Positions 1-64,000 of a stretch of 64,000 nt of DNA are shown piece by piece (the stretch's first letter is position 1; each line of letters starts with the position of its first letter). Position numbers and translations under genes: made by a program. Origin of the DNA: Hippea alviniae EP5-r (GTDB lineage Bacteria > Campylobacterota_A > Desulfurellia > Desulfurellales > Hippeaceae); the NCBI RefSeq assembly GCF_000420385.1, contig NZ_ATUV01000002.1, positions 124,001 through 188,000 of the forward strand, in the 5' to 3' direction. The notes under the pieces are model-generated. The model made no database searches, had not been told where the DNA came from, and was given only the letters and a program-made list of their open reading frames with translations.

Positions 1-2
1 TC

Positions 3-557
3 TTAAGGGAAAAATCAAACCTAAAGGCAGTAATTGATGTAAATGGAATAGAGTTTAACCTAACGATACCACTATCAACATTCGATAAGCTCCCAAACAC
101 AAACAAAAGATGCAGACTGTTTGTTGAGCTTGTAATCGGAGAAAAGAGCATAAAGCTTTATGGCTTTGCAACAAAAGAAGAGAAAAATCTGTTTAATGAG
201 TTAAGAAAAATCTCAAAAATAGGCCCACAGACTGCAATATCCATACTCTCAAACATATCCGTTGAAGAGTTTTATGCAGCTATTCAGAAACAGGACAAAG
301 AGTTACTTACGCAAATACCCGGCATAGGTAAAAAAACAGCTTTAAACATCATTGTTGAACTATCAAATAAGATACCAAATGATGAGCTAAATATACCTTC
401 TGTAGTATCTGACGCTATAGAGACGCTTATATCCTTAGGCTTTTCCAAACAGGAATCCGAAAAAACCGTAAAAGAGATATACTCAAAAGATAATTCCGTA
501 AAACTCGAAGATTTAATAAAAGAGTCGCTAAAATCCATAGGAAAACATGGCCGTTAA
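3..557 (+). CDS. ruvA: Holliday junction helicase subunit RuvA (5' end missing)
   Basis: RuvA binds Holliday junctions as a tetramer and loads the RuvB motor for branch migration in recombinational repair. The reading frame is open from the window edge; judged by E. coli RuvA only a handful of N-terminal residues are missing. The N-terminal OB-fold stretch is followed by two helix-hairpin-helix motifs, KISKIGPQTA and LTQIPGIGKKTA, and a small C-terminal RuvB-binding domain ending in SLKSIGKHGR. The last 11 bases overlap the start of xseA, so the two are translationally coupled. Identification is firm; the true start lies outside the window. Confidence 0.93.
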   Translation, partial: LREKSNLKAVIDVNGIEFNLTIPLSTFDKLPNTNKRCRLFVELVIGEKSIKLYGFATKEEKNLFNELRKISKIGPQTAISILSNISVEEFYAAIQKQDKELLTQIPGIGKKTALNIIVELSNKIPNDELNIPSVVSDAIETLISLGFSKQESEKTVKEIYSKDNSVKLEDLIKESLKSIGKHGR

Positions 558-1941
558 GACATATACAGTCTCAGAGCTAACAAAACAGATAGATGAGCTT
601 CTTCAGGGCAGTTTTTACGGCATTTGGGTTGAAGGTGAAGTTTCTAATGTAAGACCTTCATCAAGCGGTCATCTCTATTTTTTGCTAATCGACGAGCATG
701 CAGCACTCAAGTGCATCATCTATAAATCACGCATAAACTGGTTCAAAGTAAAACCAAAAAATGGACTAAAGTTAAAGGTTTTTGGCCATATCTCGGTATA
801 CCTAAAGGGCGGTGAATACAGTTTAGTTGTTGAAGCAATAAAGGAGGCAGGTGAAGGCAAAAAATTTTACGACCTTGAGAAGCTAAAAAAAGAGTTCAAG
901 GCTCTGGGTTATTTTGATAGAAAAAGGCCTATACCCGAGATACCAAAGAGAATCTTATTATTCAGCAGCATAACGGGTGCAGCAGTAAGGGACATCATTA
1001 ACATAATACAAAGAAGAAGTAAGGGCGTAGAGATTTTGATTTATCCTATAACAGTTCAGGGAAATTTGGCAAAAAACAGCATTCTCAACGCATTAAAACA
1101 GGCAAACTTTATAGAAGAAGAGATAGATGTGGCCGTCTTAGCAAGAGGCGGTGGTTCAGAAGAAGACCTATGGATATTCAACGACCCAGACATAGCAAAG
1201 GCTCTGTTCAACTTAAAATTTCCAACAATAAGCGCAATAGGGCACCAGATAGATACAACACTGTGCGACTTCGTAGCAGACAAAAGAGCAGAGACACCTT
1301 CTGCCGCTGCAGAGATGCTGACAGAAAAAAGACTCGAGCTAATCGAAAGGATAAACAGAATCAGAGATTACATAACCATTCTTACACAAAAGCTCCTAAA
1401 TCTAAAGGGTCAAAAACTCAAAAACTTTTCAACACAAAGAAATGCAATGCGGCTAAAAGGACTGCTTGAGAATAAAATTATTCACTTAGACAGATTGACG
1501 GATAACATAAACTCCTCAATCAAACGATTAATCATGCAGAAGGAAAGAAAAGTTGAGCAACTAAAAAACAGAATAAATCTTTTAAGTCCGCAGGAGAAAT
1601 TAAGAGTATCAAAAGAGCATTTAAAACACTTTAATACAAGTATAAATCGCTCAATTCAACTTATCATAAAAAACAAACAACAGCTTTTAAAACCATACCA
1701 TCAAGAGATAGAAAACAGGTTCAAACTGACGATAAAAAATAAAAGACAGAGAATTGAAATCTTAACATCAAAGATAGAAAACTTATCACCTTTATCTATT
1801 CTGAAAAAGGGTTATTCAATTACCTTTGATGAAAGTGGAAAACCTATAAGAAGCATATCTCAGATAAAAGAAGGAGACCTGATAACAACACGCTTTGGAG
1901 AAGGTGAAGCAACTTCTCTTGTCAAATCAATAAAAAATTAA
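547..1941 (+). CDS. xseA: Exodeoxyribonuclease VII large subunit
   Basis: Catalytic subunit of exonuclease VII, which degrades single-stranded DNA from both ends together with the small subunit XseB. At 464 residues it has the usual length. An N-terminal OB-fold (SNVRPSSSGHLYF region) is followed by the catalytic core with ARGGGSEEDLWIFND and AIGHQIDTTLCDFVADKRAETPS split over about residues 200 to 255, then a long Lys/Glu-rich coiled coil and the C-terminal segment LSPLSILKKGYSI typical of the family. It overlaps ruvA by 11 bases; xseB is not seen in the window. A strong terminator follows directly. Confidence 0.96.
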   Translation: MAVKTYTVSELTKQIDELLQGSFYGIWVEGEVSNVRPSSSGHLYFLLIDEHAALKCIIYKSRINWFKVKPKNGLKLKVFGHISVYLKGGEYSLVVEAIKEAGEGKKFYDLEKLKKEFKALGYFDRKRPIPEIPKRILLFSSITGAAVRDIINIIQRRSKGVEILIYPITVQGNLAKNSILNALKQANFIEEEIDVAVLARGGGSEEDLWIFNDPDIAKALFNLKFPTISAIGHQIDTTLCDFVADKRAETPSAAAEMLTEKRLELIERINRIRDYITILTQKLLNLKGQKLKNFSTQRNAMRLKGLLENKIIHLDRLTDNINSSIKRLIMQKERKVEQLKNRINLLSPQEKLRVSKEHLKHFNTSINRSIQLIIKNKQQLLKPYHQEIENRFKLTIKNKRQRIEILTSKIENLSPLSILKKGYSITFDESGKPIRSISQIKEGDLITTRFGEGEATSLVKSIKN

Positions 1942-1942
1942 A

Positions 1943-1970
1943 GGGGGGCTTAAAGCCCCCGTCTTTTTGT
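1943..1970. terminator. Bidirectional terminator between xseA and sdhB
   Basis: A GC-rich inverted repeat (GGGGGCTT / AAGCCCCC, tight loop) lies between the convergent xseA and sdhB. It is flanked by a T-rich tract on the plus side (GTCTTTTTG) and an A-rich tract on the other side, so it can end transcription from both directions. Confidence 0.85.
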
Positions 1971-1973
1971 TTC

Positions 1974-2696
1974 TTAGTATTTTCTCTTGAGTATCTCTTT
2001 CTGAAGTGCAGCAATAGCCTTCGTCGGGTTGAGCTCCTTTGGACATGCATGGATACAGTTGAGAATTGTATGGCATCTCCAGACACCATGTATATTGTTG
2101 ACAACATCAAGCCTTTCGTCAGAGCCTTCATCCCTTGTATCAAGAACAAATCTTGCAGCGTTAAGCAGGGCAGATGGTCCAAGATAGTCTGGGTCTGCCC
2201 AGTAAGATGGACAGGAGCTTGAACAACATCCGCACAATATACACTCATAAAGACCATCAAGCTTCTTTCTATCTTCAACACTCTGAAGTCTCTCTCTCAA
2301 TGGTGGTGGTGTCTTCTCTATCAAGTAAGGCTTAACTGCATAGTATTTATTGAAGAAGTCATCAAAATCGCACACAAGGTCTTTTACTATAGGAAATCCG
2401 GGAAGCGGTTTAATAACAAGCACATCGCTATTGTAATCTTCTATGTGAGCCATACAAGAGACTGTGTTCATGCCGTTGATGTTCATTCCGTCAGAACCGC
2501 AGACACCTTCACGGCAGCTCCTTCTATAGCTCAAAGTGGGGTCTTGCTCCCACTTGATCTGATTCAGACCATCAAGCACCATCATACCCTTTCGGGTAAT
2601 GGTTACTTCATAATCTTTATAGTAAGGAGCCTTATCCTTTTCAGGGTCATATCTGAAAATCTTAAATATCACTTTATCTCCAACATTCAATGCCAT
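1974..2696 (-). CDS. sdhB: Succinate dehydrogenase/fumarate reductase iron-sulfur subunit
   Basis: Electron-transfer subunit of complex II, carrying electrons from the flavin of SdhA to quinone at the membrane anchor. Ligand motifs for all three clusters are visible: [2Fe-2S] at C61, C66, D69 and C81 (CREGVCGSDG); [4Fe-4S] at C152, C155, C158 and C162; [3Fe-4S] at C208, C214 and C218 (CHTILNCIHACP). The Asp as third [2Fe-2S] ligand is also found in E. coli SdhB. 240 residues is normal. It is the last gene of sdhCDAB, 19 bases after sdhA, with an AAGGAGGAG ribosome site. Whether the complex mainly oxidises succinate or reduces fumarate cannot be read from this subunit. Confidence 0.96.
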   Translation of the reverse strand: MALNVGDKVIFKIFRYDPEKDKAPYYKDYEVTITRKGMMVLDGLNQIKWEQDPTLSYRRSCREGVCGSDGMNINGMNTVSCMAHIEDYNSDVLVIKPLPGFPIVKDLVCDFDDFFNKYYAVKPYLIEKTPPPLRERLQSVEDRKKLDGLYECILCGCCSSSCPSYWADPDYLGPSALLNAARFVLDTRDEGSDERLDVVNNIHGVWRCHTILNCIHACPKELNPTKAIAALQKEILKRKY

Positions 2697-2715
2697 TATT
2701 TACTCCTCCTTACCT

Positions 2716-4530
2716 TTAGTAAACCCTCTTCTTGGGTTCAAATGTTGGTGCTGTAGCTCCCTTCATCCTAACTGGTTTATAATCAAACCTTATAGAGCCA
2801 TCTTCATCAAGATAAACGAGTGTATGTTTCAGCCAGTTCTTATCATCTCTTTCTGGATAGTCTTCTCTATAATGACCGCCTCTACTCTCTGTTCTATTCA
2901 AGGCTGCCATTGTCTCTATCTTGGAAAGTGTCAACAGAGACCTTAATTCAAAGTATTCAACGAGTTCGCTATTGAAGTGCAAGCTCTTATCTGCCAATCC
3001 CATCTGATTGAATTTCTCTTGAAGCTCATCAAGTATCTTAAGCTCTTTCTTCAAGCCTTCTTCTTCTCTAAAGACCGACATGTTCTCCTGCATGGAGTCT
3101 CTCAATGGATAGAAGATATCCTGATACTTAATGTTGCCTGCAGGACCATCATAGAGTTCCTTAATTTTCTCTACAGTCTCCTTACCGAACTTCTCTGCCC
3201 AGAAGTCTTCTGCTGGTAATGGAGCTGGTGGATCTTCTTCAATTATGTATTTAGCAGCATTGAATCCAGCCTGTTTACCACTTACAACAAGGTCAATCAA
3301 GGAGTTTGTTCCAAGCCTGTTTGCACCATGCAGAGACTGGCAAGAGCATTCACCAGCTGCATAGAAGCCCGGAACTCTAACTTCTTTCTCACCATCCCAG
3401 ATAACAACTTCACTCTTAACATTTGTAGGAATACCAGCCATCTGATAGTGAGCGGAAGGCTCAACAGGAATAGGCTCTTTTGTACAATCAACGCCAACAA
3501 ATTTATATGCAAGCTCCCAAATTCCTGGCAATTTTTCCATAATGAAGTCTTTGCCAAGATGGTCAAGCTTAAGAAGAACATGGTCTTTTTTAGGACCAAC
3601 GCCACGACCTGCCCTAACTTCAAGTGTCATTGACCTTGAAACAACATCTCTGGAAGCAAGGTCAAGAACATGCGGAGCATACTTCTTCATGAAGCGCTCG
3701 CCTTCGGAGTTAATCAAGTATCCACCTTCGCCTCTAACGCCTTCAGTAATCAGGTTTCCAACGCCGTAGATTCCTGTTGGGTGGAACTGTATGAACTCTG
3801 GGTCTTCTATAGGAATACCAGCCTTTAATGCCATGTATAAGCCGTCGCCTGTGTTGATGTGAGCGTTCGTATTTGTTCTAAAGTTTCTCAAACTTCCACC
3901 TGTTGCAAAGATAACAGCTTTCGCAAAGAACGCATGCAATCCACCGTTAACCATATCCCAAGCAAGAACACCAAATACTTTGCCTGTTTCTGGGTTTCTG
4001 AACAGCTCAAGTGCAAGATATTCAACATAGTAGCTTACATAAGGAGCTATATCTGGCCTTAAGGTTCTCTCAAAGAGAGCATGCAACATAGCATGACCAG
4101 ACCTATCAGCAATTGCGCAGCTTCTGTGAGCTATTGTCTCACCGAAGTTTCTTGTCTGGCCACCAAATGCTCTCTGATAAATTGTCCCGTTTTCATTTCT
4201 TGAGAATGGAACGCCCCAGTGCTCAAGTTCATAGATTGCTAAAGGAGCGTTTTTAACGAACTCTTCTATCGCGTCCTGGTCACCAAGATAGTCAGAACCT
4301 TTTACGGTATCATACATGTGCCAAATCCAGTAATCTTCGTCCATGTTTGCAATAGCTGCTGCTATACCGCCCTGAGCAGAAACTGTGTGAGACCTTGTCG
4401 GAAAAACTTCTGTTATAACAGCTGTTTTTAACTTAGCAAGGCCAGTCTGAACAGCAGCCGCAAGACCTGCACCACCAGCACCAACTATAACAACATCAGC
4501 AACTTCGTATCTATACGAAATATTAGCCAT
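2716..4530 (-). CDS. sdhA: Succinate dehydrogenase/fumarate reductase flavoprotein subunit
   Basis: Catalytic subunit that interconverts succinate and fumarate with covalently bound FAD. The N-terminal dinucleotide fold [15 protein letters not shown], the FAD-linking histidine motif [14 protein letters not shown], the substrate-site motif [15 protein letters not shown] and the [14 protein letters not shown]-terminal signature are all present. 604 residues is within the family range. It is the third gene of sdhCDAB, with an AAGGAGG ribosome site. The HTVSAQGG pattern and the two hydrophobic anchors upstream favour a quinone-linked SDH over a soluble thiol:fumarate reductase. Confidence 0.96.
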
Positions 4531-4548
4531 TATTCCTAACCTCCTTTT

Positions 4549-4920
4549 TTAACCTTTGAATGGCAAAATAGTTATGGCTGCCAAAACCAGATAGAGAATA
4601 CCAACAACCCAGAAGAAACCCTTCCAGAAAACTCTCCAGCCAGAGTGAACATAATCTTCAATATTCATAAATATGCCATTAATTCCGTGATAGAGAGCAA
4701 AAACAACGAATGTTAAATCAAACACTTTCCACAAAGGAGAAGCTAATCTCGCAGCCACATGCTGATAATCAACTGGTGCACCCGTAAAGTGCTCTATAAA
4801 GAAGTGTCCAAGTAAAAGAACAAGCAGTGCAACACCAGACACCCTTTGCAAAAGCCAGCTTAAATCGCCGCCTTTGCCCGAACCTTGATATCTATCAATA
4901 AACCCTCTCATATACATCAT
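4549..4920 (-). CDS. sdhD: Succinate dehydrogenase membrane anchor (SdhD-like)
   Basis: Small hydrophobic subunit, 123 residues with three predicted membrane helices (about residues 24-44, 64-86 and 96-118). The first helix carries RVSGVALLVLLLGHFFIEH, with histidines that could ligate heme b or line the quinone site. Its position between sdhC and sdhA and the three-helix pattern identify it as the second anchor. The start has two adjacent ATG codons; a GGGAGG lies about 12 bases upstream, a little far, so translation may begin at the second ATG or at the one two codons further on. Confidence 0.85.
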   Translation of the reverse strand: MMYMRGFIDRYQGSGKGGDLSWLLQRVSGVALLVLLLGHFFIEHFTGAPVDYQHVAARLASPLWKVFDLTFVVFALYHGINGIFMNIEDYVHSGWRVFWKGFFWVVGILYLVLAAITILPFKG

Positions 4921-4941
4921 GACGACCTAAACCTCCCTTTT

Positions 4942-5319
4942 TTATACTTGCATAAGCATAGGAATTGCACCAGCCACAAACACGATCGCGAAAATTACCC
5001 AGAAAATCCATACATTACCCTGGTAATTCTCCCTCTCTGCTGCACCTGCAAAATTAACCAAGATAACCCTTAAACCGTTGATAGCATGATAACTTGCTAC
5101 CAACCACAGACCAACTTCAAGCAACTTAAAAACAGGGTTCTCCAATGCTGCCATAGCCTTCTGGAATCCAGCAGGATTCTGAAGAGTGGAAATTACCCAT
5201 TCATGCAAGAACAGATAAAGAATCAACAAAAGACCCGTAATCCTGTGGAATACCCAGGCTATAAAGCCTTCATGCCACTTATACTGGATATGATGCGGAC
5301 GACCTCTATACCAATCCAT
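4942..5319 (-). CDS. sdhC: Succinate dehydrogenase cytochrome b subunit (SdhC-like)
   Basis: Heme-bearing membrane anchor of complex II. The sequence begins MDWYRGRPHHIQYKWH and has three hydrophobic helices; HRITGLLLILYLFLHEW and SYHAINGLRVIL carry the conserved histidines expected for heme b. I chose the ATG at 5319 because GAGGAGG stands five bases upstream. A longer reading from a TTG at 5367 would add 16 poorly conserved residues and would use the leader ribosome site as coding sequence. First gene of sdhCDAB, with its own promoter. Confidence 0.88.
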   Translation of the reverse strand: MDWYRGRPHHIQYKWHEGFIAWVFHRITGLLLILYLFLHEWVISTLQNPAGFQKAMAALENPVFKLLEVGLWLVASYHAINGLRVILVNFAGAAERENYQGNVWIFWVIFAIVFVAGAIPMLMQV

Positions 5320-5379
5320 AGTCCTCCTCGGCTGCACCTTAGTGCAACCTCTGACCTCCTTTCTCAAAATTTTTAAGTT

Positions 5380-5408
5380 TCAATAGCACAACTCTAACTA
5401 TTTGTCAA
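5380..5408 (-). promoter_or_regulatory. Promoter of sdhCDAB
   Basis: On the minus strand TTGACA (5408 to 5403), a 17-base spacer and TATTGA (5385 to 5380). It lies just downstream of the fumarase terminator and gives a leader of about 55 bases before sdhC. Confidence 0.72.
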
Positions 5409-5413
5409 GATTT

Positions 5414-5447
5414 AAAAAATCAAGGAGCAGTTAACAACAACTGCCCC
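5414..5447 (-). terminator. Terminator of the mdh-fumarase operon
   Basis: Read on the minus strand, GGGGCAGTT and AACTGCTCC form a nine-pair stem (one G-U) with a six-base loop, followed by TTGATTTTTT. It separates mdh-fum from sdhCDAB, so the two TCA units are transcribed independently. Confidence 0.82.
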
Positions 5448-5460
5448 TTTTATTAACTTA

Positions 5461-6027
5461 TTAAGCCAAATTATACTTATTAGCCCACTCCTTTTTAGCC
5501 ATCTCATACAAATCGTTTCCATGAGCGTCATAACAAACAAATAACGGCATGTCCTCTACTACAAGCTTTCTAACGGCTTCAGGCCCAAGTTCAGGATAAG
5601 CTATAATTTCGGCTTCCTTAACAGAACTCCCTACAACTGCAGCAGCACCACCAATAGAGACAAAATAACATGCTTTATACTGAATGCATGCCTGTTTTAC
5701 TTCATCGCTCATCTTACCTTTGCCTATCATACCCTTTTGACCCAAAGAGATAAGCCTTGGAGCAAATGGGTTCATTCTGTAGCTCGTTGTTGGACCTGCA
5801 GAACCTATCGGTTTGCCTGGGCGAGCCGGAGAAGGACCAACATAGTAGATAATCTGACCTTTAATATCAAACGGCAACTCTTTGCCTTCATCCAGCGCTT
5901 TAACCATTCTCATATGAGCTGCATCTCTTGCCGTATATACAACGCCAGACAAATATACCTTATCTCCTGCCTTTAACTTAATTATATCTTCATCAGTTAA
6001 AGGAGTTGTCAATTTATACTCTGCCAT
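5461..6027 (-). CDS. Class I fumarate hydratase, beta (C-terminal) subunit
   Basis: Small subunit of the two-part, oxygen-sensitive [4Fe-4S] fumarase that hydrates fumarate to malate. It shows the family motifs KAGDKVYLSGVVYTARDAAH near the N-terminus, YVGPSPARPGKPIGSAGPTT in the middle and the YFVSIGGAAA segment. 188 residues matches stand-alone beta subunits. It follows the alpha subunit by 10 bases, with AAGGAG as ribosome site. A tartrate dehydratase has the same architecture, but the mdh and sdh neighbours argue for fumarase. Confidence 0.92.
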   Translation of the reverse strand: MAEYKLTTPLTDEDIIKLKAGDKVYLSGVVYTARDAAHMRMVKALDEGKELPFDIKGQIIYYVGPSPARPGKPIGSAGPTTSYRMNPFAPRLISLGQKGMIGKGKMSDEVKQACIQYKACYFVSIGGAAAVVGSSVKEAEIIAYPELGPEAVRKLVVEDMPLFVCYDAHGNDLYEMAKKEWANKYNLA

Positions 6028-6037
6028 CTCAAACTCC

Positions 6038-6886
6038 TTAAAGCTCTATTTCTTTATGCCTGTTCACATGGCAGGCAATGTTGATACCCAACGGAAGTGT
6101 TGCTATGTGGCATGGCTCCATTTCTATATGAACACCCAAGCAGGTTGTTAAACCACCCAAACCAGCAGGACCTATACCGGAGTTGTTGATTTTCTCAAAA
6201 ATCTCCTGCTCCATCTCTGCTAACACTGGGTCATCACTTGGCTGTCCAACCTTTCTCAATGTGGCATGTTTTGCCATAACAGCAGCTCTTTCAAAATCTC
6301 CGCCTATGCCAACACCAACTATGACTGGTGGGCATGGGTTTGGACCTGCCTGAATAACCCAATCAACAACCGTCTGAATTATACCGTCTCTTCCATCAGC
6401 AGGCTTAAGCATCTGAACCTTACTCATCGACTCACTACCGCCACCCTTGGCATCAAAGATAATCTTTACCTTGTTGCCCGGCACGACAAATGTATGGATA
6501 ACAGCAGGCAGGTTGTTGCCGTAATTCTCCCTTGTCAACGGGTGGCAGGTTGACTTTCTCAAATATCCATCTTTGTAGGCTCTCTCAACGCCCTTATTTA
6601 TGGCATCAACAAGATATCCGTCAACAAAGTGAACATCTTGACCAACTTCAAGGAAGATAACAGCCAAACCTGTATCCTGACAGAGTGGAAACTCCTCTTT
6701 TGCGGACACTTCTATATTTTGAAAAATTGTCTCAAGCACCTGTTTCGCAACCGGTGATTTCTCTTTCTCATAAGCTCTCTTCTCGGCTTCTAAAACATCC
6801 TCTGGTATATGATAGGCCGCCTCAAGGGCAAGCTTGTAGACGGCCTCTTCAACATCCTTCACGCTTATATTTCTTACTTCTGCCAT
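6038..6886 (-). CDS. Class I fumarate hydratase, alpha (N-terminal) subunit
   Basis: Large subunit of the two-part fumarase, carrying the catalytic [4Fe-4S] cluster. Visible family motifs are PLCQDTGLAVIFLEVG (first cluster Cys), AKGGGSESMSKVQML, and VGIGGDFERAAVMAKHATLR, and a further Cys lies in GGLTTCLGVHIEM. 282 residues is the normal length. It stands between mdh and the beta subunit, 22 bases after mdh; the order mdh-alpha-beta supports a malate/fumarate role. Confidence 0.93.
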   Translation of the reverse strand: MAEVRNISVKDVEEAVYKLALEAAYHIPEDVLEAEKRAYEKEKSPVAKQVLETIFQNIEVSAKEEFPLCQDTGLAVIFLEVGQDVHFVDGYLVDAINKGVERAYKDGYLRKSTCHPLTRENYGNNLPAVIHTFVVPGNKVKIIFDAKGGGSESMSKVQMLKPADGRDGIIQTVVDWVIQAGPNPCPPVIVGVGIGGDFERAAVMAKHATLRKVGQPSDDPVLAEMEQEIFEKINNSGIGPAGLGGLTTCLGVHIEMEPCHIATLPLGINIACHVNRHKEIEL

Positions 6887-6908
6887 TTTTGGCTTCCTTT
6901 CATGTTTT

Positions 6909-7859
6909 TTATAAGAGTTTAAGCTCCTCGATTCTATTGCAGAGTTCCTTTACATGGTCAGCAGAAGCCTTTAATGCTGCCAATTCCTCATCTGTAAGGT
7001 CAAGCTCGACGACCTCTTCAACACCGTTCTGACCCAATTTTGCTGGCAAACCAACAAACAGGTCTGGGTCAAGTCCGTACTTGCCCTGTGTCTTAACTGC
7101 GCATGGCAGTATATCTTTTGTATCCTTTACGATTGCTTCAACCATTTGAACAACAGCAGAAGCAGTTGCATAGAAAGCAGAACCAGTCTTTAAGAGCGAT
7201 ACGATTTCTCCACCACCCTTTCTCGTTCTTTCAACAAGCCTATCAATCGTCTCTTTATCAAAAATCTTTGTTATAGGAACACCTCTTACTGTAGAGTAGC
7301 TTGTTAATGGAACCATGTCATCTCCATGACCACCTAATGTCATAGCTTGAACAGCCTTTACAGAACATTTAGCTTCCCAAGCGATGAATCTTGCAAACCT
7401 TGTAGAGTCAAGACAACCAGCCTGTCCCATAAGTTTATTGTCTGCAAAGCCACCAACTTTCTTTGCTGCATAAACCATAGCATCAAGCGGGTTAGCAACA
7501 ACGATTACGATTGCATCAGGAGAGTATTTTGCAACCTTCTCTGCAACATCCTTCATTATTTTAACATTCTTTTCAAGCAGGTCATCTCTGCTCATTCCCG
7601 GTTTTCTTGGCATGCCAGATGTGATAATTACAATGTCTGAATTCTCTGTATCTTTGTAATCGTTTGTTCCGATGATTTCAGTATCAAAACCTTCAATTGG
7701 TGCTGCTTCCATCTCATCCAATGCTTTACCCTGTGGCAAACCTTCAACGATGTCCAACAATACAACTGTCTTTGCAAGTTCCTTCTCAGCGATTCTCAAC
7801 ATGGTCGTTCCGCCGACCTGACCTGCACCGATAATACTAATCTTAGCATTTGCTAACAT
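6909..7859 (-). CDS. mdh: Malate dehydrogenase (LDH-like type)
   Basis: Interconverts malate and oxaloacetate with NAD(P). The Rossmann motif ISIIGAGQVGGTTML, the substrate arginines in GMPRKPGMSRDDLL and the catalytic pair in DSTRFARF and TLGGHGDDMVPL are visible. 316 residues and the MSRDDLLEKN loop place it with the LDH-like malate dehydrogenases of anaerobes and thermophiles, not with the E. coli type. First gene of mdh-fumarase, with AGGAGG six bases before ATG and its own promoter. Confidence 0.95.
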   Translation of the reverse strand: MLANAKISIIGAGQVGGTTMLRIAEKELAKTVVLLDIVEGLPQGKALDEMEAAPIEGFDTEIIGTNDYKDTENSDIVIITSGMPRKPGMSRDDLLEKNVKIMKDVAEKVAKYSPDAIVIVVANPLDAMVYAAKKVGGFADNKLMGQAGCLDSTRFARFIAWEAKCSVKAVQAMTLGGHGDDMVPLTSYSTVRGVPITKIFDKETIDRLVERTRKGGGEIVSLLKTGSAFYATASAVVQMVEAIVKDTKDILPCAVKTQGKYGLDPDLFVGLPAKLGQNGVEEVVELDLTDEELAALKASADHVKELCNRIEELKLL

Positions 7860-7910
7860 AACTAACCTCCTAAAAATTAATTATTTTCCTTCCTTTTTTC
7901 TTGCGTGTTC

Positions 7911-7940
7911 ATTTTATACTCAAAACCGCAAGGGTGTCAA
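7911..7940 (-). promoter_or_regulatory. Promoter of mdh-fumarase operon
   Basis: TTGACA (7940 to 7935) on the minus strand with TATAAA at 16 bases or TAAAAT at 18 bases downstream. The -35 hexamer contains the TGA stop of the preceding osmolyte gene (7937-7939). Confidence 0.65.
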
Positions 7941-9247
7941 TATTTAATAACTATTCTTCTAACTGACTCTAAATTCATAATAACTGCTATTAAAGTCAAG
8001 GTTAAAAACAGTTGATTTAGAAGAGAACCTAAAAAAATTATAAAAATTCTTAAGTCTCTACCTATGCGAAATGTCCGTTTCTCTCTTTTTTTTAGCATTT
8101 CATCATACTTAATCGCCGTATAAGACACCATAAAAGAACCAATCAAAGCCAAAAAGCCTACAATAATATTCAAAATGGAATGGTCATTTTTAAAAAGATA
8201 GAGTGTCAAACCCATTATCAAAAAGCCATCGGAATATCTATCCAAGCTTCTATCGAGCCAAGCACCATAATCGCTTGATAAAAATTTAAGTCTTGCTATC
8301 TCACCATCACAGCCATCTATAATAGAAGAAAGCTGCACTACAAACCCACCAATAACAAGCCAAAGATAAGAACCTATGCTAATAAGATAACTTCCAAAAA
8401 TTGAAAGTAAAAACGAAAAAATAGTTATCTGATTTGGAGTTATGTTTGTATTGACAAGCAGACGGGTTATGAAGGTTGAAATAGGCCGATTAAGATAATA
8501 AGAGATTGGCCCATCAGTCTTTTTTTTTAAGCTCTTAAGCAGATAACTTTCGCACTTTTTATAAGCTTCTTCTGTATCAACATCTATCCAAAAACCGTCT
8601 TCAATCAGACAAGCCTTTGCTTTTTTCTGTTTGCCAAGCAGCTTAACAGCAGCAGAAAGAGACGAATCACCACTATCTATTGCTTCTTTCAAGGCGTCAA
8701 AAACATCTGGTTTTAGATAAAAAAGGCCTGTATCGTATCCATCAAACTGGCTTAATTTTTTGCCTATGTCAGTTATAGACTCGCCATTCAGCTTAACCTT
8801 TGTAACATCGTCAAAGTCTATATAAGGATTATCCAATCTTGTATCAACAGCCAAACTCAAAACAGCGTCTTCATACTTCTTTGCGCAATTAATGAGCCTT
8901 TTTACTATATCTGCTTCTACAATATGATCACTCATTGATAAAAGAAACGGCTCGTTTATGTAATCCTTTGCAACAAAAACAGAATAACCATTTTCATATT
9001 TATCCCACTTATCGTTGTAAATTGGCGTTATAGGAACATTGAGTTTCTCAGATAGTTTTTTAAGAAAAGGCACAAGTTTATCAGCCTGATTACCTACAAC
9101 AACAAAAAAGTCATCCACCCCCGCTTGTCTGCAGGAGTGGATGACCCTTTCTATCAAACTTAAACCCAGCAGTTTAACCAAAGGCTTAGGTGAACCTTTA
9201 TGCTGAAGCCTGCTTCCCTTTCCTGCTGCTATAATCAGACACTTCAT
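7937..9247 (-). CDS. Bifunctional CTP:inositol-1-phosphate cytidylyltransferase / di-myo-inositol phosphate phosphate synthase
   Basis: Fusion of two enzymes. Residues 1 to about 235 are a sugar-nucleotidyltransferase domain (LIIAAGKGSRLQ, then SPKPLVKL) expected to make CDP-inositol. Residues 245 to 436 are a membrane CDP-alcohol phosphotransferase with the full signature D311..D314-G..A-R319, G328, D332, D336 and several helices, expected to join CDP-inositol to inositol-1-phosphate. This architecture is established for di-myo-inositol phosphate synthesis in thermophiles. The upstream neighbour makes inositol-1-phosphate, which strongly supports that assignment over a general phospholipid synthase. 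The ATG (GGAG nine bases upstream) lies inside the previous gene, a 50-base overlap. Confidence 0.88.
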   Translation of the reverse strand: MKCLIIAAGKGSRLQHKGSPKPLVKLLGLSLIERVIHSCRQAGVDDFFVVVGNQADKLVPFLKKLSEKLNVPITPIYNDKWDKYENGYSVFVAKDYINEPFLLSMSDHIVEADIVKRLINCAKKYEDAVLSLAVDTRLDNPYIDFDDVTKVKLNGESITDIGKKLSQFDGYDTGLFYLKPDVFDALKEAIDSGDSSLSAAVKLLGKQKKAKACLIEDGFWIDVDTEEAYKKCESYLLKSLKKKTDGPISYYLNRPISTFITRLLVNTNITPNQITIFSFLLSIFGSYLISIGSYLWLVIGGFVVQLSSIIDGCDGEIARLKFLSSDYGAWLDRSLDRYSDGFLIMGLTLYLFKNDHSILNIIVGFLALIGSFMVSYTAIKYDEMLKKREKRTFRIGRDLRIFIIFLGSLLNQLFLTLTLIAVIMNLESVRRIVIKY

Positions 9248-10355
9248 GGATTTTCGCTCCTATGTTGCCTTTGATAAACTCTTCAACTAACTGATAAGCT
9301 TCATCGTCGTTAAACTGCTTAAGTGGATGTTTGCAGAAGTAAGCGCTTGGAGCTTCTAACACACCGCCTATATTTCTATCCAATGCAAGCTTTAAGCATC
9401 TTATACCATCTATTACGACGCCTGCAGAGTTTGGAGAGTCTTCAACTGACAATCTCAACTCTAAATTCATTGGCACATCGCCAAACAGCCTGCCTTCCAT
9501 CCTTATGAAGCAAATCTTGTTATCCTTCTGCCATGGCACATAATCACTTGGGCCAACATGGATGTTCTCATCGTCAAGTCTCTCTGCTGCAACGGCCTGA
9601 ACAGCTTCTGTTTTTGAAATCTTCTTGGATGCGAGTCTTGACCTGTTGAGCATGTTCAAGAAGTCTGTATTACCACCGGTATTGAGCTGATATGTTCTGT
9701 CTAATTTAACGCCCCTTCTTCTAAACAAATCAACCAAAACTCTATGCGTTATGGTTGCTCCAACCTGAGACTTTATATCATCTCCTATTATTGGGATACC
9801 CGCTTTCTCAAATCTCTTTGCCCACAACTCATTGGATGCTATAAATACTGGAATTGCATTGAAAAATGCAACACCTGCTTCCAAAGCACACTCCGCATAG
9901 AATTGTGTGGCTTTCTCTGAACCCACAGGCAGATAGTTAATCAAAATCTCACAACCAGTCTCTTTAAGGTGATTTACTATCTCTTCCTTTGTTGCTTCTG
10001 GTTCATTTGCAACAACGAAAGTATGGTCTTCATCGTAATTTTTCATGTGCTCAGAAACACCGTCAAGCACCCGTCCCATTTTTACTATTGTGCCTGTTTT
10101 TGGTATATCTTTGCAAAATACTGTTGTGCAGTTAGGCTTCTCAAATATAGCATCTGCAACATCCTTACCAACTTTTCTTTTATCAATATCAAAAGCACAT
10201 ACAATATCAATGTCGGAAGGCTTATACCCACCCAAATCGTAATGCATTAGACCTATAACTTCGCTTGGGTCTTTATCCTTATAATAGTGAATACCCTGGA
10301 TTAATGCAGATGCGCAGTTTCCTACACCCACTATACCGACTTTAATCCTTCCCAT
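9198..10355 (-). CDS. ino1: myo-Inositol-1-phosphate synthase
   Basis: Converts glucose-6-phosphate to inositol-1-phosphate, using NAD as an internal redox cofactor. Visible are the N-terminal NAD fold VGIVGVGNCASALIQGI, INYLPVGSEKATQFY, and the catalytic-lysine motif GDDIKSQVGATITHRVL. Its length, 385 residues, fits the short archaeal/actinobacterial/Thermotoga type. The ATG at 10355 is chosen because AAAGGAGGTG precedes it by six bases and the protein then starts at the fold; a longer reading adds 19 hydrophobic residues. It is the first gene of a two-gene operon with the CDP-inositol enzyme. Confidence 0.93.
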   Translation of the reverse strand: MGRIKVGIVGVGNCASALIQGIHYYKDKDPSEVIGLMHYDLGGYKPSDIDIVCAFDIDKRKVGKDVADAIFEKPNCTTVFCKDIPKTGTIVKMGRVLDGVSEHMKNYDEDHTFVVANEPEATKEEIVNHLKETGCEILINYLPVGSEKATQFYAECALEAGVAFFNAIPVFIASNELWAKRFEKAGIPIIGDDIKSQVGATITHRVLVDLFRRRGVKLDRTYQLNTGGNTDFLNMLNRSRLASKKISKTEAVQAVAAERLDDENIHVGPSDYVPWQKDNKICFIRMEGRLFGDVPMNLELRLSVEDSPNSAGVVIDGIRCLKLALDRNIGGVLEAPSAYFCKHPLKQFNDDEAYQLVEEFIKGNIGAKIHEVSDYSSRKGKQASA

Positions 10356-10448
10356 AGCTGCACCTCCTTTGAAAATTTTAAAAAACAAAATAATAAAAGA
10401 CGGTAATAGCAAGTAATAGGAAAAGCGCCTATATAAGGTTCGCTATAA

Positions 10449-10476
10449 TAAATAATCCCTATATTTTGATTGTCAA
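10449..10476 (-). promoter_or_regulatory. Promoter of the inositol phosphate operon
   Basis: TTGACA (10476 to 10471) on the minus strand; the best -10 at normal distance is TATTTA (10454 to 10449, spacer 16). The -35 box contains the TGA stop of the preceding TPR gene. Confidence 0.5.
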
Positions 10477-11255
10477 GGGCGAGAAAAGAGAACAGAAATC
10501 AAAGCATAATAGAGCTCTTTATCTTTAACTTCTTTAACATCTATTGTCCTAATCACTTCTCTGGCTTCTTTCAACCTTCCTACCTTAACAAGGGCAAGCG
10601 TATAATTTAACTTAACATCAACAGAATCACCTATACTGAGAGCCTTCTTCAAGATTTTAATCGCTTCATCGTATTTTCCAAGATTCATATATCTCACGGC
10701 AAGATTGTTGTATAAATCCAGATTTTCAGGGAATATCTTTATAAGCTTTTTATATGCCGATATAGACTCCGTATCATTACCATTTTCAGCTACTTCAATG
10801 AGATTAGCAACAGAAACAGATGGCTCTTTATTTTTTGAAGTCTTAGGTTTCTCTTCCTTATAGGCAACATATACACTCTTTTCAACCGTTTTTGGTTTTT
10901 TGATTTCTTGCCTTTCTATCTTTGGTTTAGCTTGGATTTTTACTATCTTATTAACCTTAACTTCAACAACAGATTTATTTTTCAACGCCTGCTTTGTATC
11001 GTTATCAATACTTCTGGCATTAGCTGTATCTTTTACAACAACAGACTTCACTTTCTTGGTTTTTTTTACGTTATGTGTTGTAAACTTATCAACAGCAAAA
11101 AAGCCAACAAATAAAAGAAAAAAACTTACCAAACCGAGAACTACCAACCTTTTAGTATTGTTCTCTTTTCTTGGTTTGACAAAAGGGTTATCTTTTGTTT
11201 CTGGTTGATTTTTTTTATTTTCGAGTTTCTTTATAGCATCGTAAAGTTTACTCAT
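10473..11255 (-). CDS. TPR protein of the pilus operon (MshN-like)
   Basis: 260 residues: a short cytoplasmic N-terminus (MSKLYDAIKKLENKK), one membrane helix at about 36-54, a Lys-rich linker, and TPR repeats at the C-terminus (NLDLYNNLAVRYMNLGKYDE and the following helices). The layout matches the periplasmic TPR protein that sits behind the secretin in MSHA operons, where it is thought to help secretin assembly. It overlaps the secretin gene by four bases and is the last gene of the pilus unit. Family assignment rests on layout and position. Confidence 0.65.
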   Translation of the reverse strand: MSKLYDAIKKLENKKNQPETKDNPFVKPRKENNTKRLVVLGLVSFFLLFVGFFAVDKFTTHNVKKTKKVKSVVVKDTANARSIDNDTKQALKNKSVVEVKVNKIVKIQAKPKIERQEIKKPKTVEKSVYVAYKEEKPKTSKNKEPSVSVANLIEVAENGNDTESISAYKKLIKIFPENLDLYNNLAVRYMNLGKYDEAIKILKKALSIGDSVDVKLNYTLALVKVGRLKEAREVIRTIDVKEVKDKELYYALISVLFSRP

Positions 11256-12772
11256 TGGATAATGATAGGTTTTAACAAAATTATAAGCTCAATATTATCA
11301 GTTAAATCCTGTCTTTGTTTAAACAGACTGCCAACAACAGGTAAATCCGAAAGAATAGGCACACCACTATCCTGTCTTTGACTCGTTTTACTTATTAAAC
11401 CACCTACTGCTATTATATCTCCATTTTTAACTGAAACAACACTGCTTGCTTCTCTTATATCCATAATAGGCAAAGTGTATGTATTGCCGGATATTTCCTT
11501 TTCCTGCAAAGCAACGAGATTACTCTTTATAGGCACAATCCTTAGAAGCACCCTACCATCATCTCTTATATAAGGTGTTATACCAAACATTATGCCATCA
11601 AATACACTCGATATATCAACTGTTGGAGTTGTTATAGTTCCACCCTGTGTACTCTCTGTCGTCACTTCTATATCCTTTATAAAGCTAATTGACCTTCCAA
11701 CAGAAAGAAGGGCGGGCTGTCCATTCATCACTCTAATATGTGGTTCACTTATCAGCTTTAGTGCTCCAAACTGGCTCAAAGCCTGAATAACACTATCAAA
11801 TGTTACATCGTAACTTCCTGGGTGGAAGATTCTCGATATGTTTATCGTCATAGCAGGATGTCCCGTTCCAAAATCTATTGTCTCTTGGGTTATATTAACA
11901 GTTTGATTTAGTTTAGAAGAGTGAGCCAAAAAATCCCAGTTTATGCCCAATTGCCATTGCTTTTTCAAGTTTATCTCTATTATTTTGGCCTCTATCATAA
12001 CTTGCTTTGAATACGCCTTTCTCACTGCATCTATATAGTCGGTTATCATCTTCATGTGAGAAGCATCATCCCGAACAAATAAGATGCCGCTCGCTTTATC
12101 TAAACTAAATGTTCCCTGTTTTGAGAGCATCTTTTTGATATTATCTTCCAGCACTTTATAAATATCAGTGCTTCCCTTAGCAGATGAAGAAGTAAGAGTA
12201 AAACTTCCCTTTAAGGGCGTAGTAACATTGTTATCAGAGTTTGAAGAACCGCCCAAAACATCACCACCAAGCACAGTCTGAGAACTCCTAACAATTCCAA
12301 GAAAACCCAAATCAAATACTTTATTAACAAACGGCGTTATCCAGATTACATTACCTCTCTTCTCCCAGTTTACACCAACAATTCCTGTTATAGTATTTAA
12401 AGCTTTTCTTAAGCTCACATTGTTTAACGATATGCTTATATTTGGGTCGCTTACATATCCACTCAAAGCACTATCAAACGCCACATTGAGATTGTAAGGC
12501 TTGAGTATTTGAATAATAGCATCCTTATACGATATAGATTTAGAAAATATACTAACCTTGGCAAGGTCAAGTATGCTTATCTTCTTCTTTACGGGTTTTA
12601 AAAATCTGCTTAAGTCAATTTTTTTCTGCTCTTTTTTCTCATTTAGTGGTTTGAAATATTGATTTTTTGGAAGTTCAACGCTCTTATTATTACCAACAGT
12701 TGAACAGTTAGAGATAACAACTATAAGCAATAGAATAAGTATAGCATTAATTTTTCTGCGTAGCTTCAACAT
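11252..12772 (-). CDS. mshL: Secretin of the MSHA/type II-like pilus system
   Basis: Outer-membrane multimeric channel for pilus or substrate exit. It has a hydrophobic leader ending at a Cys (VVISNC, residue 23; Asn at -1 is unusual for a lipobox), then a small STN-like domain around residues 85-150, an N1-like domain, and a C-terminal secretin core with LISEPHIRVMNGQPALLSVG, VSVKNGDIIAVGGLISKTSQ and PILSDLPVVGSLFK. 506 residues fits MshL. It overlaps the upstream small gene by 26 bases. PilQ is an alternative name, but the MshM and MshE neighbours favour MSHA. Confidence 0.88.
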   Translation of the reverse strand: MLKLRRKINAILILLLIVVISNCSTVGNNKSVELPKNQYFKPLNEKKEQKKIDLSRFLKPVKKKISILDLAKVSIFSKSISYKDAIIQILKPYNLNVAFDSALSGYVSDPNISISLNNVSLRKALNTITGIVGVNWEKRGNVIWITPFVNKVFDLGFLGIVRSSQTVLGGDVLGGSSNSDNNVTTPLKGSFTLTSSSAKGSTDIYKVLEDNIKKMLSKQGTFSLDKASGILFVRDDASHMKMITDYIDAVRKAYSKQVMIEAKIIEINLKKQWQLGINWDFLAHSSKLNQTVNITQETIDFGTGHPAMTINISRIFHPGSYDVTFDSVIQALSQFGALKLISEPHIRVMNGQPALLSVGRSISFIKDIEVTTESTQGGTITTPTVDISSVFDGIMFGITPYIRDDGRVLLRIVPIKSNLVALQEKEISGNTYTLPIMDIREASSVVSVKNGDIIAVGGLISKTSQRQDSGVPILSDLPVVGSLFKQRQDLTDNIELIILLKPIIIQ

Positions 12773-13160
12773 TTAGACTCACCCTTATATTTCCATTCTT
12801 TGTCTTTAACAAAACACTATCTTTATTTATCTTCAAAACCCTAAAACCTGCTCCACTCTCACCTTCCTTGAAAAGCTTTCCATTTATATAACAGTATTTA
12901 ACATTTTGCGAGATAAATATCGACTCCAAATCCACCTTTAATGTTTGGGCTTGAGCAAAACTCGGAATTATCTCCCTTTTAAAAAAGGCAAACCTATTAA
13001 TAGAACACTTTGAGAAGTTAACCTTTTTAAAACCATTAACATCAGGTATGTTCAGGTTTGGAATATCAGAAACATAATATACAGGCAAAAAATTATCTGC
13101 CAAAAATATGCCAACAAAAAGAGCTACAGGTAAAACAACAAAAACAGCAAAATGTCTCAT
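12747..13160 (-). CDS. Small periplasmic pilus protein (MshK/PilP/GspC-like)
   Basis: 137 residues with one N-terminal membrane helix (HFAVFVVLPVALFVGIFLAD) and a C-terminal beta-rich segment, YCYINGKLFKEGESGAG followed by FRVLKINKDSVLLKTKNG. This matches the short HR-type domain of GspC, PilP and MshK that couples the inner-membrane complex to the secretin. It lies directly before the secretin gene and overlaps it, as expected. Sequence similarity is weak, so the call depends on the domain pattern and position. Confidence 0.6.
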   Translation of the reverse strand: MRHFAVFVVLPVALFVGIFLADNFLPVYYVSDIPNLNIPDVNGFKKVNFSKCSINRFAFFKREIIPSFAQAQTLKVDLESIFISQNVKYCYINGKLFKEGESGAGFRVLKINKDSVLLKTKNGNIRVSLNVEATQKN

Positions 13161-13588
13161 TGCTCAAAACCAAACACCAAAACCTTTTTACCCTTTAAAG
13201 AGAGTTTTAACTCTCCACGAGAGTTTTCTTCTTCGTCATTATTAGACTCTGCAATCCTGAAACTATCAAGAAAGAAAAAACCCTTCTCAAGATAGGTTGA
13301 GTTTACAATCTCATCTATTTTGTTTTTAATCTCATCAGAAGAGAAGTGAGCATCAAACTCAACAGGTTCAACTCTTATAGCCTTTCTTACATCTCCCACT
13401 CTTTTTTTATAAATCACAAAATCATCAATCTTTTTCTCTTCGTTTTTTATCTGATGAAGTCTATTTTCAACCATACTTAAAGCGTTGGAGAGTTCGTCTG
13501 TGCTTTTTGATAGATAAACCTTCATAAAAACTGAAGCAAATATAAGAAAAGAAGCAACAAGAAGATGAATAATCATTTGTCTTCTCAT
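13157..13588 (-). CDS. Inner-membrane pilus assembly protein (PilO/MshJ-like)
   Basis: 143 residues with one N-terminal membrane helix (residues 5-24), a coiled-coil segment (about 30-60, Leu/Glu/Lys heptads) and a short C-terminal ferredoxin-like part. This is the topology of PilO and GspM, which form the inner-membrane platform with PilN and GspL. It overlaps both neighbours by four bases. I cannot identify it from motifs alone; the call follows from topology and operon order. Confidence 0.55.
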   Translation of the reverse strand: MRRQMIIHLLVASFLIFASVFMKVYLSKSTDELSNALSMVENRLHQIKNEEKKIDDFVIYKKRVGDVRKAIRVEPVEFDAHFSSDEIKNKIDEIVNSTYLEKGFFFLDSFRIAESNNDEEENSRGELKLSLKGKKVLVFGFEQ

Positions 13589-14457
13589 CTTACAATAACC
13601 CTTTTTAATCCATTATTGCCCCAAATAAAAGTTGCTTTCTCACCATCATAAGTTATAATCGATTTTTTTCCATTTTTAGACACCTTATACTTTGCACCTG
13701 CAGGTAAATCAATCTGACTCTCAAGCTCTTGCTTCGTCGGTGCTTTTTTATAACTTGAAAACTTATCGGCTATCTGGGATGCAATTGTAAGCAATTTGGA
13801 CTTAGCAGAAGCACCGCCAGAAGATGAACCACCAGAAGAGCTACTATTACACATCCCAAGCTTGTTTTTCACAAGATTTACAAACTCATCAATGCTGTAT
13901 CCATCAACAACATCATCCTGATTTTCTGAATAGGCATGCGAAGGATCTTCGTAAGTTCTTCTTCTATTATTACCCAAAGTTGATGCAATATCATTTTGTC
14001 TATCAAACCTATAATTCAAACTTGCACTGACAACTATAAACGCATAAGGCGAACCACTCTGTATATAAAGCCTATGCTGAGTGGATAAATTGTTTATCGT
14101 ATCGCAAAATGTGGTCTTACTTCCAAAACTACCATAATTACACTCTATCTTGTTCAAACTATTATCTACATCGTAAATTAAATCAAATCCTTGAGCATCT
14201 TTTATACCAAAACCATCAGGTAAAGCCCTTCTATTTTTTCCCGCTACACTTTTCCATACTGGTCTTGGGATACAGTAATGAGTCATTACATAACCTAAAA
14301 TGCTTGATTTTGCTCTTTCAACTGCATTTCTGTTTTTAGTAAGTCTATTCTGCTGCATTAACATTTTAAACATAGGGATACCAATACCTATTATCAAACC
14401 GAGTATAACCAATACTATCGCCATCTCTATCAGCGTAAAAGCAGACTTTTTTCTCAT
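13585..14457 (-). CDS. Prepilin-like protein with Ala at the cleavage site
   Basis: 290 residues with a type IV prepilin leader, MRKKSA-FTLIEMAIVLVILG, including Glu at +5 and a hydrophobic helix. The residue before the cut is Ala, where Gly is usual; some prepilin peptidases accept Ala. The mature part is large, has a Ser/Gly-rich linker near residues 205-217 (SSSGGSSSGG), four cysteines in the middle and a C-terminal domain resembling a small beta module (GAKYKVSKNGKKSIITYDG). It is probably a minor or tip pilin. It overlaps mshM at TAATG. Confidence 0.72.
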   Translation of the reverse strand: MRKKSAFTLIEMAIVLVILGLIIGIGIPMFKMLMQQNRLTKNRNAVERAKSSILGYVMTHYCIPRPVWKSVAGKNRRALPDGFGIKDAQGFDLIYDVDNSLNKIECNYGSFGSKTTFCDTINNLSTQHRLYIQSGSPYAFIVVSASLNYRFDRQNDIASTLGNNRRRTYEDPSHAYSENQDDVVDGYSIDEFVNLVKNKLGMCNSSSSGGSSSGGASAKSKLLTIASQIADKFSSYKKAPTKQELESQIDLPAGAKYKVSKNGKKSIITYDGEKATFIWGNNGLKRVIVR

Positions 14458-15347
14458 TAGCCCCTCCAGAAATAGAAAAGGACAAAAGCTATTAAAACTA
14501 TAGCAAAAAATATGCCCGCAAGTATATAAAACATCTCTCTTTTCGAAGAGAATAGCTCAAGAGACTCTGCTGCACTTACAACATCTTTTTTTGTTATACT
14601 CTTTCTGTTCTCTGCATAAGCCATTAGAAGGGCTCTTTTCATGATACTATTAATCAATCTCGGAATGCCTTTGCTTATCTTAAAAACAAGAGTTTTTGCC
14701 TTTTTGTCCAACGGTATAGAACCACCAGCCTTTGCAAACCTATATTGAATATACTCTTCTGTCTCTTCCTTGCTTAAAGGCTTAAGATAGCAGCGTATTG
14801 TAATTCTCTGATTGAGCTGACTAAGCTTATTTTTTATTATCTTCTCAAGTTCTGGTTGACCTGAAAGCAGAATCTGTAAAGGTTTAAAGTCGTTTGTCTC
14901 TATATTTGAGAGCAGTCTAATCTGCTCGAGTGACTCAAGTGGCAAGCTCTGAGCTTCGTCTATAATTAAAAGCAGCTTTTTCTTCTCCTTCGCAAGATTC
15001 AACAGATAATCTTGAAGCATATTAATATTTTCGGTAAATTCATCGGCTGCTTTCAATCCAATATCTTCCAAAATAGCCTTTAAAAGCTGAGCAGGAGAGA
15101 GCATTGGAGTAACGATAAAAGCAAAGGTATAGTTATTCGGCATGGATTTGAGCAATCTTCTTATAAGCGTCGTCTTTCCCGTTCCAGGTGAGCCTATTAG
15201 GACAGCAAAGCCATCACCATCTTTCAGAAAAAAAGAGAGAAGCCCTAAGGCTTCCTCGTGTGAACTGGATGGATAGAAATAATCAGCATCAGGCGTCAAC
15301 TTAAACGGCTCATCAGAAAAGCCGAAAAAGGAGAGAGAGTCGTTCAT
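14457..15347 (-). CDS. mshM: MSHA biogenesis ATPase MshM (ExeA-type AAA)
   Basis: 296 residues. An N-terminal ExeA-type start (FFGFSDEPFKLTPDADYFYP), Walker A GSPGTGKTT, Walker B LLLIIDEAQSL, a sensor region (ILLSGQPELEKII), and a C-terminal membrane helix (about 273-294, FYILAGIFFAIVLIAFVLFY). ExeA and MshM use ATP to help secretin assembly across the cell wall. It lies between the two prepilin genes. Confidence in the family is high; the symbol follows the MSHA-like order. Confidence 0.83.
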   Translation of the reverse strand: MNDSLSFFGFSDEPFKLTPDADYFYPSSSHEEALGLLSFFLKDGDGFAVLIGSPGTGKTTLIRRLLKSMPNNYTFAFIVTPMLSPAQLLKAILEDIGLKAADEFTENINMLQDYLLNLAKEKKKLLLIIDEAQSLPLESLEQIRLLSNIETNDFKPLQILLSGQPELEKIIKNKLSQLNQRITIRCYLKPLSKEETEEYIQYRFAKAGGSIPLDKKAKTLVFKISKGIPRLINSIMKRALLMAYAENRKSITKKDVVSAAESLELFSSKREMFYILAGIFFAIVLIAFVLFYFWRG

Positions 15348-15362
15348 ACTTCATCTATTTCA

Positions 15363-15953
15363 TTAAAATGCATACCAATACATTGTTGCCATTCCAGTGT
15401 AAGTATATTTATGATTAGAGCGTATATCACCTGTATTATATACGCCATCATCGTACTTTTCATCGAGATATTTTATAACTTCATTAGGCAAATTGACATA
15501 TATGTAATTTTTCCCTAGTGTCTTATTATAATTTACATTATAGGGTGTACCATAAGGACTAATCTTTTGCGGATTTGTATGATTTGTTGGGTCACCCGAT
15601 ATAAACCCAGCACCTGCTAACTCTTGCCAGAAACAAATCCTCTCATCATAACCAGCAACTACATATATATGGCCATCTCCGTTACCACCTGTACATCCTG
15701 TAGCATTCAATCCTGCTGGTGGACGCGCACTTCTATCATTAGGATCATCCCCTGGCAAATAATTATACCTATCCTGATACGAGTAAGTCGCCGCAACTAT
15801 GCCGTCTATATCACTCTTTATCCTTTTCATTTTGGCATTCTTAATCATCTCCTGACCCTTCAAAATAGCTCCCAACAGTAAACCGATAATTACTAAAACA
15901 ATAGCCAACTCAACCAGTGTAAAACCTTCCTTACCCTTCGTCTTGGGTAACAT
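15363..15953 (-). CDS. Type IV prepilin, probable major subunit
   Basis: 196 residues with a classical class III leader, KTKGKEG-FTLVELAIVLVIIG: Gly at -1, Phe at +1, Glu at +5. The mature protein contains a Gly/Asn/Asp-rich loop with a Cys pair (ATGCTGGNGDGH and ERICFW) and an aromatic-rich tail ending WYAF. A separate strong promoter (15984-16012) and an AGGAGG ribosome site precede it, which fits a major subunit needed in large amounts. Confidence 0.85.
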   Translation of the reverse strand: MLPKTKGKEGFTLVELAIVLVIIGLLLGAILKGQEMIKNAKMKRIKSDIDGIVAATYSYQDRYNYLPGDDPNDRSARPPAGLNATGCTGGNGDGHIYVVAGYDERICFWQELAGAGFISGDPTNHTNPQKISPYGTPYNVNYNKTLGKNYIYVNLPNEVIKYLDEKYDDGVYNTGDIRSNHKYTYTGMATMYWYAF

Positions 15954-15983
15954 CTTAACACCTCCTAATTCTTAGTTAACAAA

Positions 15984-16012
15984 ATTTTAAGTTAAATTTT
16001 ACCATTTGTCAA
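15984..16012 (-). promoter_or_regulatory. Promoter of the major prepilin gene
   Basis: TTGACA (16012 to 16007), a 17-base spacer and TAAAAT (15989 to 15984) on the minus strand, inside the only larger gap (67 bases) of the pilus operon. It should raise prepilin expression above that of the assembly genes. Confidence 0.75.
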
Positions 16013-16020
16013 TACCACAA

Positions 16021-17232
16021 TTACTTCGTCATATTACCAAGCATGTTATAGATTGGACTAATGAGCGCAAGGATGAAAAAGATAAACATAAGACCCAAAA
16101 ATCCTAAAACAATAGGCTCAAGCAGTTTACCTATAACTTCAACCATCGCCTGAACCTTATCGTAATACATCCTTGACAACCTGTCGAGCTGCTCATCCAT
16201 ATTCCCTGTCTCTTCACCAACCATCATCATTCTTATTGCAATCTTTTCAAACACATTTAAACCCTTCATAGATTCGGACAACTTCTCTCCTTCTCTTAAT
16301 TTATCGGACAGTTTGCCGACAGACTTTAGAAAATAGTCGTTTGTTATTGCGGATTCCATCGTCTCAAGAGACTCAGTAATCGTAACACCAGCAGCAGAGA
16401 GCAAAGCAAGGTATTGAAAATAAAACGCCATCTGGGAGTATCTGATTATCATACCAACAATGGGCATTCTCCAAAGTGTATAATGAACCCAATATCTAAA
16501 TTTCTTAATCTTAAGCAGAAACGGAAATGTAAAAATGACAGCTAAAATAACCACAACAAACACAAACCAGTAAGCTTCAAAGAAGTTGCTTATCCAGATA
16601 AGCATACGGGTAGCCAACGGTAACTTCATGCCTTCGGATGTAAAAAGCCCAACAAGTTTTGGTAATACATAGGCTATCCAAAAAATAAATGCTCCTATGA
16701 TAGAGAGAAGGCTAAATGTTGGATAGATAAGCGCCCTTTTGGTTGCAGACCTTATCTCTATTACTCTGTCAAGATAATCTGCCGCATCTTTTAGAGTTCT
16801 GTCTAACTCTCCTGATGCTTCGCCTATTTTTGCCATAGATATGACAATCTTAGGAAAAAAGCCTATCTCTTCCATTGCACTTGAAAGACTGTAGCCTTCG
16901 TCAAGCATCTTAAGCATTTTAAATGCTGCATATTTTATAGCCTTATTTGTAGCACCTTCGCCTAAATCCTTAAGGGCATATTGAATTGATACTCCGCTTT
17001 CCAAATATACGGATACCCCCCTTATAAACTCGGATATATCTTTAAGCTTTGGCTTACCTATTACTATCGATTTATAAATACTTTCAAGAACTGACGGGAC
17101 TTCAAAAACCTTATATAATGTTCCACCTATTGTATCTATATGTTCATACAACGCTTCTATAGACTCAAACTCGTCAGACTCCTTACGGATTTCTCCTTCT
17201 TTGGTTATGAAAGAGTATATGAATAGAGCCAT
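16021..17232 (-). CDS. mshG: Pilus inner-membrane platform protein (GspF/MshG)
   Basis: 403 residues with the duplicated GspF domain: each half ends in hydrophobic segments (about 168-190, 216-240 and 375-397), and the conserved G-E-x-S/T-G motifs are seen as IGEASGELDRTL and VGEETGNMDEQLDRL. It anchors the assembly ATPase to the inner membrane. It follows the ATPase gene by two bases, as usual for the GspE-GspF pair. Confidence 0.9.
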   Translation of the reverse strand: MALFIYSFITKEGEIRKESDEFESIEALYEHIDTIGGTLYKVFEVPSVLESIYKSIVIGKPKLKDISEFIRGVSVYLESGVSIQYALKDLGEGATNKAIKYAAFKMLKMLDEGYSLSSAMEEIGFFPKIVISMAKIGEASGELDRTLKDAADYLDRVIEIRSATKRALIYPTFSLLSIIGAFIFWIAYVLPKLVGLFTSEGMKLPLATRMLIWISNFFEAYWFVFVVVILAVIFTFPFLLKIKKFRYWVHYTLWRMPIVGMIIRYSQMAFYFQYLALLSAAGVTITESLETMESAITNDYFLKSVGKLSDKLREGEKLSESMKGLNVFEKIAIRMMMVGEETGNMDEQLDRLSRMYYDKVQAMVEVIGKLLEPIVLGFLGLMFIFFILALISPIYNMLGNMTK

Positions 17233-17234
17233 AC

Positions 17235-18863
17235 CTAAACGCCGAATACCCTTTTTACTTCTGCTATATCCGTTATGCCTTCTTTAACAAACCCAACGGC
17301 AGACTCTCTCATTGTTATCATACCCTTTTCGGAAAGATAGGACTTTATAGCCGCAATAGACGAACCATCAACTATCATCTCCTGAATCTTCTTATCAACA
17401 AGCATCACTTCGCCTGCTGCTATCCTGCCAACATACCCTGTAAATTTACAATGCTCACAACCCATATGCTGATAGGCTTCATCTATATCGATACCCAAAT
17501 ACTTCTTGTCTTCATCACTCAACTTCACCTTCTGTTTACAGAAAGGACAAAGCTTTCTAACAAGTCTTTGAGCTATAACAGCGGTAAGAGACGAAGATAG
17601 AAGAAAATTTCCTATACCCAAGTCCTTCAGTCTTGATATAGCACCTATAGCATCATTTGTGTGAAGTGTTGAAAGAACCAGATGTCCCGTCAATGCAGCT
17701 CTGATTGCAAGTGTTGCTGTCTCTTCATCCCTTATCTCACCAACCAGTATGACATCCGGGTCTTGTCTTAAGAATGAGCGAATAGCAGAAGCAAAGGTAA
17801 GATTAGCCTTTGGATTAACATTTACCTGATGAACAAGCGGAACTCTAAGCTCAACCGGGTCTTCTATTGTTAACACATTGCGTTCCATTGTGTTTATATG
17901 TCTAAGTAGAGAGTAAAGCGTTGTTGTTTTACCTGCACCTGTCGGTCCTGTGGCTAAGATAATACCAAACGGTGCATTTATAGCCTTTTGGACAATTTCA
18001 AGCTGTTTATCCGAAAAACCTATCTGATTAAGCGTTATAAGTCTTGATGCTCCACCAAGTATCCTTATAACCAGATTCTCGCCATGAATGGAAGGGACAG
18101 TTGATACTCTAAAATTAAACTTCTCATGCAGAAACTCATAGTCCATAGCTCCATCTTGCGGAATATTTGTTGTTGCTATATCCATTCCGCTTCTTACCTT
18201 AATCGTTGAGATAATTCTGGAATGGACAGACGCTGGCAAGCTATGAAACAGATGCAAAACACCGTCTATACGATACGATACAAGAGTAACTTCCTTTAGC
18301 GGGTTTATATGCATATCACTTGCACCCTTGTCTATTGCATCTTCTATTAAAAGATTGGCTAAATTCTCAACGGATATCTCATTACCTTTAAGAAGCTGCT
18401 CTACATTCTCTTTTATAGTCTCATCGATAGGATTTTCAGCTAAATAATAGAAACGCTCAACCTTTTTTGCAAGCTCAGAAGCAGGTGCAACCTTAAAAAC
18501 TATCTCTCCACGAAAAAACCTTTTTATAGTCGCCTTTAATCTCTCATCGTAAGGGTCTGGTATTGCAACAATGAGCCTATTTTCGTCTATCTCTATGGGC
18601 AAAATGTTGTTCTGGATAGAGAAGCTCTTTGGAATCAACTTAAGTGCATCGAGTGTTGGATTTAATGTTTTTAGGTCGATAAACTCAAAACCCGACTGTT
18701 TTGCTAAAACCTGAGCTACTTCATAATCCGTAACAAAACCCAAAGTAAGCAGAACATCACCCAATCTCTTCTTTAAAGCCTTCTGAACAGATATTGCATA
18801 CTGTATATGCTCTTCGGTTACTATTCCATACTCTTTGAGAAGTTGGCCTATAGGCTTTGCCAT
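17235..18863 (-). CDS. mshE: Pilus assembly ATPase with MshEN-type c-di-GMP domain (GspE/MshE)
   Basis: Cytoplasmic hexameric ATPase that powers pilus extension. Residues 3-26 and 32-55 form two tandem copies of the MshEN pattern (second copy RLGDVLLTLG ... VAQVLAKQ), known to bind cyclic di-GMP in MshE; the first copy starts KPIG instead of RLG. The core has Walker A GPTGAGKTT (306-314), the Asp box, Walker B VILVGEIRDEE (371-381) and a zinc site at C439, C442, C469, C472. 542 residues is normal. Start ATG overlaps the upstream gene by 16 bases. Confidence 0.92.
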   Translation of the reverse strand: MAKPIGQLLKEYGIVTEEHIQYAISVQKALKKRLGDVLLTLGFVTDYEVAQVLAKQSGFEFIDLKTLNPTLDALKLIPKSFSIQNNILPIEIDENRLIVAIPDPYDERLKATIKRFFRGEIVFKVAPASELAKKVERFYYLAENPIDETIKENVEQLLKGNEISVENLANLLIEDAIDKGASDMHINPLKEVTLVSYRIDGVLHLFHSLPASVHSRIISTIKVRSGMDIATTNIPQDGAMDYEFLHEKFNFRVSTVPSIHGENLVIRILGGASRLITLNQIGFSDKQLEIVQKAINAPFGIILATGPTGAGKTTTLYSLLRHINTMERNVLTIEDPVELRVPLVHQVNVNPKANLTFASAIRSFLRQDPDVILVGEIRDEETATLAIRAALTGHLVLSTLHTNDAIGAISRLKDLGIGNFLLSSSLTAVIAQRLVRKLCPFCKQKVKLSDEDKKYLGIDIDEAYQHMGCEHCKFTGYVGRIAAGEVMLVDKKIQEMIVDGSSIAAIKSYLSEKGMITMRESAVGFVKEGITDIAEVKRVFGV

Positions 18864-20146
18864 TTAACTCTCCCTTTTATCTCAAATTGAGTATAAAGAG
18901 TTGCGCCACTGTTGCTCTTGTCGTATTCAAACCTGCTATCCTTCGGTTTAACCTTCTCTGATAAGCTTTTCACAAACTCCTTAGCTGAAGACTTGGCTTC
19001 AACATAACTGCCCTTTATCTTCAGTTTCAACCTAACAGTAAAACCCGAGAGATTCTGCTGATATGCAGGCTGTTGAGATTCCGATTCGGGATTGAAAGAA
19101 GGGCTCTCTTCTGTGTCTCCTTGATTGTTTAGCCCACTTCTTTTTATATCAAGCATAACTATAACGCTATTTGAAGGCACAATCCTGGTTATCCAGCTCA
19201 AAAAACCGCCTAAATCAAGCTCATTTTCTTCTTCGTTTACAAACTGGTATATTTTATTTAAAGCTTCAATTTCATCCTGAGACGGCATATGTGTGTTTAT
19301 GTATGCTATCTTTGAGTTAAGCAAATCACTTTTCCTTTTAAATTCTGCAAGAAGCTTTGAGTATTTAGTATAATCCACATACGAAAGTGTAGAAAGTATA
19401 ACAAAAATGATAACAGAAAAACCAAGCGAGAGTCTTGCCAACTCATAAGAGATAACACTGCCCACATAATCAGCCGGCAAAAAATCACACTCTTTATCAG
19501 GATAAAGCAATCCTTCAAGATGAGCCAAAGGGTGATTTTTCTGATTAAACAGAATCTCATCTTCTGCATATGGCTCAATCTCTTCTGATACATAGGAACT
19601 TATACTCTTGTTCACTATAAAATTATCATCTATCGTCAAATTTATCTGAAAATCATCTTTTACCCATACAACGCTCTTCACCTTTTCATTTAACCTTTTT
19701 GCAAGATTAAACAGAGCAACTTCCACAGGCAAAAGATACTCAACAATAAAAGTCTCTTTCAGCTTATCTATAAACTTCAAGTCATCTTCAGGAATAGCAC
19801 AAACACCTACAAGATGCTGCTCTGCGGATTTTAATATCTTGGATTTAAAAACAAACGAATCAACAAATATAGCCTGGTCGTTTATATACTTTCTAACTGC
19901 TAAATTTATAAACTTTTTTGATTTTACCCTTACGGTTGTCTTATCAAAATAGCTAAGCTCTGTTAAAAATGAGATACGGGCATACTTAATCTTCTCATCT
20001 TTTGCAATCTGTTTTAGCTCTTCGAATGTGCAGCTACTACTTTTCACCAAATCACTGCCAACCGCAATAGCATACTCAACAGTATCAAAGGAAGGGCGTA
20101 TAAACAGCAGAAGTGTCTTTTTTTTACCAAGATTTAGCCTAAACAT
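18848..20146 (-). CDS. Fused PilM/PilN-like (GspL-like) pilus assembly protein
   Basis: About 432 residues. The first half (to about 230) looks like the cytoplasmic actin-like part of PilM/MshI. A single membrane helix near 240-260 (LSLGFSVIIFVILSTLSY) is followed by a coiled coil and a periplasmic ferredoxin-like domain as in PilN, so one protein covers what are two genes in many systems, like GspL in type II secretion. I favour the ATG at 20146; a TTG three codons upstream is also possible, and neither has a convincing ribosome site. First gene of the pilus group, 21 bases after the ATPase gene. Confidence 0.62.
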   Translation of the reverse strand: MFRLNLGKKKTLLLFIRPSFDTVEYAIAVGSDLVKSSSCTFEELKQIAKDEKIKYARISFLTELSYFDKTTVRVKSKKFINLAVRKYINDQAIFVDSFVFKSKILKSAEQHLVGVCAIPEDDLKFIDKLKETFIVEYLLPVEVALFNLAKRLNEKVKSVVWVKDDFQINLTIDDNFIVNKSISSYVSEEIEPYAEDEILFNQKNHPLAHLEGLLYPDKECDFLPADYVGSVISYELARLSLGFSVIIFVILSTLSYVDYTKYSKLLAEFKRKSDLLNSKIAYINTHMPSQDEIEALNKIYQFVNEEENELDLGGFLSWITRIVPSNSVIVMLDIKRSGLNNQGDTEESPSFNPESESQQPAYQQNLSGFTVRLKLKIKGSYVEAKSSAKEFVKSLSEKVKPKDSRFEYDKSNSGATLYTQFEIKGRVKWQSL

Positions 20147-20167
20147 AACGCTCAACTAATAGCAAAA

Positions 20168-21259
20168 TCAATTCCTGTATGACAACCTCTCCATACCTTT
20201 CTCATAAATCCTGCTATTTCCTTTAACTTCTAATGTAAGTGGGTCAAAGAAGAGAATCTCTTTTTCTGCCCATTTGGAGATAACTTTGATAAGCTCATGT
20301 TTGTTTGGAGAGTTATCTTTTAAAATAAACTTGCCATCTTTAATTATTATCTTTGCAACTTCTCTAAATATCTTCTCTTCTTCTTGACTATTTTCTCTTG
20401 CTAAGAAGTCAACCATCTCAGTATAAGCCAAAAACGCCCTATGCTCTAAATACTCTTTCAATGTCTTAAACTCTTTCTTCTCAAACATCATTCTTTGTAT
20501 ATCAGGAATACAACCACCAAGATAGTCATAGATGAGATTTATCTCTTCTTCTGTGTATCCTTCAGAACTCAACCACTCTACAACTATACTCTTATCAAGA
20601 TGGTCAACCTTGAAGAATTTACTTGTCTTCTTCAATTTTGCATCATTATAAATCCTATCTATAAACACAGTGTTTGAGCTTAGGATAACAACATGAGACA
20701 GATGTGTCTCTTTTGTTAAAGAGACACAGAAGTTTAGGAACTCTTTGAGTAGTTCTCTATCTCCATTTATGTATATATCTTCAAGTGTTTGGATTTCGTC
20801 TATGATGATTATAGGTTGTCTGTTTTTCTTTGTTCTGTTTTGTATCTCTTCCATTAGAACTTTGAATAAGTCTTTCTCTTTGTTTTTTACTTCATTTAGC
20901 AGTTCTGCTTTTATGTTGAATACTCCAATATTGAAGCTTGCTGAGAGTTTCTCTTCTTTCTTGCCTTTGTCATCTTTCTCTGGTGTTAGTATTGCTTCTA
21001 TAAAACTTGAGTAATTGCTTATTAGATATCTTCTTAAGTTTATATACTTCACCCACCAATTACCTTTGGGTTTTAAGTTCTCAAAATCTTCAAATAACTC
21101 TTTTTCAACAACATACTCAATGAGTGTTGTTTTGCCTGAAGATTTTGGGCCATAAACCCAAAGTATTAACTCTGGTAATTGATTGAACCAATCAAGGAAG
21201 AAGTTTATCTCTTTATCTCTGTCTATGAGTTTTTTGTTTCTGAAGATACGGGTTTTCAT
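20168..21259 (-). CDS. Archaeal-type P-loop ATPase (ATPase_2 family)
   Basis: 363 residues. Walker A is VYGPKSSGKTTLIEYVV (about residues 35-51) and Walker B PIIIIDEIQTLEDI; a following VILSSNTVFIDRI segment resembles the sensor strand. The C-terminal third looks like a winged-helix tail. Such ATPases are common in archaea and in thermophilic bacteria and their role is mostly unknown; many occur in several copies or near mobile regions, but I see no ends of an element here. It lies between the LuxC fusion (26 bases) and the pilus operon (21 bases), with AAAGGAG before ATG. Function not assigned. Confidence 0.75.
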   Translation of the reverse strand: MKTRIFRNKKLIDRDKEINFFLDWFNQLPELILWVYGPKSSGKTTLIEYVVEKELFEDFENLKPKGNWWVKYINLRRYLISNYSSFIEAILTPEKDDKGKKEEKLSASFNIGVFNIKAELLNEVKNKEKDLFKVLMEEIQNRTKKNRQPIIIIDEIQTLEDIYINGDRELLKEFLNFCVSLTKETHLSHVVILSSNTVFIDRIYNDAKLKKTSKFFKVDHLDKSIVVEWLSSEGYTEEEINLIYDYLGGCIPDIQRMMFEKKEFKTLKEYLEHRAFLAYTEMVDFLARENSQEEEKIFREVAKIIIKDGKFILKDNSPNKHELIKVISKWAEKEILFFDPLTLEVKGNSRIYEKGMERLSYRN

Positions 21260-21285
21260 GGGTTGCTCCTTTTTTGGCTATACCT

Positions 21286-23985
21286 TTATACCTTTCTTTT
21301 GTCAACTATTAACCTAATCTTGCCTGTTCTTGGATTGCGCTCTATAGAATTGGGTGGAACAATTTTAACCACCACATCGTTTATAAAGCCTTTATTGTGA
21401 AGTATCCTTAACTCCTTTGAATTTTCATATATTATTTTTCTTAACATTTCTTCCCTTTTTTTATCATAAGGTTTTTCGTCAACAGTTTCAACAATAACCT
21501 TGAGTGTATCTTTTCTGTTTTCAACTTCTGCAATTATTTGGAAGTGTTTACTCAATCCTTCAACTTGAGATATAGATTTTGAGATAACTTCTGGATGTAT
21601 ATTTCCACCGCCTATTATCAGGACATCATCACTTCTGCCTAAAAGTTCAAATACTTTAGTCTTTCTGCCGCAAGCGCATTCTCTTTCAACCCATCTTCCC
21701 AAATCTCCAACTTCATACCTTATCGTTGGCATAAGCTTTCTGTGTAAGTTTGTTACAACTATCCTGCCTATTTCACCTGGTTTGCACGGCTCATTGTTCT
21801 CATTTAAAATCTCAACATAGTGCAAATCTTCGTGAACATGATGCAGTCCGCCGCTCTGATGTTCGCACTGATAGCCTATAGCACCAGTATCGTTTGTTGT
21901 ATAACCAGTTGAGGCAAATTTCTTAACTTTCAAGACATCTCTTATATACTCTCTTGCTTCAGAGAACAGATGCTCACCACCCGTTACAACTTTATCAATT
22001 GTCAAATTGACACCGTTCTTATCAACATACTCGGCTATGGATATTGCAAGGGAAGGAATCGTGATAAAACCGTTAGCTTTAAATAGAATCAGCGTATTTA
22101 CTATGTCCTTTACATCAAAGTTTCCGCCCATAGGCAAAATTCGGCATCCAACTACTTCAAGTGCCATGTTGTAAGAAACAAACGATGCCCACATGTTTCC
22201 CGCAAATAGAAGATTAGCAACTACGTCATTCTCATCAAATATAGACAATCTCAGGCCCTTTCCCAACTTTAGAGCATTAAACCACTGCTCTTGAAATGTC
22301 CTATATACAACCTTTGGAGTTCCCGTCGTTCCACCGCTTGAGAACACATAACCCGAAGCATGATTATCCGTCAAAAGACCGTCTCCAGCAGGTGGCAGAT
22401 ACTTTTTGTAATCACTTCCCGTAAGAAGCGGCAATTTTCTAAAATCGTCAAAACTGTTAATCTCATCTATATCTTTGTATCTTTCTGCAAACAAAGGAGA
22501 ATGCTCTTTTGCATATTTCACTATTTTCTTTAGCCTTTCAAGTGTTAGTTTGTCTCTTTCTTCTTGGTCTAAAAAGTCAAAATAGTCGCTTTCTGGGTCG
22601 TATTTATGGTTAGGAACAACAATATCCCACTCAGACTCAACATCATTCCTTGCAAGCGATATCCACTTAACAAGCTCAGATAATCCTTTTGTTCCGTCGT
22701 GTGGAGTGCCATGTTTTCTTGCAGACATTCTGCCGGCTTCTGTAAACCTATCAGCACCAACACTTCCAAGCTCATTTGCCAGCCTTTTGGCTGTATCATC
22801 TTCTGCAACAACGGCCACAGACTGCAGGTATTCACCCATCGGTTTTACTATTTCAACAACATCGAATATGTTATCCACTGCTTTTACAAACAGTGTCCTA
22901 TTCTGACACGATATTTGAAACTCCTTACTGTTCTGATAAACAACTGTAGAAAGGCCTTTGCTTCCAACTCTAAGATCTGATTTGCCCATAGCCTTTTCAA
23001 CCTTCGCAAGCTCTCTAACCTTATTTATCTCCACCGCTTCATCATCATAGACTTCACCCTGTGGCAGGATATCAGCCCAATAGTCGAAGTATTCTGCTAT
23101 CTTCTCAAATAGGGCTTTGGCATTTTCTTCTTTTTCAACATAAACAACATGCGGAGAAGAGCATGCAGACTGCTCCCACATCAGAGCATCTTTGGCTATA
23201 AGTTTGGCTATTTTATCTATCCCTTCCCTTTTGAGTCTTCTATCTTCAACAACGACAAAGCTGTATTTTGGCCCATATTCAACGAGTTTTGTATGAAGCC
23301 CTAAATCCTTTCTATAGCTTTCAACCGTCTCTCTACCACCATAGACAACGATGAAGTCTGCAAGCTGCTTTAGAGGTTTCTCCAAGCGCTCATCTCCACC
23401 CTTCCAATGAATCAAAGCCATAGCCTTATGTAAAATGCCCGTATGGTCGTTTTCTTTGAAGCTTTTGGCAAATAGAACGGGAAATACAGGGTCAACTGTT
23501 GACATCTTCATTATATTGACATTCTTCGTCATTATACCCTGAATTAGGCTATCGACACCACCAACAAATACATTACCTGCTGAGACATGAACAACTATCC
23601 CTTTCGGTTTTGCCATAATATAGCCTTTAAAAACCGGATGATATACCCAATCGTCAAGATACTTATCATCACCCAAATCACATACCAGTCTGGTTTTTAA
23701 ATTCTCCTTCTTCATCATTGAGCACATAGTTTTTATGCCTTCTGCAACCATCGGCTCTGAAAAACCAACAAGAGATGGCAATCTCTTTAGTGCTTCTTTT
23801 CTATAGGGATACTCATCATCAAGCCATAACTCAGAGAGCTTATCCAAAACAGTCATAATATCTTTCATTGGGATTTTCTCTATCTCTTTTTTCAATTTTT
23901 CTGCTTCATCGAGAATCCCATAAATTTCCTTAGGCTCAAGATAAGAGCTCAGCTCCTTTATCTTTCCAAAAACATATATCTCCAT
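21286..23985 (-). CDS. LuxC-like acyl-CoA reductase fused to a PaaK-like adenylate-forming domain
   Basis: 899 residues, two complete enzymes in one chain. Residues 1 to about 460 are a LuxC-type acyl reductase with the thiol-ester cysteine in EQSACSSPHVV (C275) and the MAKPKGIVVHVSAGNVFVGG nucleotide-site segment. Residues about 470-899 are a phenylacetate-CoA-ligase-like domain with the phosphate loop SSGGTTGTPK (549-558), a metal-site pair in ECACG, the GRSDD hinge (783-787) and a C-terminal RNPRTGKIR. Known LuxC reduces activated fatty acid to aldehyde; here activation and reduction seem joined. Substrate unknown. LuxE is next to it, and no luciferase gene is nearby. Confidence 0.85.
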   Translation of the reverse strand: MEIYVFGKIKELSSYLEPKEIYGILDEAEKLKKEIEKIPMKDIMTVLDKLSELWLDDEYPYRKEALKRLPSLVGFSEPMVAEGIKTMCSMMKKENLKTRLVCDLGDDKYLDDWVYHPVFKGYIMAKPKGIVVHVSAGNVFVGGVDSLIQGIMTKNVNIMKMSTVDPVFPVLFAKSFKENDHTGILHKAMALIHWKGGDERLEKPLKQLADFIVVYGGRETVESYRKDLGLHTKLVEYGPKYSFVVVEDRRLKREGIDKIAKLIAKDALMWEQSACSSPHVVYVEKEENAKALFEKIAEYFDYWADILPQGEVYDDEAVEINKVRELAKVEKAMGKSDLRVGSKGLSTVVYQNSKEFQISCQNRTLFVKAVDNIFDVVEIVKPMGEYLQSVAVVAEDDTAKRLANELGSVGADRFTEAGRMSARKHGTPHDGTKGLSELVKWISLARNDVESEWDIVVPNHKYDPESDYFDFLDQEERDKLTLERLKKIVKYAKEHSPLFAERYKDIDEINSFDDFRKLPLLTGSDYKKYLPPAGDGLLTDNHASGYVFSSGGTTGTPKVVYRTFQEQWFNALKLGKGLRLSIFDENDVVANLLFAGNMWASFVSYNMALEVVGCRILPMGGNFDVKDIVNTLILFKANGFITIPSLAISIAEYVDKNGVNLTIDKVVTGGEHLFSEAREYIRDVLKVKKFASTGYTTNDTGAIGYQCEHQSGGLHHVHEDLHYVEILNENNEPCKPGEIGRIVVTNLHRKLMPTIRYEVGDLGRWVERECACGRKTKVFELLGRSDDVLIIGGGNIHPEVISKSISQVEGLSKHFQIIAEVENRKDTLKVIVETVDEKPYDKKREEMLRKIIYENSKELRILHNKGFINDVVVKIVPPNSIERNPRTGKIRLIVDKRKV

Positions 23986-23997
23986 TGTTTGCCTCCC

Positions 23998-25116
23998 CTA
24001 TGATTGGAGTAATTCGGCTGCCGTTATAGCGCAACCTTTATGTTTCTTTTTGCCAGCCCTTCCCAAAAGCTCTATGTAAGGCGTCTCTATTCCGCAATCG
24101 CAATCATCTTTCAGCATACCATAATCGGTTGAAAGAACGGATATTGTCGGTTGGGCAAGATTGTAAGGCGATAAAAACTGCAAAAGCCCTTTCTGGTTAT
24201 ATCCCAAAAATTCAAGTGTGCCTGGCTTTCTTACAAAAATTTTAGCATAGACAGGCACATGAAAATGCCCTTTAGGACAGGTTATATACGGGACACCATG
24301 TTCAACAAAGCCGTAAATGTCTCTAAAACCATCTTTTGGAATACCCAAAACTTCTGATACTTCATCTTTAAACCTATCAAACGGTATGCTTTTTTCTTGT
24401 TTATCTTTCCATCCGCCACCCGTTATAACCATGCTTTCTTTGTGATTAAAATTGAAATAGAGGTTTCTCTTTTTGAGCTCTAAAATTGTCTCATGAATAA
24501 ATGCGGGAAAACCAACAATTCTCAAAGGCGTATTCTTATCTTCTGCATACTCCTTTAGCTTTTCTATAACGCCTTCCATATCAAAGAATGCAGCACCATC
24601 CTTACCTTTGTGGATGGCAAAAAACTTGTTCTTTGCAGGTGTAAAGCTGGCATAAGTGATGTGAGTGTTTGCTGCACCCTTATTGCCCTTTGTATCGGGA
24701 GAATAGCTAAAGACAATATAATTAGAAACTGTATCGCTTTTTATACCAACCCTTTCAACGAGTCTTTCTCTCATCGTGCTCTGCCTAATCTTAGAACCTT
24801 CATCCCAAAGTATGTGGCTTTTTTGGCCACTTGTGCCACTTGATGTAAACTCGTAGGCTATCTTCTCACTCGGCAAGCTTTTTAGCGTGTACCATTTAAG
24901 GACATTAACCATTATATGTGGAATGAGCTTTAAATCTTCTTCTTTTTTTAAAAGTGATGGACTTATGCCTTCGAACTCGCAAATCTTTCTGTAAATCTCA
25001 TTGTTTTCATAGTGAAACTCAAAGGCTTCTCTCATCGCTTGAAAGAATATCTCCCTACACTCCCTGCTAACACAATACGGGTCTTTTATCTCAAACAACT
25101 TATCAAGATACTCCAT
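23998..25116 (-). CDS. LuxE-like acyl-protein synthetase
   Basis: 372 residues, adenylate-forming family of LuxE, which activates a fatty acid and passes it to LuxC as an acyl thioester. Motifs: the phosphate loop FTSSGTSGQKS, VITGGGWKD, FRDIYGFVEHGVPY and YIELLGRAGKKKHKGC near the C-terminus. The ATG at 25116 follows AAGGAGG by six bases and is preferred to a TTG at 25146 that would overlap the previous gene. Its neighbour is the LuxC fusion. The substrate is not evident; the pairing suggests an acyl aldehyde or alcohol product. Confidence 0.85.
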   Translation of the reverse strand: MEYLDKLFEIKDPYCVSRECREIFFQAMREAFEFHYENNEIYRKICEFEGISPSLLKKEEDLKLIPHIMVNVLKWYTLKSLPSEKIAYEFTSSGTSGQKSHILWDEGSKIRQSTMRERLVERVGIKSDTVSNYIVFSYSPDTKGNKGAANTHITYASFTPAKNKFFAIHKGKDGAAFFDMEGVIEKLKEYAEDKNTPLRIVGFPAFIHETILELKKRNLYFNFNHKESMVITGGGWKDKQEKSIPFDRFKDEVSEVLGIPKDGFRDIYGFVEHGVPYITCPKGHFHVPVYAKIFVRKPGTLEFLGYNQKGLLQFLSPYNLAQPTISVLSTDYGMLKDDCDCGIETPYIELLGRAGKKKHKGCAITAAELLQS

Positions 25117-25126
25117 CTTTTCCTCC

Positions 25127-26437
25127 TTAGTTAACCCTTCTGTCAATAAGCCTTTTTATCTTGCCCGTAATAGGGCTTCTTGGAAGGCTCCCAACAGGAA
25201 CAAATTTAACATCAAATACGCTAAAATAGTTAGCATCAAAACCCATTTTCAAAATCTGAATGTTGTCAACCAAGCTTTTTATGATACCTTCTCTGTGTCT
25301 GTTGCTTTTTTGGATATCTGACGACTCAATCCTTAGAATAAAGCCAACAAATCCCTTTTCGTCTTCTGTTATCTCAACCTGATAATTCGGGCTTATCCCA
25401 TCCTTTGACACAAAACTGCTTATGGCTCTTTCAATCTCACCCATAGAAACATAAGCACTTGCTATCTTGAAGTCTTCTCCTGCTCTGCCCTTTAAAACAA
25501 GTATCGGATTCTTATCACCACACTTGCAGGACTCTTTCTTTATATACCCAATGTCTCCAATCCTGTATCGTATAAGTGGCATGGCTGTCCTGTGTAAGTT
25601 TGTTATGATTATTTCACCTTCTTCTTCAGGCTCTGCCACTCTATTTTTTTCAAAATCGAAGATTTCAATAAACTGAAACTCCGTAGGTATGTGGTATTCT
25701 CCTGCTTCGCAATACTCACACTGATAACCCATAATACCGCAGTCTGAACTGCTGTATGCTGCAGCTTTTATTTCGGTGTTTGGAAAAGCCTTCTTTATGT
25801 GGGAAGACGCAGATTTACTTAGATGCTCACCGGCAAACATAATAAGCCTAACAGATTCAAAAACCTTGCCCATCGACAATGCCATGTCGCTTAAAGACAC
25901 AAGAAGGCTCGGCACACTTAAAATTACAGTGGGTTTAAAGGTAAACAGAAACTCCATCATCTTATCGCCTTCCGTTCGAGCTTCTATCGGCAGATGGACA
26001 GCGCCAAGCATCTTTAAAATCTCGTGAGCTCCCAAAAAAGACGGCCAAAGATTTCCGCTAACAAAGAGATTTGCAACTATATCGTTCTCCCTTATACCCA
26101 ACAGATGCAAAGCCTTTGCCTGAATCTCACAAAATTTATCCCACTCGTCATGGGTGAGCGTTATATACCTTGCAACGCCACTTGTCCCGCCCGTTGAGAT
26201 TACTATCATGTTTTTGATTTCTCGTGTTATCATATCCAAAGAGTAAGGAAAAGCGTTGTTGTAAAGCTCATCTCTTGTAAGAAACGGTATATTCAGCCAA
26301 TCCTTGTAAGTCTTTATCTCTCCTATATCTTCAAATTTTTTAGAATAGAATGCAGAGTGCCTTTTAGCAAAGTTAAATATCTCCTTCGCAAGTTCTAAAC
26401 CTTTATCAAAAGGCACATATTTAAACTCCATATCCAT
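25127..26437 (-). CDS. PaaK-like (phenylacetate-CoA ligase family) adenylate-forming enzyme
   Basis: 436 residues, full-length PaaK fold. The phosphate loop is VISTGGTSGVARYI, a metal-site CxxC-CxC arrangement is seen as YQCEYCEAGEYH and ESCKCG, the hinge is LKGRAGEDFKIA, and the C-terminus ends LPRSPITGKIKRL, like the end of the LuxC fusion. It is parallel to the fusion's ligase half and probably arose with it by duplication. It should activate a carboxylic acid with ATP. Ribosome site AAAGGAG; gene gap 10 bases to LuxE. Confidence 0.8.
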   Translation of the reverse strand: MDMEFKYVPFDKGLELAKEIFNFAKRHSAFYSKKFEDIGEIKTYKDWLNIPFLTRDELYNNAFPYSLDMITREIKNMIVISTGGTSGVARYITLTHDEWDKFCEIQAKALHLLGIRENDIVANLFVSGNLWPSFLGAHEILKMLGAVHLPIEARTEGDKMMEFLFTFKPTVILSVPSLLVSLSDMALSMGKVFESVRLIMFAGEHLSKSASSHIKKAFPNTEIKAAAYSSSDCGIMGYQCEYCEAGEYHIPTEFQFIEIFDFEKNRVAEPEEEGEIIITNLHRTAMPLIRYRIGDIGYIKKESCKCGDKNPILVLKGRAGEDFKIASAYVSMGEIERAISSFVSKDGISPNYQVEITEDEKGFVGFILRIESSDIQKSNRHREGIIKSLVDNIQILKMGFDANYFSVFDVKFVPVGSLPRSPITGKIKRLIDRRVN

Positions 26438-26448
26438 CTTTGTCTCCT

Positions 26449-27801
26449 TTATGACTTTATATGTCTATGTTTTTTTGATGCTTGATTCTTGCTTATCCTT
26501 TTTATTTCAACTTCAATTAAGTCAAAACCCGCCGCTTTAGATAGATTATCGTATTTTGCAGCAAACTCTCGTGATAGCTTTTTGAAGTTTTCTATTAATG
26601 TATTCTTTACAAACTCTTCTTTATCCTTCTTGTCTTCAAATGAATAAACAGTAAACCTAAATACATCTATTTCACCTTTTTTAATCTTTTCGACTTCAAA
26701 CAAGCCAGAGTAATGTATCTTGTCTTCTATAGAGTAAAGAATCGCATCAATCTTGGGTATCGTAAGATTCGTGCCATAAAAAACTATACTGTTGCTTGCC
26801 CTTCCGAATATGCACAGCATTACATCTGGTAAACTCTCAAACAGTTTGTCGTCAATTTTACCTTTAAGCTCTTCTTTATAAAGCAATTTTCCTTTATCCT
26901 TTGTGTTGTATCTTATAAGTGGTGTAAGCTGGTCTAAGGTTGCAACTATATTGCCATCTACAATCTCAACAAATGCGTTTTTCGAAGGCTCCATTATCAT
27001 TGGCGTATCACCATCGCCAAACAACTCCTGTTTTAGGCTCTGGTTGTCAAAGGTCAAATACCTTCTTAAAGATATAGTTGATACGGTCTCAACAGCCAAA
27101 GCACCAGTATCTGCACTTCCATAACCTGTCCAAAGAACAGTTTTTGCATCTTCAGTATGACCAAACTTTAGAGTCATCTCTCTTCTATAAAACTCGCTGA
27201 AATACTCTCCAACAACAGCAAAATAGACTCTTCCATTTAACAGGTTTTTGTTATCCTTCACAAGGCTATAAATTACGCTCACATTTGACGGGTTTGTTAT
27301 GAAGAGTATCTGCTCAAAATCCTTCTCAAACCTTTTTGCTATATTTGCGGCTTCTTCTATATCAAAACCAACCAAAGCACATGTTAAGGGATAATCCGAT
27401 TCTGCAGCCAATCTTCTTACCATACAAGCAAGCTGCATTCCGCCTATCCACATCCCGAAAGCCAAAGCGACAATGATAAGCGTTCTTTTTTTGTGAATCC
27501 CGTAAAGCTCCTTTAGGGCTTCTTCGCTCGCCTTTATATAACCCTTTTCGTCTTCTGCCCTTTTTGGCCAATAGATTGTGCCTGTCTTTGAAAAACCACT
27601 TGATGCACCTATGAGAAAGCAGTTGTCGAAATCACCCTTTCTTACTGTTTTTTCCATTGGATAATAAAGCAGATAATTCTCTTTATTCATTATTGGTATA
27701 TCTTCCCATCTATTTACATCCAAAGCATTATGCCTTTCTAAAAAATCCCTATAAGCTTCGACATTCTCTTTGACATCAAAAAACAAAGCCATCTTATCCA
27801 T
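26449..27801 (-). CDS. Divergent PaaK/LuxE-like protein with altered phosphate loop
   Basis: 450 residues, related to the two PaaK-like neighbours by size, by the GYGSADTGALAVETVS segment (counterpart of the D-x-G metal region), by PLIRYNTKDKG and by CIFGRASNSIVFYGTN at the hinge. The phosphate loop is changed to LIGASSGFSKTGTIYW, and the Cys-rich metal site is absent. It may be an enzyme with a different substrate or a non-catalytic partner. It lies 11 bases from its neighbours in the same operon. Fold call good, activity open. Confidence 0.65.
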   Translation of the reverse strand: MDKMALFFDVKENVEAYRDFLERHNALDVNRWEDIPIMNKENYLLYYPMEKTVRKGDFDNCFLIGASSGFSKTGTIYWPKRAEDEKGYIKASEEALKELYGIHKKRTLIIVALAFGMWIGGMQLACMVRRLAAESDYPLTCALVGFDIEEAANIAKRFEKDFEQILFITNPSNVSVIYSLVKDNKNLLNGRVYFAVVGEYFSEFYRREMTLKFGHTEDAKTVLWTGYGSADTGALAVETVSTISLRRYLTFDNQSLKQELFGDGDTPMIMEPSKNAFVEIVDGNIVATLDQLTPLIRYNTKDKGKLLYKEELKGKIDDKLFESLPDVMLCIFGRASNSIVFYGTNLTIPKIDAILYSIEDKIHYSGLFEVEKIKKGEIDVFRFTVYSFEDKKDKEEFVKNTLIENFKKLSREFAAKYDNLSKAAGFDLIEVEIKRISKNQASKKHRHIKS

Positions 27802-27810
27802 ACTTCCCCC

Positions 27811-29001
27811 TTAGTCAAAATCCTTAATAACAGCGATTCTTAACCCACTCAACCCTATAGCAGTTCCAGCTACAACAAGTATCCATTTAACACCAATCAA
27901 AGACACTAAAAAACCAGTTAGTGCATAGCTAACAGGCATCAAAGAGAACGAAACGGCACTCAAAAACGACATAACCCTTCCCAAAATCTCATTGGGTAAT
28001 TTTCTTTGAAGCAGTGAAAGTATCGTCACATTTAAAAAGTTTATAGAGAAGCCTATAGCAAAAAGCGTTATAAGTGAAACAGAGAAAAAGAGTAAATTAG
28101 CCAATACGACAAACATAATCCCCAAAACAAGAAGACCAACTGCAAGCTGAAACTTCTCCTTTGCCTTTATCTTCACATTGCCAAGCAAAATAGACGACAA
28201 AAACATACCAAACCCAAAGCTTGCCATCATAAAACCCATTCCCTTTGCGCCCGAGTGATACACGCTCTCTGCTATTATCGGTATAATAATTACAAGAGAA
28301 CCGTAAAATAGGTTTATAATAGCAAGTTTTCCTATAAGCGTTGATGTTATCGTGTACTTCTTTATTAAACCAAAACCATCTTTTAAGGCATCAAAATAAG
28401 AACCTTTCTCTATATTAGACGCTGGCCTTTCTGCTTTTATTCCATACAATAGCAAGGCAGATGCACCAAAAGATAAAGCATTAACCAAGAATGCAAGAGG
28501 AACACCGATAGCAGCTATCAAACCAACACCTATAACAGGCCCTATAACGGCGCTGAAGCTTGTGCTTATCCTGACCAAAGCGTTTGCCTTTGTTAAATCT
28601 TCTGCCCTTACTATCTGTGGAACCAAAGCTAATGAAGCAGGCTGAAAATATCCAGAAGCTATAGACATAAAAACGGTAAAGAGCAAAATGAACCCTAAGT
28701 TTAACTTTCCAGAAAAAGCCAAAAGAGCCAGCCCAAAAACGCTTAACGCCTGCACAATATCTGTTATTACCATTATTCTCTGTCTTTTTTTGCTGTCAGC
28801 TACTGCACCTGCAATAGGTGAGATAAGCATAGCAGGAAGTGAAAATGATATCATAACAGCTGCTAAGACTATTCCTGATTTACCGTAATGATAGGCTATC
28901 CATAGAAGCGCAAGGGAATGAACACTATCGCCTATGCAGGATATAAAACGGGATAAAAAAAATCTCAAAAAGTATCTGTTGTTCTTAAAAATATCTAACA
29001 C
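27811..29001 (-). CDS. MFS exporter (MFS_3, EntS/MefA-like)
   Basis: 396 residues with about twelve membrane helices. The first segment RFISCIGDSVHSLALLWIAY, the loop SPIAGAVADSKKRQRIM (motif A) and the PASLALVPQIV segment match the family of macrolide and siderophore exporters. It begins with GTG, three bases after the stop of the GNAT gene, with no clear ribosome site, so it is likely translated by coupling. It is part of the LuxC/LuxE cluster and suggests that the product, or an intermediate, leaves the cytoplasm. Confidence 0.82.
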   Translation of the reverse strand: MLDIFKNNRYFLRFFLSRFISCIGDSVHSLALLWIAYHYGKSGIVLAAVMISFSLPAMLISPIAGAVADSKKRQRIMVITDIVQALSVFGLALLAFSGKLNLGFILLFTVFMSIASGYFQPASLALVPQIVRAEDLTKANALVRISTSFSAVIGPVIGVGLIAAIGVPLAFLVNALSFGASALLLYGIKAERPASNIEKGSYFDALKDGFGLIKKYTITSTLIGKLAIINLFYGSLVIIIPIIAESVYHSGAKGMGFMMASFGFGMFLSSILLGNVKIKAKEKFQLAVGLLVLGIMFVVLANLLFFSVSLITLFAIGFSINFLNVTILSLLQRKLPNEILGRVMSFLSAVSFSLMPVSYALTGFLVSLIGVKWILVVAGTAIGLSGLRIAVIKDFD

Positions 29002-29004
29002 GGC

Positions 29005-30432
29005 TTATTCAAACACCCTTTTCATCATTGAAACAGAGTATCCAAACAACTCTTTTGCAAACTCTCCGTAAACCTTCAACCTTTCAACATTCACAAGCGT
29101 ATTAAGATACTGAAAACGGATTAAATCTTTGCCAAAAAACCCAAAAGGTATTATGCCACTGAAGAAAAAACCGAGCGACTCTATTTTTTCTATCTCGTCG
29201 TCTATAGGTCTATCTCCCAACGATATATTGAGAAATATAACTTCAGCCTGTGTCGTAAACCTAATGTGATTAAAGGAAGCCTTAATCTTTTCAAAAAGGT
29301 CTTTACCAACCTTTACCACATTTATTGTTCCAAAACCCCAAGAAGTATTGTATTTTGCATCCAACTTTGTTGTCTTAAAATATACAGGTTTTGGCTCTTC
29401 TATCTCAAAACCGTGATGAACATATATCTTCTCTATCATATCTTTATGTTTTTCAGGTATAAACACGCCTAAATGTTCCTTAGACAGAGATTTAAAGTAA
29501 AACAGGCAAGTCTCCCTTTCTGAGAGTGGTTTTATCTCCATCTTCTTGTAATTAAAGTTTTTTGGAACAAGTCCAAATGATACACCACACACCTTAGAGC
29601 CAAACTTCTCGTTCACCTTTTGCGTCCTTGTATGACTCATAACAGGCTGAGAAAATATACCTTTCATCCTTAGACTCTTGGCTGTCTCTTCTAATTTCTC
29701 TCTCATTTTTGAAAGAATGCCTCTGCCTCTATACGAAGGCTCAACTATGGCTTTACCTATCTCTCCAACATCGTAAAATCCGTGTCTTTCTATTGCATAA
29801 TGACCAACAATCCTGTTGTAAGTTTTATCAATAGCAACAATAGAAATAAGCCCACCCTTTCTATTAAGCTCTTCAATCCTTTCAGGATAATACACATCTT
29901 CTGACGGATAGGTATAGCCACAAGTTTTATATATCAACTGAGAAACCTGATATGCATCTTCTGGATTAAGAAGCTCTATGGATATATTATCTGTTGGCTC
30001 TAAATGTTTGCTTAAAAAAGGAATGGCATACTGGGTTATATCTTTTTTGGGTCTGAAGAATGTTATTTTTAGCTCTTTTCCTTCTTTTCCATGATTGAGC
30101 CACTCTATCTTATCGCATGTGTTTTTAAGCAGAGCTAACTGAAGCTTGCTAAACTGGTCATTCTCAGCAACTCTATCTCCAAACGGAATACCTTTATCCC
30201 TAAATGATATGCATAGGTGAGACTCGTCTATATTGACATCTATGTCAACTAAACCCTTCTCGTCTTCTTCAAACGAGTTTCTCAGTATATAGACAAACGA
30301 CTCTTCAGCTATTAGCTCAAAACGAGTAAGACTCTCCTTTGAAAAACCTGCAACTTCAGCAGATTTAGAAATAAACGCTTTAACAACGGGCAAACAGCCT
30401 ATATCGTTCTCAACAGTCAGCCTAAAGTTCAC
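29005..30432 (-). CDS. Fusion of RsbW-type ATP-binding domain and GNAT acetyltransferase
   Basis: 475 residues. Residues 1 to about 130 resemble the HATPase of anti-sigma kinases (RsbW): N-box-like FELIAEESFVYILRNS and a G1-like box SFRDKGIPFGDRV. Residues about 150-290 are a GNAT domain with the acetyl-CoA loop VEPSYRGRGILSKMREKLEE. The remaining 180 residues are unassigned. It starts with GTG, 63 bases after the end of pyc, and is the first gene of the acyl cluster. A protein acetylase controlled by, or controlling, a partner switch is one guess; a biosynthetic N-acyltransferase is another. Confidence 0.72.
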   Translation of the reverse strand: MNFRLTVENDIGCLPVVKAFISKSAEVAGFSKESLTRFELIAEESFVYILRNSFEEDEKGLVDIDVNIDESHLCISFRDKGIPFGDRVAENDQFSKLQLALLKNTCDKIEWLNHGKEGKELKITFFRPKKDITQYAIPFLSKHLEPTDNISIELLNPEDAYQVSQLIYKTCGYTYPSEDVYYPERIEELNRKGGLISIVAIDKTYNRIVGHYAIERHGFYDVGEIGKAIVEPSYRGRGILSKMREKLEETAKSLRMKGIFSQPVMSHTRTQKVNEKFGSKVCGVSFGLVPKNFNYKKMEIKPLSERETCLFYFKSLSKEHLGVFIPEKHKDMIEKIYVHHGFEIEEPKPVYFKTTKLDAKYNTSWGFGTINVVKVGKDLFEKIKASFNHIRFTTQAEVIFLNISLGDRPIDDEIEKIESLGFFFSGIIPFGFFGKDLIRFQYLNTLVNVERLKVYGEFAKELFGYSVSMMKRVFE

Positions 30433-30495
30433 ACCATCCCTATAAAACCAACTTTTTTCTCCTAATAATATAAATATTTTTACTTAAATCAACAA

Positions 30496-33400
30496 CTATT
30501 TAAGCTTAACTATTAAATCTCCTGCTTCAATAGTATCGCCTTCTTTTAGGTAAATTTTTTCAACAACACCGTCCGTTGATGCTTTTATCTTCGTCTCCAT
30601 CTTCATGGCTTCCGTAATAACAACTACATCGTCTTTTTTGACCTTATCGCCTTCTTTGAAGTTTATTTTGACTATCTTACCCGGCATCATGGCGCATATG
30701 TCCTTCGGGTCGTCAAGATTGCCCTTCACATTACTCTTTATGCTCGATGCGATTTTTTCGTCTTTTACATCAACACTTCTTGCCTGTCCATTCAACTCAA
30801 AGAACACGCGCCTATAGCCCTTCTTGTTCGGTTCACTCATGTTTATATATTTGACAAACAGGGTTTTGCCTTCTTCTATCTCCACTTCTATCTCTTCCTG
30901 TTTTTTCAACGGATAGAAGAACGATTTTGTGTCAAAAATTGACGCATCGCCGTATTCGTTGACAAACTTCACATAGTCAACAAACACATTCGGATAGAGC
31001 GCATAAGATATAACTTCTTCGTCTGTAAAATCCCTTTTAAATTTATCTTTGAGCTCTTTTCTTGCCTTATCAAAATCGTAATCACCCAGCAGTTTACCCG
31101 GTCTTTCTTTTATCGGTTTTTCGCCTTTTAAGACTATCTTTGCAAGCTTCTCTGGGAATCCGCCATAAGGTTGACCAAGCATACCCTTAAAGAAACTTAC
31201 GACAGAATCAGGAAATGAGAGATTATCACCCTTCTTATACAAATCTTCTGGCTCAAGGTTGTTTTGAACCATAAACAGTGCCAAATCACCAACAACCTTT
31301 GAAGATGGCGTAACCTTTATCAAATCACCCAGCATATCGTTGACTTTCTTATACATCTTCTTTATCTCTTCCCACTTATCAATTAAACCCAAGCTTTCAA
31401 CCTGAACTATCAGGTTTGAATATTGCCCGCCGGGTATCTCATGCTCATACACTTCGGCTGTTGGTGCTTTAAGGCCACTCTCAAATGGGAAGTAATACTT
31501 TCTAACCTTTTCAAAATAGTTGGCAGCTTCTTGAGCCTTATCTTCATCAATATCTGGCTTCTTCTCTGTAAATTTTAACGCCGCAAGTATAGAGTTCAAA
31601 CTTGGCTGACTGGTTAGGGAAGCCATTGAGCTCATCGCAAGGTCAACAATATCAGCACCAGCTTCTGCAGCCATCAAGACAGCAGCTTCTCCATTGCCGC
31701 TTGTATCGTGCGTATGGAAATGAATAGGCAATCCCGTCTCGCTCTTAATCGCTTCAACCAAAACCTTAGCCGCATAAGGTTTTACAAGCCCAGCCATATC
31801 CTTTATGGCAATTATATCAGCACCTGCACTCTTAAGCTCCTTTGCAAGTTTTACATAATAATCAAGTGTGTATTTGGTTTTTGTTTTATCCAAAATATCA
31901 CCCGTATAGCTTATGGCAGCTTCACAGATTTTACCCTGCTTTTTAACTTCTTCCATTGCCGGTTTGAGCTGTTCAACCCAGTTGAAACAGTCAAAAATTC
32001 TGAACACATCTATACCGGCTTCGGCAGAAAGTCTTACAAACTCCTTAACAACATTGTCCGGGTAATTGGTGTATCCAACAGCATTAGATGCTCTAAAAAG
32101 CATCTGAAACAGAATGTTTGGTATTCTCTCTCTCAACTTGTGCAGTCTATCCCATGGTGATTCCTTCAAAAATCTATACGCCACATCAAAGGTTGCACCG
32201 CCCCACATCTCAAGAGAGAACAATCCGTTCAAGTGATAGGCGTATAAATCTGCAACATTGAGCAGATCCTTTGTCCTTACCCTTGTTGCAAGCAGAGACT
32301 GGTGTGCATCCCTAAAAGTCGTATCGGTTATAAGAAGTCTTTTAGAACCCTTTATCTTAGATATAACACCTTCAACGCCTTCTTCGTCTAAGATATCCTT
32401 CCAGCCCTTTGGTGGTTTTTCACCAAAAGGAGCAGTATAAACAGGTATCGTTGGCAGAACAGTTTTATCATCTATAACGGCATTAGATGGATTATTCACA
32501 ATATTATTTGCAAGAAACTTCAAAGCCTTGGTTGCTCTATCCCTTCTTTTTGGGAATTTATAAAGTTCGGGCGTGCTATCGACAAAATTGACATCAAACT
32601 TGCCGTTTAAGAATCTTGGATGCGTTATCACATTTTCAAGGAATTGGATGTTTGTTTTTACGCCTCTTACTCTGAACTCTTTTAAAACCCTTCCCATCTT
32701 CTTTGCTGCCTGCTCATAGGTTAAAGCCCATGTTGAAACCTTAACAAGCAAAGAATCATAATGCGGCGAAATCCTTGCACCAGCGTAAGCACTGCCAGCA
32801 TCAAGCCTTACACCAAAACCTGCAGGGCTTCTGTAAACCTGAATTTCACCTGTATCTGGCATAAAGTTGTTCTCTGGGTCTTCTGTCGTTATCCTGCACT
32901 GGATTGCGTATCCTTCCTTTCTAATAGAGCTTTGAGAGTATATGCCAATCTCTTTGTCTGATAGCTTTTTGCCTTCAGCTATGAGTATTTGACTTTGAAC
33001 AAGGTCAACACCCGTAATAAGCTCTGTTATTGTGTGTTCAACCTGAATTCTTGGGTTTACTTCAAGGAAATAAAAATCACCATTGCTTACTAAAAACTCA
33101 ATCGTCGCAGCAGATGTGATATCGGCTTCTTTTGCTATCTTCAAAGCGGCATCGTATAAACCTTCAAGCACCCTTAACGGTAGGGATGGACTTGGCGCAA
33201 TCTCTATCATCTTCTGATGTCTTCTTTGAATAGAGCAGTTTCTCTCATAGAGATGAACAATGTTGCCGTGCAAATCCGCAAGTATCTGAACTTCTATATG
33301 TCTTGGGTTTGGAAGATATTTCTCAACTATAACATCATCTCTTCCAAAGGCTTTAAGAGCTTCTCTTTTTAAGATATCAAAGTTTTCGTCAACTTCTTTG

Positions 33401-33927
33401 TCGTTGTTTGCTATTCTAATCCCACGGCCACCACCGCCTGCCGTTGCCTTCATCATTATAGGATAGCCAATCTGCGATGCTATTCTTTTAACATCGTCGG
33501 GTGTTTTTACATTCTCATCAGAGCCTTCAATAACAGGCACACCACAGGATTTAGCAAGCTGTTTGGAAAGCAGCTTATCGCCAAATAGCTTTATAACTTC
33601 AGGCTTTGGGCCTATAAAATTTATACCCGCATCCGAACACTTTTTGGCAAACTCGGCAGATTCAGCTAAAAAACCATAACCCGGATGAATAGCATCTACA
33701 CCCTTTCTCAAAGCTAAATCAATAATCTCATCGATACTGAGATACGCTTCAACTGGGTTTTTATCTCTGCCTATAAGATAGGCTTCGTCTGCCTTGTATC
33801 TGTGCAGAGAGTACTTATCTTCTTCGGAATAGATAGCAACAGTCTTCTTGCCAAGCTCTGTTGCAGCCCTAAAAACTCTGATGGCTATCTCCCCCCTATT
33901 TGCACACATAATCTTGTTTAGCCTCAT
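30496..33927 (-). CDS. pyc: Pyruvate carboxylase, single-chain
   Basis: 1143 residues with all domains of the single-chain enzyme: biotin carboxylase (MCANRGEIAIRVFRA at the start, MKATAGGGGRGIR ATP-grasp loop), carboxyltransferase (TTFRDAHQSLLATRVRT, FRASNAVGYTNYPDN), and the C-terminal biotin carrier with EAMKMETK, the biotinylated lysine at residue 1109. It makes oxaloacetate from pyruvate and bicarbonate and feeds mdh and the TCA steps of this window. It has its own promoter and no visible terminator before the acyl cluster. Confidence 0.96.
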   Translation of the reverse strand: MRLNKIMCANRGEIAIRVFRAATELGKKTVAIYSEEDKYSLHRYKADEAYLIGRDKNPVEAYLSIDEIIDLALRKGVDAIHPGYGFLAESAEFAKKCSDAGINFIGPKPEVIKLFGDKLLSKQLAKSCGVPVIEGSDENVKTPDDVKRIASQIGYPIMMKATAGGGGRGIRIANNDKEVDENFDILKREALKAFGRDDVIVEKYLPNPRHIEVQILADLHGNIVHLYERNCSIQRRHQKMIEIAPSPSLPLRVLEGLYDAALKIAKEADITSAATIEFLVSNGDFYFLEVNPRIQVEHTITELITGVDLVQSQILIAEGKKLSDKEIGIYSQSSIRKEGYAIQCRITTEDPENNFMPDTGEIQVYRSPAGFGVRLDAGSAYAGARISPHYDSLLVKVSTWALTYEQAAKKMGRVLKEFRVRGVKTNIQFLENVITHPRFLNGKFDVNFVDSTPELYKFPKRRDRATKALKFLANNIVNNPSNAVIDDKTVLPTIPVYTAPFGEKPPKGWKDILDEEGVEGVISKIKGSKRLLITDTTFRDAHQSLLATRVRTKDLLNVADLYAYHLNGLFSLEMWGGATFDVAYRFLKESPWDRLHKLRERIPNILFQMLFRASNAVGYTNYPDNVVKEFVRLSAEAGIDVFRIFDCFNWVEQLKPAMEEVKKQGKICEAAISYTGDILDKTKTKYTLDYYVKLAKELKSAGADIIAIKDMAGLVKPYAAKVLVEAIKSETGLPIHFHTHDTSGNGEAAVLMAAEAGADIVDLAMSSMASLTSQPSLNSILAALKFTEKKPDIDEDKAQEAANYFEKVRKYYFPFESGLKAPTAEVYEHEIPGGQYSNLIVQVESLGLIDKWEEIKKMYKKVNDMLGDLIKVTPSSKVVGDLALFMVQNNLEPEDLYKKGDNLSFPDSVVSFFKGMLGQPYGGFPEKLAKIVLKGEKPIKERPGKLLGDYDFDKARKELKDKFKRDFTDEEVISYALYPNVFVDYVKFVNEYGDASIFDTKSFFYPLKKQEEIEVEIEEGKTLFVKYINMSEPNKKGYRRVFFELNGQARSVDVKDEKIASSIKSNVKGNLDDPKDICAMMPGKIVKINFKEGDKVKKDDVVVITEAMKMETKIKASTDGVVEKIYLKEGDTIEAGDLIVKLK

Positions 33928-33967
33928 CGCTCCCCCCTTTGAGTATTATATGTGTAATGTTTTTAAC

Positions 33968-33996
33968 ATTTTACCTAATAATACCACCCATGTCAA
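33968..33996 (-). promoter_or_regulatory. Promoter of pyc
   Basis: TTGACA (33996 to 33991), 17-base spacer, TAAAAT (33973 to 33968). The palindrome AATGTT-TTT-AACATT covers the -10 and probable start site, a good place for a repressor. Confidence 0.72.
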
Positions 33997-34217
33997 ATAG
34001 CTTATTGTTAAGTAATAGTATGTTAGTTAACTAATCGAAATTTAAAAAATTTAATCATGGAAAAGTTCGAGCACGAATTTCATATCGAGTTTTTTAATTT
34101 ACTAAACATTCCAATATAACCTTATAGAGAAAGCGTTTTCTTAAAAATGTCAGTTCAATATTTAGAACAAAATTTACTTTTTTCACCATTCTAAACTAAA
34201 AAACAAAAATTATTGTC

Positions 34218-34246
34218 TTGACAAGGATTTTAGGTTGGAATATAAC
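34218..34246 (+). promoter_or_regulatory. Promoter of livJHMGF
   Basis: TTGACA (34218-34223), 17-base spacer and TATAAC (34241-34246). Start site expected near 34253; AAGGAGGTGGG follows as ribosome site of livJ. Confidence 0.82.
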
Positions 34247-34275
34247 CTTAGCAACAAATTTTAAGGAGGTGGGCT

Positions 34276-35409
34276 ATGAAGCGATTGTTAAGTTCGCTCG
34301 TAGCGGTATTGGTTGCCGTTTCGTTTTTGGCAAGTGCAAGCCTTGCCAAAGAGATTAAAGTTGGTGTTGTATGGCCTATGACAGGCCTAATTGCAGCATT
34401 TGGTCAAAGCGCTTGGAAGGGAGCAAAGCTTGCCCAATCAATGGAACCGACAGTAAAAGGTGGCTGTAAAATCCATCTAATTCTCCTTGACAACAAAGGA
34501 ATGAAGGTAGAGACGGCAAACGCAGTAAGCAAATTAATCACCGAGAACCATGTAAAAGCAATCATCGGTGCAATATCAAGTAGTAATACGCTGGCTGGTG
34601 CTCCTATTGCCGAGAAAAACCACATTCCTATGCTAACATCTTCTGCTACAAATCCACTGGTGACAAAGGGTAAAAAATATATTTCAAGAGTATGTTTTAT
34701 CGACCCATTTCAGGGTGAAGTAGCAGCAAGATACATTTATAATACTCTTCACCTTAAAAAAGCAGCTGTAATGATAGAAAAAGACCAAGACTATTCTATA
34801 GGTCTTGCCCACGCATTTATGAAAGCATTTAAAAAACTTGGTGGCAAGATTGTTGCTATTGAGTTCTTCCAATCTACAGACCAAGATTACTCTGCTCAAG
34901 TAGCTGACCTAAAGAACAAGAATCCTCAGATTATTTACATGCCATCTTACTATCAGGAAATCTCCCTATTTGCAAGACAGGCAAGGCAGTATGGCTTAAA
35001 CCAACCTATAATGGCGGGAGATGGTGCAGAAGCCGATGCTCTTCTAAAAATTGGCGGAAAAGCAGTTAATGGGCTTACATTCACAACTCATTATGATGTT
35101 CATGCAGCAGCAACCCCTCTCGCTAAAAAATTCATAGCACTATTCAGAAAAAAATACCATGAAGACCCTGACGCTATGGCAGCTTTAGGAGCTGATGCAT
35201 ATTTCGTTCTTGCAAACGCAATCAACAAGGCTGGTGGCTGCAAGGCTACACCTGATAAAATCAATTACTGGATAAGGCATACTAAAAACTTCAAAGGCGT
35301 AACTGGAGTAATAACCATTAATCCAAAAACAGGCAACGCTATAAAAAGCGCCGTTATAAGAAAAGTAGAAAACGGCAAATTCGTATATGTAACAACGGTC
35401 AATCCATAA
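34276..35409 (+). CDS. livJ: Branched-chain amino acid ABC transporter, substrate-binding protein
   Basis: 377 residues: a signal peptide (MKRLLSSLVAVLVAVSFLASASLA, cut before KEIKVG) and a periplasmic type I binding fold, starting VGVVWPMTGLIAAFGQSAWKGA. The family also binds amides, aromatic acids and other small molecules, so branched-chain amino acids are only the most likely ligand. First gene of livJHMGF with a consensus-like promoter. A hairpin separates it from livH, which can favour a higher level of the binding protein. Confidence 0.88.
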   Translation: MKRLLSSLVAVLVAVSFLASASLAKEIKVGVVWPMTGLIAAFGQSAWKGAKLAQSMEPTVKGGCKIHLILLDNKGMKVETANAVSKLITENHVKAIIGAISSSNTLAGAPIAEKNHIPMLTSSATNPLVTKGKKYISRVCFIDPFQGEVAARYIYNTLHLKKAAVMIEKDQDYSIGLAHAFMKAFKKLGGKIVAIEFFQSTDQDYSAQVADLKNKNPQIIYMPSYYQEISLFARQARQYGLNQPIMAGDGAEADALLKIGGKAVNGLTFTTHYDVHAAATPLAKKFIALFRKKYHEDPDAMAALGADAYFVLANAINKAGGCKATPDKINYWIRHTKNFKGVTGVITINPKTGNAIKSAVIRKVENGKFVYVTTVNP

Positions 35410-35418
35410 AAAATTCCA

Positions 35419-35437
35419 GGGTGGGCAAAGCCCACCC
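35419..35437 (+). terminator. Hairpin between livJ and livH
   Basis: An eight-pair perfect stem GGGTGGGC-AAA-GCCCACCC follows the livJ stop. There is no T tract behind it, so it is more likely an mRNA-stabilising or attenuating hairpin than a full terminator. Confidence 0.6.
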
Positions 35438-35460
35438 AATCCTAAAAAGAGAGAGGAAAA

Positions 35461-36357
35461 ATGAACTCGACAGTTATTTTGCAACAGTTAGTTAATGGCA
35501 TATCTCTTGGAAGTCTTTATGGTTTGGTGGCTATAGGCTATACAATGGTCTATGGAGTTATAAGGCTTATAAACTTCGCACACGGCGACATTATGATGGT
35601 AGGAATGTATTTCGCCTTTACAGGTGTAGCTATGATGTTTATGCCGTGGTGGGCTGCATTCCTGCTATCTATGATTGCAACAGCACTTTTGGGAGTTATT
35701 ATTGATAGAATAGCCTACAAACCTTTAAGAAACGCAAGCAGAATCTCAGCTTTGATAACTGCCATCGGTGTATCCTTCTTTTTAGAGAATTTATTTTTGG
35801 TCGTTTACGGCGGTGTTCCTAAAGCCTTTCCCGTTCCTTCAGTCTTTGGCGGAGCAATAAATATACATGGCGTCATATTTCCTAACATAGCTATAATAAC
35901 ACCTATCGTGGCTATGATTTTTCTGGGGATACTTCTCGTTCTGCTCCACAAGACCAAATACGGTATGGCCATGAGAGCACTATCTTTGGACATGGAAACT
36001 GTGAGAATAATGGGTGTAAATGTTGACCTGATAATATCGCTGGTATTCGCAATAGGCTCCTTCTTAGCGGCTTTAGGTGGAATATTCTGGGCTATGAGAT
36101 ACCCAGCCATAAACCCATTAATTGGAATAATGCCCGGTCTTAAAGCATTTGCAGCCGCTGTATTGGGTGGAATAGGTTCTGTTGCTGGTGCAGCAGTCGG
36201 TGGATTCATAATAGGTATATCAGAAATCTTAATAGTTGCCTTATTCCCTGCATTAGCAGGATACAAAGACGCCTTTGCCTTTCTGTTTTTGATATTCGTT
36301 CTTCTGTTTAAGCCCACAGGTATAATGGGCGAAGACCTTGAAAGGGGGCGCTTCTAA
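35461..36357 (+). CDS. livH: Branched-chain amino acid ABC permease LivH
   Basis: 298 residues, about eight membrane helices. The N-terminal QQLVNGISLGSLYGLVAIGYTMVYGVIRLINFAHGD pattern (seen in two parts) and the central EAA-like loop around GMAMRALSLDMETVRIMG identify LivH. It forms the channel together with LivM. AGAGAGG ribosome site; four bases lie between it and livM. Confidence 0.93.
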   Translation: MNSTVILQQLVNGISLGSLYGLVAIGYTMVYGVIRLINFAHGDIMMVGMYFAFTGVAMMFMPWWAAFLLSMIATALLGVIIDRIAYKPLRNASRISALITAIGVSFFLENLFLVVYGGVPKAFPVPSVFGGAINIHGVIFPNIAIITPIVAMIFLGILLVLLHKTKYGMAMRALSLDMETVRIMGVNVDLIISLVFAIGSFLAALGGIFWAMRYPAINPLIGIMPGLKAFAAAVLGGIGSVAGAAVGGFIIGISEILIVALFPALAGYKDAFAFLFLIFVLLFKPTGIMGEDLERGRF

Positions 36358-36360
36358 AAA

Positions 36361-37404
36361 ATGAAATTAGACAGAAATAATATACTAACGGCTCTTTTTA
36401 TTTTAGCTATTTTTGTGTTTTTCTGGTACGGCAACCACAACTTCACAGCCTACTCCATAAGAATATGGGAAACAACGGCTATATTTCTTATGCTTGCAGC
36501 AAGCTACAATTTAATAAACGGCGTAACGGGTCAGTTCTCCTTAGAACCGAATGGGTTTGTCGCTATAGGAGCTTATGTTGCTGCAATACTAACATTAACA
36601 CCTGCCCAAAAAGAAGCAATGTTTATTATCGAACCAATGGTTCCTTGGCTTGCACATCTTCACATGTCGTTCTTGCCTGCCCTAATAATAGCAGGTGTAG
36701 TGACAGCGATTGTTGGTTTTCTGCTTGGTTTTCCGGTTTTTAGAGTTAGAGGAGATTATCTCGCTATCGTAACACTTGGTTTCGGTTTAACAATTAGAGT
36801 AGTCTCAAACAACACAATAACGATAACTAACGGCGCTTTAGGTCTTAAAGGAATAGCAAGCTACACAAATATTTGGTGGTGCTTAGGATGGGCTGTAGTA
36901 AGCATGATAGTAATAATGAGAATAGTTGATTCAGCCTTTGGAAGAGCAATGAAAGCAATTAGAGACGATGAAGATGCTGCAATCGCCATGGGTATAAATA
37001 CTCTATGGATAAAACAAGCAGCCTTTGTTACAGCAGCATTCTTTGAAGGTGTTGGTGGTGGGTTGCTTGCACATCTTATAACAACAATATCACCAACAAT
37101 GTTTACATTTTTCCTAACCTTCCAACTACTAATAATAATAGTCGTCGGCGGTTTGGGCAGTATGACGGGAACAGCTATTGCAACAATTCTGGTTATATGG
37201 GGAAACGAGCTTTTAAGAGTCGTAGAGCAACCTATGAATATATTTGGATTACACATACCAGGAATACCTGGCATGAGAATGGTTATATTTTCTGTTCTCT
37301 TGATTGTAATAATGATATTTGCACGTGAAGGCATAATGGGACAAAAAGAGTTCTCGTGGGACTGGTTGTTCAGTAAACTAAAGGGAAGGGGAAATAACGC
37401 TTAG
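36361..37404 (+). CDS. livM: Branched-chain amino acid ABC permease LivM
   Basis: 347 residues with about ten membrane helices. Motifs: NLINGVTGQFSLEPNGFVAIG near the N-terminus, VRGDYLAIVTLGFG, and the coupling loop GRAMKAIRDDEDAAIAMGIN. These are typical for LivM, the second channel subunit. The gene follows livH after three bases and is followed by livG after two. Confidence 0.93.
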   Translation: MKLDRNNILTALFILAIFVFFWYGNHNFTAYSIRIWETTAIFLMLAASYNLINGVTGQFSLEPNGFVAIGAYVAAILTLTPAQKEAMFIIEPMVPWLAHLHMSFLPALIIAGVVTAIVGFLLGFPVFRVRGDYLAIVTLGFGLTIRVVSNNTITITNGALGLKGIASYTNIWWCLGWAVVSMIVIMRIVDSAFGRAMKAIRDDEDAAIAMGINTLWIKQAAFVTAAFFEGVGGGLLAHLITTISPTMFTFFLTFQLLIIIVVGGLGSMTGTAIATILVIWGNELLRVVEQPMNIFGLHIPGIPGMRMVIFSVLLIVIMIFAREGIMGQKEFSWDWLFSKLKGRGNNA

Positions 37405-37406
37405 CC

Positions 37407-38186
37407 ATGAGTGATGTAATATTAAAGTGCGATAAGATAACAATGAGATTTGGTGGGTTAACAGCTGTAAACCAGTTTTCAATAGAAGTTAATGAACACA
37501 TGATATTCGGCATCATAGGACCAAATGGTGCAGGAAAGACAACAGCTTTCAACATGATAACGGGCAACCTAACACCTACAAGCGGAGAGATAATATTTTA
37601 CGGCACAAATATCACAGGAATGAAACCCTATAAAATCGTCTCTTTGGGCATGGCAAGAACATTTCAAAATATACGATTATTCTCAAACCTATCGGTAATA
37701 GAAAATGTTTTAACAGGATTCCATCATAAGCTTAAATACAATCTCATCGACGCAATTTTGAGAACTCCAAGATTTTACAGATACGAAAAGCAGATGAGAG
37801 AAGAAGCAATGATGCTTTTAGAAAGCGTTGGCCTTGCAGACAAGGCAAACTTTAAAGCGAGCGAGTTGCCTTATGGTGAAAGGCGTAAGGTTGAGATAGC
37901 AAGGGCATTGGCAACAGGCCCTAAGATGTTGCTTTTGGATGAGCCTGCTGCAGGCATGAACCCGCAGGAGACACTCAATCTTATGTATTTCATACAGGAG
38001 ATAAAAGACAAGTTCAATCTCACTATTCTTCTCATAGAGCACGATATGAAGTTTGTTATGAATCTGTGCGAAAGGATAGCCGTTTTAGACCACGGCGTAA
38101 AGATAGCAGAAGGCAAACCCGAAGAGATACAGAAAAACCCTGATGTTATCAGGGCGTATTTGGGAGATTTCCATGCTAACGGTTAA
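37407..38186 (+). CDS. livG: Branched-chain amino acid ABC ATPase LivG
   Basis: 259 residues. Walker A GPNGAGKTT, the signature motif replaced by the LivG form LPYGERRKVEIARAL, Walker B MLLLDEPAAGMN and the switch His in LLIEHDMKFVM. It has the PYKIVSLGMARTFQNIRLF insert typical of LivG. Its 3' end overlaps livF by 14 bases. Confidence 0.95.
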   Translation: MSDVILKCDKITMRFGGLTAVNQFSIEVNEHMIFGIIGPNGAGKTTAFNMITGNLTPTSGEIIFYGTNITGMKPYKIVSLGMARTFQNIRLFSNLSVIENVLTGFHHKLKYNLIDAILRTPRFYRYEKQMREEAMMLLESVGLADKANFKASELPYGERRKVEIARALATGPKMLLLDEPAAGMNPQETLNLMYFIQEIKDKFNLTILLIEHDMKFVMNLCERIAVLDHGVKIAEGKPEEIQKNPDVIRAYLGDFHANG

Positions 38187-38874
38187 AGATTTAAATGTGT
38201 ATTACGGCGTTATACATGCAGTAAAGGGCATAAGCTTTGAAGTTCCAAATGGCAAAATCGTAACGCTTATCGGTGCAAATGGTGCAGGCAAGTCAAGCAC
38301 ATTAAAGTCAATAGCAGGACTCGTAAAGCCAAAAGGCAAAATCCTATTTAAGGATAAAGATATTTCAAAAACGCAGGCTTATAAAATATCAAGAATGGGA
38401 ATAGCTTTGGTTCCAGAAGGTAGAAGAGTTTTTGTCAATTTGACAATACTTGAAAATCTAAGAATGGGCGGTTTCAACAAAAAACACTCAGAGCTTGAGC
38501 CACTCTATGAGAAAATGTTTGAGTTATTCCCAATACTGAAAGAGAGAGCTCATCAAAAAGCCGGAACACTATCAGGCGGTGAACAGCAGATGCTTGCTAT
38601 AGCAAGGGCTCTGATGAGTGAACCCGAACTTTTGATGCTTGATGAACCAAGTCTTGGTCTTGCACCGCTGATTGTGTCTGAAGTGTTTGATATTTTAAAA
38701 GAGTTAAACAAACAAGGCAAAACGATTCTCCTTGTTGAGCAGAATGCTGCCCAAGCTCTGCAGCTTGCCGATTATGGCTATGTGCTTGAAAATGGTCAGA
38801 TTACTCTTGAAGGTGATGCAAAAGAGCTACTCGAAAACGAAGATGTAAGAAAAGCATATCTCGGTGAAACTTAA
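38173..38874 (+). CDS. livF: Branched-chain amino acid ABC ATPase LivF
   Basis: 233 residues. Walker A GANGAGKSS, signature LSGGEQQMLAIARAL, Walker B LMLDEPSLGLAP and LLVEQNAAQAL at the switch. The ATG at 38173 is chosen because MLTVKDLNVYYG is the conserved LivF start and GGGAG stands just upstream; an ATG ten codons earlier lies inside livG. Last gene of the transporter operon; no terminator is seen before the XRE-cupin gene. Confidence 0.94.
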   Translation: MLTVKDLNVYYGVIHAVKGISFEVPNGKIVTLIGANGAGKSSTLKSIAGLVKPKGKILFKDKDISKTQAYKISRMGIALVPEGRRVFVNLTILENLRMGGFNKKHSELEPLYEKMFELFPILKERAHQKAGTLSGGEQQMLAIARALMSEPELLMLDEPSLGLAPLIVSEVFDILKELNKQGKTILLVEQNAAQALQLADYGYVLENGQITLEGDAKELLENEDVRKAYLGET

Positions 38875-38876
38875 TC

Positions 38877-38905
38877 TTGATTTTCATAAAAAAATGTTCT
38901 ATATT
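38877..38905 (+). promoter_or_regulatory. Promoter of the XRE-cupin gene (leaderless)
   Basis: TTGATT (38877-38882), 17-base spacer, TATATT (38900-38905). The ATG at 38914 is eight bases behind the -10 and there is no Shine-Dalgarno sequence, so transcription should begin at or within a few bases of the start codon. Confidence 0.7.
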
Positions 38906-38913
38906 TTGAAATC

Positions 38914-39462
38914 ATGAAAATTGGAAGCAAGATTCGTGAGTTTAGACTAAAGAAAAATATGACCCTAAGGGATTTAAGCAAAAAGTCCGGCTGTTCCTTA
39001 GGGTTTTTATCTCAAGTAGAAAGAGATTTAGTTTCACCAACTATTTCAAGTTTAAGAAGAATAGCAGATGCCTTAGACATAAACATAATCTCTCTATTTG
39101 AAGAAAAAGAGTCACCAATCGACTCCATAGTCGTCAAAAAGGCAAACAGAGGCAGGTTTGAAAACAAACGCTCAAAGGTAAGATATGAGCTTCTGCGTCC
39201 ACAGTTCTCAGATACAACGATAGAAGCGCTGTATATGTATCTTGAGCCGGGTGCTTTAAGCGGCCCAAATCCACATTCACATAACGGCGAAGAGCTGGTT
39301 ATTGTCTTAAAAGGTCAGCTTGAGATAGAAGTGGGCGGAAAAAAGTATCTGCTGGAAGAAGGCGATTCAGCTGTCTATAACTCCAACATACCACACAGAT
39401 GGAGAAATCCATCAGACAAGCAGACAGAAGTTATCTGGGTTAACCACCCACCAACATTCTAA
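38914..39462 (+). CDS. XRE-family regulator with C-terminal cupin domain
   Basis: 182 residues: an N-terminal helix-turn-helix (NMTLRDLSKKSGCSLGFLSQVERDLVSPT, in two parts) and a cupin barrel with the metal-site pattern PHSHNGEELVIVLKGQLEIEV followed by GDSAVYNSNIPHRWRNP. Members of this family sense small amino or polyamine ligands and often control nearby uptake or degradation genes, here possibly liv or the arg genes. It has its own promoter and seems to be leaderless. Confidence 0.87.
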   Translation: MKIGSKIREFRLKKNMTLRDLSKKSGCSLGFLSQVERDLVSPTISSLRRIADALDINIISLFEEKESPIDSIVVKKANRGRFENKRSKVRYELLRPQFSDTTIEALYMYLEPGALSGPNPHSHNGEELVIVLKGQLEIEVGGKKYLLEEGDSAVYNSNIPHRWRNPSDKQTEVIWVNHPPTF

Positions 39463-39520
39463 CTTGCATTTTTGTCAAAATTTTTAGAAAATAGCAGCAA
39501 TTTATGATAAGGTAAGTGCC

Positions 39521-39835
39521 ATGAAAAAAATTGAGAGTATCGAAGAGTTTGACTCTTTCATTTCAAGTGAAAAACCTGTCATAGTCGTTTTTTCAACACA
39601 CGATTGTGCAACATGCAAACCCGTTAAAGAGAAAGTGGAAAAGAGATTTACACAGGTTGAGACAGCAGAAGTATTTTTGGATGATTTGACAGAGCTATCG
39701 GGAAGGTTAAGCATATTTAATGTGCCGACAGTGTGCATCTATCTTGAATCAAAAGAGCTTTACAGATTCATCAGAGTTTTTTCAATGGACGAGATAGAAG
39801 AGAAGCTAAACAGAATCTTACAATTCATGGAATAA
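39521..39835 (+). CDS. Thioredoxin-fold protein with CATC motif
   Basis: 104 residues. VVFSTHDCATCKPVKEKVEKRF gives a thioredoxin-type active site C-A-T-C in place of CGPC, followed by NVPTVCIYLES with the cis-proline. No signal peptide, so it is cytoplasmic. It may reduce a disulfide in a partner or act as a monothiol protein. The stop is one base from the next gene, suggesting a joint unit with the DUF364 protein and argF. Confidence 0.78.
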   Translation: MKKIESIEEFDSFISSEKPVIVVFSTHDCATCKPVKEKVEKRFTQVETAEVFLDDLTELSGRLSIFNVPTVCIYLESKELYRFIRVFSMDEIEEKLNRILQFME

Positions 39836-39836
39836 A

Positions 39837-40583
39837 ATGTTTATCCACGAAACCATTTTTAATCTAACCATAGACGAAGCAAAAAAACGCACAATAACGG
39901 ATGTAAGGATTGGCTTGGGTTATACACTCGTCGAACTTGACGGCTCAATAGCTGGACTCTCATACAGCTTCTATTCTCAGCTTAACCTAAAAAACTGCAC
40001 CGTCTTAAAAGAAGCAGGAGAACTTACAGGAAAAAGGGCTGATTTTCTTCTTGAGAAGATATTTTCATACAATCTGCTTGACTCAACGCTTGCCTTAGCA
40101 ACAGCAAATGCGATAATAAACTCTAAAGAGATAAAAGATGAAAATATAGACATCGTTTCAATCATCACAAAGAGCGATAAAGTTGTGATGGTTGGCTATT
40201 TTTCGCCACTGATAGAGCCAATAAAAAGCAGGGCAGGTCAATTTGTCGTATGCGACAGAACACCAAGAGAAGAAAGCCTACCCGATTATGCTGAATATTT
40301 TGAGCTAAAAGATGCAGACATAGTTATTTTGACTGCAACTTCAATCATCAACAAAACCATAGATAATCTGCTTGAGATGATTAAAAAAGCAAAAGTTATT
40401 GCAATAATGGGTCCTTCAACGCCCATGAGCTGCTCCATCTTTAACAGAAACATATACCTTATGGGCAGCATAATAACAGATATACCAAAAGCAAAAGAGA
40501 TAATCAGTCAAAGCGGCGGAACACAGAAGCTAAAGCCCGCTGTCAAAAAAATAAGCGTAAAGTGTGAAAGGAGAGAAAAATGA
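39837..40583 (+). CDS. DUF364 family protein
   Basis: 248 residues. The sequence fits the family described as putative heavy-metal chelation protein (DUF4213/DUF364): an N-terminal alpha/beta part and a C-terminal Rossmann-like part with ADIVILTATSIINKTIDNLL and IMGPSTPMSCSIFNRN. Its function is not established; related proteins occur near molybdenum or metal genes. It overlaps argF at ATGA and is translated together with it. No clear link to arginine synthesis is visible. Confidence 0.7.
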   Translation: MFIHETIFNLTIDEAKKRTITDVRIGLGYTLVELDGSIAGLSYSFYSQLNLKNCTVLKEAGELTGKRADFLLEKIFSYNLLDSTLALATANAIINSKEIKDENIDIVSIITKSDKVVMVGYFSPLIEPIKSRAGQFVVCDRTPREESLPDYAEYFELKDADIVILTATSIINKTIDNLLEMIKKAKVIAIMGPSTPMSCSIFNRNIYLMGSIITDIPKAKEIISQSGGTQKLKPAVKKISVKCERREK

Positions 40584-41506
40584 GACACTGTTTGAGTTTA
40601 AAAGACTTAACAAAAGATGAAATTTTAGAATTAATTGAGAAAGCAATCCAGATAAAATCAAAGATAAAAAACAGAGAAGATTATACGCCACTAAAGGGCA
40701 TTATTCTGGGTATGATATTTGAGAAATCGTCAACAAGAACAAGACTATCGTTTGAGACAGGAATGAAAAGGTTAGGCGGTGACGCTGTGTTTTTGTCGCC
40801 ACGAGATATACAACTCGGCAGAGGAGAAACGATTGAAGACACAGCCAGGGTCGTCTCAAGGTATGTTGACATAATCATGATAAGAACTTACGAGCACCAG
40901 AGAATCTTGACATTTGCAAAATATTCGTCTGTTCCTGTAATAAACGCCTTGACAGACCTGCTCCATCCGTGTCAGGTTCTTGCTGACTTAATGACAATCA
41001 AAGAGAAAAAGGGCAACATTGAAAATATAAAGGTTGCCTTTTTGGGAGATGGCAACAATATGGCAAACTCTTGGATTTATGCTGCAGCTGTTGTAGGCTT
41101 CGAACTATCTGTTGCAACACCTGTCGATTTTGCACCAAACGGCGTTGTTGTAAAAGAAGCATTGGAATTATCCAAAACAACCGGTGCAAAGATAACACTT
41201 ACCGATAATCCACAGGAAGCTGTAAACAACGCAGATTTGATATACACGGATGTTTGGGCTTCGATGGGTCAAGAAGAGCAAAAAGAGAAAAAGCATGCTC
41301 TAATGAAATCCTATCAGGTAAATAAAGAGCTTACCAAATTTGCCAAAGAAGATTATATCTTTATGCACTGTTTGCCCGCTCACAGAGAAGAAGAAGTCTC
41401 AGCCGATGTAATTGATGATGAGAAGCACTCTGTTGTGTGGGACGAAGCAGAAAATAGAACATATGCACAACTTGCAACAATAATGAAACTAATTGGGAGG
41501 GATTAA
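40580..41506 (+). CDS. argF: Ornithine carbamoyltransferase
   Basis: 308 residues; makes citrulline from ornithine and carbamoyl phosphate. The carbamoyl-phosphate motif SSTRTRLSFE, the ornithine site MGQEEQ and the HCLPAHREEEV motif are clear. AAAGGAGAG stands before the ATG. argG follows one base after the stop. Biosynthetic (anabolic) type by neighbourhood. Confidence 0.95.
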   Translation: MRHCLSLKDLTKDEILELIEKAIQIKSKIKNREDYTPLKGIILGMIFEKSSTRTRLSFETGMKRLGGDAVFLSPRDIQLGRGETIEDTARVVSRYVDIIMIRTYEHQRILTFAKYSSVPVINALTDLLHPCQVLADLMTIKEKKGNIENIKVAFLGDGNNMANSWIYAAAVVGFELSVATPVDFAPNGVVVKEALELSKTTGAKITLTDNPQEAVNNADLIYTDVWASMGQEEQKEKKHALMKSYQVNKELTKFAKEDYIFMHCLPAHREEEVSADVIDDEKHSVVWDEAENRTYAQLATIMKLIGRD

Positions 41507-41507
41507 G

Positions 41508-42713
41508 ATGGATAAAGTTAAAAAGGTTGTTTTGGCTTACTCTGGTGGATTAGACACATCCGTAATCGTAAAATGGCTTCAGGATAAATATGGATGTGAA
41601 GTCATAACCTATACGGCTGATTTGGGTCAAAATGAAGATTTAGAACCCATCAAAGAGAAAGCCTTAAAAGTTGGAGCAAGTAAAGCCTATATTGAAGATG
41701 TAAGGGAAGAGTTTTTAAACGAGTATGTGATGAGAGCGTTCAAGTTTGGCGCTTTATATGAAGGCAAATATCCGCTCGCAACGGCTTTAGGAAGGCCTTT
41801 AATCACAAAAAAGATGATAGAGATAGCACAAAAAGAAGGAGCAGACGCCATAGCTCACGGCTCCACAGGGAAAGGCAACGATCAGGTAAGGTTTGATGTA
41901 TCTGCCGTTGCTTTGAAACCAGATATAAAAGTAATAGCACCCGTTAGAGAGTGGGAGTTAAAGTCAAGAGATGAAGAGATAGAGTATGCAAAAAAACATG
42001 GAATTCCTGTTCCCGTTACGAAAGATAAACCATATTCGATTGATAGAAACATTTGGGGATTATCCGTTGAAGCAGGCCCTTTAGAAGACCCGTATCACGA
42101 GCCAGATGAAGAGATATACTCAATGACAACAAATCCACTTGAAGCACCCGACAAACCGGAGTATGTCGAGATAGACTTTGAAAAGGGCATTCCTGTCGCT
42201 TTGAATGGTCAAAAAATGAGCATCGTTGAGCTTGTCGAGAAGGCAAACGAGATAGCAGGCAGACACGGTGTTGGAAGGATAGATATGGTTGAAAATAGGC
42301 TCGTTGGCATAAAATCAAGGGAGATTTACGAAGCACCTGCTGCCGTTATGCTGCTTGAAGCAAAAAGAAGCTTAGATGAGCTAATTCTTGACAGAGAGAC
42401 CCTGCACCTAAAAGACCAATTAGCTTTGAAGTATGCAGAGCTTGTTTATTACGGATACTGGTTCTGCGATTTAAGGGAAGCATTGGATGCCTTTGCAGAC
42501 AAACTAAACGAAAGGGCAACAGGCACAGTCAAAGTAAAACTATACAAAGGCAAAGCCGTATCCGTTGCAAGAAAATCGCCTTACGGATTGTATTCGAAAG
42601 AGCTTGCAACATACGACCCAGGCGATACATTCAATCACAAATACGGTGAAGCATTCTGCTATATTTGGGGATTGCCTTTAAGGGTTGCTGGAGAGATAAA
42701 AAATAAGATGTAA
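41508..42713 (+). CDS. argG: Argininosuccinate synthase
   Basis: 401 residues; couples citrulline and aspartate with ATP. P-loop AYSGGLDTSVIVKWL, GKGNDQVRFDVS and the APVREWELKSRDEEIEYA region are typical. The ATG at 41508 with GGGAGG upstream is the natural start; a TTG five codons earlier lies inside argF. argH is not in the window. A clear terminator follows. Confidence 0.96.
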   Translation: MDKVKKVVLAYSGGLDTSVIVKWLQDKYGCEVITYTADLGQNEDLEPIKEKALKVGASKAYIEDVREEFLNEYVMRAFKFGALYEGKYPLATALGRPLITKKMIEIAQKEGADAIAHGSTGKGNDQVRFDVSAVALKPDIKVIAPVREWELKSRDEEIEYAKKHGIPVPVTKDKPYSIDRNIWGLSVEAGPLEDPYHEPDEEIYSMTTNPLEAPDKPEYVEIDFEKGIPVALNGQKMSIVELVEKANEIAGRHGVGRIDMVENRLVGIKSREIYEAPAAVMLLEAKRSLDELILDRETLHLKDQLALKYAELVYYGYWFCDLREALDAFADKLNERATGTVKVKLYKGKAVSVARKSPYGLYSKELATYDPGDTFNHKYGEAFCYIWGLPLRVAGEIKNKM

Positions 42714-42718
42714 TCTGT

Positions 42719-42744
42719 GGCGGGTTAAAAGCCCGCCTTTTTGA
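42719..42744 (+). terminator. Terminator behind argG
   Basis: GGCGGG ... CCCGCC stem (42719-42737) with a short loop, followed by a T run (CTTTTTGATT). It ends the arg unit just before the trmB start. Confidence 0.85.
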
Positions 42745-42746
42745 TT

Positions 42747-43886
42747 ATGCCACATGCAGTCATAAGAACAGACGCCGATATAATAGGTTTCAGCGATAAA
42801 GATATATATTTCTCAAGCAAGGGTGATTTCTTTATAAAACCTGTATCAACAAAGTGTGATGATTTCTTTATAAGAACCTACCAGAAAAACGGCAAAATAG
42901 TCGTTAAGCTTGACAAAACGACATACCCGCTCATAACAGACGACATAAAACAGGCAATATTTGAGTTTGCAAGTTTTATAGCAGAAGAGACTCAGGGCTC
43001 AATAGTTCACCACAATCTTACAGACACAAACAAGGATTGCCAGATAATAAACAGATACCTAATAAAAGCCAACGATTTGAAGGATTTTGCAAAATCCAAG
43101 AACAAAATTATCTTAGAACTCGGTATGGGAAACGGAGAATTTTTAACAAAAATGGCAAAAAATAATCCATCAACCACATTCATTGGCTTTGAGATATCAA
43201 ACGAAGCAATAGCAAAAGCTTCAAAGAGATTTAATGACGAGAATTTAAAAAATGTAAGAATAGTAAACTATGATGCAAAATACTGCTTGGACGTCTTTAA
43301 AGAAAACAGTGTCGATGCTGTATATGTGAACTTTCCCGAGCCTTGGTATAAATTCAAAAGGATAAAACATGCACTTTTAAACAAAAATACCATTAAAAAG
43401 CTAAAGAGAATATTGGCAGTTAATGGAGTTTTTAAACTCTTAACGGATAATTTAGCCTATGCAGTAAGCTCATCATTAGCCTGCAGTTTAACAGATTTAG
43501 AGAATATTCAAAAAAGAGTTATAGAGACGGCAAAAGAGAAGATAGAGACAAGATACGAGCGCAGATGGATAAGAAAAAGAAGACAAATTTACTCGGTTGC
43601 GTTCAAAAAGACAAAACCAACGGAAGAAAAACAGAGCTTTAACATAGATTTTCCTGTAAAAATAGAAAAAGAGTTTATCTTAAAAGATGGCATTATCTTT
43701 AAAGTTATGGAGATATTTACAAATAATCAAGACCAAAGAATAGCAGAAATCACATTTGGAGAGAGCAAAAACCCACAACACGCATATTTCGGCTTAACAA
43801 AAAACAATGAGCTATTTTTACTACCACAAAGCGTCTTCGTTCCAGATAGAGAAGCCTGCTTAGCTTTTGAACTCGCCAGAAAGTAA
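42747..43886 (+). CDS. trmB: tRNA (guanine-N7)-methyltransferase TrmB with long N-terminal extension
   Basis: About 379 residues. The methyltransferase part starts near residue 125 (LELGMGNGEFLTKMA, the SAM-binding loop) and has the TrmB signature NFPEPWYKFKRIKHALL. The first 120 residues and the last 100 are outside the standard TrmB domain; this longer form is known from Campylobacterota, which supports the proposed affiliation. The ATG at 42747 lies just behind the argG terminator and has no ribosome site. Confidence 0.87.
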   Translation: MPHAVIRTDADIIGFSDKDIYFSSKGDFFIKPVSTKCDDFFIRTYQKNGKIVVKLDKTTYPLITDDIKQAIFEFASFIAEETQGSIVHHNLTDTNKDCQIINRYLIKANDLKDFAKSKNKIILELGMGNGEFLTKMAKNNPSTTFIGFEISNEAIAKASKRFNDENLKNVRIVNYDAKYCLDVFKENSVDAVYVNFPEPWYKFKRIKHALLNKNTIKKLKRILAVNGVFKLLTDNLAYAVSSSLACSLTDLENIQKRVIETAKEKIETRYERRWIRKRRQIYSVAFKKTKPTEEKQSFNIDFPVKIEKEFILKDGIIFKVMEIFTNNQDQRIAEITFGESKNPQHAYFGLTKNNELFLLPQSVFVPDREACLAFELARK

Positions 43887-43911
43887 ATCTTTAAAAATTC
43901 GTTTCTATTTA

Positions 43912-44100
43912 TTAAATCTCTCTATCGTCTCCCAGCCTTCTGAGAATTTTCCAAGCTAACGGCTCTTTTATCTCTTTGTGGCGTGGAATGGTCTCAACAA
44001 TACCAGTCTTAGGGTTAATCCACAAAGAATGAGATTTACCTTCTCTTTTTAAATAACAACCCATAGCTTTTAATCTTTTCTCTAAATCTTTTCTTTTCAT
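43912..44100 (-). CDS. hicA: HicA-type mRNA interferase toxin
   Basis: 62 residues. The fold is a double-stranded-RNA-binding-like domain with the catalytic histidine in REGKSHSLWINP (H24) and IPRHKEIKEPLAWKILRRLG. It degrades mRNA when free and is neutralised by HicB. Its ATG overlaps the hicB stop by four bases; hicB comes first here. Confidence 0.9.
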   Translation of the reverse strand: MKRKDLEKRLKAMGCYLKREGKSHSLWINPKTGIVETIPRHKEIKEPLAWKILRRLGDDREI

Positions 44101-44318
44101 CCTATAACTATGGTATCTTGAATAACATTTTCCGCAGGATAATTATTTAGAGCATTTTCTCTTAAATCTTCCAAGATAAGCTCTATAGCTTCTTTTAAAC
44201 TCTCTTTAGCTTCTTCCACAGTCTCTCCTTGACCATTTGCTCCTGGAACTTCCGGACAGATAGCCCAATAACCACCTTCGGGGGCCGGTCTAATTATTGC
44301 CGTAAATTCAGCCTTCAT
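44097..44318 (-). CDS. hicB: HicB-type antitoxin
   Basis: 73 residues; FTAIIRPAPEGGYWAICPEVPG and GQGETVEEAKESLKEAI are the partial RNase H-like HicB domain. No DNA-binding C-terminal domain is visible in this short form. The ATG at 44318 follows AGGAG by eight bases; an ATG six codons earlier lacks such a site. Transcribed with hicA from a near-consensus promoter. Confidence 0.88.
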   Translation of the reverse strand: MKAEFTAIIRPAPEGGYWAICPEVPGANGQGETVEEAKESLKEAIELILEDLRENALNNYPAENVIQDTIVIG

Positions 44319-44349
44319 TTTACAATCTCCTAACATTTTTATTTTTCAA

Positions 44350-44378
44350 ATGATATAGCAACTTATTAAGGTTGTCAA
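44350..44378 (-). promoter_or_regulatory. Promoter of hicBA
   Basis: TTGACA (44378 to 44373), 17-base spacer, TATCAT (44355 to 44350) on the minus strand. Its -35 lies close behind the hcp terminator. Confidence 0.68.
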
Positions 44379-44384
44379 TTTATG

Positions 44385-44412
44385 AAAAAGCCCCCTGAAA
44401 GAATCAGGGGGC
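44385..44412 (-). terminator. Terminator of hcp
   Basis: On the minus strand GCCCCCTGA and TCAGGGGGC form a nine-pair stem with a short loop, followed by TTTTTCATA. Confidence 0.88.
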
Positions 44413-44421
44413 AGGTGGGTA

Positions 44422-46050
44422 TTATCCGATTAGCTCTTTCATGTCAGAGTCAACATCGCTGATTGTTGAGATGTTGAACTTCTCAACAAGAACTTTGGCA
44501 ACATTTTCAGACAAGAATGCAGGCAAGGTTGGACCCAATTTAATATTTTTAACGCCAAGATAAAGAAGTGCAAGTAAAACTGTAACGGCTTTCTGCTCAT
44601 ACCATGCAATATTGTATGCTATCGGCAGCTCGTTTATATCGTTTAAGCCAAACACTTCTTTAAGCTTTAATGCTATCACAGCAAGACTATAGCTATCATT
44701 ACACTGACCAGCATCAAGCACCCTTGGAATACCATTTATATCGCCGAGATTGAGTTTGATGTATCTATACTTTGCACATCCTGCAGTCAAAATCACAGTA
44801 TCCTTAGGCAGCTTCTTTGCAAACTCGGTGTAATACTCCCTTGCCTTATGTCTGCCATCACACCCAGCCATAACAACAAACTTTCTTATGGCGCCACTCT
44901 TAACAGCTTCAACAACCTTATCGGCAAGTTTAAACACCTGCTCATGAGCAAATCCGCCAATTATCTTGCCTTCTTCAAGCGGCGTTGGTGGTTTGCACTT
45001 TTTAGCAAGCTCTATAATTTCTGAGAAATCCTTTGGTTTACCATCAACCCTATCTGGAATGTGTTTTACACCAGGAAATCCTACATTGCCTGTCGTAAAC
45101 ACTCTATCTTTGTAGCTATCCTTTGGTGGCACAAGACAGTTTGTGGTCATTAGAATTGGTCCATTAAACGCTTCAAACTCCTTATCCTGTTGCCACCACG
45201 CATTACCGTAATTTCCAACAAAGTGCTCATACTTTTTAAATGCAGGATAGTAGTTTGCAGGCAGCATCTCACCATGCGTATATACATCAACGCCTGTGCC
45301 CTTTGTCTGCTCAAGCAACTCTTCCAAATCCTTTAAGTCGTGTCCAGAAATGAGAATACCCGGATTATTTCTTACGCCGATGTTAACTTCACTAATCTCT
45401 GGATGACCGTAAGTCTCGGTGTTTGCCTTATCAAGCAGAGCCATAACATCAACGGCAATCTCACCTGTCTTCATCACAAGACCGATTAACTCATCAACAC
45501 TATGCTCTTCTGTTGTTGCAGCCAAACCTTCAATCATAAAATCCCAAATCTTCTGGTTTTCATATCCCAAAACTAAGGCATGCTCGCCGTATGCGGCAAT
45601 GCCTTTAATTCCATAAATCATTAACTCTTTCAAAGACCTTTTATCTTCGTCTGTCTCTGCTGGAATTTTTGCATCGTCCCATTTGGCTAAAAACTCTTCT
45701 TTTGTTGAGCCATTCCATGTTGCAGAATCGTGCAATCCTTCGTCGCTTATGTTGTATTTTGCTTTGAGCTGGTCTCTTAGCCTTAGTCCTTCCCTTATTG
45801 CATCGGCGATTCTATCTTCGTCGAAGTTAACATTTGTAATTGTTGTAAATAGGGCTTTTGCTATGAAGTGAGCCACTTCTTTATCAACCTTGCCAGCCTT
45901 CTTAGCAACAACGCTTATACCCTTGCAGACGTAAACGAGCACATCTTCTAAGTTTGCAACCCTTTCATCTTTACCGCATACGCCTTTTGCTGTGCATGCT
46001 TGGTTTCTTAAAGTCTCCTGACATTGAAAACAGAACATTGACATGTTCAC
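44422..46050 (-). CDS. hcp: Hydroxylamine reductase (hybrid cluster protein)
   Basis: 542 residues. Reduces hydroxylamine or, more likely in vivo, nitric oxide; part of nitrosative-stress defence. The N-terminal cysteines C7, C10, C19 and C25 (C-x2-C-x8-C-x5-C) are the spacing of strict anaerobes, which bind a [4Fe-4S] cluster; the hybrid-cluster ligands lie in the regions around [30 protein letters not shown] and [18 protein letters not shown] precedes the ATG. A Crp/Fnr regulator is divergent from it, with an Fnr-like site between. Confidence 0.95.
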
Positions 46051-46056
46051 ACCTCC

Positions 46057-46085
46057 TTGTTTTTTTCTTGCGTTAAATATATACT
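46057..46085 (+). promoter_or_regulatory. Promoter of the Crp/Fnr regulator
   Basis: TTGTTT (46057-46062), 17-base spacer, TATACT (46080-46085). The start site would be near 46092, so the Fnr-like box lies about 11 to 25 bases downstream of it. It overlaps the hcp -10 on the other strand. Confidence 0.55.
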
Positions 46086-46102
46086 TTTAGATGAAAAAAT
46101 AA

Positions 46103-46116
46103 TTGATTTAGGTCAA
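46103..46116. promoter_or_regulatory. Fnr-type binding site between hcp and its regulator
   Basis: TTGATTTAGGTCAA matches the Fnr pattern TTGAT-N4-ATCAA in nine of ten specified bases. With TATATT (46081 to 46076) as the hcp -10, the site is centred about 41 bases before the hcp start site, the class II activator position. On the other strand it sits just before the regulator's ATG. Confidence 0.68.
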
Positions 46117-46118
46117 GA

Positions 46119-46754
46119 ATGGATAAAAAAGAAGCAATAGAGTTGTTTTTAGATGCCCTTGATATAAAGGACGATAAACTCATTAATGACATAAACGCTG
46201 TATCGTGGCTCATAAACAAACAGAAAAAGGAAGTTATCTTTCTTGAAGGTTCAAAAGGCAATAGTATGTTTTTCGTTGTAAAGGGTTTTGTAAAATTATT
46301 CAAAACTTCAGAAGACGGCAAAGAAGTGGTTATAAATATAATAGGAAAAGGCGAAACTTTTGCAGAAATTGTTTTGTTCTTGCAGGATACATATCCTGTT
46401 AGTGCAGAAGCAATTGAAGACACTCTCCTGCTTGAGATAAACTCAAACAGATTATTCGAGAAGATAAAAGAGAATCCCGAATTTGCAATGAAGCTGCTTG
46501 GCGTCTTTGCTCAGAGACTCAACTTTATGGCAAAAAGAATAAAAGAGCTATCGCTTGACGATGCAGAAGAGAGACTTATAAGCTATCTAAACAATCTAAA
46601 AGATGAAAAAAATATGGTTGTCCTAAGCATACCCAAAAAGGAGCTTGCAACTGCCATAGGAGTATCAGCAGAAACATTATCAAGACTCTTTAAAAAATTA
46701 AAAGATAAAGGTATAATAGACCAGAAAGGAAAAGAGATAAAACTAAAAAGATGA
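46119..46754 (+). CDS. Crp/Fnr-family regulator, probably of hcp
   Basis: 211 residues: a cyclic-nucleotide-binding-like sensor domain (about 20-120) and a winged helix-turn-helix with KELATAIGVSAETLSRLFKKL. The recognition helix has E-x-x-S-R, as in Fnr (TTGAT half sites), not the Crp form. No N-terminal cysteine cluster is present, so it is not an Fnr [4Fe-4S] sensor; heme/NO-sensing regulators such as DNR and HcpR are the closer analogy. Its position opposite hcp fits that. The stop overlaps the next gene at ATGA. Confidence 0.83.
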   Translation: MDKKEAIELFLDALDIKDDKLINDINAVSWLINKQKKEVIFLEGSKGNSMFFVVKGFVKLFKTSEDGKEVVINIIGKGETFAEIVLFLQDTYPVSAEAIEDTLLLEINSNRLFEKIKENPEFAMKLLGVFAQRLNFMAKRIKELSLDDAEERLISYLNNLKDEKNMVVLSIPKKELATAIGVSAETLSRLFKKLKDKGIIDQKGKEIKLKR

Positions 46755-47641
46755 AAAAATCAGTATATGTTGCAACGATAGTCGGCTTAAGCGCTATAAT
46801 TTTGGTTCTTTTAAGCTATATAACCTTCACAAACAGCTCATCTCTTCTTAAAATAGCTATAAATGCCTATCTCAAAAAATACAACATAACTTCAAGCTTT
46901 GAAAAACTAAACATAAAATCAGCTTCAAGCATAAACATAAAGGGCTTCAGCATAAAAACGGACAAAATTAAAGCCGATGCAGATGAGCTTTTGGCTAATT
47001 TGGACAAAAAGGGCAATCTAAATCTAAAACTAACAAACCCGATAATAGAGATAAACTTAAGCAGTCAAAACGAGTCCAAAGGCTCAAACTTCACACTGCC
47101 AGCATTAAAAATCGGCAGGATAGAGATAGACAACTTAACACTAAATCTTATAGCAAAAGAAAAGACTATAAAGATAAGCAAAATGAACATAAACTTAACA
47201 AGCAAGAATATAGAATTTACCGGCACAATAATCTTCAAAGACAAAAACTCTTCGCTCACTGCAGAGATAGAGAAAGCAAAAGGAGAGTTAAATTTCTCTT
47301 CTAATTCTATTCTAATCCCAAAAATGCTTATAAAACCCAAAAGTATAACATTCACAAAAGACAAGGCTCAGCTTCTTATAAAACAGCCTATATATATAAC
47401 AAACCTTCTTATCAATCTCTCACCATTTTCTGTTAGTTTTGGCTCAATTGACACATCAGATTTACAGGCAAAATACAAAAAACACTTAGTCAACATTTCA
47501 AAAGCTGGTGTCTTTTTAAAACAGAGCATAATAAAGGCGAGTCTCTATCAGATAAACTTAGACAACAAACTCAAATTCAACATACCGACTTCAATTTTTG
47601 ACTTAAAAAAAAACTTCTTAATATCTCTTTTGACAACCTAA
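46751..47641 (+). CDS. YdbH-like AsmA-type protein, N-terminal part (frame broken)
   Basis: 296 residues ending in IPTSIFDLKKNFLISLLTT. An N-terminal membrane helix (VYVATIVGLSAIILVLLSYI) is followed by long beta-rich stretches with many N-I-K and L-x-I repeats, as in AsmA/TamB/YdbH proteins that bridge inner and outer membrane for lipid transport. The frame stops shortly after an A9 run; one base back the reading continues without further stops through the next 1.3 kb. So this is the first part of a gene of about 730 residues. Coupled to the regulator by ATGA. Confidence 0.7.
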   Translation: MKKSVYVATIVGLSAIILVLLSYITFTNSSSLLKIAINAYLKKYNITSSFEKLNIKSASSINIKGFSIKTDKIKADADELLANLDKKGNLNLKLTNPIIEINLSSQNESKGSNFTLPALKIGRIEIDNLTLNLIAKEKTIKISKMNINLTSKNIEFTGTIIFKDKNSSLTAEIEKAKGELNFSSNSILIPKMLIKPKSITFTKDKAQLLIKQPIYITNLLINLSPFSVSFGSIDTSDLQAKYKKHLVNISKAGVFLKQSIIKASLYQINLDNKLKFNIPTSIFDLKKNFLISLLTT

Positions 47642-48942
47642 GTTCAGATTACGAACTATTTACTTCAGAAAACATTGCAGGCAACATCTCGCTTAAAGAC
47701 AAAACAGTTAACCTTAAAGTAATCAAAGGCGATGCGATTATTTATGAAAATTATTACATGGACTTCTCTGCATATCCAACAACATCAACTATTTACATAG
47801 ACAAAAAAAGAGCTCTTATAGAAATAGGAAATATTGGCACAGTCGATATAAACAAAAACCCAAAAGGAACAACTGTAAAAATAGAGTCAGATAATTTAAC
47901 AGCAGCGAAGAATTTTATTATCTCTGCGACAGAAAACGAGTTTTTAAATAACTTGAGTTTCAAAGGCAAACAGAAAGCCCTAATTCTTCTCAACATTAAA
48001 AACAGTAAACAATTTAAAGCCTTCTTAAATGTAGAAATCTCAACATTAAAATACAGAAACATCGAAGCAGAAGAGATAAAAATAAACACAGCCGTTGCAT
48101 TAAACGAGAAACTAAAGCACAAAGGATATATAAAGATTAAAGAGATTAAGACAGGCAAATTAAATTCAGAAATAGACATTCAAACAACAACAGACAATAG
48201 CGTTTTAAAGCTGAAAGTGAATATAAAAAGCAATAAAGTAAAAATAGAGCCCTTTTATTTAACCTTAAACCTTGCAAAAAGAGAGATAGAAAGCTCAAAA
48301 ATAAAGGCTTATGCAAACACAGACATAGCCAAGGCATCGGCAAATCTAAAGATTAGCGGAACAGAGAAACTCATAAACATATTGGGTAATATGACAGTAA
48401 GAATTTTTGACGGCTATCTAAAAATAGAAAACATAAAGCTAATCTTAGGAAAACTGCCCATACTCGCCTGTGATATAACTTTTAGACACATAAATCTTAA
48501 AAAACTTACAGACATGACCGACTTTGGAAGGGTAACGGGATTTGTTGAAGGATATGTTAAAGATTTAAAGCTTGTGAATTTCAAAAATCCGCTTGAGTTT
48601 GAAATGCTCGTTAAGACAGAGAATGTAAAAGGTGTGAGCAAAAGAATATCTTTGAAGGCAGTAAACAGTATATCGAAGGTCGGTGGTGGTATTGCAAGTG
48701 TCGCCATACCGTTTTTCAAAAACTTCGCCTATTCAAGCATAGGCTTTAGGGCAACACTCAAGAACAATATCTTCTCTTTACATGGACTTTACAAAGAAGG
48801 CAATAAAGAATATATTGTAAAGAAGGGTTTTTTGGTTGGTGTTAGTGTAATCAATATGAATTCAAACAACAAAATAGAGTGGAATGACTTTTTAAACAGG
48901 ATAAAAAGAGTAATGAAAAAGAAAGGAGGTGTAAAAGAATGA
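47602..48942 (+). CDS. YdbH-like AsmA-type protein, C-terminal part (frame -1)
   Basis: Continuation of the preceding gene in the -1 frame, from LKKKLLNISFDNLSSDYEL onwards. The first in-frame ATG is at 47758, without a ribosome site, and by itself would start in the middle of the beta domain. The C-terminus, with RISLKAVNSISKVGGG and the KKGFLVGVSVINMNSN segment, resembles the family's conserved end. YdbH works with the lipoprotein YnbE and with YdbL; a YdbL homologue follows, which supports the call. Confidence 0.68.
   Translation, partial: LKKKLLNISFDNLSSDYELFTSENIAGNISLKDKTVNLKVIKGDAIIYENYYMDFSAYPTTSTIYIDKKRALIEIGNIGTVDINKNPKGTTVKIESDNLTAAKNFIISATENEFLNNLSFKGKQKALILLNIKNSKQFKAFLNVEISTLKYRNIEAEEIKINTAVALNEKLKHKGYIKIKEIKTGKLNSEIDIQTTTDNSVLKLKVNIKSNKVKIEPFYLTLNLAKREIESSKIKAYANTDIAKASANLKISGTEKLINILGNMTVRIFDGYLKIENIKLILGKLPILACDITFRHINLKKLTDMTDFGRVTGFVEGYVKDLKLVNFKNPLEFEMLVKTENVKGVSKRISLKAVNSISKVGGGIASVAIPFFKNFAYSSIGFRATLKNNIFSLHGLYKEGNKEYIVKKGFLVGVSVINMNSNNKIEWNDFLNRIKRVMKKKGGVKE
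47605..47613 (+). other. A9 run at the frame change
   Basis: Nine adenines at the point where the frame must move by -1 for a continuous YdbH-like protein. Causes could be transcriptional slippage (A9 is a good slippage tract), programmed frameshifting, a sequencing or assembly error of one A, or a real mutation. Confidence 0.7.
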
Positions 48943-49493
48943 GAAAAGCAAAATTTTTATGGGTGTTTGCAACACTACTGTTGTATGCTTGTGTAACGGT
49001 TAACATCTACTTCCCTGCCCAGGAAGTAAAAAAGAAAGCAAAGGAGATTGTCAACGAGATAAGAAGCGAAAAAGCCAACCAACGGCAGAACATCCAGCCA
49101 CAATCCCTCTTCTTTAAGATTATCATTCCAAGGGCCTATGCTGGTGATGTTTTAAACACAACAAACGCCACGATAAATGCAATAAAACAGCGTATGAAGG
49201 CAAGATACTCCCAGATGAAGCCATTTTATCAGAAAGGATATTTAGGTGAAACGCTTAACGGATTCCTAAAGATTTACAAGCAACCAGCTTCTCTGAAGGA
49301 TAGATTAAAGCTAAAGAAATTGGTCAATGCTGAAAATAGCGACAGAAACATGCTCTATAAAGAAGTTGCTAAAGCTCTGCATATACCAGCTTCACAGATA
49401 GACAGAGTCAGACGCATATTTGCAAAACAGTGGCAAGACACAGCACCAAAGGGCACCTATATCCAGACTGCAACAGGATGGATAAGAAAGTAA
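48939..49493 (+). CDS. YdbL-like (DUF1318) lipoprotein
   Basis: 184 residues. A lipoprotein leader (FATLLLYAC, Cys at 18) is followed by VTVNIYFPAQEVKKKA, the start seen in DUF1318 proteins, and the C-terminal half has GYLGETLNGFLKIY and APKGTYIQTATGWIRK, like the end of E. coli YdbL. YdbL acts with YdbH/YnbE in transport of phospholipid between membranes. AGGAGG lies before the ATG; it overlaps the ydbH stop by four bases. Confidence 0.8.
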   Translation: MRKAKFLWVFATLLLYACVTVNIYFPAQEVKKKAKEIVNEIRSEKANQRQNIQPQSLFFKIIIPRAYAGDVLNTTNATINAIKQRMKARYSQMKPFYQKGYLGETLNGFLKIYKQPASLKDRLKLKKLVNAENSDRNMLYKEVAKALHIPASQIDRVRRIFAKQWQDTAPKGTYIQTATGWIRK

Positions 49494-49496
49494 TGC

Positions 49497-49892
49497 TTAT
49501 AAGCCATAGTCGGAAGGGTTTAGCCCTTTGGCTATGGCGTACTCTCTTAAATCGTCTCTAATGAATTTAAGAGCAACACCAACAGCTACAGCATCGTCAA
49601 GATAGCCAACACCCGGCAAAAAATCAGGGATTATATCAAACGGGTTAATCAGATAAAGAAGAAGCAAGACAACCGCAAGAACAGTTCTCCGCGGAAGTGT
49701 GCACTCCTTATGGAAATAGCACTCTATCATCTGATAAGCCAACTTCAACTGCAAAAGACTATTCAACGCAAACTGACCCGGATTTTCTGCTATCTCTTCT
49801 ACTCTCTTCTTTGCATCAGTTAAAAAAGCTTCAATGTCCAGCTCTTTTACCTTTTCAACCAAAGCAAAAGCTTTCTCTATCTTCTCTTTCAT
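49497..49892 (-). CDS. DUF1232 (YkvA-like) protein
   Basis: 131 residues. The signature is in the C-terminal half: LYLINPFDIIPDFLPGVGYL followed by DDAVAVGVALKFI. One or two hydrophobic stretches suggest membrane association; the function of the family is unknown. I place the start at the ATG at 49892, preceded by AAGGAG. A longer reading would run into the tRNA-Ala gene. It is 14 bases from the tRNA end and probably shares its transcript. Confidence 0.85.
   Translation of the reverse strand: MKEKIEKAFALVEKVKELDIEAFLTDAKKRVEEIAENPGQFALNSLLQLKLAYQMIECYFHKECTLPRRTVLAVVLLLLYLINPFDIIPDFLPGVGYLDDAVAVGVALKFIRDDLREYAIAKGLNPSDYGL
49503..49538. repeat. Long imperfect inverted repeat at the convergent gene ends
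   Basis: GCCATAG ... CTATGGC (49503-49509, 49532-49538) with an inner, imperfect GGAAGGG/CCCTTT stem. It lies within the end of the DUF1232 gene, three bases from the ydbL stop. No T tract follows on either strand; it could be a weak terminator or mRNA end structure. Confidence 0.5.
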
Positions 49893-49906
49893 TGCTATTC
49901 TCCTTT

Positions 49907-49982
49907 TGGTGGAGCTGAGGGGGCTCGAACCCCCGACCTCCACGCTGCCAGCGTGGCGCTCTCCCAGCTGAGCTACAGCCCC
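49907..49982 (-). tRNA. tRNA-Ala (anticodon GGC)
   Basis: 76 bases with encoded CCA. The acceptor stem GGGGCTG pairs with CAGCTCC and contains the G3-U70 pair that is the identity mark of alanine tRNAs. The anticodon arm CCACG-CTGGCAG-CGTGG gives anticodon GGC, reading GCC and GCU. The T arm has GGTTCGAGC. The D arm begins TAGCTCAG. Confidence 0.97.
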
Positions 49983-49997
49983 TTATTCTTTTGGGAA

Positions 49998-50026
49998 TGT
50001 ATATTAAAATTTACTGTTATTGTCAA
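49998..50026 (-). promoter_or_regulatory. Promoter of tRNA-Ala (and DUF1232 gene)
   Basis: TTGACA (50026 to 50021), 17-base spacer, TATACA (50003 to 49998) on the minus strand, 15 bases before the tRNA 5' end. Confidence 0.75.
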
Positions 50027-50031
50027 CAAAA

Positions 50032-50967
50032 TCAAACCCAGACACCATCACTCTCTTTTAAAACCTTCACATAAGCTCTAACACCATCTTCAAGAGAGAT
50101 AAACTCATCCTTATATCCAGCTTTTCTTAGGTTTTTTAAGTCTGCACATGTGTATGTCTGATACTTTTTCTTGAGCTCTTCGGGAAACTCAATATACTCA
50201 ATTCTCACATTTGAATAGAGCTGACTCATTATTTGTGCTATTTTTAAAAAACTCTCTGCTTTACCTGTTCCCACATTGAATATGCCACTCTTTGAAGGAT
50301 TCTCCATAAAGAAAAGGTTTACTTTAACCACATCATCAACGAATATGAAATCTCTTTTGAAGTTTTCACTGCCTTCAAATAGCTTCACAGTCTCATCATA
50401 GAGTATCTGGTTGTGAAAATGATAGACAACTGACGCCATCTTACCCTTATGGTGTTCATTTGGCCCATAAACATTGAAATATCTCAAACCTACAATCTGA
50501 GCCGCCTTATCAAAACCCACCCTTCTTACATAGTTATCGAACATAAACTTTGAAAAGGCATACACATTTAAAGGATACTCGTTTTCTCTTTTCTCTTCGA
50601 ATCCATTTTTACCAAGCCCATAGACTGAAGCACTCGATGCGTATATAAACCTTATCTTTTTGTCTGTTGCGTAATGAAGAAGGGCTTTTGAGTAATCGTA
50701 ATTGTTTTTTATCATGTATTTGCCGTTTCCCTCAAGTGTATCAGAGCATGCACCCTGATGAAATATAAGCTCAATATCAAACTCGTTTAGCCTTTCTAAA
50801 AACTCTTCCTTATCGACAAAATCTACGAATTTAAGTGGGTTGAGATTTAAATGCTTTGCAGAGTTGGTTAAATTATCAACAATCAGTATATCATCTATGC
50901 CCTTCTCGTTAAGCCCTTTTACAATATTGCTCCCTATAAAACCAGCACCACCTGTTACAACTATCAT
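50032..50967 (-). CDS. hldD: ADP-L-glycero-D-manno-heptose 6-epimerase
   Basis: 311 residues. Last step in making ADP-heptose for the lipopolysaccharide inner core, so an outer membrane with heptose is likely. Motifs: VVTGGAGFIGSNIVKGL, the HldD-typical FHQGACSDTLEGNG, the catalytic YAFSKFMFD (Y-x-x-x-K), and GLRYFNVYGPNEHHKGKMAS. The start at 50967 (MIVVTGG) with GGGGG before it is preferred over a TTG four codons upstream. Confidence 0.94.
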   Translation of the reverse strand: MIVVTGGAGFIGSNIVKGLNEKGIDDILIVDNLTNSAKHLNLNPLKFVDFVDKEEFLERLNEFDIELIFHQGACSDTLEGNGKYMIKNNYDYSKALLHYATDKKIRFIYASSASVYGLGKNGFEEKRENEYPLNVYAFSKFMFDNYVRRVGFDKAAQIVGLRYFNVYGPNEHHKGKMASVVYHFHNQILYDETVKLFEGSENFKRDFIFVDDVVKVNLFFMENPSKSGIFNVGTGKAESFLKIAQIMSQLYSNVRIEYIEFPEELKKKYQTYTCADLKNLRKAGYKDEFISLEDGVRAYVKVLKESDGVWV

Positions 50968-50986
50968 GACATCCCCCAAAATTTTT

Positions 50987-51015
50987 TTGATTACAGCTAA
51001 GGAAAAGTATATAAA
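50987..51015 (+). promoter_or_regulatory. Promoter of the RecO-like gene (leaderless)
   Basis: TTGATT (50987-50992), 17-base spacer, TATAAA (51010-51015). The ATG is at 51022, exactly where the start site is expected, and there is no ribosome site before it. Confidence 0.7.
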
Positions 51016-51021
51016 ATAGGT

Positions 51022-51594
51022 ATGTTTAAGTTCAAGTGTATCAGCTCCTACTGTGTCGATATGGGCAATAAGCTCTTCGTAAAGGCAATTAAAGAAGATG
51101 GTAATGTCGATTTACTGATATACGGCAGACATACAGACATAGATACGCTCGTATTAATGGAAGTTGAAGGCAAGATAAAAAACACAAACAAACCGTATCT
51201 TGTGGTTGATTCGGTAAACATAATAGACAGGTTTGAGAAGATAAGAGAGTCGTTCTCAAAACTATCCGTAGGTATGCTATTTTTGGAGATATCATACAGG
51301 GCAAACTGCTGCTTCAATTTACTGATAAGATGCTTAAACAAGCTTAAAGAGTGGGATAGCTTACTATCCCTTGTCTGCTTTTTGTATCTATTTTTAGAAG
51401 AGAATGGAGTGATGGACAGAAGCATATTCACACCAGAACAGATAGAGATGATTAACGAACTAACACAAGAGAAACCCAAAATACCAAAAACTAACGAAAA
51501 AATGATATTAAACAGCTTAAAAAACACCCTAATAAAAGAGATTCAAAACTATTTAGGAAGAGAACTAAACAGCTTAAAACTCCTTAAACTATGA
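51022..51594 (+). CDS. Probable DNA repair protein RecO (divergent)
   Basis: 190 residues. The first 75 residues look like an OB-fold: CVDMGNKLFVKAIKEDGNVD, then LLIYGRHTDID and LMEVEGKIKNTNKPYLVV. The rest is helical, with a C-terminus lacking the zinc cysteines of many RecO proteins. Short RecO proteins of this type occur in Campylobacterota, but similarity is low and I would not exclude another OB-fold protein. It overlaps dtd at ATGA and has a leaderless promoter. Confidence 0.48.
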   Translation: MFKFKCISSYCVDMGNKLFVKAIKEDGNVDLLIYGRHTDIDTLVLMEVEGKIKNTNKPYLVVDSVNIIDRFEKIRESFSKLSVGMLFLEISYRANCCFNLLIRCLNKLKEWDSLLSLVCFLYLFLEENGVMDRSIFTPEQIEMINELTQEKPKIPKTNEKMILNSLKNTLIKEIQNYLGRELNSLKLLKL

Positions 51595-52046
51595 GAGCAG
51601 TAATTCAGCGGGTAAAAAAAGCATATGTTGAAGTCGATGGCAAAATCACAGGCAGTATAGAAAAAGGGCTGCTTGTTCTTTTGTGCGTGTGTGAAGATGA
51701 TACAGAAGAAGATATAAAATACATGGCAAAAAAAATAATCAACATGAGAATATTCTCCGACGAAAACGGCAAATTCAATCTATCGTTAAAAGATGTAGGC
51801 GGAAAACTTCTTGTTATAAGCCAATTTACACTTGCAGCCGATACAAAGAAAGGCAACAGGCCTTCATACTTCTATGCAGCAAAACCGGAAAAAGCAAAAC
51901 AATTTTACGAAAAATTCAACGAGATATGCAAAAAAGAGCATGATATCGAAGTCCAAACCGGTATCTTTGCGGCCCACATGGATGTGCATCTAATAAACGA
52001 CGGGCCTGTTACGATTTACATAGACTCAAAAGTCAACCGTCAATAA
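51591..52046 (+). CDS. dtd: D-aminoacyl-tRNA deacylase
   Basis: 151 residues. Removes D-amino acids (and Gly from tRNA-Ala) from tRNAs. The start MRAVIQRVKKAYVEVDG, the catalytic SQFTLAADTKKGNRPSY and the HLINDGPVTIYID motif with the cross-subunit GP pair are all intact. It overlaps the upstream gene by four bases and the convergent cyclase gene by seven. Confidence 0.95.
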   Translation: MRAVIQRVKKAYVEVDGKITGSIEKGLLVLLCVCEDDTEEDIKYMAKKIINMRIFSDENGKFNLSLKDVGGKLLVISQFTLAADTKKGNRPSYFYAAKPEKAKQFYEKFNEICKKEHDIEVQTGIFAAHMDVHLINDGPVTIYIDSKVNRQ

Positions 52047-53929
52047 TTCTCTTCTGTCCACATAGACGGCTCAAATCTTACAACCCTGTTGCGGCCACTC
52101 TGTTTTGCCTTATACATAGCAACATCGCTGAATTTTATACATTGCCACAGATTCTTTGAATCTTCTGGGAATATGGAAACACCAATGCTTAATGTTTTCT
52201 TCAGTATATTACCCTGAACAACAATTTCTGTCCTTTCCACTTCAGACCTTATACGTTCTGCAACATCTAAAGCCATCTCGTCATCAACATCGTTGAGTAG
52301 AATTAAAAACTCTTCTCCGCCAAACCTTATAGCTAAATCGGATTCTCTTATGGACTTCGTTATAGCCTTTACAACGCCTTTTAGCACTTCATCGCCAACA
52401 TTGTGTCCATACACATCGTTAACTTGTTTGAAGAAATCTATATCACACATGAGTATTCCAGCATTGGTATTCCTTCTTTTTACCCCTGCTGCAAATGTCT
52501 GAGCAAACTCATCAAGGAATCTTCTGTTATAAAGACCCGTTAATGGGTCTCTCATCGTTGACTCTTTAAGCTGACTCAACAGTCTTTTTGCTTCTATAAC
52601 AGGTGCCGCTTCTTTTAAGAAGACTTTAAGCCTTTTAACCTTAGTGCAGAGTTCATCATTTTTCTCCTTATCGTCAAACACAAGCTGAACAACACTACCG
52701 ACGCTCCCGCCGACCATCAAAGGAAGACAGATATGATTCTTCTCCTTTGAATAAAGAAAGCTTAAGCAAACTTCTTTTTCCAAGAACGAGTTGACTTCTT
52801 TTGCTGTTCTTGCGGCCCTACAAAGAGTGCAGTCTATAAGCATATCCTGCTTACACATCATCTTCTCATCGCCATATACGCTAATCTGTTTCATTGCATT
52901 CTTGCTGTTGTTAACTTCAAATATGTTAAACTGCTTTATGCCAAACTCATCTTTTATAAGGTCGAATATTCTCTTATAAACGGCATTAACATCCAAATCA
53001 TCTTCAATTGTCTTCTTAAAGAGCAACAATTTATAACTCTCATCTACAAACCTGTTAAAATTTTCAACCAGAACACCAAGTTCGTCTGAGCCTTTATAGG
53101 GAAGTTTTAACTCTGGCGATATCTCTTCTTCAACAAGCTTCTTTGATAATTCACCCATTCTTCTTAAATGACTTGTAATCGTTGATACAATAATCATAAA
53201 CACAACGGCAGCTATAACAGTTATACCTGCTCCCATAAGAACACTATTTAAGGTGGTAATCAACATGTCTTTTTCTTTTCTTATCTTGTAATCCTTTACA
53301 ACCCTATCTATGTCATCAAGATAAAAACCGCTTCCTACAACCCATCTCCATGGATAAAAATACCCAACATACGATATTTTTGGATAACAGACCTTACTAT
53401 CTTCTCCGAGCTTTGGCCAGCAGTAACTGACAAAACCCCCACCTTGAGCTTTTATAATCCTTGCCATCTCTCTGAATACATAAACACCATTTTTATCCTT
53501 AAAATCCCAAACGCTTTTGCCGTTTAAGGAAGGTTTCGGCGGGTCAAGTATCATTATGCCATCAAGCGTATTTATCCAAACATAATCATAATTTGATATA
53601 TTCTTACCAACATTATACCTGATTGAATTTACGAATTCTATCGCTTTTCTTTTTGCTACATCTTCACTATACTCACCTTTTTTAAATGATTCATAATATT
53701 TTTCTATTCCATCTATGGCTATGTTTACAATACTTCTTACCGTATCTTTCTGACTATTTATAAGTCTTGCTTTATATATTTCCGCTTCTCTATTTATAGA
53801 CCTTATATTAACAAGAACATAATACGAGTACCCTACCATACCGATAAGAGCTATAGAGACAAGATATGCGCCTATAATTTTAAAACGTATGCTCCGAGAA
53901 AAAAACCACCTCTTAAACTCGTCAAACAT
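52040..53929 (-). CDS. Diguanylate cyclase with Cache and GAF-like sensor domains
   Basis: 629 residues. Membrane helix at about 16-38; periplasmic single Cache domain (about 45-215, DYVWINTLDGIMILDP and WRWVVGSGFYLDD); second helix 222-250; HAMP; a GAF-like region (300-455) with cysteines at 359, 367, 370 and 388; and a GGDEF domain with MRDPLTGLYNRR and GGEEF at 537-541. The inhibitory site R-E-S-D (528-531) stands five residues before it, so the enzyme is likely active and feedback-controlled. Product c-di-GMP could act on the MshE-like pilus ATPase in this window. Confidence 0.92.
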   Translation of the reverse strand: MFDEFKRWFFSRSIRFKIIGAYLVSIALIGMVGYSYYVLVNIRSINREAEIYKARLINSQKDTVRSIVNIAIDGIEKYYESFKKGEYSEDVAKRKAIEFVNSIRYNVGKNISNYDYVWINTLDGIMILDPPKPSLNGKSVWDFKDKNGVYVFREMARIIKAQGGGFVSYCWPKLGEDSKVCYPKISYVGYFYPWRWVVGSGFYLDDIDRVVKDYKIRKEKDMLITTLNSVLMGAGITVIAAVVFMIIVSTITSHLRRMGELSKKLVEEEISPELKLPYKGSDELGVLVENFNRFVDESYKLLLFKKTIEDDLDVNAVYKRIFDLIKDEFGIKQFNIFEVNNSKNAMKQISVYGDEKMMCKQDMLIDCTLCRAARTAKEVNSFLEKEVCLSFLYSKEKNHICLPLMVGGSVGSVVQLVFDDKEKNDELCTKVKRLKVFLKEAAPVIEAKRLLSQLKESTMRDPLTGLYNRRFLDEFAQTFAAGVKRRNTNAGILMCDIDFFKQVNDVYGHNVGDEVLKGVVKAITKSIRESDLAIRFGGEEFLILLNDVDDEMALDVAERIRSEVERTEIVVQGNILKKTLSIGVSIFPEDSKNLWQCIKFSDVAMYKAKQSGRNRVVRFEPSMWTEENY

Positions 53930-53961
53930 ACACCTATTCCTTTGGTTCTTTTTTGTTTCCC

Positions 53962-53990
53962 AACATAAAATATAATTTTGTTATTGTCAA
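53962..53990 (-). promoter_or_regulatory. Promoter of the diguanylate cyclase gene
   Basis: TTGACA (53990 to 53985), 17-base spacer, TATGTT (53967 to 53962) on the minus strand; AAAGGAATAGG follows before the ATG. Confidence 0.65.
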
Positions 53991-54020
53991 TAAAAAATTA
54001 AAAGAAACAACAAAAACACC

Positions 54021-54049
54021 TTGTAATAAGTTGTGTTTTTTTCTATAAA
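54021..54049 (+). promoter_or_regulatory. Promoter of queE (leaderless)
   Basis: TTGTAA (54021-54026), 17-base spacer, TATAAA (54044-54049). The GTG at 54058 lies eight bases behind the -10 with no ribosome site, so queE mRNA is probably leaderless. Confidence 0.62.
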
Positions 54050-54057
54050 CAATCTCT

Positions 54058-54693
54058 GTGAAAGCAAAGGTCAGTGAGATTTTCTTCTCCATCCAAGGAG
54101 AAGGTAAATTTATAGGCCTAAAAGCGGCATTTATAAGGCTATGCGGATGTAATTTAAACTGCTACTTCTGTGATACAAAGTATGCCATCAACTGCACCGA
54201 TGAGTTTACAGACGAAGAGATACACTCTCAAATCCTGCAATTCAAAACAGAAAATGTTATATTTACGGGTGGTGAGCCCACACTTCAAGATGAGTTCATA
54301 GCATACTTCATAAAAAAACACCAAAATTATAGATTCCTTCTTGAGACAAACGGCACCATATTTCCACAAAAAAGTATAGAGTTACTCGAGCATATCGTTG
54401 TAAGTCCCAAAATGTTTGCGCTAAATACAACCGTTCTGTTTAAGATAAAAAAGAGAGCAAAAAGCGTCGAGTTTAAGTTTGTAGTTGAAGAAAACTTCGA
54501 AGAAGAGATAGAACTTGCAAAAAAACTCAACCTAAAAGAGATAACGCTTCAACCTATCTGGTTTAAAGACACTCTAAACTCATATCTTGAAAAGACAAGA
54601 AAAATCATAGAAAAAGCAAAACAGTATGATATAAATGTTCGAGTCATTCCGCAGTTGCATAAAATTTTATACGGAAACAAGAAGGGGGTATAA
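54058..54693 (+). CDS. queE: 7-Carboxy-7-deazaguanine synthase
   Basis: 211 residues, a radical SAM enzyme of queuosine synthesis. Cluster motif C31-x3-C35-x2-C38 in CGCNLNCYFCDTKYA, preceded by EIFFSIQGEGKFIG; then VIFTGGEPTLQ. The start is GTG at 54058, as the conserved MKAKVSEIFFSIQGEG start shows. queC follows one base after the stop with GAAGGGGG as ribosome site. QueD and QueF are not in the window. Confidence 0.93.
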   Translation: MKAKVSEIFFSIQGEGKFIGLKAAFIRLCGCNLNCYFCDTKYAINCTDEFTDEEIHSQILQFKTENVIFTGGEPTLQDEFIAYFIKKHQNYRFLLETNGTIFPQKSIELLEHIVVSPKMFALNTTVLFKIKKRAKSVEFKFVVEENFEEEIELAKKLNLKEITLQPIWFKDTLNSYLEKTRKIIEKAKQYDINVRVIPQLHKILYGNKKGV

Positions 54694-54694
54694 A

Positions 54695-55414
54695 ATGAAA
54701 AAAGCAATCGTAATTTACTCTGGTGGTCTTGATTCAACCACATGTCTATTTTGGGCATTAGATGAGTTTGATGAAGTGCACACAATCACATTTTACTATG
54801 CACAAAGACACTCCATAGAAATAGATTACTCAAAAAAAACACTAAAAATCGCAGAAGAGATTAAGAAAAAAAGGGTATTTGCTCACTATTTCGACATAGA
54901 TTTATCCCAGATTGGCGGCAGTGCCCTAACAGATAAATTAATAGAAGTGCCAAAAAACAGAAGTGAAAAAGAGATAGAAAACGGCATACCGATAACCTAT
55001 GTACCTTTTAGAAACGGTGTATTTTTATCCATAACGGCAGCAATGGCTGAAAGGTTTGAGATTGAAAACATCGTGGGTGGCTGGAATATGCTTGACTATT
55101 CTGGATATCCAGATTGCAGAGATGAATTTTTAAATACATTTGAAAAGGCAATAAACTTAGGCACAAAGGCAGGTAGCGAAGGTAAAAGATTTAAAATCTT
55201 AACGCCACTTATAAGAATGAAAAAGTCAGAGATAATCCTATTTGGAAAAGAGCATGATGCAGACTATTCATACTCCTATTCCTGCTATAGCGGAGATAAG
55301 ACACCTTGTGGTGAATGCGATGCGTGTATTCTAAGGGCAAAGGGATTTAAAGAAGCTGGCTTAGAAGATGATTTTTTGGTAAGATTAAAGCGTGAAGGTC
55401 ATAACAGCACATAA
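54695..55414 (+). CDS. queC: 7-Cyano-7-deazaguanine synthase
   Basis: 239 residues; makes preQ0 from the product of QueE with ATP and ammonia. PP-loop VIYSGGLDSTTCLFWAL, the FYYAQRHSIEI motif, and the zinc site SCYSGDKTPCGECDACILR near the C-terminus. The ATG at 54695 is preferred to an upstream frame extension within queE. Its end overlaps the next gene by 23 bases. Confidence 0.95.
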   Translation: MKKAIVIYSGGLDSTTCLFWALDEFDEVHTITFYYAQRHSIEIDYSKKTLKIAEEIKKKRVFAHYFDIDLSQIGGSALTDKLIEVPKNRSEKEIENGIPITYVPFRNGVFLSITAAMAERFEIENIVGGWNMLDYSGYPDCRDEFLNTFEKAINLGTKAGSEGKRFKILTPLIRMKKSEIILFGKEHDADYSYSYSCYSGDKTPCGECDACILRAKGFKEAGLEDDFLVRLKREGHNST

Positions 55415-57971
55415 AAACCCAGATTTTGATGCAATAGCAAGTTGTGTAGCGGCAAAAAAACTGTATCCTGACGCAACTATATTCTTTCCAAAAATTCAGC
55501 ACAAATCAAAGAAGCAGTTTCTTTTGCAATCCTTAATATACCCATTCATGGAAGACAAAGAGTTTGAGCCAGATAAAGTTGATACGCTTATTGTTGTTGA
55601 TACACACTCATCTAAACGCATAGAACCACAGTTTGCTCAACTTGTAGGCAGTGTGAAAATAATCTGCTACGACCATCACAAAGATGGAGACTTAAAGTGC
55701 AATGAGAGTTATTTTGTCAATTACGGTGCAAACACAACCCAGCTTGTCGAAAAGATAATAGAAAAAAACATTGAAATAGACGAAGAAGAAGCAACACTAT
55801 TCATGCTCGGCATATACGCAGATACAGGCAGGCTAACATTCACATCAACGACGCCAAACAACATAAGAGCTGCCGCTTTTCTACTCGAAAAGGGTGCAGA
55901 TTTAGAAACCGTCAAGAGCCTTCTTGAAGAAGCTTTAACGGAGACAGAAATAATTATCCTAAACGAACTTGTTAGAAACAAAAGAATTTACGAGATACAT
56001 AACAAAAAAATTTTACTTTCGTTTGCATCACTCGACGAATATACATCCAATGTTGCAGGTGTTGTTTCAAAAATAATGAGCATAGACAACACAAACGCAG
56101 CGATCTGCATATTTAGAATGGGAACAACGACCTATGTTATAGGCAGATCAAACGACCTAGAAATTGATGTATCAAAAATGCTGAAAGAAATCGGTGGTGG
56201 CGGACATCCACAGGCTGCAAGTGCTACAATCAAAAATGCAACACTTATCGAGATAACAGAAAGACTAAGCCAGATAATAAAATTAGAGTTAATGGAAAAA
56301 ATAAAAGCAAAAGATATAATGAGTTTCCCACCCAAATATGTTTATACAGATGATACATTAGGGAAAGTGAACGAGATATTATCAAAAAGCGGCATGAACG
56401 CTTTAGTTGTTGTCGATAGAAAAACCGACAAAGTAGAAGGCATAATAACAAGACAGATAGTAAACAAAGCTATATATCACCACATGGAGAATGAACCAAT
56501 TGACCTTGTAATGAATACCGAAATAAAAACCGTTGATGAAGAGACGAGTTTTAATGTTGTAAAAGAGATAGTGCTCGATGAGAAACAGAGACTCATACCT
56601 GTTCTAAAAGACGGCAAATTGACAGGCGTTATAACGCGCACAAATATCTTAAAGTTTTTAAGCGAGAGCATAAATAGAGAAAAGCCACTGCAGCTTCAAA
56701 ATATCTCATCAAAGATAAAAAACATACTCCCACCCAATGTCTTAAACTGGCTTACAAAGATTGGTATGTTCTCAAAAACGCTTGGATTTAACAGCTATTT
56801 GGTTGGTGGTATTGTTAGAGACATAATAATGGGAGAAGAGAATCTTGATGTTGACATAGTAATAGAAGGTGATGGCATAGCATTTGCCAAAGAGTTTGCA
56901 AAAAAATACTCATGCAAGATAGCAACACACGAACGCTTTAAAACTGCAACAATAATAACACCCGATAATTTAAAAATTGATATAGCAACGGCAAGGGAAG
57001 AGTATTATGCTCTGCCAGGTGCTTTGCCCGTTGTCGAAAAAAGCTCAATAAAATTAGATTTATACAGAAGGGATTTTACCATAAACGCTTTAGCCGTAAA
57101 ACTTCATGATGAATTCGGAGAGCTGCTTGACTTTTTTGGCGGGTTAAACGACATCAAAAACGGAAAAATCAGGGTATTACACATGCTAAGCTTCATAGAC
57201 GACCCAACAAGAATGTATAGAGCTGTAAGGTTTGCCGCCCGCTTCGGTTTTGAGATAGGCAAACAGACAGATAGGCTAATAAAAACAGCCGTTGACTTGG
57301 GCGTAGTCAAAAGAGTTGAAAGAATTAGGATATTCCACGAGATAGTGCATATTCTAAATAATAACAATGTTAGAGAGAGCTTCGAAATGTTAAAAAGCTA
57401 TAGGCTAATAAGGGCTTTGGATAAAAGGTTTATAATCGATGAAAGAATCTTAAATTATTTGGAAGAGACAGAAGAGATTGTAAAGGGCTGCTCGCTTTTT
57501 TGTAAAGATAAAAACATTAAAAGAGAGCGAGTGTTCTTGAGTGTGCTTGAATATCTATTTAGAAGAACTGGAAGTTTTTGCGAGATTATAGGAGCAGATG
57601 AGTCAACATTTGAACAGATAAAAAAGATCACAAGCAAACTACCACAGGCAAATGGTATAATAAAGAAAAACGATGTTGACAATTTACAGATTTACAACGC
57701 TTTATCGTCTATGCCACTTGAAGGTGTTTTGGCACTGTATGTTCTTTCTAACAATAAAGACAGAGTGCTTCTCTACTTAGAAGATTTAATGCACAGAAAA
57801 CCACTAATAAAAGGCAAAGACCTTATAGATCTTGGGTTTAAACCATCTAAAATATTTTCTGAGATTATCCAAGATGTATTCAACAGACAGCTTTTAGGTG
57901 AGATAAAAGATAAAATTCAAGCAATAGAGTATGTAAAGAAGAAGTATAAAAATGAGAGAGATAATAATTAA
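55392..57971 (+). CDS. DHH phosphoesterase - CBS pair - tRNA nucleotidyltransferase fusion
   Basis: 859 residues. Residues 1-300: DHH/DHHA1 phosphoesterase (AHKNPDFDAIAS, VVDTHSSKRI, YDHHKDGD at 93-100, GGGGHPQAA). Residues 305-425: two CBS domains that may bind an adenine nucleotide. Residues 455-859: class II nucleotidyltransferase, LVGGIVRDIIMG and LDVDIVIEGDG (metal aspartates 486 and 488), then the helical body with RRDFTINALAVKL. It is a CCA- or A-adding enzyme or poly(A) polymerase. The same fusion occurs in some Aquificae and deltaproteobacteria. Start GTG at 55392. Confidence 0.88.
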   Translation: MKVITAHKNPDFDAIASCVAAKKLYPDATIFFPKIQHKSKKQFLLQSLIYPFMEDKEFEPDKVDTLIVVDTHSSKRIEPQFAQLVGSVKIICYDHHKDGDLKCNESYFVNYGANTTQLVEKIIEKNIEIDEEEATLFMLGIYADTGRLTFTSTTPNNIRAAAFLLEKGADLETVKSLLEEALTETEIIILNELVRNKRIYEIHNKKILLSFASLDEYTSNVAGVVSKIMSIDNTNAAICIFRMGTTTYVIGRSNDLEIDVSKMLKEIGGGGHPQAASATIKNATLIEITERLSQIIKLELMEKIKAKDIMSFPPKYVYTDDTLGKVNEILSKSGMNALVVVDRKTDKVEGIITRQIVNKAIYHHMENEPIDLVMNTEIKTVDEETSFNVVKEIVLDEKQRLIPVLKDGKLTGVITRTNILKFLSESINREKPLQLQNISSKIKNILPPNVLNWLTKIGMFSKTLGFNSYLVGGIVRDIIMGEENLDVDIVIEGDGIAFAKEFAKKYSCKIATHERFKTATIITPDNLKIDIATAREEYYALPGALPVVEKSSIKLDLYRRDFTINALAVKLHDEFGELLDFFGGLNDIKNGKIRVLHMLSFIDDPTRMYRAVRFAARFGFEIGKQTDRLIKTAVDLGVVKRVERIRIFHEIVHILNNNNVRESFEMLKSYRLIRALDKRFIIDERILNYLEETEEIVKGCSLFCKDKNIKRERVFLSVLEYLFRRTGSFCEIIGADESTFEQIKKITSKLPQANGIIKKNDVDNLQIYNALSSMPLEGVLALYVLSNNKDRVLLYLEDLMHRKPLIKGKDLIDLGFKPSKIFSEIIQDVFNRQLLGEIKDKIQAIEYVKKKYKNERDNN

Positions 57972-58494
57972 ACTTCCAAATTGGCTGAATAAAGAGTGCA
58001 AACAGAAAACCTTTTCAAACGATAAAGAGAAAATGGAGTTTGTGATAAACCTTACAAAAATAAATGTTGAAAACGGTGGTGGGCCATTTGGAGCAGCTAT
58101 CTTTTCAAAAACAGGCAAGCTTATATCCTGCGGCGTCAATCTGGTTTTGCAAAATAGACTATCTGTTTTACATGCAGAGATAGTGGCATTTTTAACGGCT
58201 CAGACTAAATTAAACACATACGACTTATCCAAAATTGGGGATTTTGAGCTTTTCTCATCGTCCGAACCGTGTGCCATGTGTCTTGGTGCGTGTTTATGGA
58301 GCGGAGTAAAACGAGTTGTGTTTGGAGCAGAGTCTTCTTATGCAAGAGAAATAGGTTTTGATGAAGGACCTGTATTTAATGAGTCTTGGGAATATTTAAA
58401 GAGAAAAGGCATAAAGGTAGAAGGCAGTCTTCTTAAAGAAAAAGCGATTGAAATTTTGCACCTTTACAAAAACAGAAACGGCATAATTTACTAA
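57952..58494 (+). CDS. Nucleoside/nucleobase deaminase (GuaD/TadA-type)
   Basis: 180 residues with a zinc deaminase site: the HAE motif in SVLHAEIVAFLTAQ and PCAMCLGACLWSGVKRVVFG. Compared with TadA it has a longer N-terminus, and FDEGPVFNESWEYL at the end fits guanine deaminase-like members. Substrate cannot be decided: guanine, a nucleoside or tRNA adenosine. It overlaps the preceding gene by 20 bases. Confidence 0.82.
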   Translation: MREIIIKLPNWLNKECKQKTFSNDKEKMEFVINLTKINVENGGGPFGAAIFSKTGKLISCGVNLVLQNRLSVLHAEIVAFLTAQTKLNTYDLSKIGDFELFSSSEPCAMCLGACLWSGVKRVVFGAESSYAREIGFDEGPVFNESWEYLKRKGIKVEGSLLKEKAIEILHLYKNRNGIIY

Positions 58495-58516
58495 AAAGGG
58501 CAGGTTTCCCCGCCCT
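58490..58516 (-). terminator. Terminator of the TRAP operon
   Basis: AGGGC-G...-GCCCT stem (58497-58516) between convergent genes. On the minus strand it is followed by TTTTTAGTAAATT, so it serves dctM; on the plus strand only a weak T stretch follows. Confidence 0.72.
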
Positions 58517-58525
58517 ATAGCAATT

Positions 58526-59800
58526 TTAGAAAATCTTAAAGATTATAAGAGAAAGTTGTGGTATGTATGTTGCAAGCAAAAGACCTACAAGATAAGTTAA
58601 AAACCACGGTATAGATGTTTTTGTTATATACTCTATACTCTTTCCCGTTATACCCATAGCAACAAATAGGTTCAAACCAACCGGTGGCGTTATCTCTCCT
58701 AATCCCATATTTATTGTGTAAATTATACCCAGCTGGATAGGGTTTATTCCCAAATGCATAGCTACAGGGAAAAACAAAGGTGCAGTAACCATGACTATAC
58801 TCGACGGTTCCATAAAAGCGCCAAATATGATTAAAAGAACATTAATACCTGCAAGGAACATTATTTTGCTAACATGGGCCTGAATTATCATGTCAGAAAG
58901 TTGTTGTGGTATCTGTTCAATAGTTAGAAAATACGCAAAAAGCATAGCATTTGCAATAATAAATAAAATCATTGCACTTGTTGCCGAAGCTTTAAGTATG
59001 ACTTTGGGAACATCGTTCCATGTCATATCCCTGTAAACAAACTTGGCTATAAAAAAGGCGTAAACAGCAGAAACGGCAGCGGCTTCTGTTGGCGTAAACA
59101 TACCGGAATAAATACCGCCGATTATAATAACTATAAGCATTAAAGCCCAAAAACTATCAACAAACGCCTTAAACCTCTCTTTTGCTGAAGCTTTTTGGCC
59201 TTTTTTAAATCCGGCTCTCCTTGCCATAAAATAAGTAAGAGCCATCAACATACCGGCTATAACTATGCCCGGTATGACACCGGCTAAAAACAAATCACCT
59301 ATGGACTGGTCAACCGTTACACCGTAAACTATCAACACGATAGACGGTGGAATTAGAATACCCAAAGAACCTGCCGTGGTTATTGAACCTATCGCAAATA
59401 CATCGGAATAACCGGCTTCCCTAATTGCAGGTATCATAATTGAACCAATAGCAGCAACAGTCGCAGGACCTGAACCGCTAACAGCTGCAAAAATGGCACA
59501 TGCCATAATGGATGTCATGGTCAAACCACCCGGAAGATGTCCAACCATAGTATGAGCAAAGTTTATTATCCTTTTAGCAGTTCCACCTTCAGATAAAAAA
59601 GCACCAGCTAAAACGAAAAACGGTATTGCCATTAAGGCAAACTTATCAAGAGCCGTAAAAAGTTTCTGGGCAATAGAAAGCATAGGAAGACCTGCTATAG
59701 TGTAGATAGCAACAGTTGCTGTCATACCCAAAGCTACAGCTATAGGAACATCTATAGCTATTAGAAAAAATAAAATGCCCGCTACTATCAAAATTGTCAC
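58526..59800 (-). CDS. dctM: TRAP transporter large permease DctM
   Basis: 424 residues, about twelve helices. The VAGILFFLIAIDVPIAVALG start, LSEGGTAKRIINFAHTMVGH and LIPPSIVLIVYGVTVDQSIG are standard for the large subunit, as is MYSGMFTPTEAAAVSAVY-like GIYSGMFTPTEAAAV. It takes up organic acids with sodium or protons. It overlaps dctQ by four bases. Confidence 0.95.
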   Translation of the reverse strand: MTILIVAGILFFLIAIDVPIAVALGMTATVAIYTIAGLPMLSIAQKLFTALDKFALMAIPFFVLAGAFLSEGGTAKRIINFAHTMVGHLPGGLTMTSIMACAIFAAVSGSGPATVAAIGSIMIPAIREAGYSDVFAIGSITTAGSLGILIPPSIVLIVYGVTVDQSIGDLFLAGVIPGIVIAGMLMALTYFMARRAGFKKGQKASAKERFKAFVDSFWALMLIVIIIGGIYSGMFTPTEAAAVSAVYAFFIAKFVYRDMTWNDVPKVILKASATSAMILFIIANAMLFAYFLTIEQIPQQLSDMIIQAHVSKIMFLAGINVLLIIFGAFMEPSSIVMVTAPLFFPVAMHLGINPIQLGIIYTINMGLGEITPPVGLNLFVAMGITGKSIEYITKTSIPWFLTYLVGLLLATYIPQLSLIIFKIF

Positions 59801-60348
59801 TCTATCAAGCCCTCCTTCTCTTTTTCTTCAAGTTCGGCATCTATCCCCATCTTTTTAAGCTCAGATGCGGGCGTCAAAATAATATCGACTATCTTAACAA
59901 AAACTCTCCAGGTTGCCGTTATCATGGTAATAGGAACAACAAGATAAATAATCCAGAAAGGTATCTGAAGATCTATCGAAACCTGACCTGTCATGTAGTC
60001 AAATTTTACAAGTTGAACTCCCAAATAAGCAAGCATAACAAGGAAAAATAAAACTATAAGCCTCGAAAGAATAGTAACCGCCTTACACAACTTTGCCGGC
60101 AAAGCTTTGACAAGGGCATTGAAGGACATATGCATATCAACTTCAAAGCCATAACTGGCACCAAAAAGTGTCATCCATATAAATAGATAGGTAGTCAACT
60201 CACCCGCCCATACTATGCTTGCATTAAACACATACCTTGCTACAACATTAACAAAAGCAAGTATAGTAGCGGAAGACGCCAAGATAACCATCAATGTTTT
60301 ATCTACAGCACCCAAAACCCTATCTATCTTTTCAAGCGTCTCTCTCAT
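59797..60348 (-). CDS. dctQ: TRAP transporter small permease DctQ
   Basis: 183 residues with four helices; NVVARYVFNASIVWAGELT followed by TYLFIWMTLFGASYGF is the typical DctQ pattern with the conserved W-x-E-E/L element. It acts with DctM. A stable hairpin lies between it and dctP. Confidence 0.92.
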   Translation of the reverse strand: MRETLEKIDRVLGAVDKTLMVILASSATILAFVNVVARYVFNASIVWAGELTTYLFIWMTLFGASYGFEVDMHMSFNALVKALPAKLCKAVTILSRLIVLFFLVMLAYLGVQLVKFDYMTGQVSIDLQIPFWIIYLVVPITMITATWRVFVKIVDIILTPASELKKMGIDAELEEKEKEGLIE

Positions 60349-60378
60349 ACTAAATCTCCAATGATAAAGTATCTTAAA

Positions 60379-60411
60379 AAAGAAAAAGGGAAGGCTGGCC
60401 AGCCTTCCCTT
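60379..60411 (-). terminator. Palindromic hairpin between dctP and dctQ
   Basis: A perfect palindrome of 26 bases around GGGAAGGCTGGCCAGCCTTC (60386-60411), with a T-rich stretch behind it on the minus strand (TTTCTTTTTT). It should stop a fraction of transcripts after dctP and so give more binding protein than permease. Confidence 0.75.
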
Positions 60412-60422
60412 GAAAAGGTATT

Positions 60423-61424
60423 TTATTTAATTCCCTGCTGCTCTTTTATAGCTTCTTCTATCAAGTCTTTTCCTATAACTTTGTAGAACTTCGGATAAAT
60501 CTTAACGAGCGTTTTTCTCCATATCTCTCTCTGAGCAGGAGTGAGAACTACATCTTTAACTTTCGGGTCTTTAAGAACTAAAGCTCTCTGCTTCTTTGCA
60601 AGCTCTTCAGCTAATTTTCTCTCATAAGCCGTAGCATCTCTTACGCAGCCTTCAAGAATCTTCCTGATTTTTGGCGGCAAACTATCCCAGAACTTTGCGT
60701 TCGTAACGAGAACATAACCTAAATATCCATGATATGTCTCCGTTGTATAAGGAGCAACTTCATAGAATTTCTTTGTGTAAAGGTTAGACCATGGATTCTC
60801 ACAACCGTCAACAACGCCCTGTTCTAAAGCAGAATAAACTTCAGAGAAAGGCAAAACCTGTGGGCTTGCACCCAAAGCCTTAAACTGAGCTTCTAAAACC
60901 CTTGAAGACATAATTCTAAACTTCAAACCCTTGCAGTCCTTAGGAAGAACGATAGGATGCTTGTTGTTTGAAAGAACTTTAAACCCATTATCCCAATAAG
61001 CTAAACCAAGCAGACCCTTTCTTCTGAATAGGTTAAGAATTTTCTTGCCCACAGGACCATCCATAACCTTGTGCAATCCTTCAGAGTTTTTAAACAAGAA
61101 AGGTAGGTCAAATAACTGAATCTCAGGAATCCATCCTGTAAACTTAGCCGTTGCAGGGCATGCCATTTGGATAGCACCCATCTGCAAAGCCTCTATCGCT
61201 GCTCTATCATCATAGAGCATAGCGTTTGGGTAAACCTTTACGATAACCTTGCCGTGAGTCCTTTCCTTGACTATTTTTGCAAAATACTCAGCTGCTTTAC
61301 CCTTAGGTGTGTCTACTGCAACAACATGGCTGAATTTAATGATGATAGGTTTAGCAAATGAAGAAACAACAAAAACCAATGAAACAAGTAAAACCATTAC
61401 GGCTTGCAAGAGCCCCCTTCTCAT
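60423..61424 (-). CDS. dctP: TRAP transporter substrate-binding protein DctP
   Basis: 333 residues: signal peptide (MRRGLLQAVMVLLVSLVFVV, cut after SSFA), then the DctP fold starting IIIKFSHVVAVDTPKGKAAEYF. The conserved arginine of organic-acid binding is probably in GLKFRIMSSRVLEAQFKALG, followed by EVYSALEQGVVDGCENPWSN. The ATG at 61424 follows GGGAGGTG; a longer reading would extend into the malic enzyme gene. Location behind malic enzyme suggests malate or another C4-dicarboxylate as substrate. Confidence 0.92.
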   Translation of the reverse strand: MRRGLLQAVMVLLVSLVFVVSSFAKPIIIKFSHVVAVDTPKGKAAEYFAKIVKERTHGKVIVKVYPNAMLYDDRAAIEALQMGAIQMACPATAKFTGWIPEIQLFDLPFLFKNSEGLHKVMDGPVGKKILNLFRRKGLLGLAYWDNGFKVLSNNKHPIVLPKDCKGLKFRIMSSRVLEAQFKALGASPQVLPFSEVYSALEQGVVDGCENPWSNLYTKKFYEVAPYTTETYHGYLGYVLVTNAKFWDSLPPKIRKILEGCVRDATAYERKLAEELAKKQRALVLKDPKVKDVVLTPAQREIWRKTLVKIYPKFYKVIGKDLIEEAIKEQQGIK

Positions 61425-61449
61425 AAAACACCTCCCATAAAAAATTTTC

Positions 61450-63753
61450 TTACTTACAACCCTTTCTCTGAGCATCAAATGAAGCTATCGCTATCATATC
61501 TTCTATCATCTGAGATGTTGAACCCATTTCAAGAACATGAGCAGACTGTTTTAAACCCACAAGGATAGGGCCTATAGGATAAGCACCACCCATCTTGTAT
61601 AACAGTTTGTATGCTATGTTTGCAGCATCAAGGTCTGGGAATACAAGAACATTCACATCTTTATTGACAAGGTCGCTAAATGAGTAGAATTTGTCTATCA
61701 AATCCTTATCAACTGCCACATTGGCTTGAATCTCACCGTCAATAATTATTTCTGGATGCCTTTGCTTTACTATCTCAACAGCCTTTCTAACCTTTGTCGC
61801 ATCTTCCTGATTATTGCTGCCAAAGTTCGAGAACGAGAGCATAGCAACCACGGCTTTGTCATCAGTTAAATCTTCATAGAAGCATGCAGCTTCTTTTGCT
61901 ATAATCGCAAGCTCTTCACTTGTCGGGTCAACATTTATTGTCGTATCAGCAAAAACATAAATCTTGTTCTTGATTATCATAACATACAAACCCGCAACAA
62001 CGCTGTCCTGTTCTTTATCAAGCACGGTAAGGACAGGTCTTATACCAGCTGGATAGTTGTAGGTTTCACCTATAATCATAGAATCGGCGTCTCCGCTTTT
62101 CACCATCATAGCAGCAAAATAATTTGGTCTATGCTCCATAATGTAAGATGCTTCTCTGCGTGTTAGCCCTTTTCTTTTTCTCTCTTGATAGAGCATTTCG
62201 GCATATTTTTCTGTCTTCTCATAATACAATGGATCTATAAACTCAATCTTATCAAGCAAACTCTCTTTTAGTCCAAGCTCTTTTATTTTCTTTGCAACAT
62301 CGTCTTTTGTAAAACTTCGAGCACCTATAAATATTGGCTTTACGATACCTTCTTCCAAAGCATCCTGAACTGCTCGTAAAATATTTGCATCTGTTGTTTC
62401 TGTAAATACAACCCTTTTTGGATCTGATTTTGCTTTATTGTAAATGTATCTTGTTACAGCCTTTGTTTTATCCAGTCTCTCTTTTAGGCTTTCTTTGTAC
62501 TTTTCTATATCGAACTCATCTTCATCAATTTGAGCAACACCAGACTTTATAGCTGCTTCTGCAACAGCTGGTGCAACATAGAACAAGACTCTTGGGTCAA
62601 AAGGTTTCGGTAGGATATACTCAGGTCCAAACTTAAGATTTTCAACACCGTATGCCTTCAAAACACTCTCTGGCACATCTTCCTTTGCAAGCTGAGCCAG
62701 AGCTTTAGCTGCCGCCATCATCATCTCATCGTTAATCTGCGTTGCAAATGTATCGAGAGCACCTCTAAACAAAAATGGGAACGCTAAAACATTGTTTATC
62801 TGGTTAGGGTAATCACTTCTTCCTGTTCCCATTATAACATTTGGATTAGCCCTTTTTGCAGCTTCGTATGTTATTTCTGGGTCTGGATTTGCCATAGCAA
62901 AAATAATTGGCGGGTCAGCCATCTTTTTAACCATCTCTTCCGTAAGGATATTAGCTTTCGAAACCCCAACGAATATATCGGCACCTTCTATCGCTTCTTC
63001 AAGTGTTCTGGCCGATGTATCAGCAGCAAAAAACTCTTTATATTTATTCATCCTTTCAGTTCTGCCTTTATAAATAACACCTAAGGAGTCAAGCATTATA
63101 ATGTTCTCTCTTTTCAGTCCAAGAGTCATGTAAAACTTTGCACAAGCAATACCAGCAGCACCCGCTCCAACAACAACGAGCTTGCATTTAGATATATCTT
63201 TACCCGTTATCTCCAATGCATTAAGTAAAGCTGCACCGCTTATAACGGCTGTTCCGTGTTGGTCGTCGTGAAACACAGGTATCTTCATGCGCTTCTTTAA
63301 CTCATCTTCTATATAAAAACATTCAGGAGCTTTTATATCTTCCAAATTTATACCGCCAAAGGTTGGCTCTAAAGCAGCAACTATTTCTATAACCTTATCA
63401 GGGTCTGTCTCGTTTATTTCTATATCAAACACATCAATATCGGCAAAGTTTTTAAACAGATTGCCCTTACCTTCCATAACAGGTTTACTTGCAAGGGCAC
63501 CTATATTACCCAAACCCAAAACAGCCGTTCCATTGGATACAACAGCAACAAGATTGCTCTTTGATGTGTATCTGTAGGCAGCCTTTGGGTTTTCTGCTAT
63601 AACTTCACACACTTCAGCAACACCGGGTGTATAAGCTAAAGATAAGTCGTTCTGAGTCTGAAGTGGCTTTGTGGGCTTTACCTCTATTTTTCCGGGCCTT
63701 CCGCCCCTTGAATGATACTCCAAAGCCAACTCTCTAAGCTTGGAATGCTCCAT
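61450..63753 (-). CDS. maeB: Malic enzyme with C-terminal phosphotransacetylase-like domain
   Basis: 767 residues. Residues 1 to about 425 are malic enzyme: [16 protein letters not shown], the metal site [20 protein letters not shown] and NAD(P) fold [17 protein letters not shown]. The rest resembles phosphate acetyltransferase (PTA) and in MaeB is regulatory, binding acetyl-CoA. It interconverts malate and pyruvate plus CO2. Own promoter; only 25 bases separate it from dctP, so it is in one operon with the TRAP transporter. Confidence 0.95.
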
Positions 63754-63787
63754 TCACTAACCCTCCTTTACGCATTTCTAACTATTT

Positions 63788-63816
63788 TTTATATTCTAAA
63801 AACAATAAAGTGTCAA
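63788..63816 (-). promoter_or_regulatory. Promoter of maeB-dctPQM
   Basis: TTGACA (63816 to 63811), 17-base spacer, TATAAA (63793 to 63788) on the minus strand; AAAGGAGGG stands before the maeB ATG. The -35 begins directly after the stop of the upstream gene. Confidence 0.82.
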
Positions 63817-64000
63817 TTAAATTTTTTGCCATTTTTTCGTTAATGTTTTTACCATAAAGTAGTTAGATAAACAAACGGTTGTTGTTATGGCAGCAACTAT
63901 GCTTATTTGATAAAAAACGGCTTGATTCGGATTAACACCTGATAGTATCTGCCCTGTCATCATACCAGGCAGAAAAACAATACCCATTCCGCTTGCAGAA
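63817..64000 (-). CDS. fetB: FetB-like (UPF0014) ABC permease, C-terminal part
   Basis: 60 residues at the window end, reading from SASGMGIVFLPGMMTGQILS to the stop after KTLTKKWQKI. The LPGMMTGQILSG motif and the following A-V-x-Y-Q-I segment are characteristic for the FetB/YbbM permease family, which in E. coli exports iron with the ATPase FetA. The remaining part lies beyond the window. Confidence 0.8.
   Translation of the reverse strand, partial: SASGMGIVFLPGMMTGQILSGVNPNQAVFYQISIVAAITTTVCLSNYFMVKTLTKKWQKI

Follow-up and report, generated by a model that had tools for sequence, protein, structure and literature searches.

Introduction

Protease inhibitors in wide use include peptide aldehydes such as leupeptin, which some gut and soil bacteria make. 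Its assembly takes three ATP-dependent activations, two for amide bonds and one for a reduction, and to our knowledge an NRPS-free route to peptide aldehydes has been described only from a few enterobacteria.

According to the passages of PMC11212599 that cite Li et al. 2020, leupeptin biosynthesis proceeds through separate AMP-dependent ligases and a reductase, and the parts of PMC8283571, PMC11480411 and PMC11212599 that relate the same work place leupABCD, together with a transporter, in Klebsiella michiganensis, Xenorhabdus and Photorhabdus. Other small peptide aldehydes, namely antipain, flavopeptin and livipeptin, are made by NRPS- or tRNA-based routes (PMC10548850). Here we analyze a six-gene operon of the hydrothermal-vent bacterium Hippea alviniae EP5-r, found in a 64,000-nucleotide stretch of contig NZ_ATUV01000002.1 (hereafter, the window).

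Results

The six open reading frames were confirmed where an earlier, sequence-only reading had placed them, all on the minus strand and running from 30432 to 21286 (Table 1). As that reading had described, they are co-directional and tightly packed, neighbors being separated by 3-12 nt apart from one pair that overlaps by about 20 nt, and the operon contains neither luciferase gene (luxA, luxB), nor luxD. Promoter-like sites at the locus were no more numerous than in shuffled sequences in a promoter scan, and terminators barely more so. A pyruvate carboxylase gene lies upstream, and an AAA ATPase gene and type II secretion/pilus genes lie downstream; none of these was seen next to a cassette elsewhere, and the pyruvate carboxylase and secretion genes were for that reason rejected as members of the system. 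Among the cassette neighbors examined, none was recognizable as a peptidase or self-resistance gene, and no fatty-acid, carrier-protein or ether-forming genes travel with the cassette.

Table 1. Genes of the Hippea operon, with positions given in the window.
Gene	Product	Position	Strand	Length	Matches
1	RsbW/SpoIIAB-like HATPase domain, GNAT acyltransferase and second C-terminal domain	29005..30432	-	475 aa	
2	MFS exporter (predicted)	27811..29001	-	396 aa	MFS_1, MFS_3, TIGR00900 (below cut-off), EntS-like
3	PaaK-A, highly diverged PaaK-type adenylating enzyme	26449..27801	-	450 aa	
4	PaaK-B, PaaK-type adenylating enzyme	25127..26437	-	436 aa	
5	LuxE-family acyl-protein synthetase	23998..25146	-	382 aa	
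6	LuxC reductase fused to PaaK-type adenylating domain	21286..23985	-	899 aa	

Gene 6 joins a LuxC domain (PF05893, E 2.5e-90) to a PaaK-type domain with AMP-binding_C_2 in the Pfam and NCBIfam searches; it can be aligned to the solved structures 7xc6_A (LuxC) and 4r1l_A, and the fusion is common to all carriers. Cys275 of the window LuxC pairs with the cysteine of 'QQACFS' in 7xc6_A. Gene 5 is a LuxE (PF04443, E 1.6e-44) that matches the solved LuxE 7xc6_E with E 4e-25, and the acyl-accepting-type cysteine in its C-terminal 'KGC' pairs with the 'KGC' of that structure and is kept in all of the LuxE proteins compared (25/25). The cassette resembles luxCDE in the folds of LuxE and LuxC and in their catalytic cysteines, but it lacks LuxD and luciferase, its LuxC is fused to PaaK, and both proteins fall far under the NCBIfam equivalog cut-offs for the lux fatty-acid reductase (LuxC, 166.5 bits against 750; LuxE, 108.8 against 550). 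In the LuxE and LuxC trees the cassette proteins stand apart from lux, on long branches, and the groupings in the two trees are congruent with each other. We propose that gene 6 makes a terminal aldehyde.

Gene 3 had been called PaaK-like, and this proved right despite the absence of a Pfam match and a weak NCBIfam PaaK match: the AlphaFold model of PaaK-A (pLDDT 78) finds PaaK1/PaaK2 structures as its top Foldseek match (E 1.5e-16, probability 1.00), and the motifs SSGFS, YGSAD.G, RY.T.D.G, GR and KH are invariant in eight relatives. PaaK-A is a specific marker of the six-gene form. PaaK-B matches AMP-binding (PF00501), with the DVU1553 and PaaK models below cut-off, and carries an invariant P-loop-like STGG.G and C-terminal TGK. 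The PaaK equivalog cut-off of 700 bits is reached by none of these proteins, LuxC-PaaK scoring best with 164 bits, PaaK-B 121 and PaaK-A 26.5, and the NCBIfam BagE/FevW ligases are weakly similar to the cassette ligases. A PaaK array in Muiribacteriota (L071) is distant.

The sequence-only reading had taken gene 1 for an ATP-binding/GNAT fusion. The fusion itself stands: Pfam finds Acetyltransf_1 (E 3.5e-8) and, weakly, HATPase_c_2, the AlphaFold model (pLDDT 81.5) matches GNATs and RsbW 6m37 in Foldseek (TMt 0.86-0.87), and the HATPase fold is matched to 6m37, 1th8 and 1til. The part described as ATP-binding, however, is an RsbW-like domain whose N-box asparagine (E-x3-N), as read by eye, is gone in the window protein and in all aligned homologues except one (L041). 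Because this residue is mostly lost, the domain is probably regulatory rather than catalytic. In many carriers a Cache-HAMP-SpoIIE phosphatase, a STAS protein and an RsbW-like HATPase kinase adjoin the cassette, and the free HATPases of these modules retain the asparagine. The arrangement recalls Rsb/SpoIIAB partner-switching modules, but differs from them in that the RsbW-like domain of the Hippea form, with its N-box asparagine mostly lost, is fused to a biosynthetic acyltransferase.

The complete set occurs in the same order in two Hippea-family genomes and in Bacteroidales, Acidobacteria, Deltaproteobacteria and Marichromatium. Its members are 27-66% identical across phyla, and a gene order shared at such divergence is, from these comparisons, far beyond chance. 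The unit is rare (about 1% of the genomes sampled outside Hippea's phylum) and patchily distributed, and the plasmids and phages searched held no close full-length relative of the fusion of the six-gene form. The cassette genes co-diverge (Spearman 0.62-0.93), falling into two sub-blocks, MFS/PaaK-A/PaaK-B and LuxE/LuxC-PaaK/GNAT, which hint at some mosaic exchange. Judged by shared order and co-divergence in unrelated bacteria, the six genes are a genuine unit, which supports the earlier suggestion that they serve one pathway; the lack of shared neighborhood elsewhere that would have counted against that suggestion was looked for and not observed.

Streptomyces and Enterobacteriaceae also have compact operons of the GNAT, MFS, PaaK, LuxE and LuxC-PaaK families. 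The one in Enterobacteriaceae, LuxE-LuxC-PaaK-PaaK-GNAT, turned up in 14 of the 392 E. coli-family genomes searched and has four genes spanning 5757-5820 bp where intact, compared with 5781 bp for the published leupABCD; some loci have an MFS gene upstream, as does the published leup operon its transporter, and at the LuxE/LuxC junction, where the leupB primer encodes EQLKDHA, one locus (L108) has EQLKETLA. The leupA primer had no site within 4 mismatches in the enterobacterial loci and none in viral contigs. Going by gene number, length, junction primer and transporter, this operon (L099-L112) is probably leupABCD. The E. coli complete genomes contained nothing close to the Salmonella-plasmid cluster. 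A literature search for LuxC, LuxE and PaaK in combination returned no match. The sequence-only reading was aware of no pathway described for such a set, and on this point it is not supported: leupeptin is made by separate AMP-dependent ligases and a reductase, as reported in PMC11212599, and LuxE, LuxC-PaaK, PaaK and GNAT make up the operon fitting leupABCD.

The LuxE, LuxC, PaaK and GNAT domain of the window all have homologues in this operon, whose identity as leup is drawn from geometry and primer; for the GNAT domains the homology is clear (hhalign 99.5%, E 2e-22), and the second domains of the two GNAT proteins have no significant similarity. Taking the leup families as assigned here, the Hippea and leup operons are both compact and apparently mobile, with variable insertion sites; each has separate AMP-forming ligases along with a reductase and a transporter, and each lacks an NRPS. 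Compared with leupABCD, the Hippea form has another gene order, PaaK-A as a fourth adenylating enzyme where the leup-type operon has three such units, an RsbW-like domain on its GNAT, and in many carriers an adjacent partner-switch module; it is a distinct variant. Its PaaK domains are also non-orthologous: in the PaaK tree the fused domain of one form does not group with that of the other, the fused and free PaaKs of the leup type are sisters (97%), and the fused PaaK was rejected as a leup orthologue. The LuxC domains of the two forms split deeply, on long branches. Phylogenetically, then, the Hippea cassette is not a simple leup orthologue.

Streptomyces plasmids (L075, L064, L063) carry a five-gene cluster, PaaK-MFS-GNAT-LuxE-LuxC-PaaK, in which the five enzyme families shared with the Hippea form are likewise adjacent, but PaaK-A and the HATPase domain are missing, and the LuxE and PaaK trees place it nearer the enterobacterial form. 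A related pair of LuxE and LuxC genes on a Streptomyces plasmid lies beside YcaO and an enzyme of the MbnB/TglH/ChrH RiPP family, and this location suggests peptide carboxylates as substrates in that branch.

Discussion

On balance, we lean towards the view that this operon moves horizontally and directs the synthesis of a small, N-acylated peptide aldehyde that is leupeptin-like, made independently of NRPS and ribosome, and exported. The GNAT domain would N-acylate the first amino acid, and the stand-alone enzymes PaaK-A, PaaK-B and LuxE would activate the acid as it grows and join more amino acids or amines to it. Once complete, the acid would be loaded onto the cysteine of LuxC by the fused PaaK domain or, as in lux, by LuxE, and reduced by NAD(P)H; the MFS protein would export the resulting aldehyde. 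Acid activation, reduction of a carboxylate to an aldehyde, possible acylation by the GNAT and MFS export had all been suggested before, and our analysis supports them as predicted functions. Because there are four adenylating units rather than the three of the leup-type operon, one more bond than in leupeptin is predicted, as in a tetrapeptide aldehyde with an N-acyl cap or a tripeptide aldehyde with a different cap. Such a product would belong with antipain, flavopeptin and livipeptin as an N-capped peptide with a C-terminal aldehyde, but the cassette has neither their A-PCP-R NRPS nor the L/F-tRNA transferase. The STAS/kinase/SpoIIE partner switch may act through the RsbW-like domain to gate the first step.

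In lux, LuxC and LuxE serve as the fatty-acid reductase pair, and with both catalytic cysteines conserved they could instead act on long-chain acyl groups, giving a wax, an ether-lipid precursor or a lipid signal for modification and export. We consider this unlikely, given the position of both proteins apart from lux on long branches, their scores (LuxE 109 bits, LuxC 167) against the lux cut-offs, the lack of luxD, carrier protein, ketosynthase and acyltransferase in the cassette, and the difficulty of placing three further PaaK-type units; the ether-lipid or wax product envisaged earlier is less likely in particular, as no fatty-acid, carrier-protein or ether-forming gene accompanies the cassette. 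The chances seem somewhat poorer still for an aromatic or heterocyclic acid pathway like that of griseoluteic acid (ehpF/ehpG), in which an aromatic carboxylate would be reduced by PaaK and LuxC-type enzymes and decorated by other ligases. The EhpF structure (3hgu/3hgv/3l2k) is among the fold matches of PaaK-A, ehpG, an aldehyde-dehydrogenase-family gene, adjoins ehpF in phenazine operons, and the weak BagE/FevW similarity points the same way; yet no phz or other scaffold-building gene accompanies the cassette, and a GNAT better suits the N-capping of an amino acid.

An acyl or aldehyde decoration built by LuxE/LuxC for a surface glycan or protein is improbable: homologues of the pair appear in flagellin-modification papers, with a proposed role in flagellin glycosylation islands (PMC7874193, PMC4875605), but the cassette itself contains no glycosyltransferase or nucleotide-sugar gene and its MFS exporter points to a product that is small and soluble. 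That the operon merely houses unrelated enzymes with separate substrates, as its two co-diverging sub-blocks might allow, is very improbable when unrelated, rare carriers keep six genes in one order.

Within the peptide-aldehyde reading, a more specific version is tentative: the cassette may represent a separate NRPS-independent class, parallel to leup and built from the same families, with the fourth ligase adding a residue and the acyltransferase gated by STAS/SpoIIE docking on the RsbW-like domain. If the peptide-aldehyde reading is true, the NRPS-free route would reach sulfur reducers living at vents and purple sulfur bacteria, as well as Bacteroidales and Acidobacteria, and its clusters there have probably been overlooked by mining tools keyed to NRPS or PKS core genes. 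The Streptomyces operons would become a candidate for leupeptin-like genes in that genus, and LuxC and LuxE would gain a role outside light production. The fusion of a partner-switch domain to a biosynthetic acyltransferase would suggest a new kind of switch for a natural-product pathway.

Gene content and distribution of the cassette

The six-gene cluster proposed in the sequence-only reading was borne out, since its genes lie in tandem on one strand, separated by 3-12 nt and with one gene overlap, and family searches recovered the LuxC, LuxE, MFS, GNAT and PaaK-type domains. The stand-alone protein PaaK-A had no match in a Pfam search, and the best structural match of its AlphaFold model (mean pLDDT 78) was to the PaaK1/PaaK2 structures. 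Eight relatives share its adenylation motifs without change, and its P-loop is unusual (SSGFS), suggesting that PaaK-A is probably an active but diverged adenylating enzyme. The model of the first gene product (pLDDT 81.5) shows a GNAT part and an RsbW/SpoIIAB-like part. In alignments with the solved complex 7xc6, its LuxC and LuxE cysteines coincide with those of the cassette proteins. An archaeal-type AAA ATPase gene lies 26 nt downstream, before secretion/pilus genes; none was seen beside the cassettes of other genomes.

Coordinates of the cassette and of related or neighbouring features
Feature	Position	Strand	Content
Window cassette	30432 to 21286	minus	HATPase-GNAT fusion, MFS, PaaK-A, PaaK-B, LuxE, LuxC-PaaK fusion
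PaaK-A	26449-27801	minus	stand-alone PaaK-type
PaaK-B	25127-26437	minus	stand-alone PaaK-type
Window AAA ATPase	20168-21259		PF01637
L065 (genome G672)	4714-15813		Cache-SpoIIE phosphatase gene overlapping MFS gene start; HATPase-GNAT gene last
L071 (Muiribacteriota)	5357-9369		three successive PaaK-type genes, one a distant PaaK-A relative
L075 (Streptomyces plasmid)	4239-11680		PaaK-MFS-GNAT-LuxE-LuxC-PaaK
L064 (Streptomyces plasmid)	6683-14160		PaaK-MFS-GNAT-LuxE-LuxC-PaaK
L063 (Streptomyces plasmid)	about 6500-14226		PaaK-MFS-GNAT-LuxE-LuxC-PaaK
L074 (Streptomyces europaeiscabiei plasmid)	2025-10483		LuxE and unfused LuxC adjoining YcaO, MBL-fold and MbnB/TglH/ChrH-family genes
L072 (Salmonella enterica plasmid CP053580.1)	7578-15073		LuxE, LuxC-PaaK, PaaK; MFS truncated, GNAT broken

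Within the host's phylum, the cassette was found in 3 of 25 genomes (the window's and two others of the Hippea family, G004 and G014) with identical gene order, and was absent from Hippea maritima. Scanning the named genome collection yielded twelve relatives of the LuxC-PaaK fusion, from MAGs labelled Bacteroidales, Acidobacteria, Deltaproteobacteria, Proteobacteria, Neomarinimicrobiota and Muiribacteriota and from the isolate Marichromatium gracile DSM 203. On contigs of sufficient length the order of the six genes was mostly kept; the GNAT gene was relocated and inverted in L045 and last in L065. The PaaK-A profile matched 2/210, 1/295, 3/345 and 5/297 genomes of four further groups; one of the last five (L070) was a weak match without the cassette, which was confirmed in the remaining newly fetched genomes. 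The Muiribacteriota genome of L071 carries the LuxC-PaaK fusion on a different contig from its PaaK array. The cassette is a genuine but rare unit, and probably a mobile one. The proposal that all six genes serve one pathway is supported by the same genes recurring, mostly in the same order, across unrelated carriers, and by their co-varying pairwise identities (Spearman 0.62-0.93).

Trees of LuxE and of LuxC pair the window cassette with a proteobacterial MAG and those of G004 and G014 with an acidobacterial MAG, suggesting that the family probably gained the cassette at least twice; this is not certain, however, because the PaaK-domain trees set the window cassette nearer to G004 and G014. 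Read by eye, the surroundings of the G004 cassette hold a transposase, a type I modification gene and a RhuM/Fic-like gene.

An associated partner-switch module

In many carriers (L033, L035, L037, L043, L044, L045 and L068) the cassette adjoins genes for a STAS protein, an RsbW-like HATPase and a Cache/HAMP SpoIIE phosphatase. This module is partial in L038 and L040, reduced to the phosphatase in L065, and represented by phosphatase and STAS upstream in L041; in G014 it sits entire on a different contig from the cassette. With the G004 phosphatase as query, we found a 55% match in G014, only a distant 32% match, without neighbouring STAS or HATPase, in the window genome, and none in two Hippea genomes without the cassette. 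A dedicated module appears to be missing from the window genome. The N-box asparagine is gone from the GNAT-fused HATPase domain in all aligned proteins except one but kept in the free HATPases, which makes docking a more likely role for the fused domain than kinase activity. The L065 arrangement couples sensor phosphatase and operon directly.

Related operons and the proposed product

Leupeptin is acetyl-Leu-Leu-argininal. K. michiganensis makes it by means of leupABCD, which lies beside a transporter. By the published coordinates, 5781 bp separate leupA start and cluster end (PMC8283571); a second source describes separate AMP-dependent ligases and a reductase (PMC11212599). A tblastn search of plasmids returned related five-gene sets, including the Salmonella operon L072, which neighbours recombinase genes and an IS3-type transposase (the latter read from translation). 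Intact relatives are present in other enterobacteria: of 392 E. coli-family genomes, 14 had a LuxE 62-95% identical to that of the Salmonella plasmid, and all 14 fetched loci had LuxE, LuxC-PaaK, PaaK and GNAT in this order. Genes are shortened or split in L100 and L111, some loci have an MFS-related gene upstream, and the nine operons measured span 5757-5820 bp. The reverse complement of the leupB primer encodes EQLKDHA, and a similar EQLKETLA lies near the start of one LuxC-PaaK protein (L108). We infer that these operons are leup.

Streptomyces sp. NBC_00158 carries consecutive PaaK, MFS, GNAT, LuxE and an 853-aa LuxC-PaaK, and the same families occur in S. cattleyicolor and S. sp. BHT-5-2. 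The plasmid clusters L075, L064 and L063 are candidate source genes of leupeptin-like inhibitors in Streptomyces. Three I36 peptidase-inhibitor genes adjoin L075. The product of the L074 cluster is possibly a RiPP carrying an aldehyde formed by reduction at its C-terminus.

An hhalign comparison (99.5%, E 2e-22) shows homology between the GNAT domains of Hippea-type and leup-type proteins; the second domains of these proteins are not significantly similar. LuxE of both types branches apart from bioluminescence LuxE. However, the fused PaaK domains of the two types do not group together, the leup-type fused and free PaaK being sisters, and the LuxC domains are deeply split on long branches. We therefore rejected the Hippea cassette as an orthologous leup operon; either it was put together in parallel, out of the same families, or the two types split very long ago, and, though not a member, it may operate as leup does.

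Making leupeptin takes three ATP-dependent carboxylate activations, two for amide bonds and one for a reduction. The leup type has three adenylating units (LuxE, fused PaaK, free PaaK) and the Hippea type four, the simplest reading of which would be a peptide aldehyde with one bond more. We infer the whole scheme, in which LuxC would perform the reduction, GNAT would N-acylate the peptide aldehyde and MFS would export it. The lipid, wax or ether products suggested earlier are disfavoured. The best reading is that the Hippea cassette represents a new variant type of leupeptin-like, NRPS-independent pathway to a putative N-acyl peptide aldehyde.
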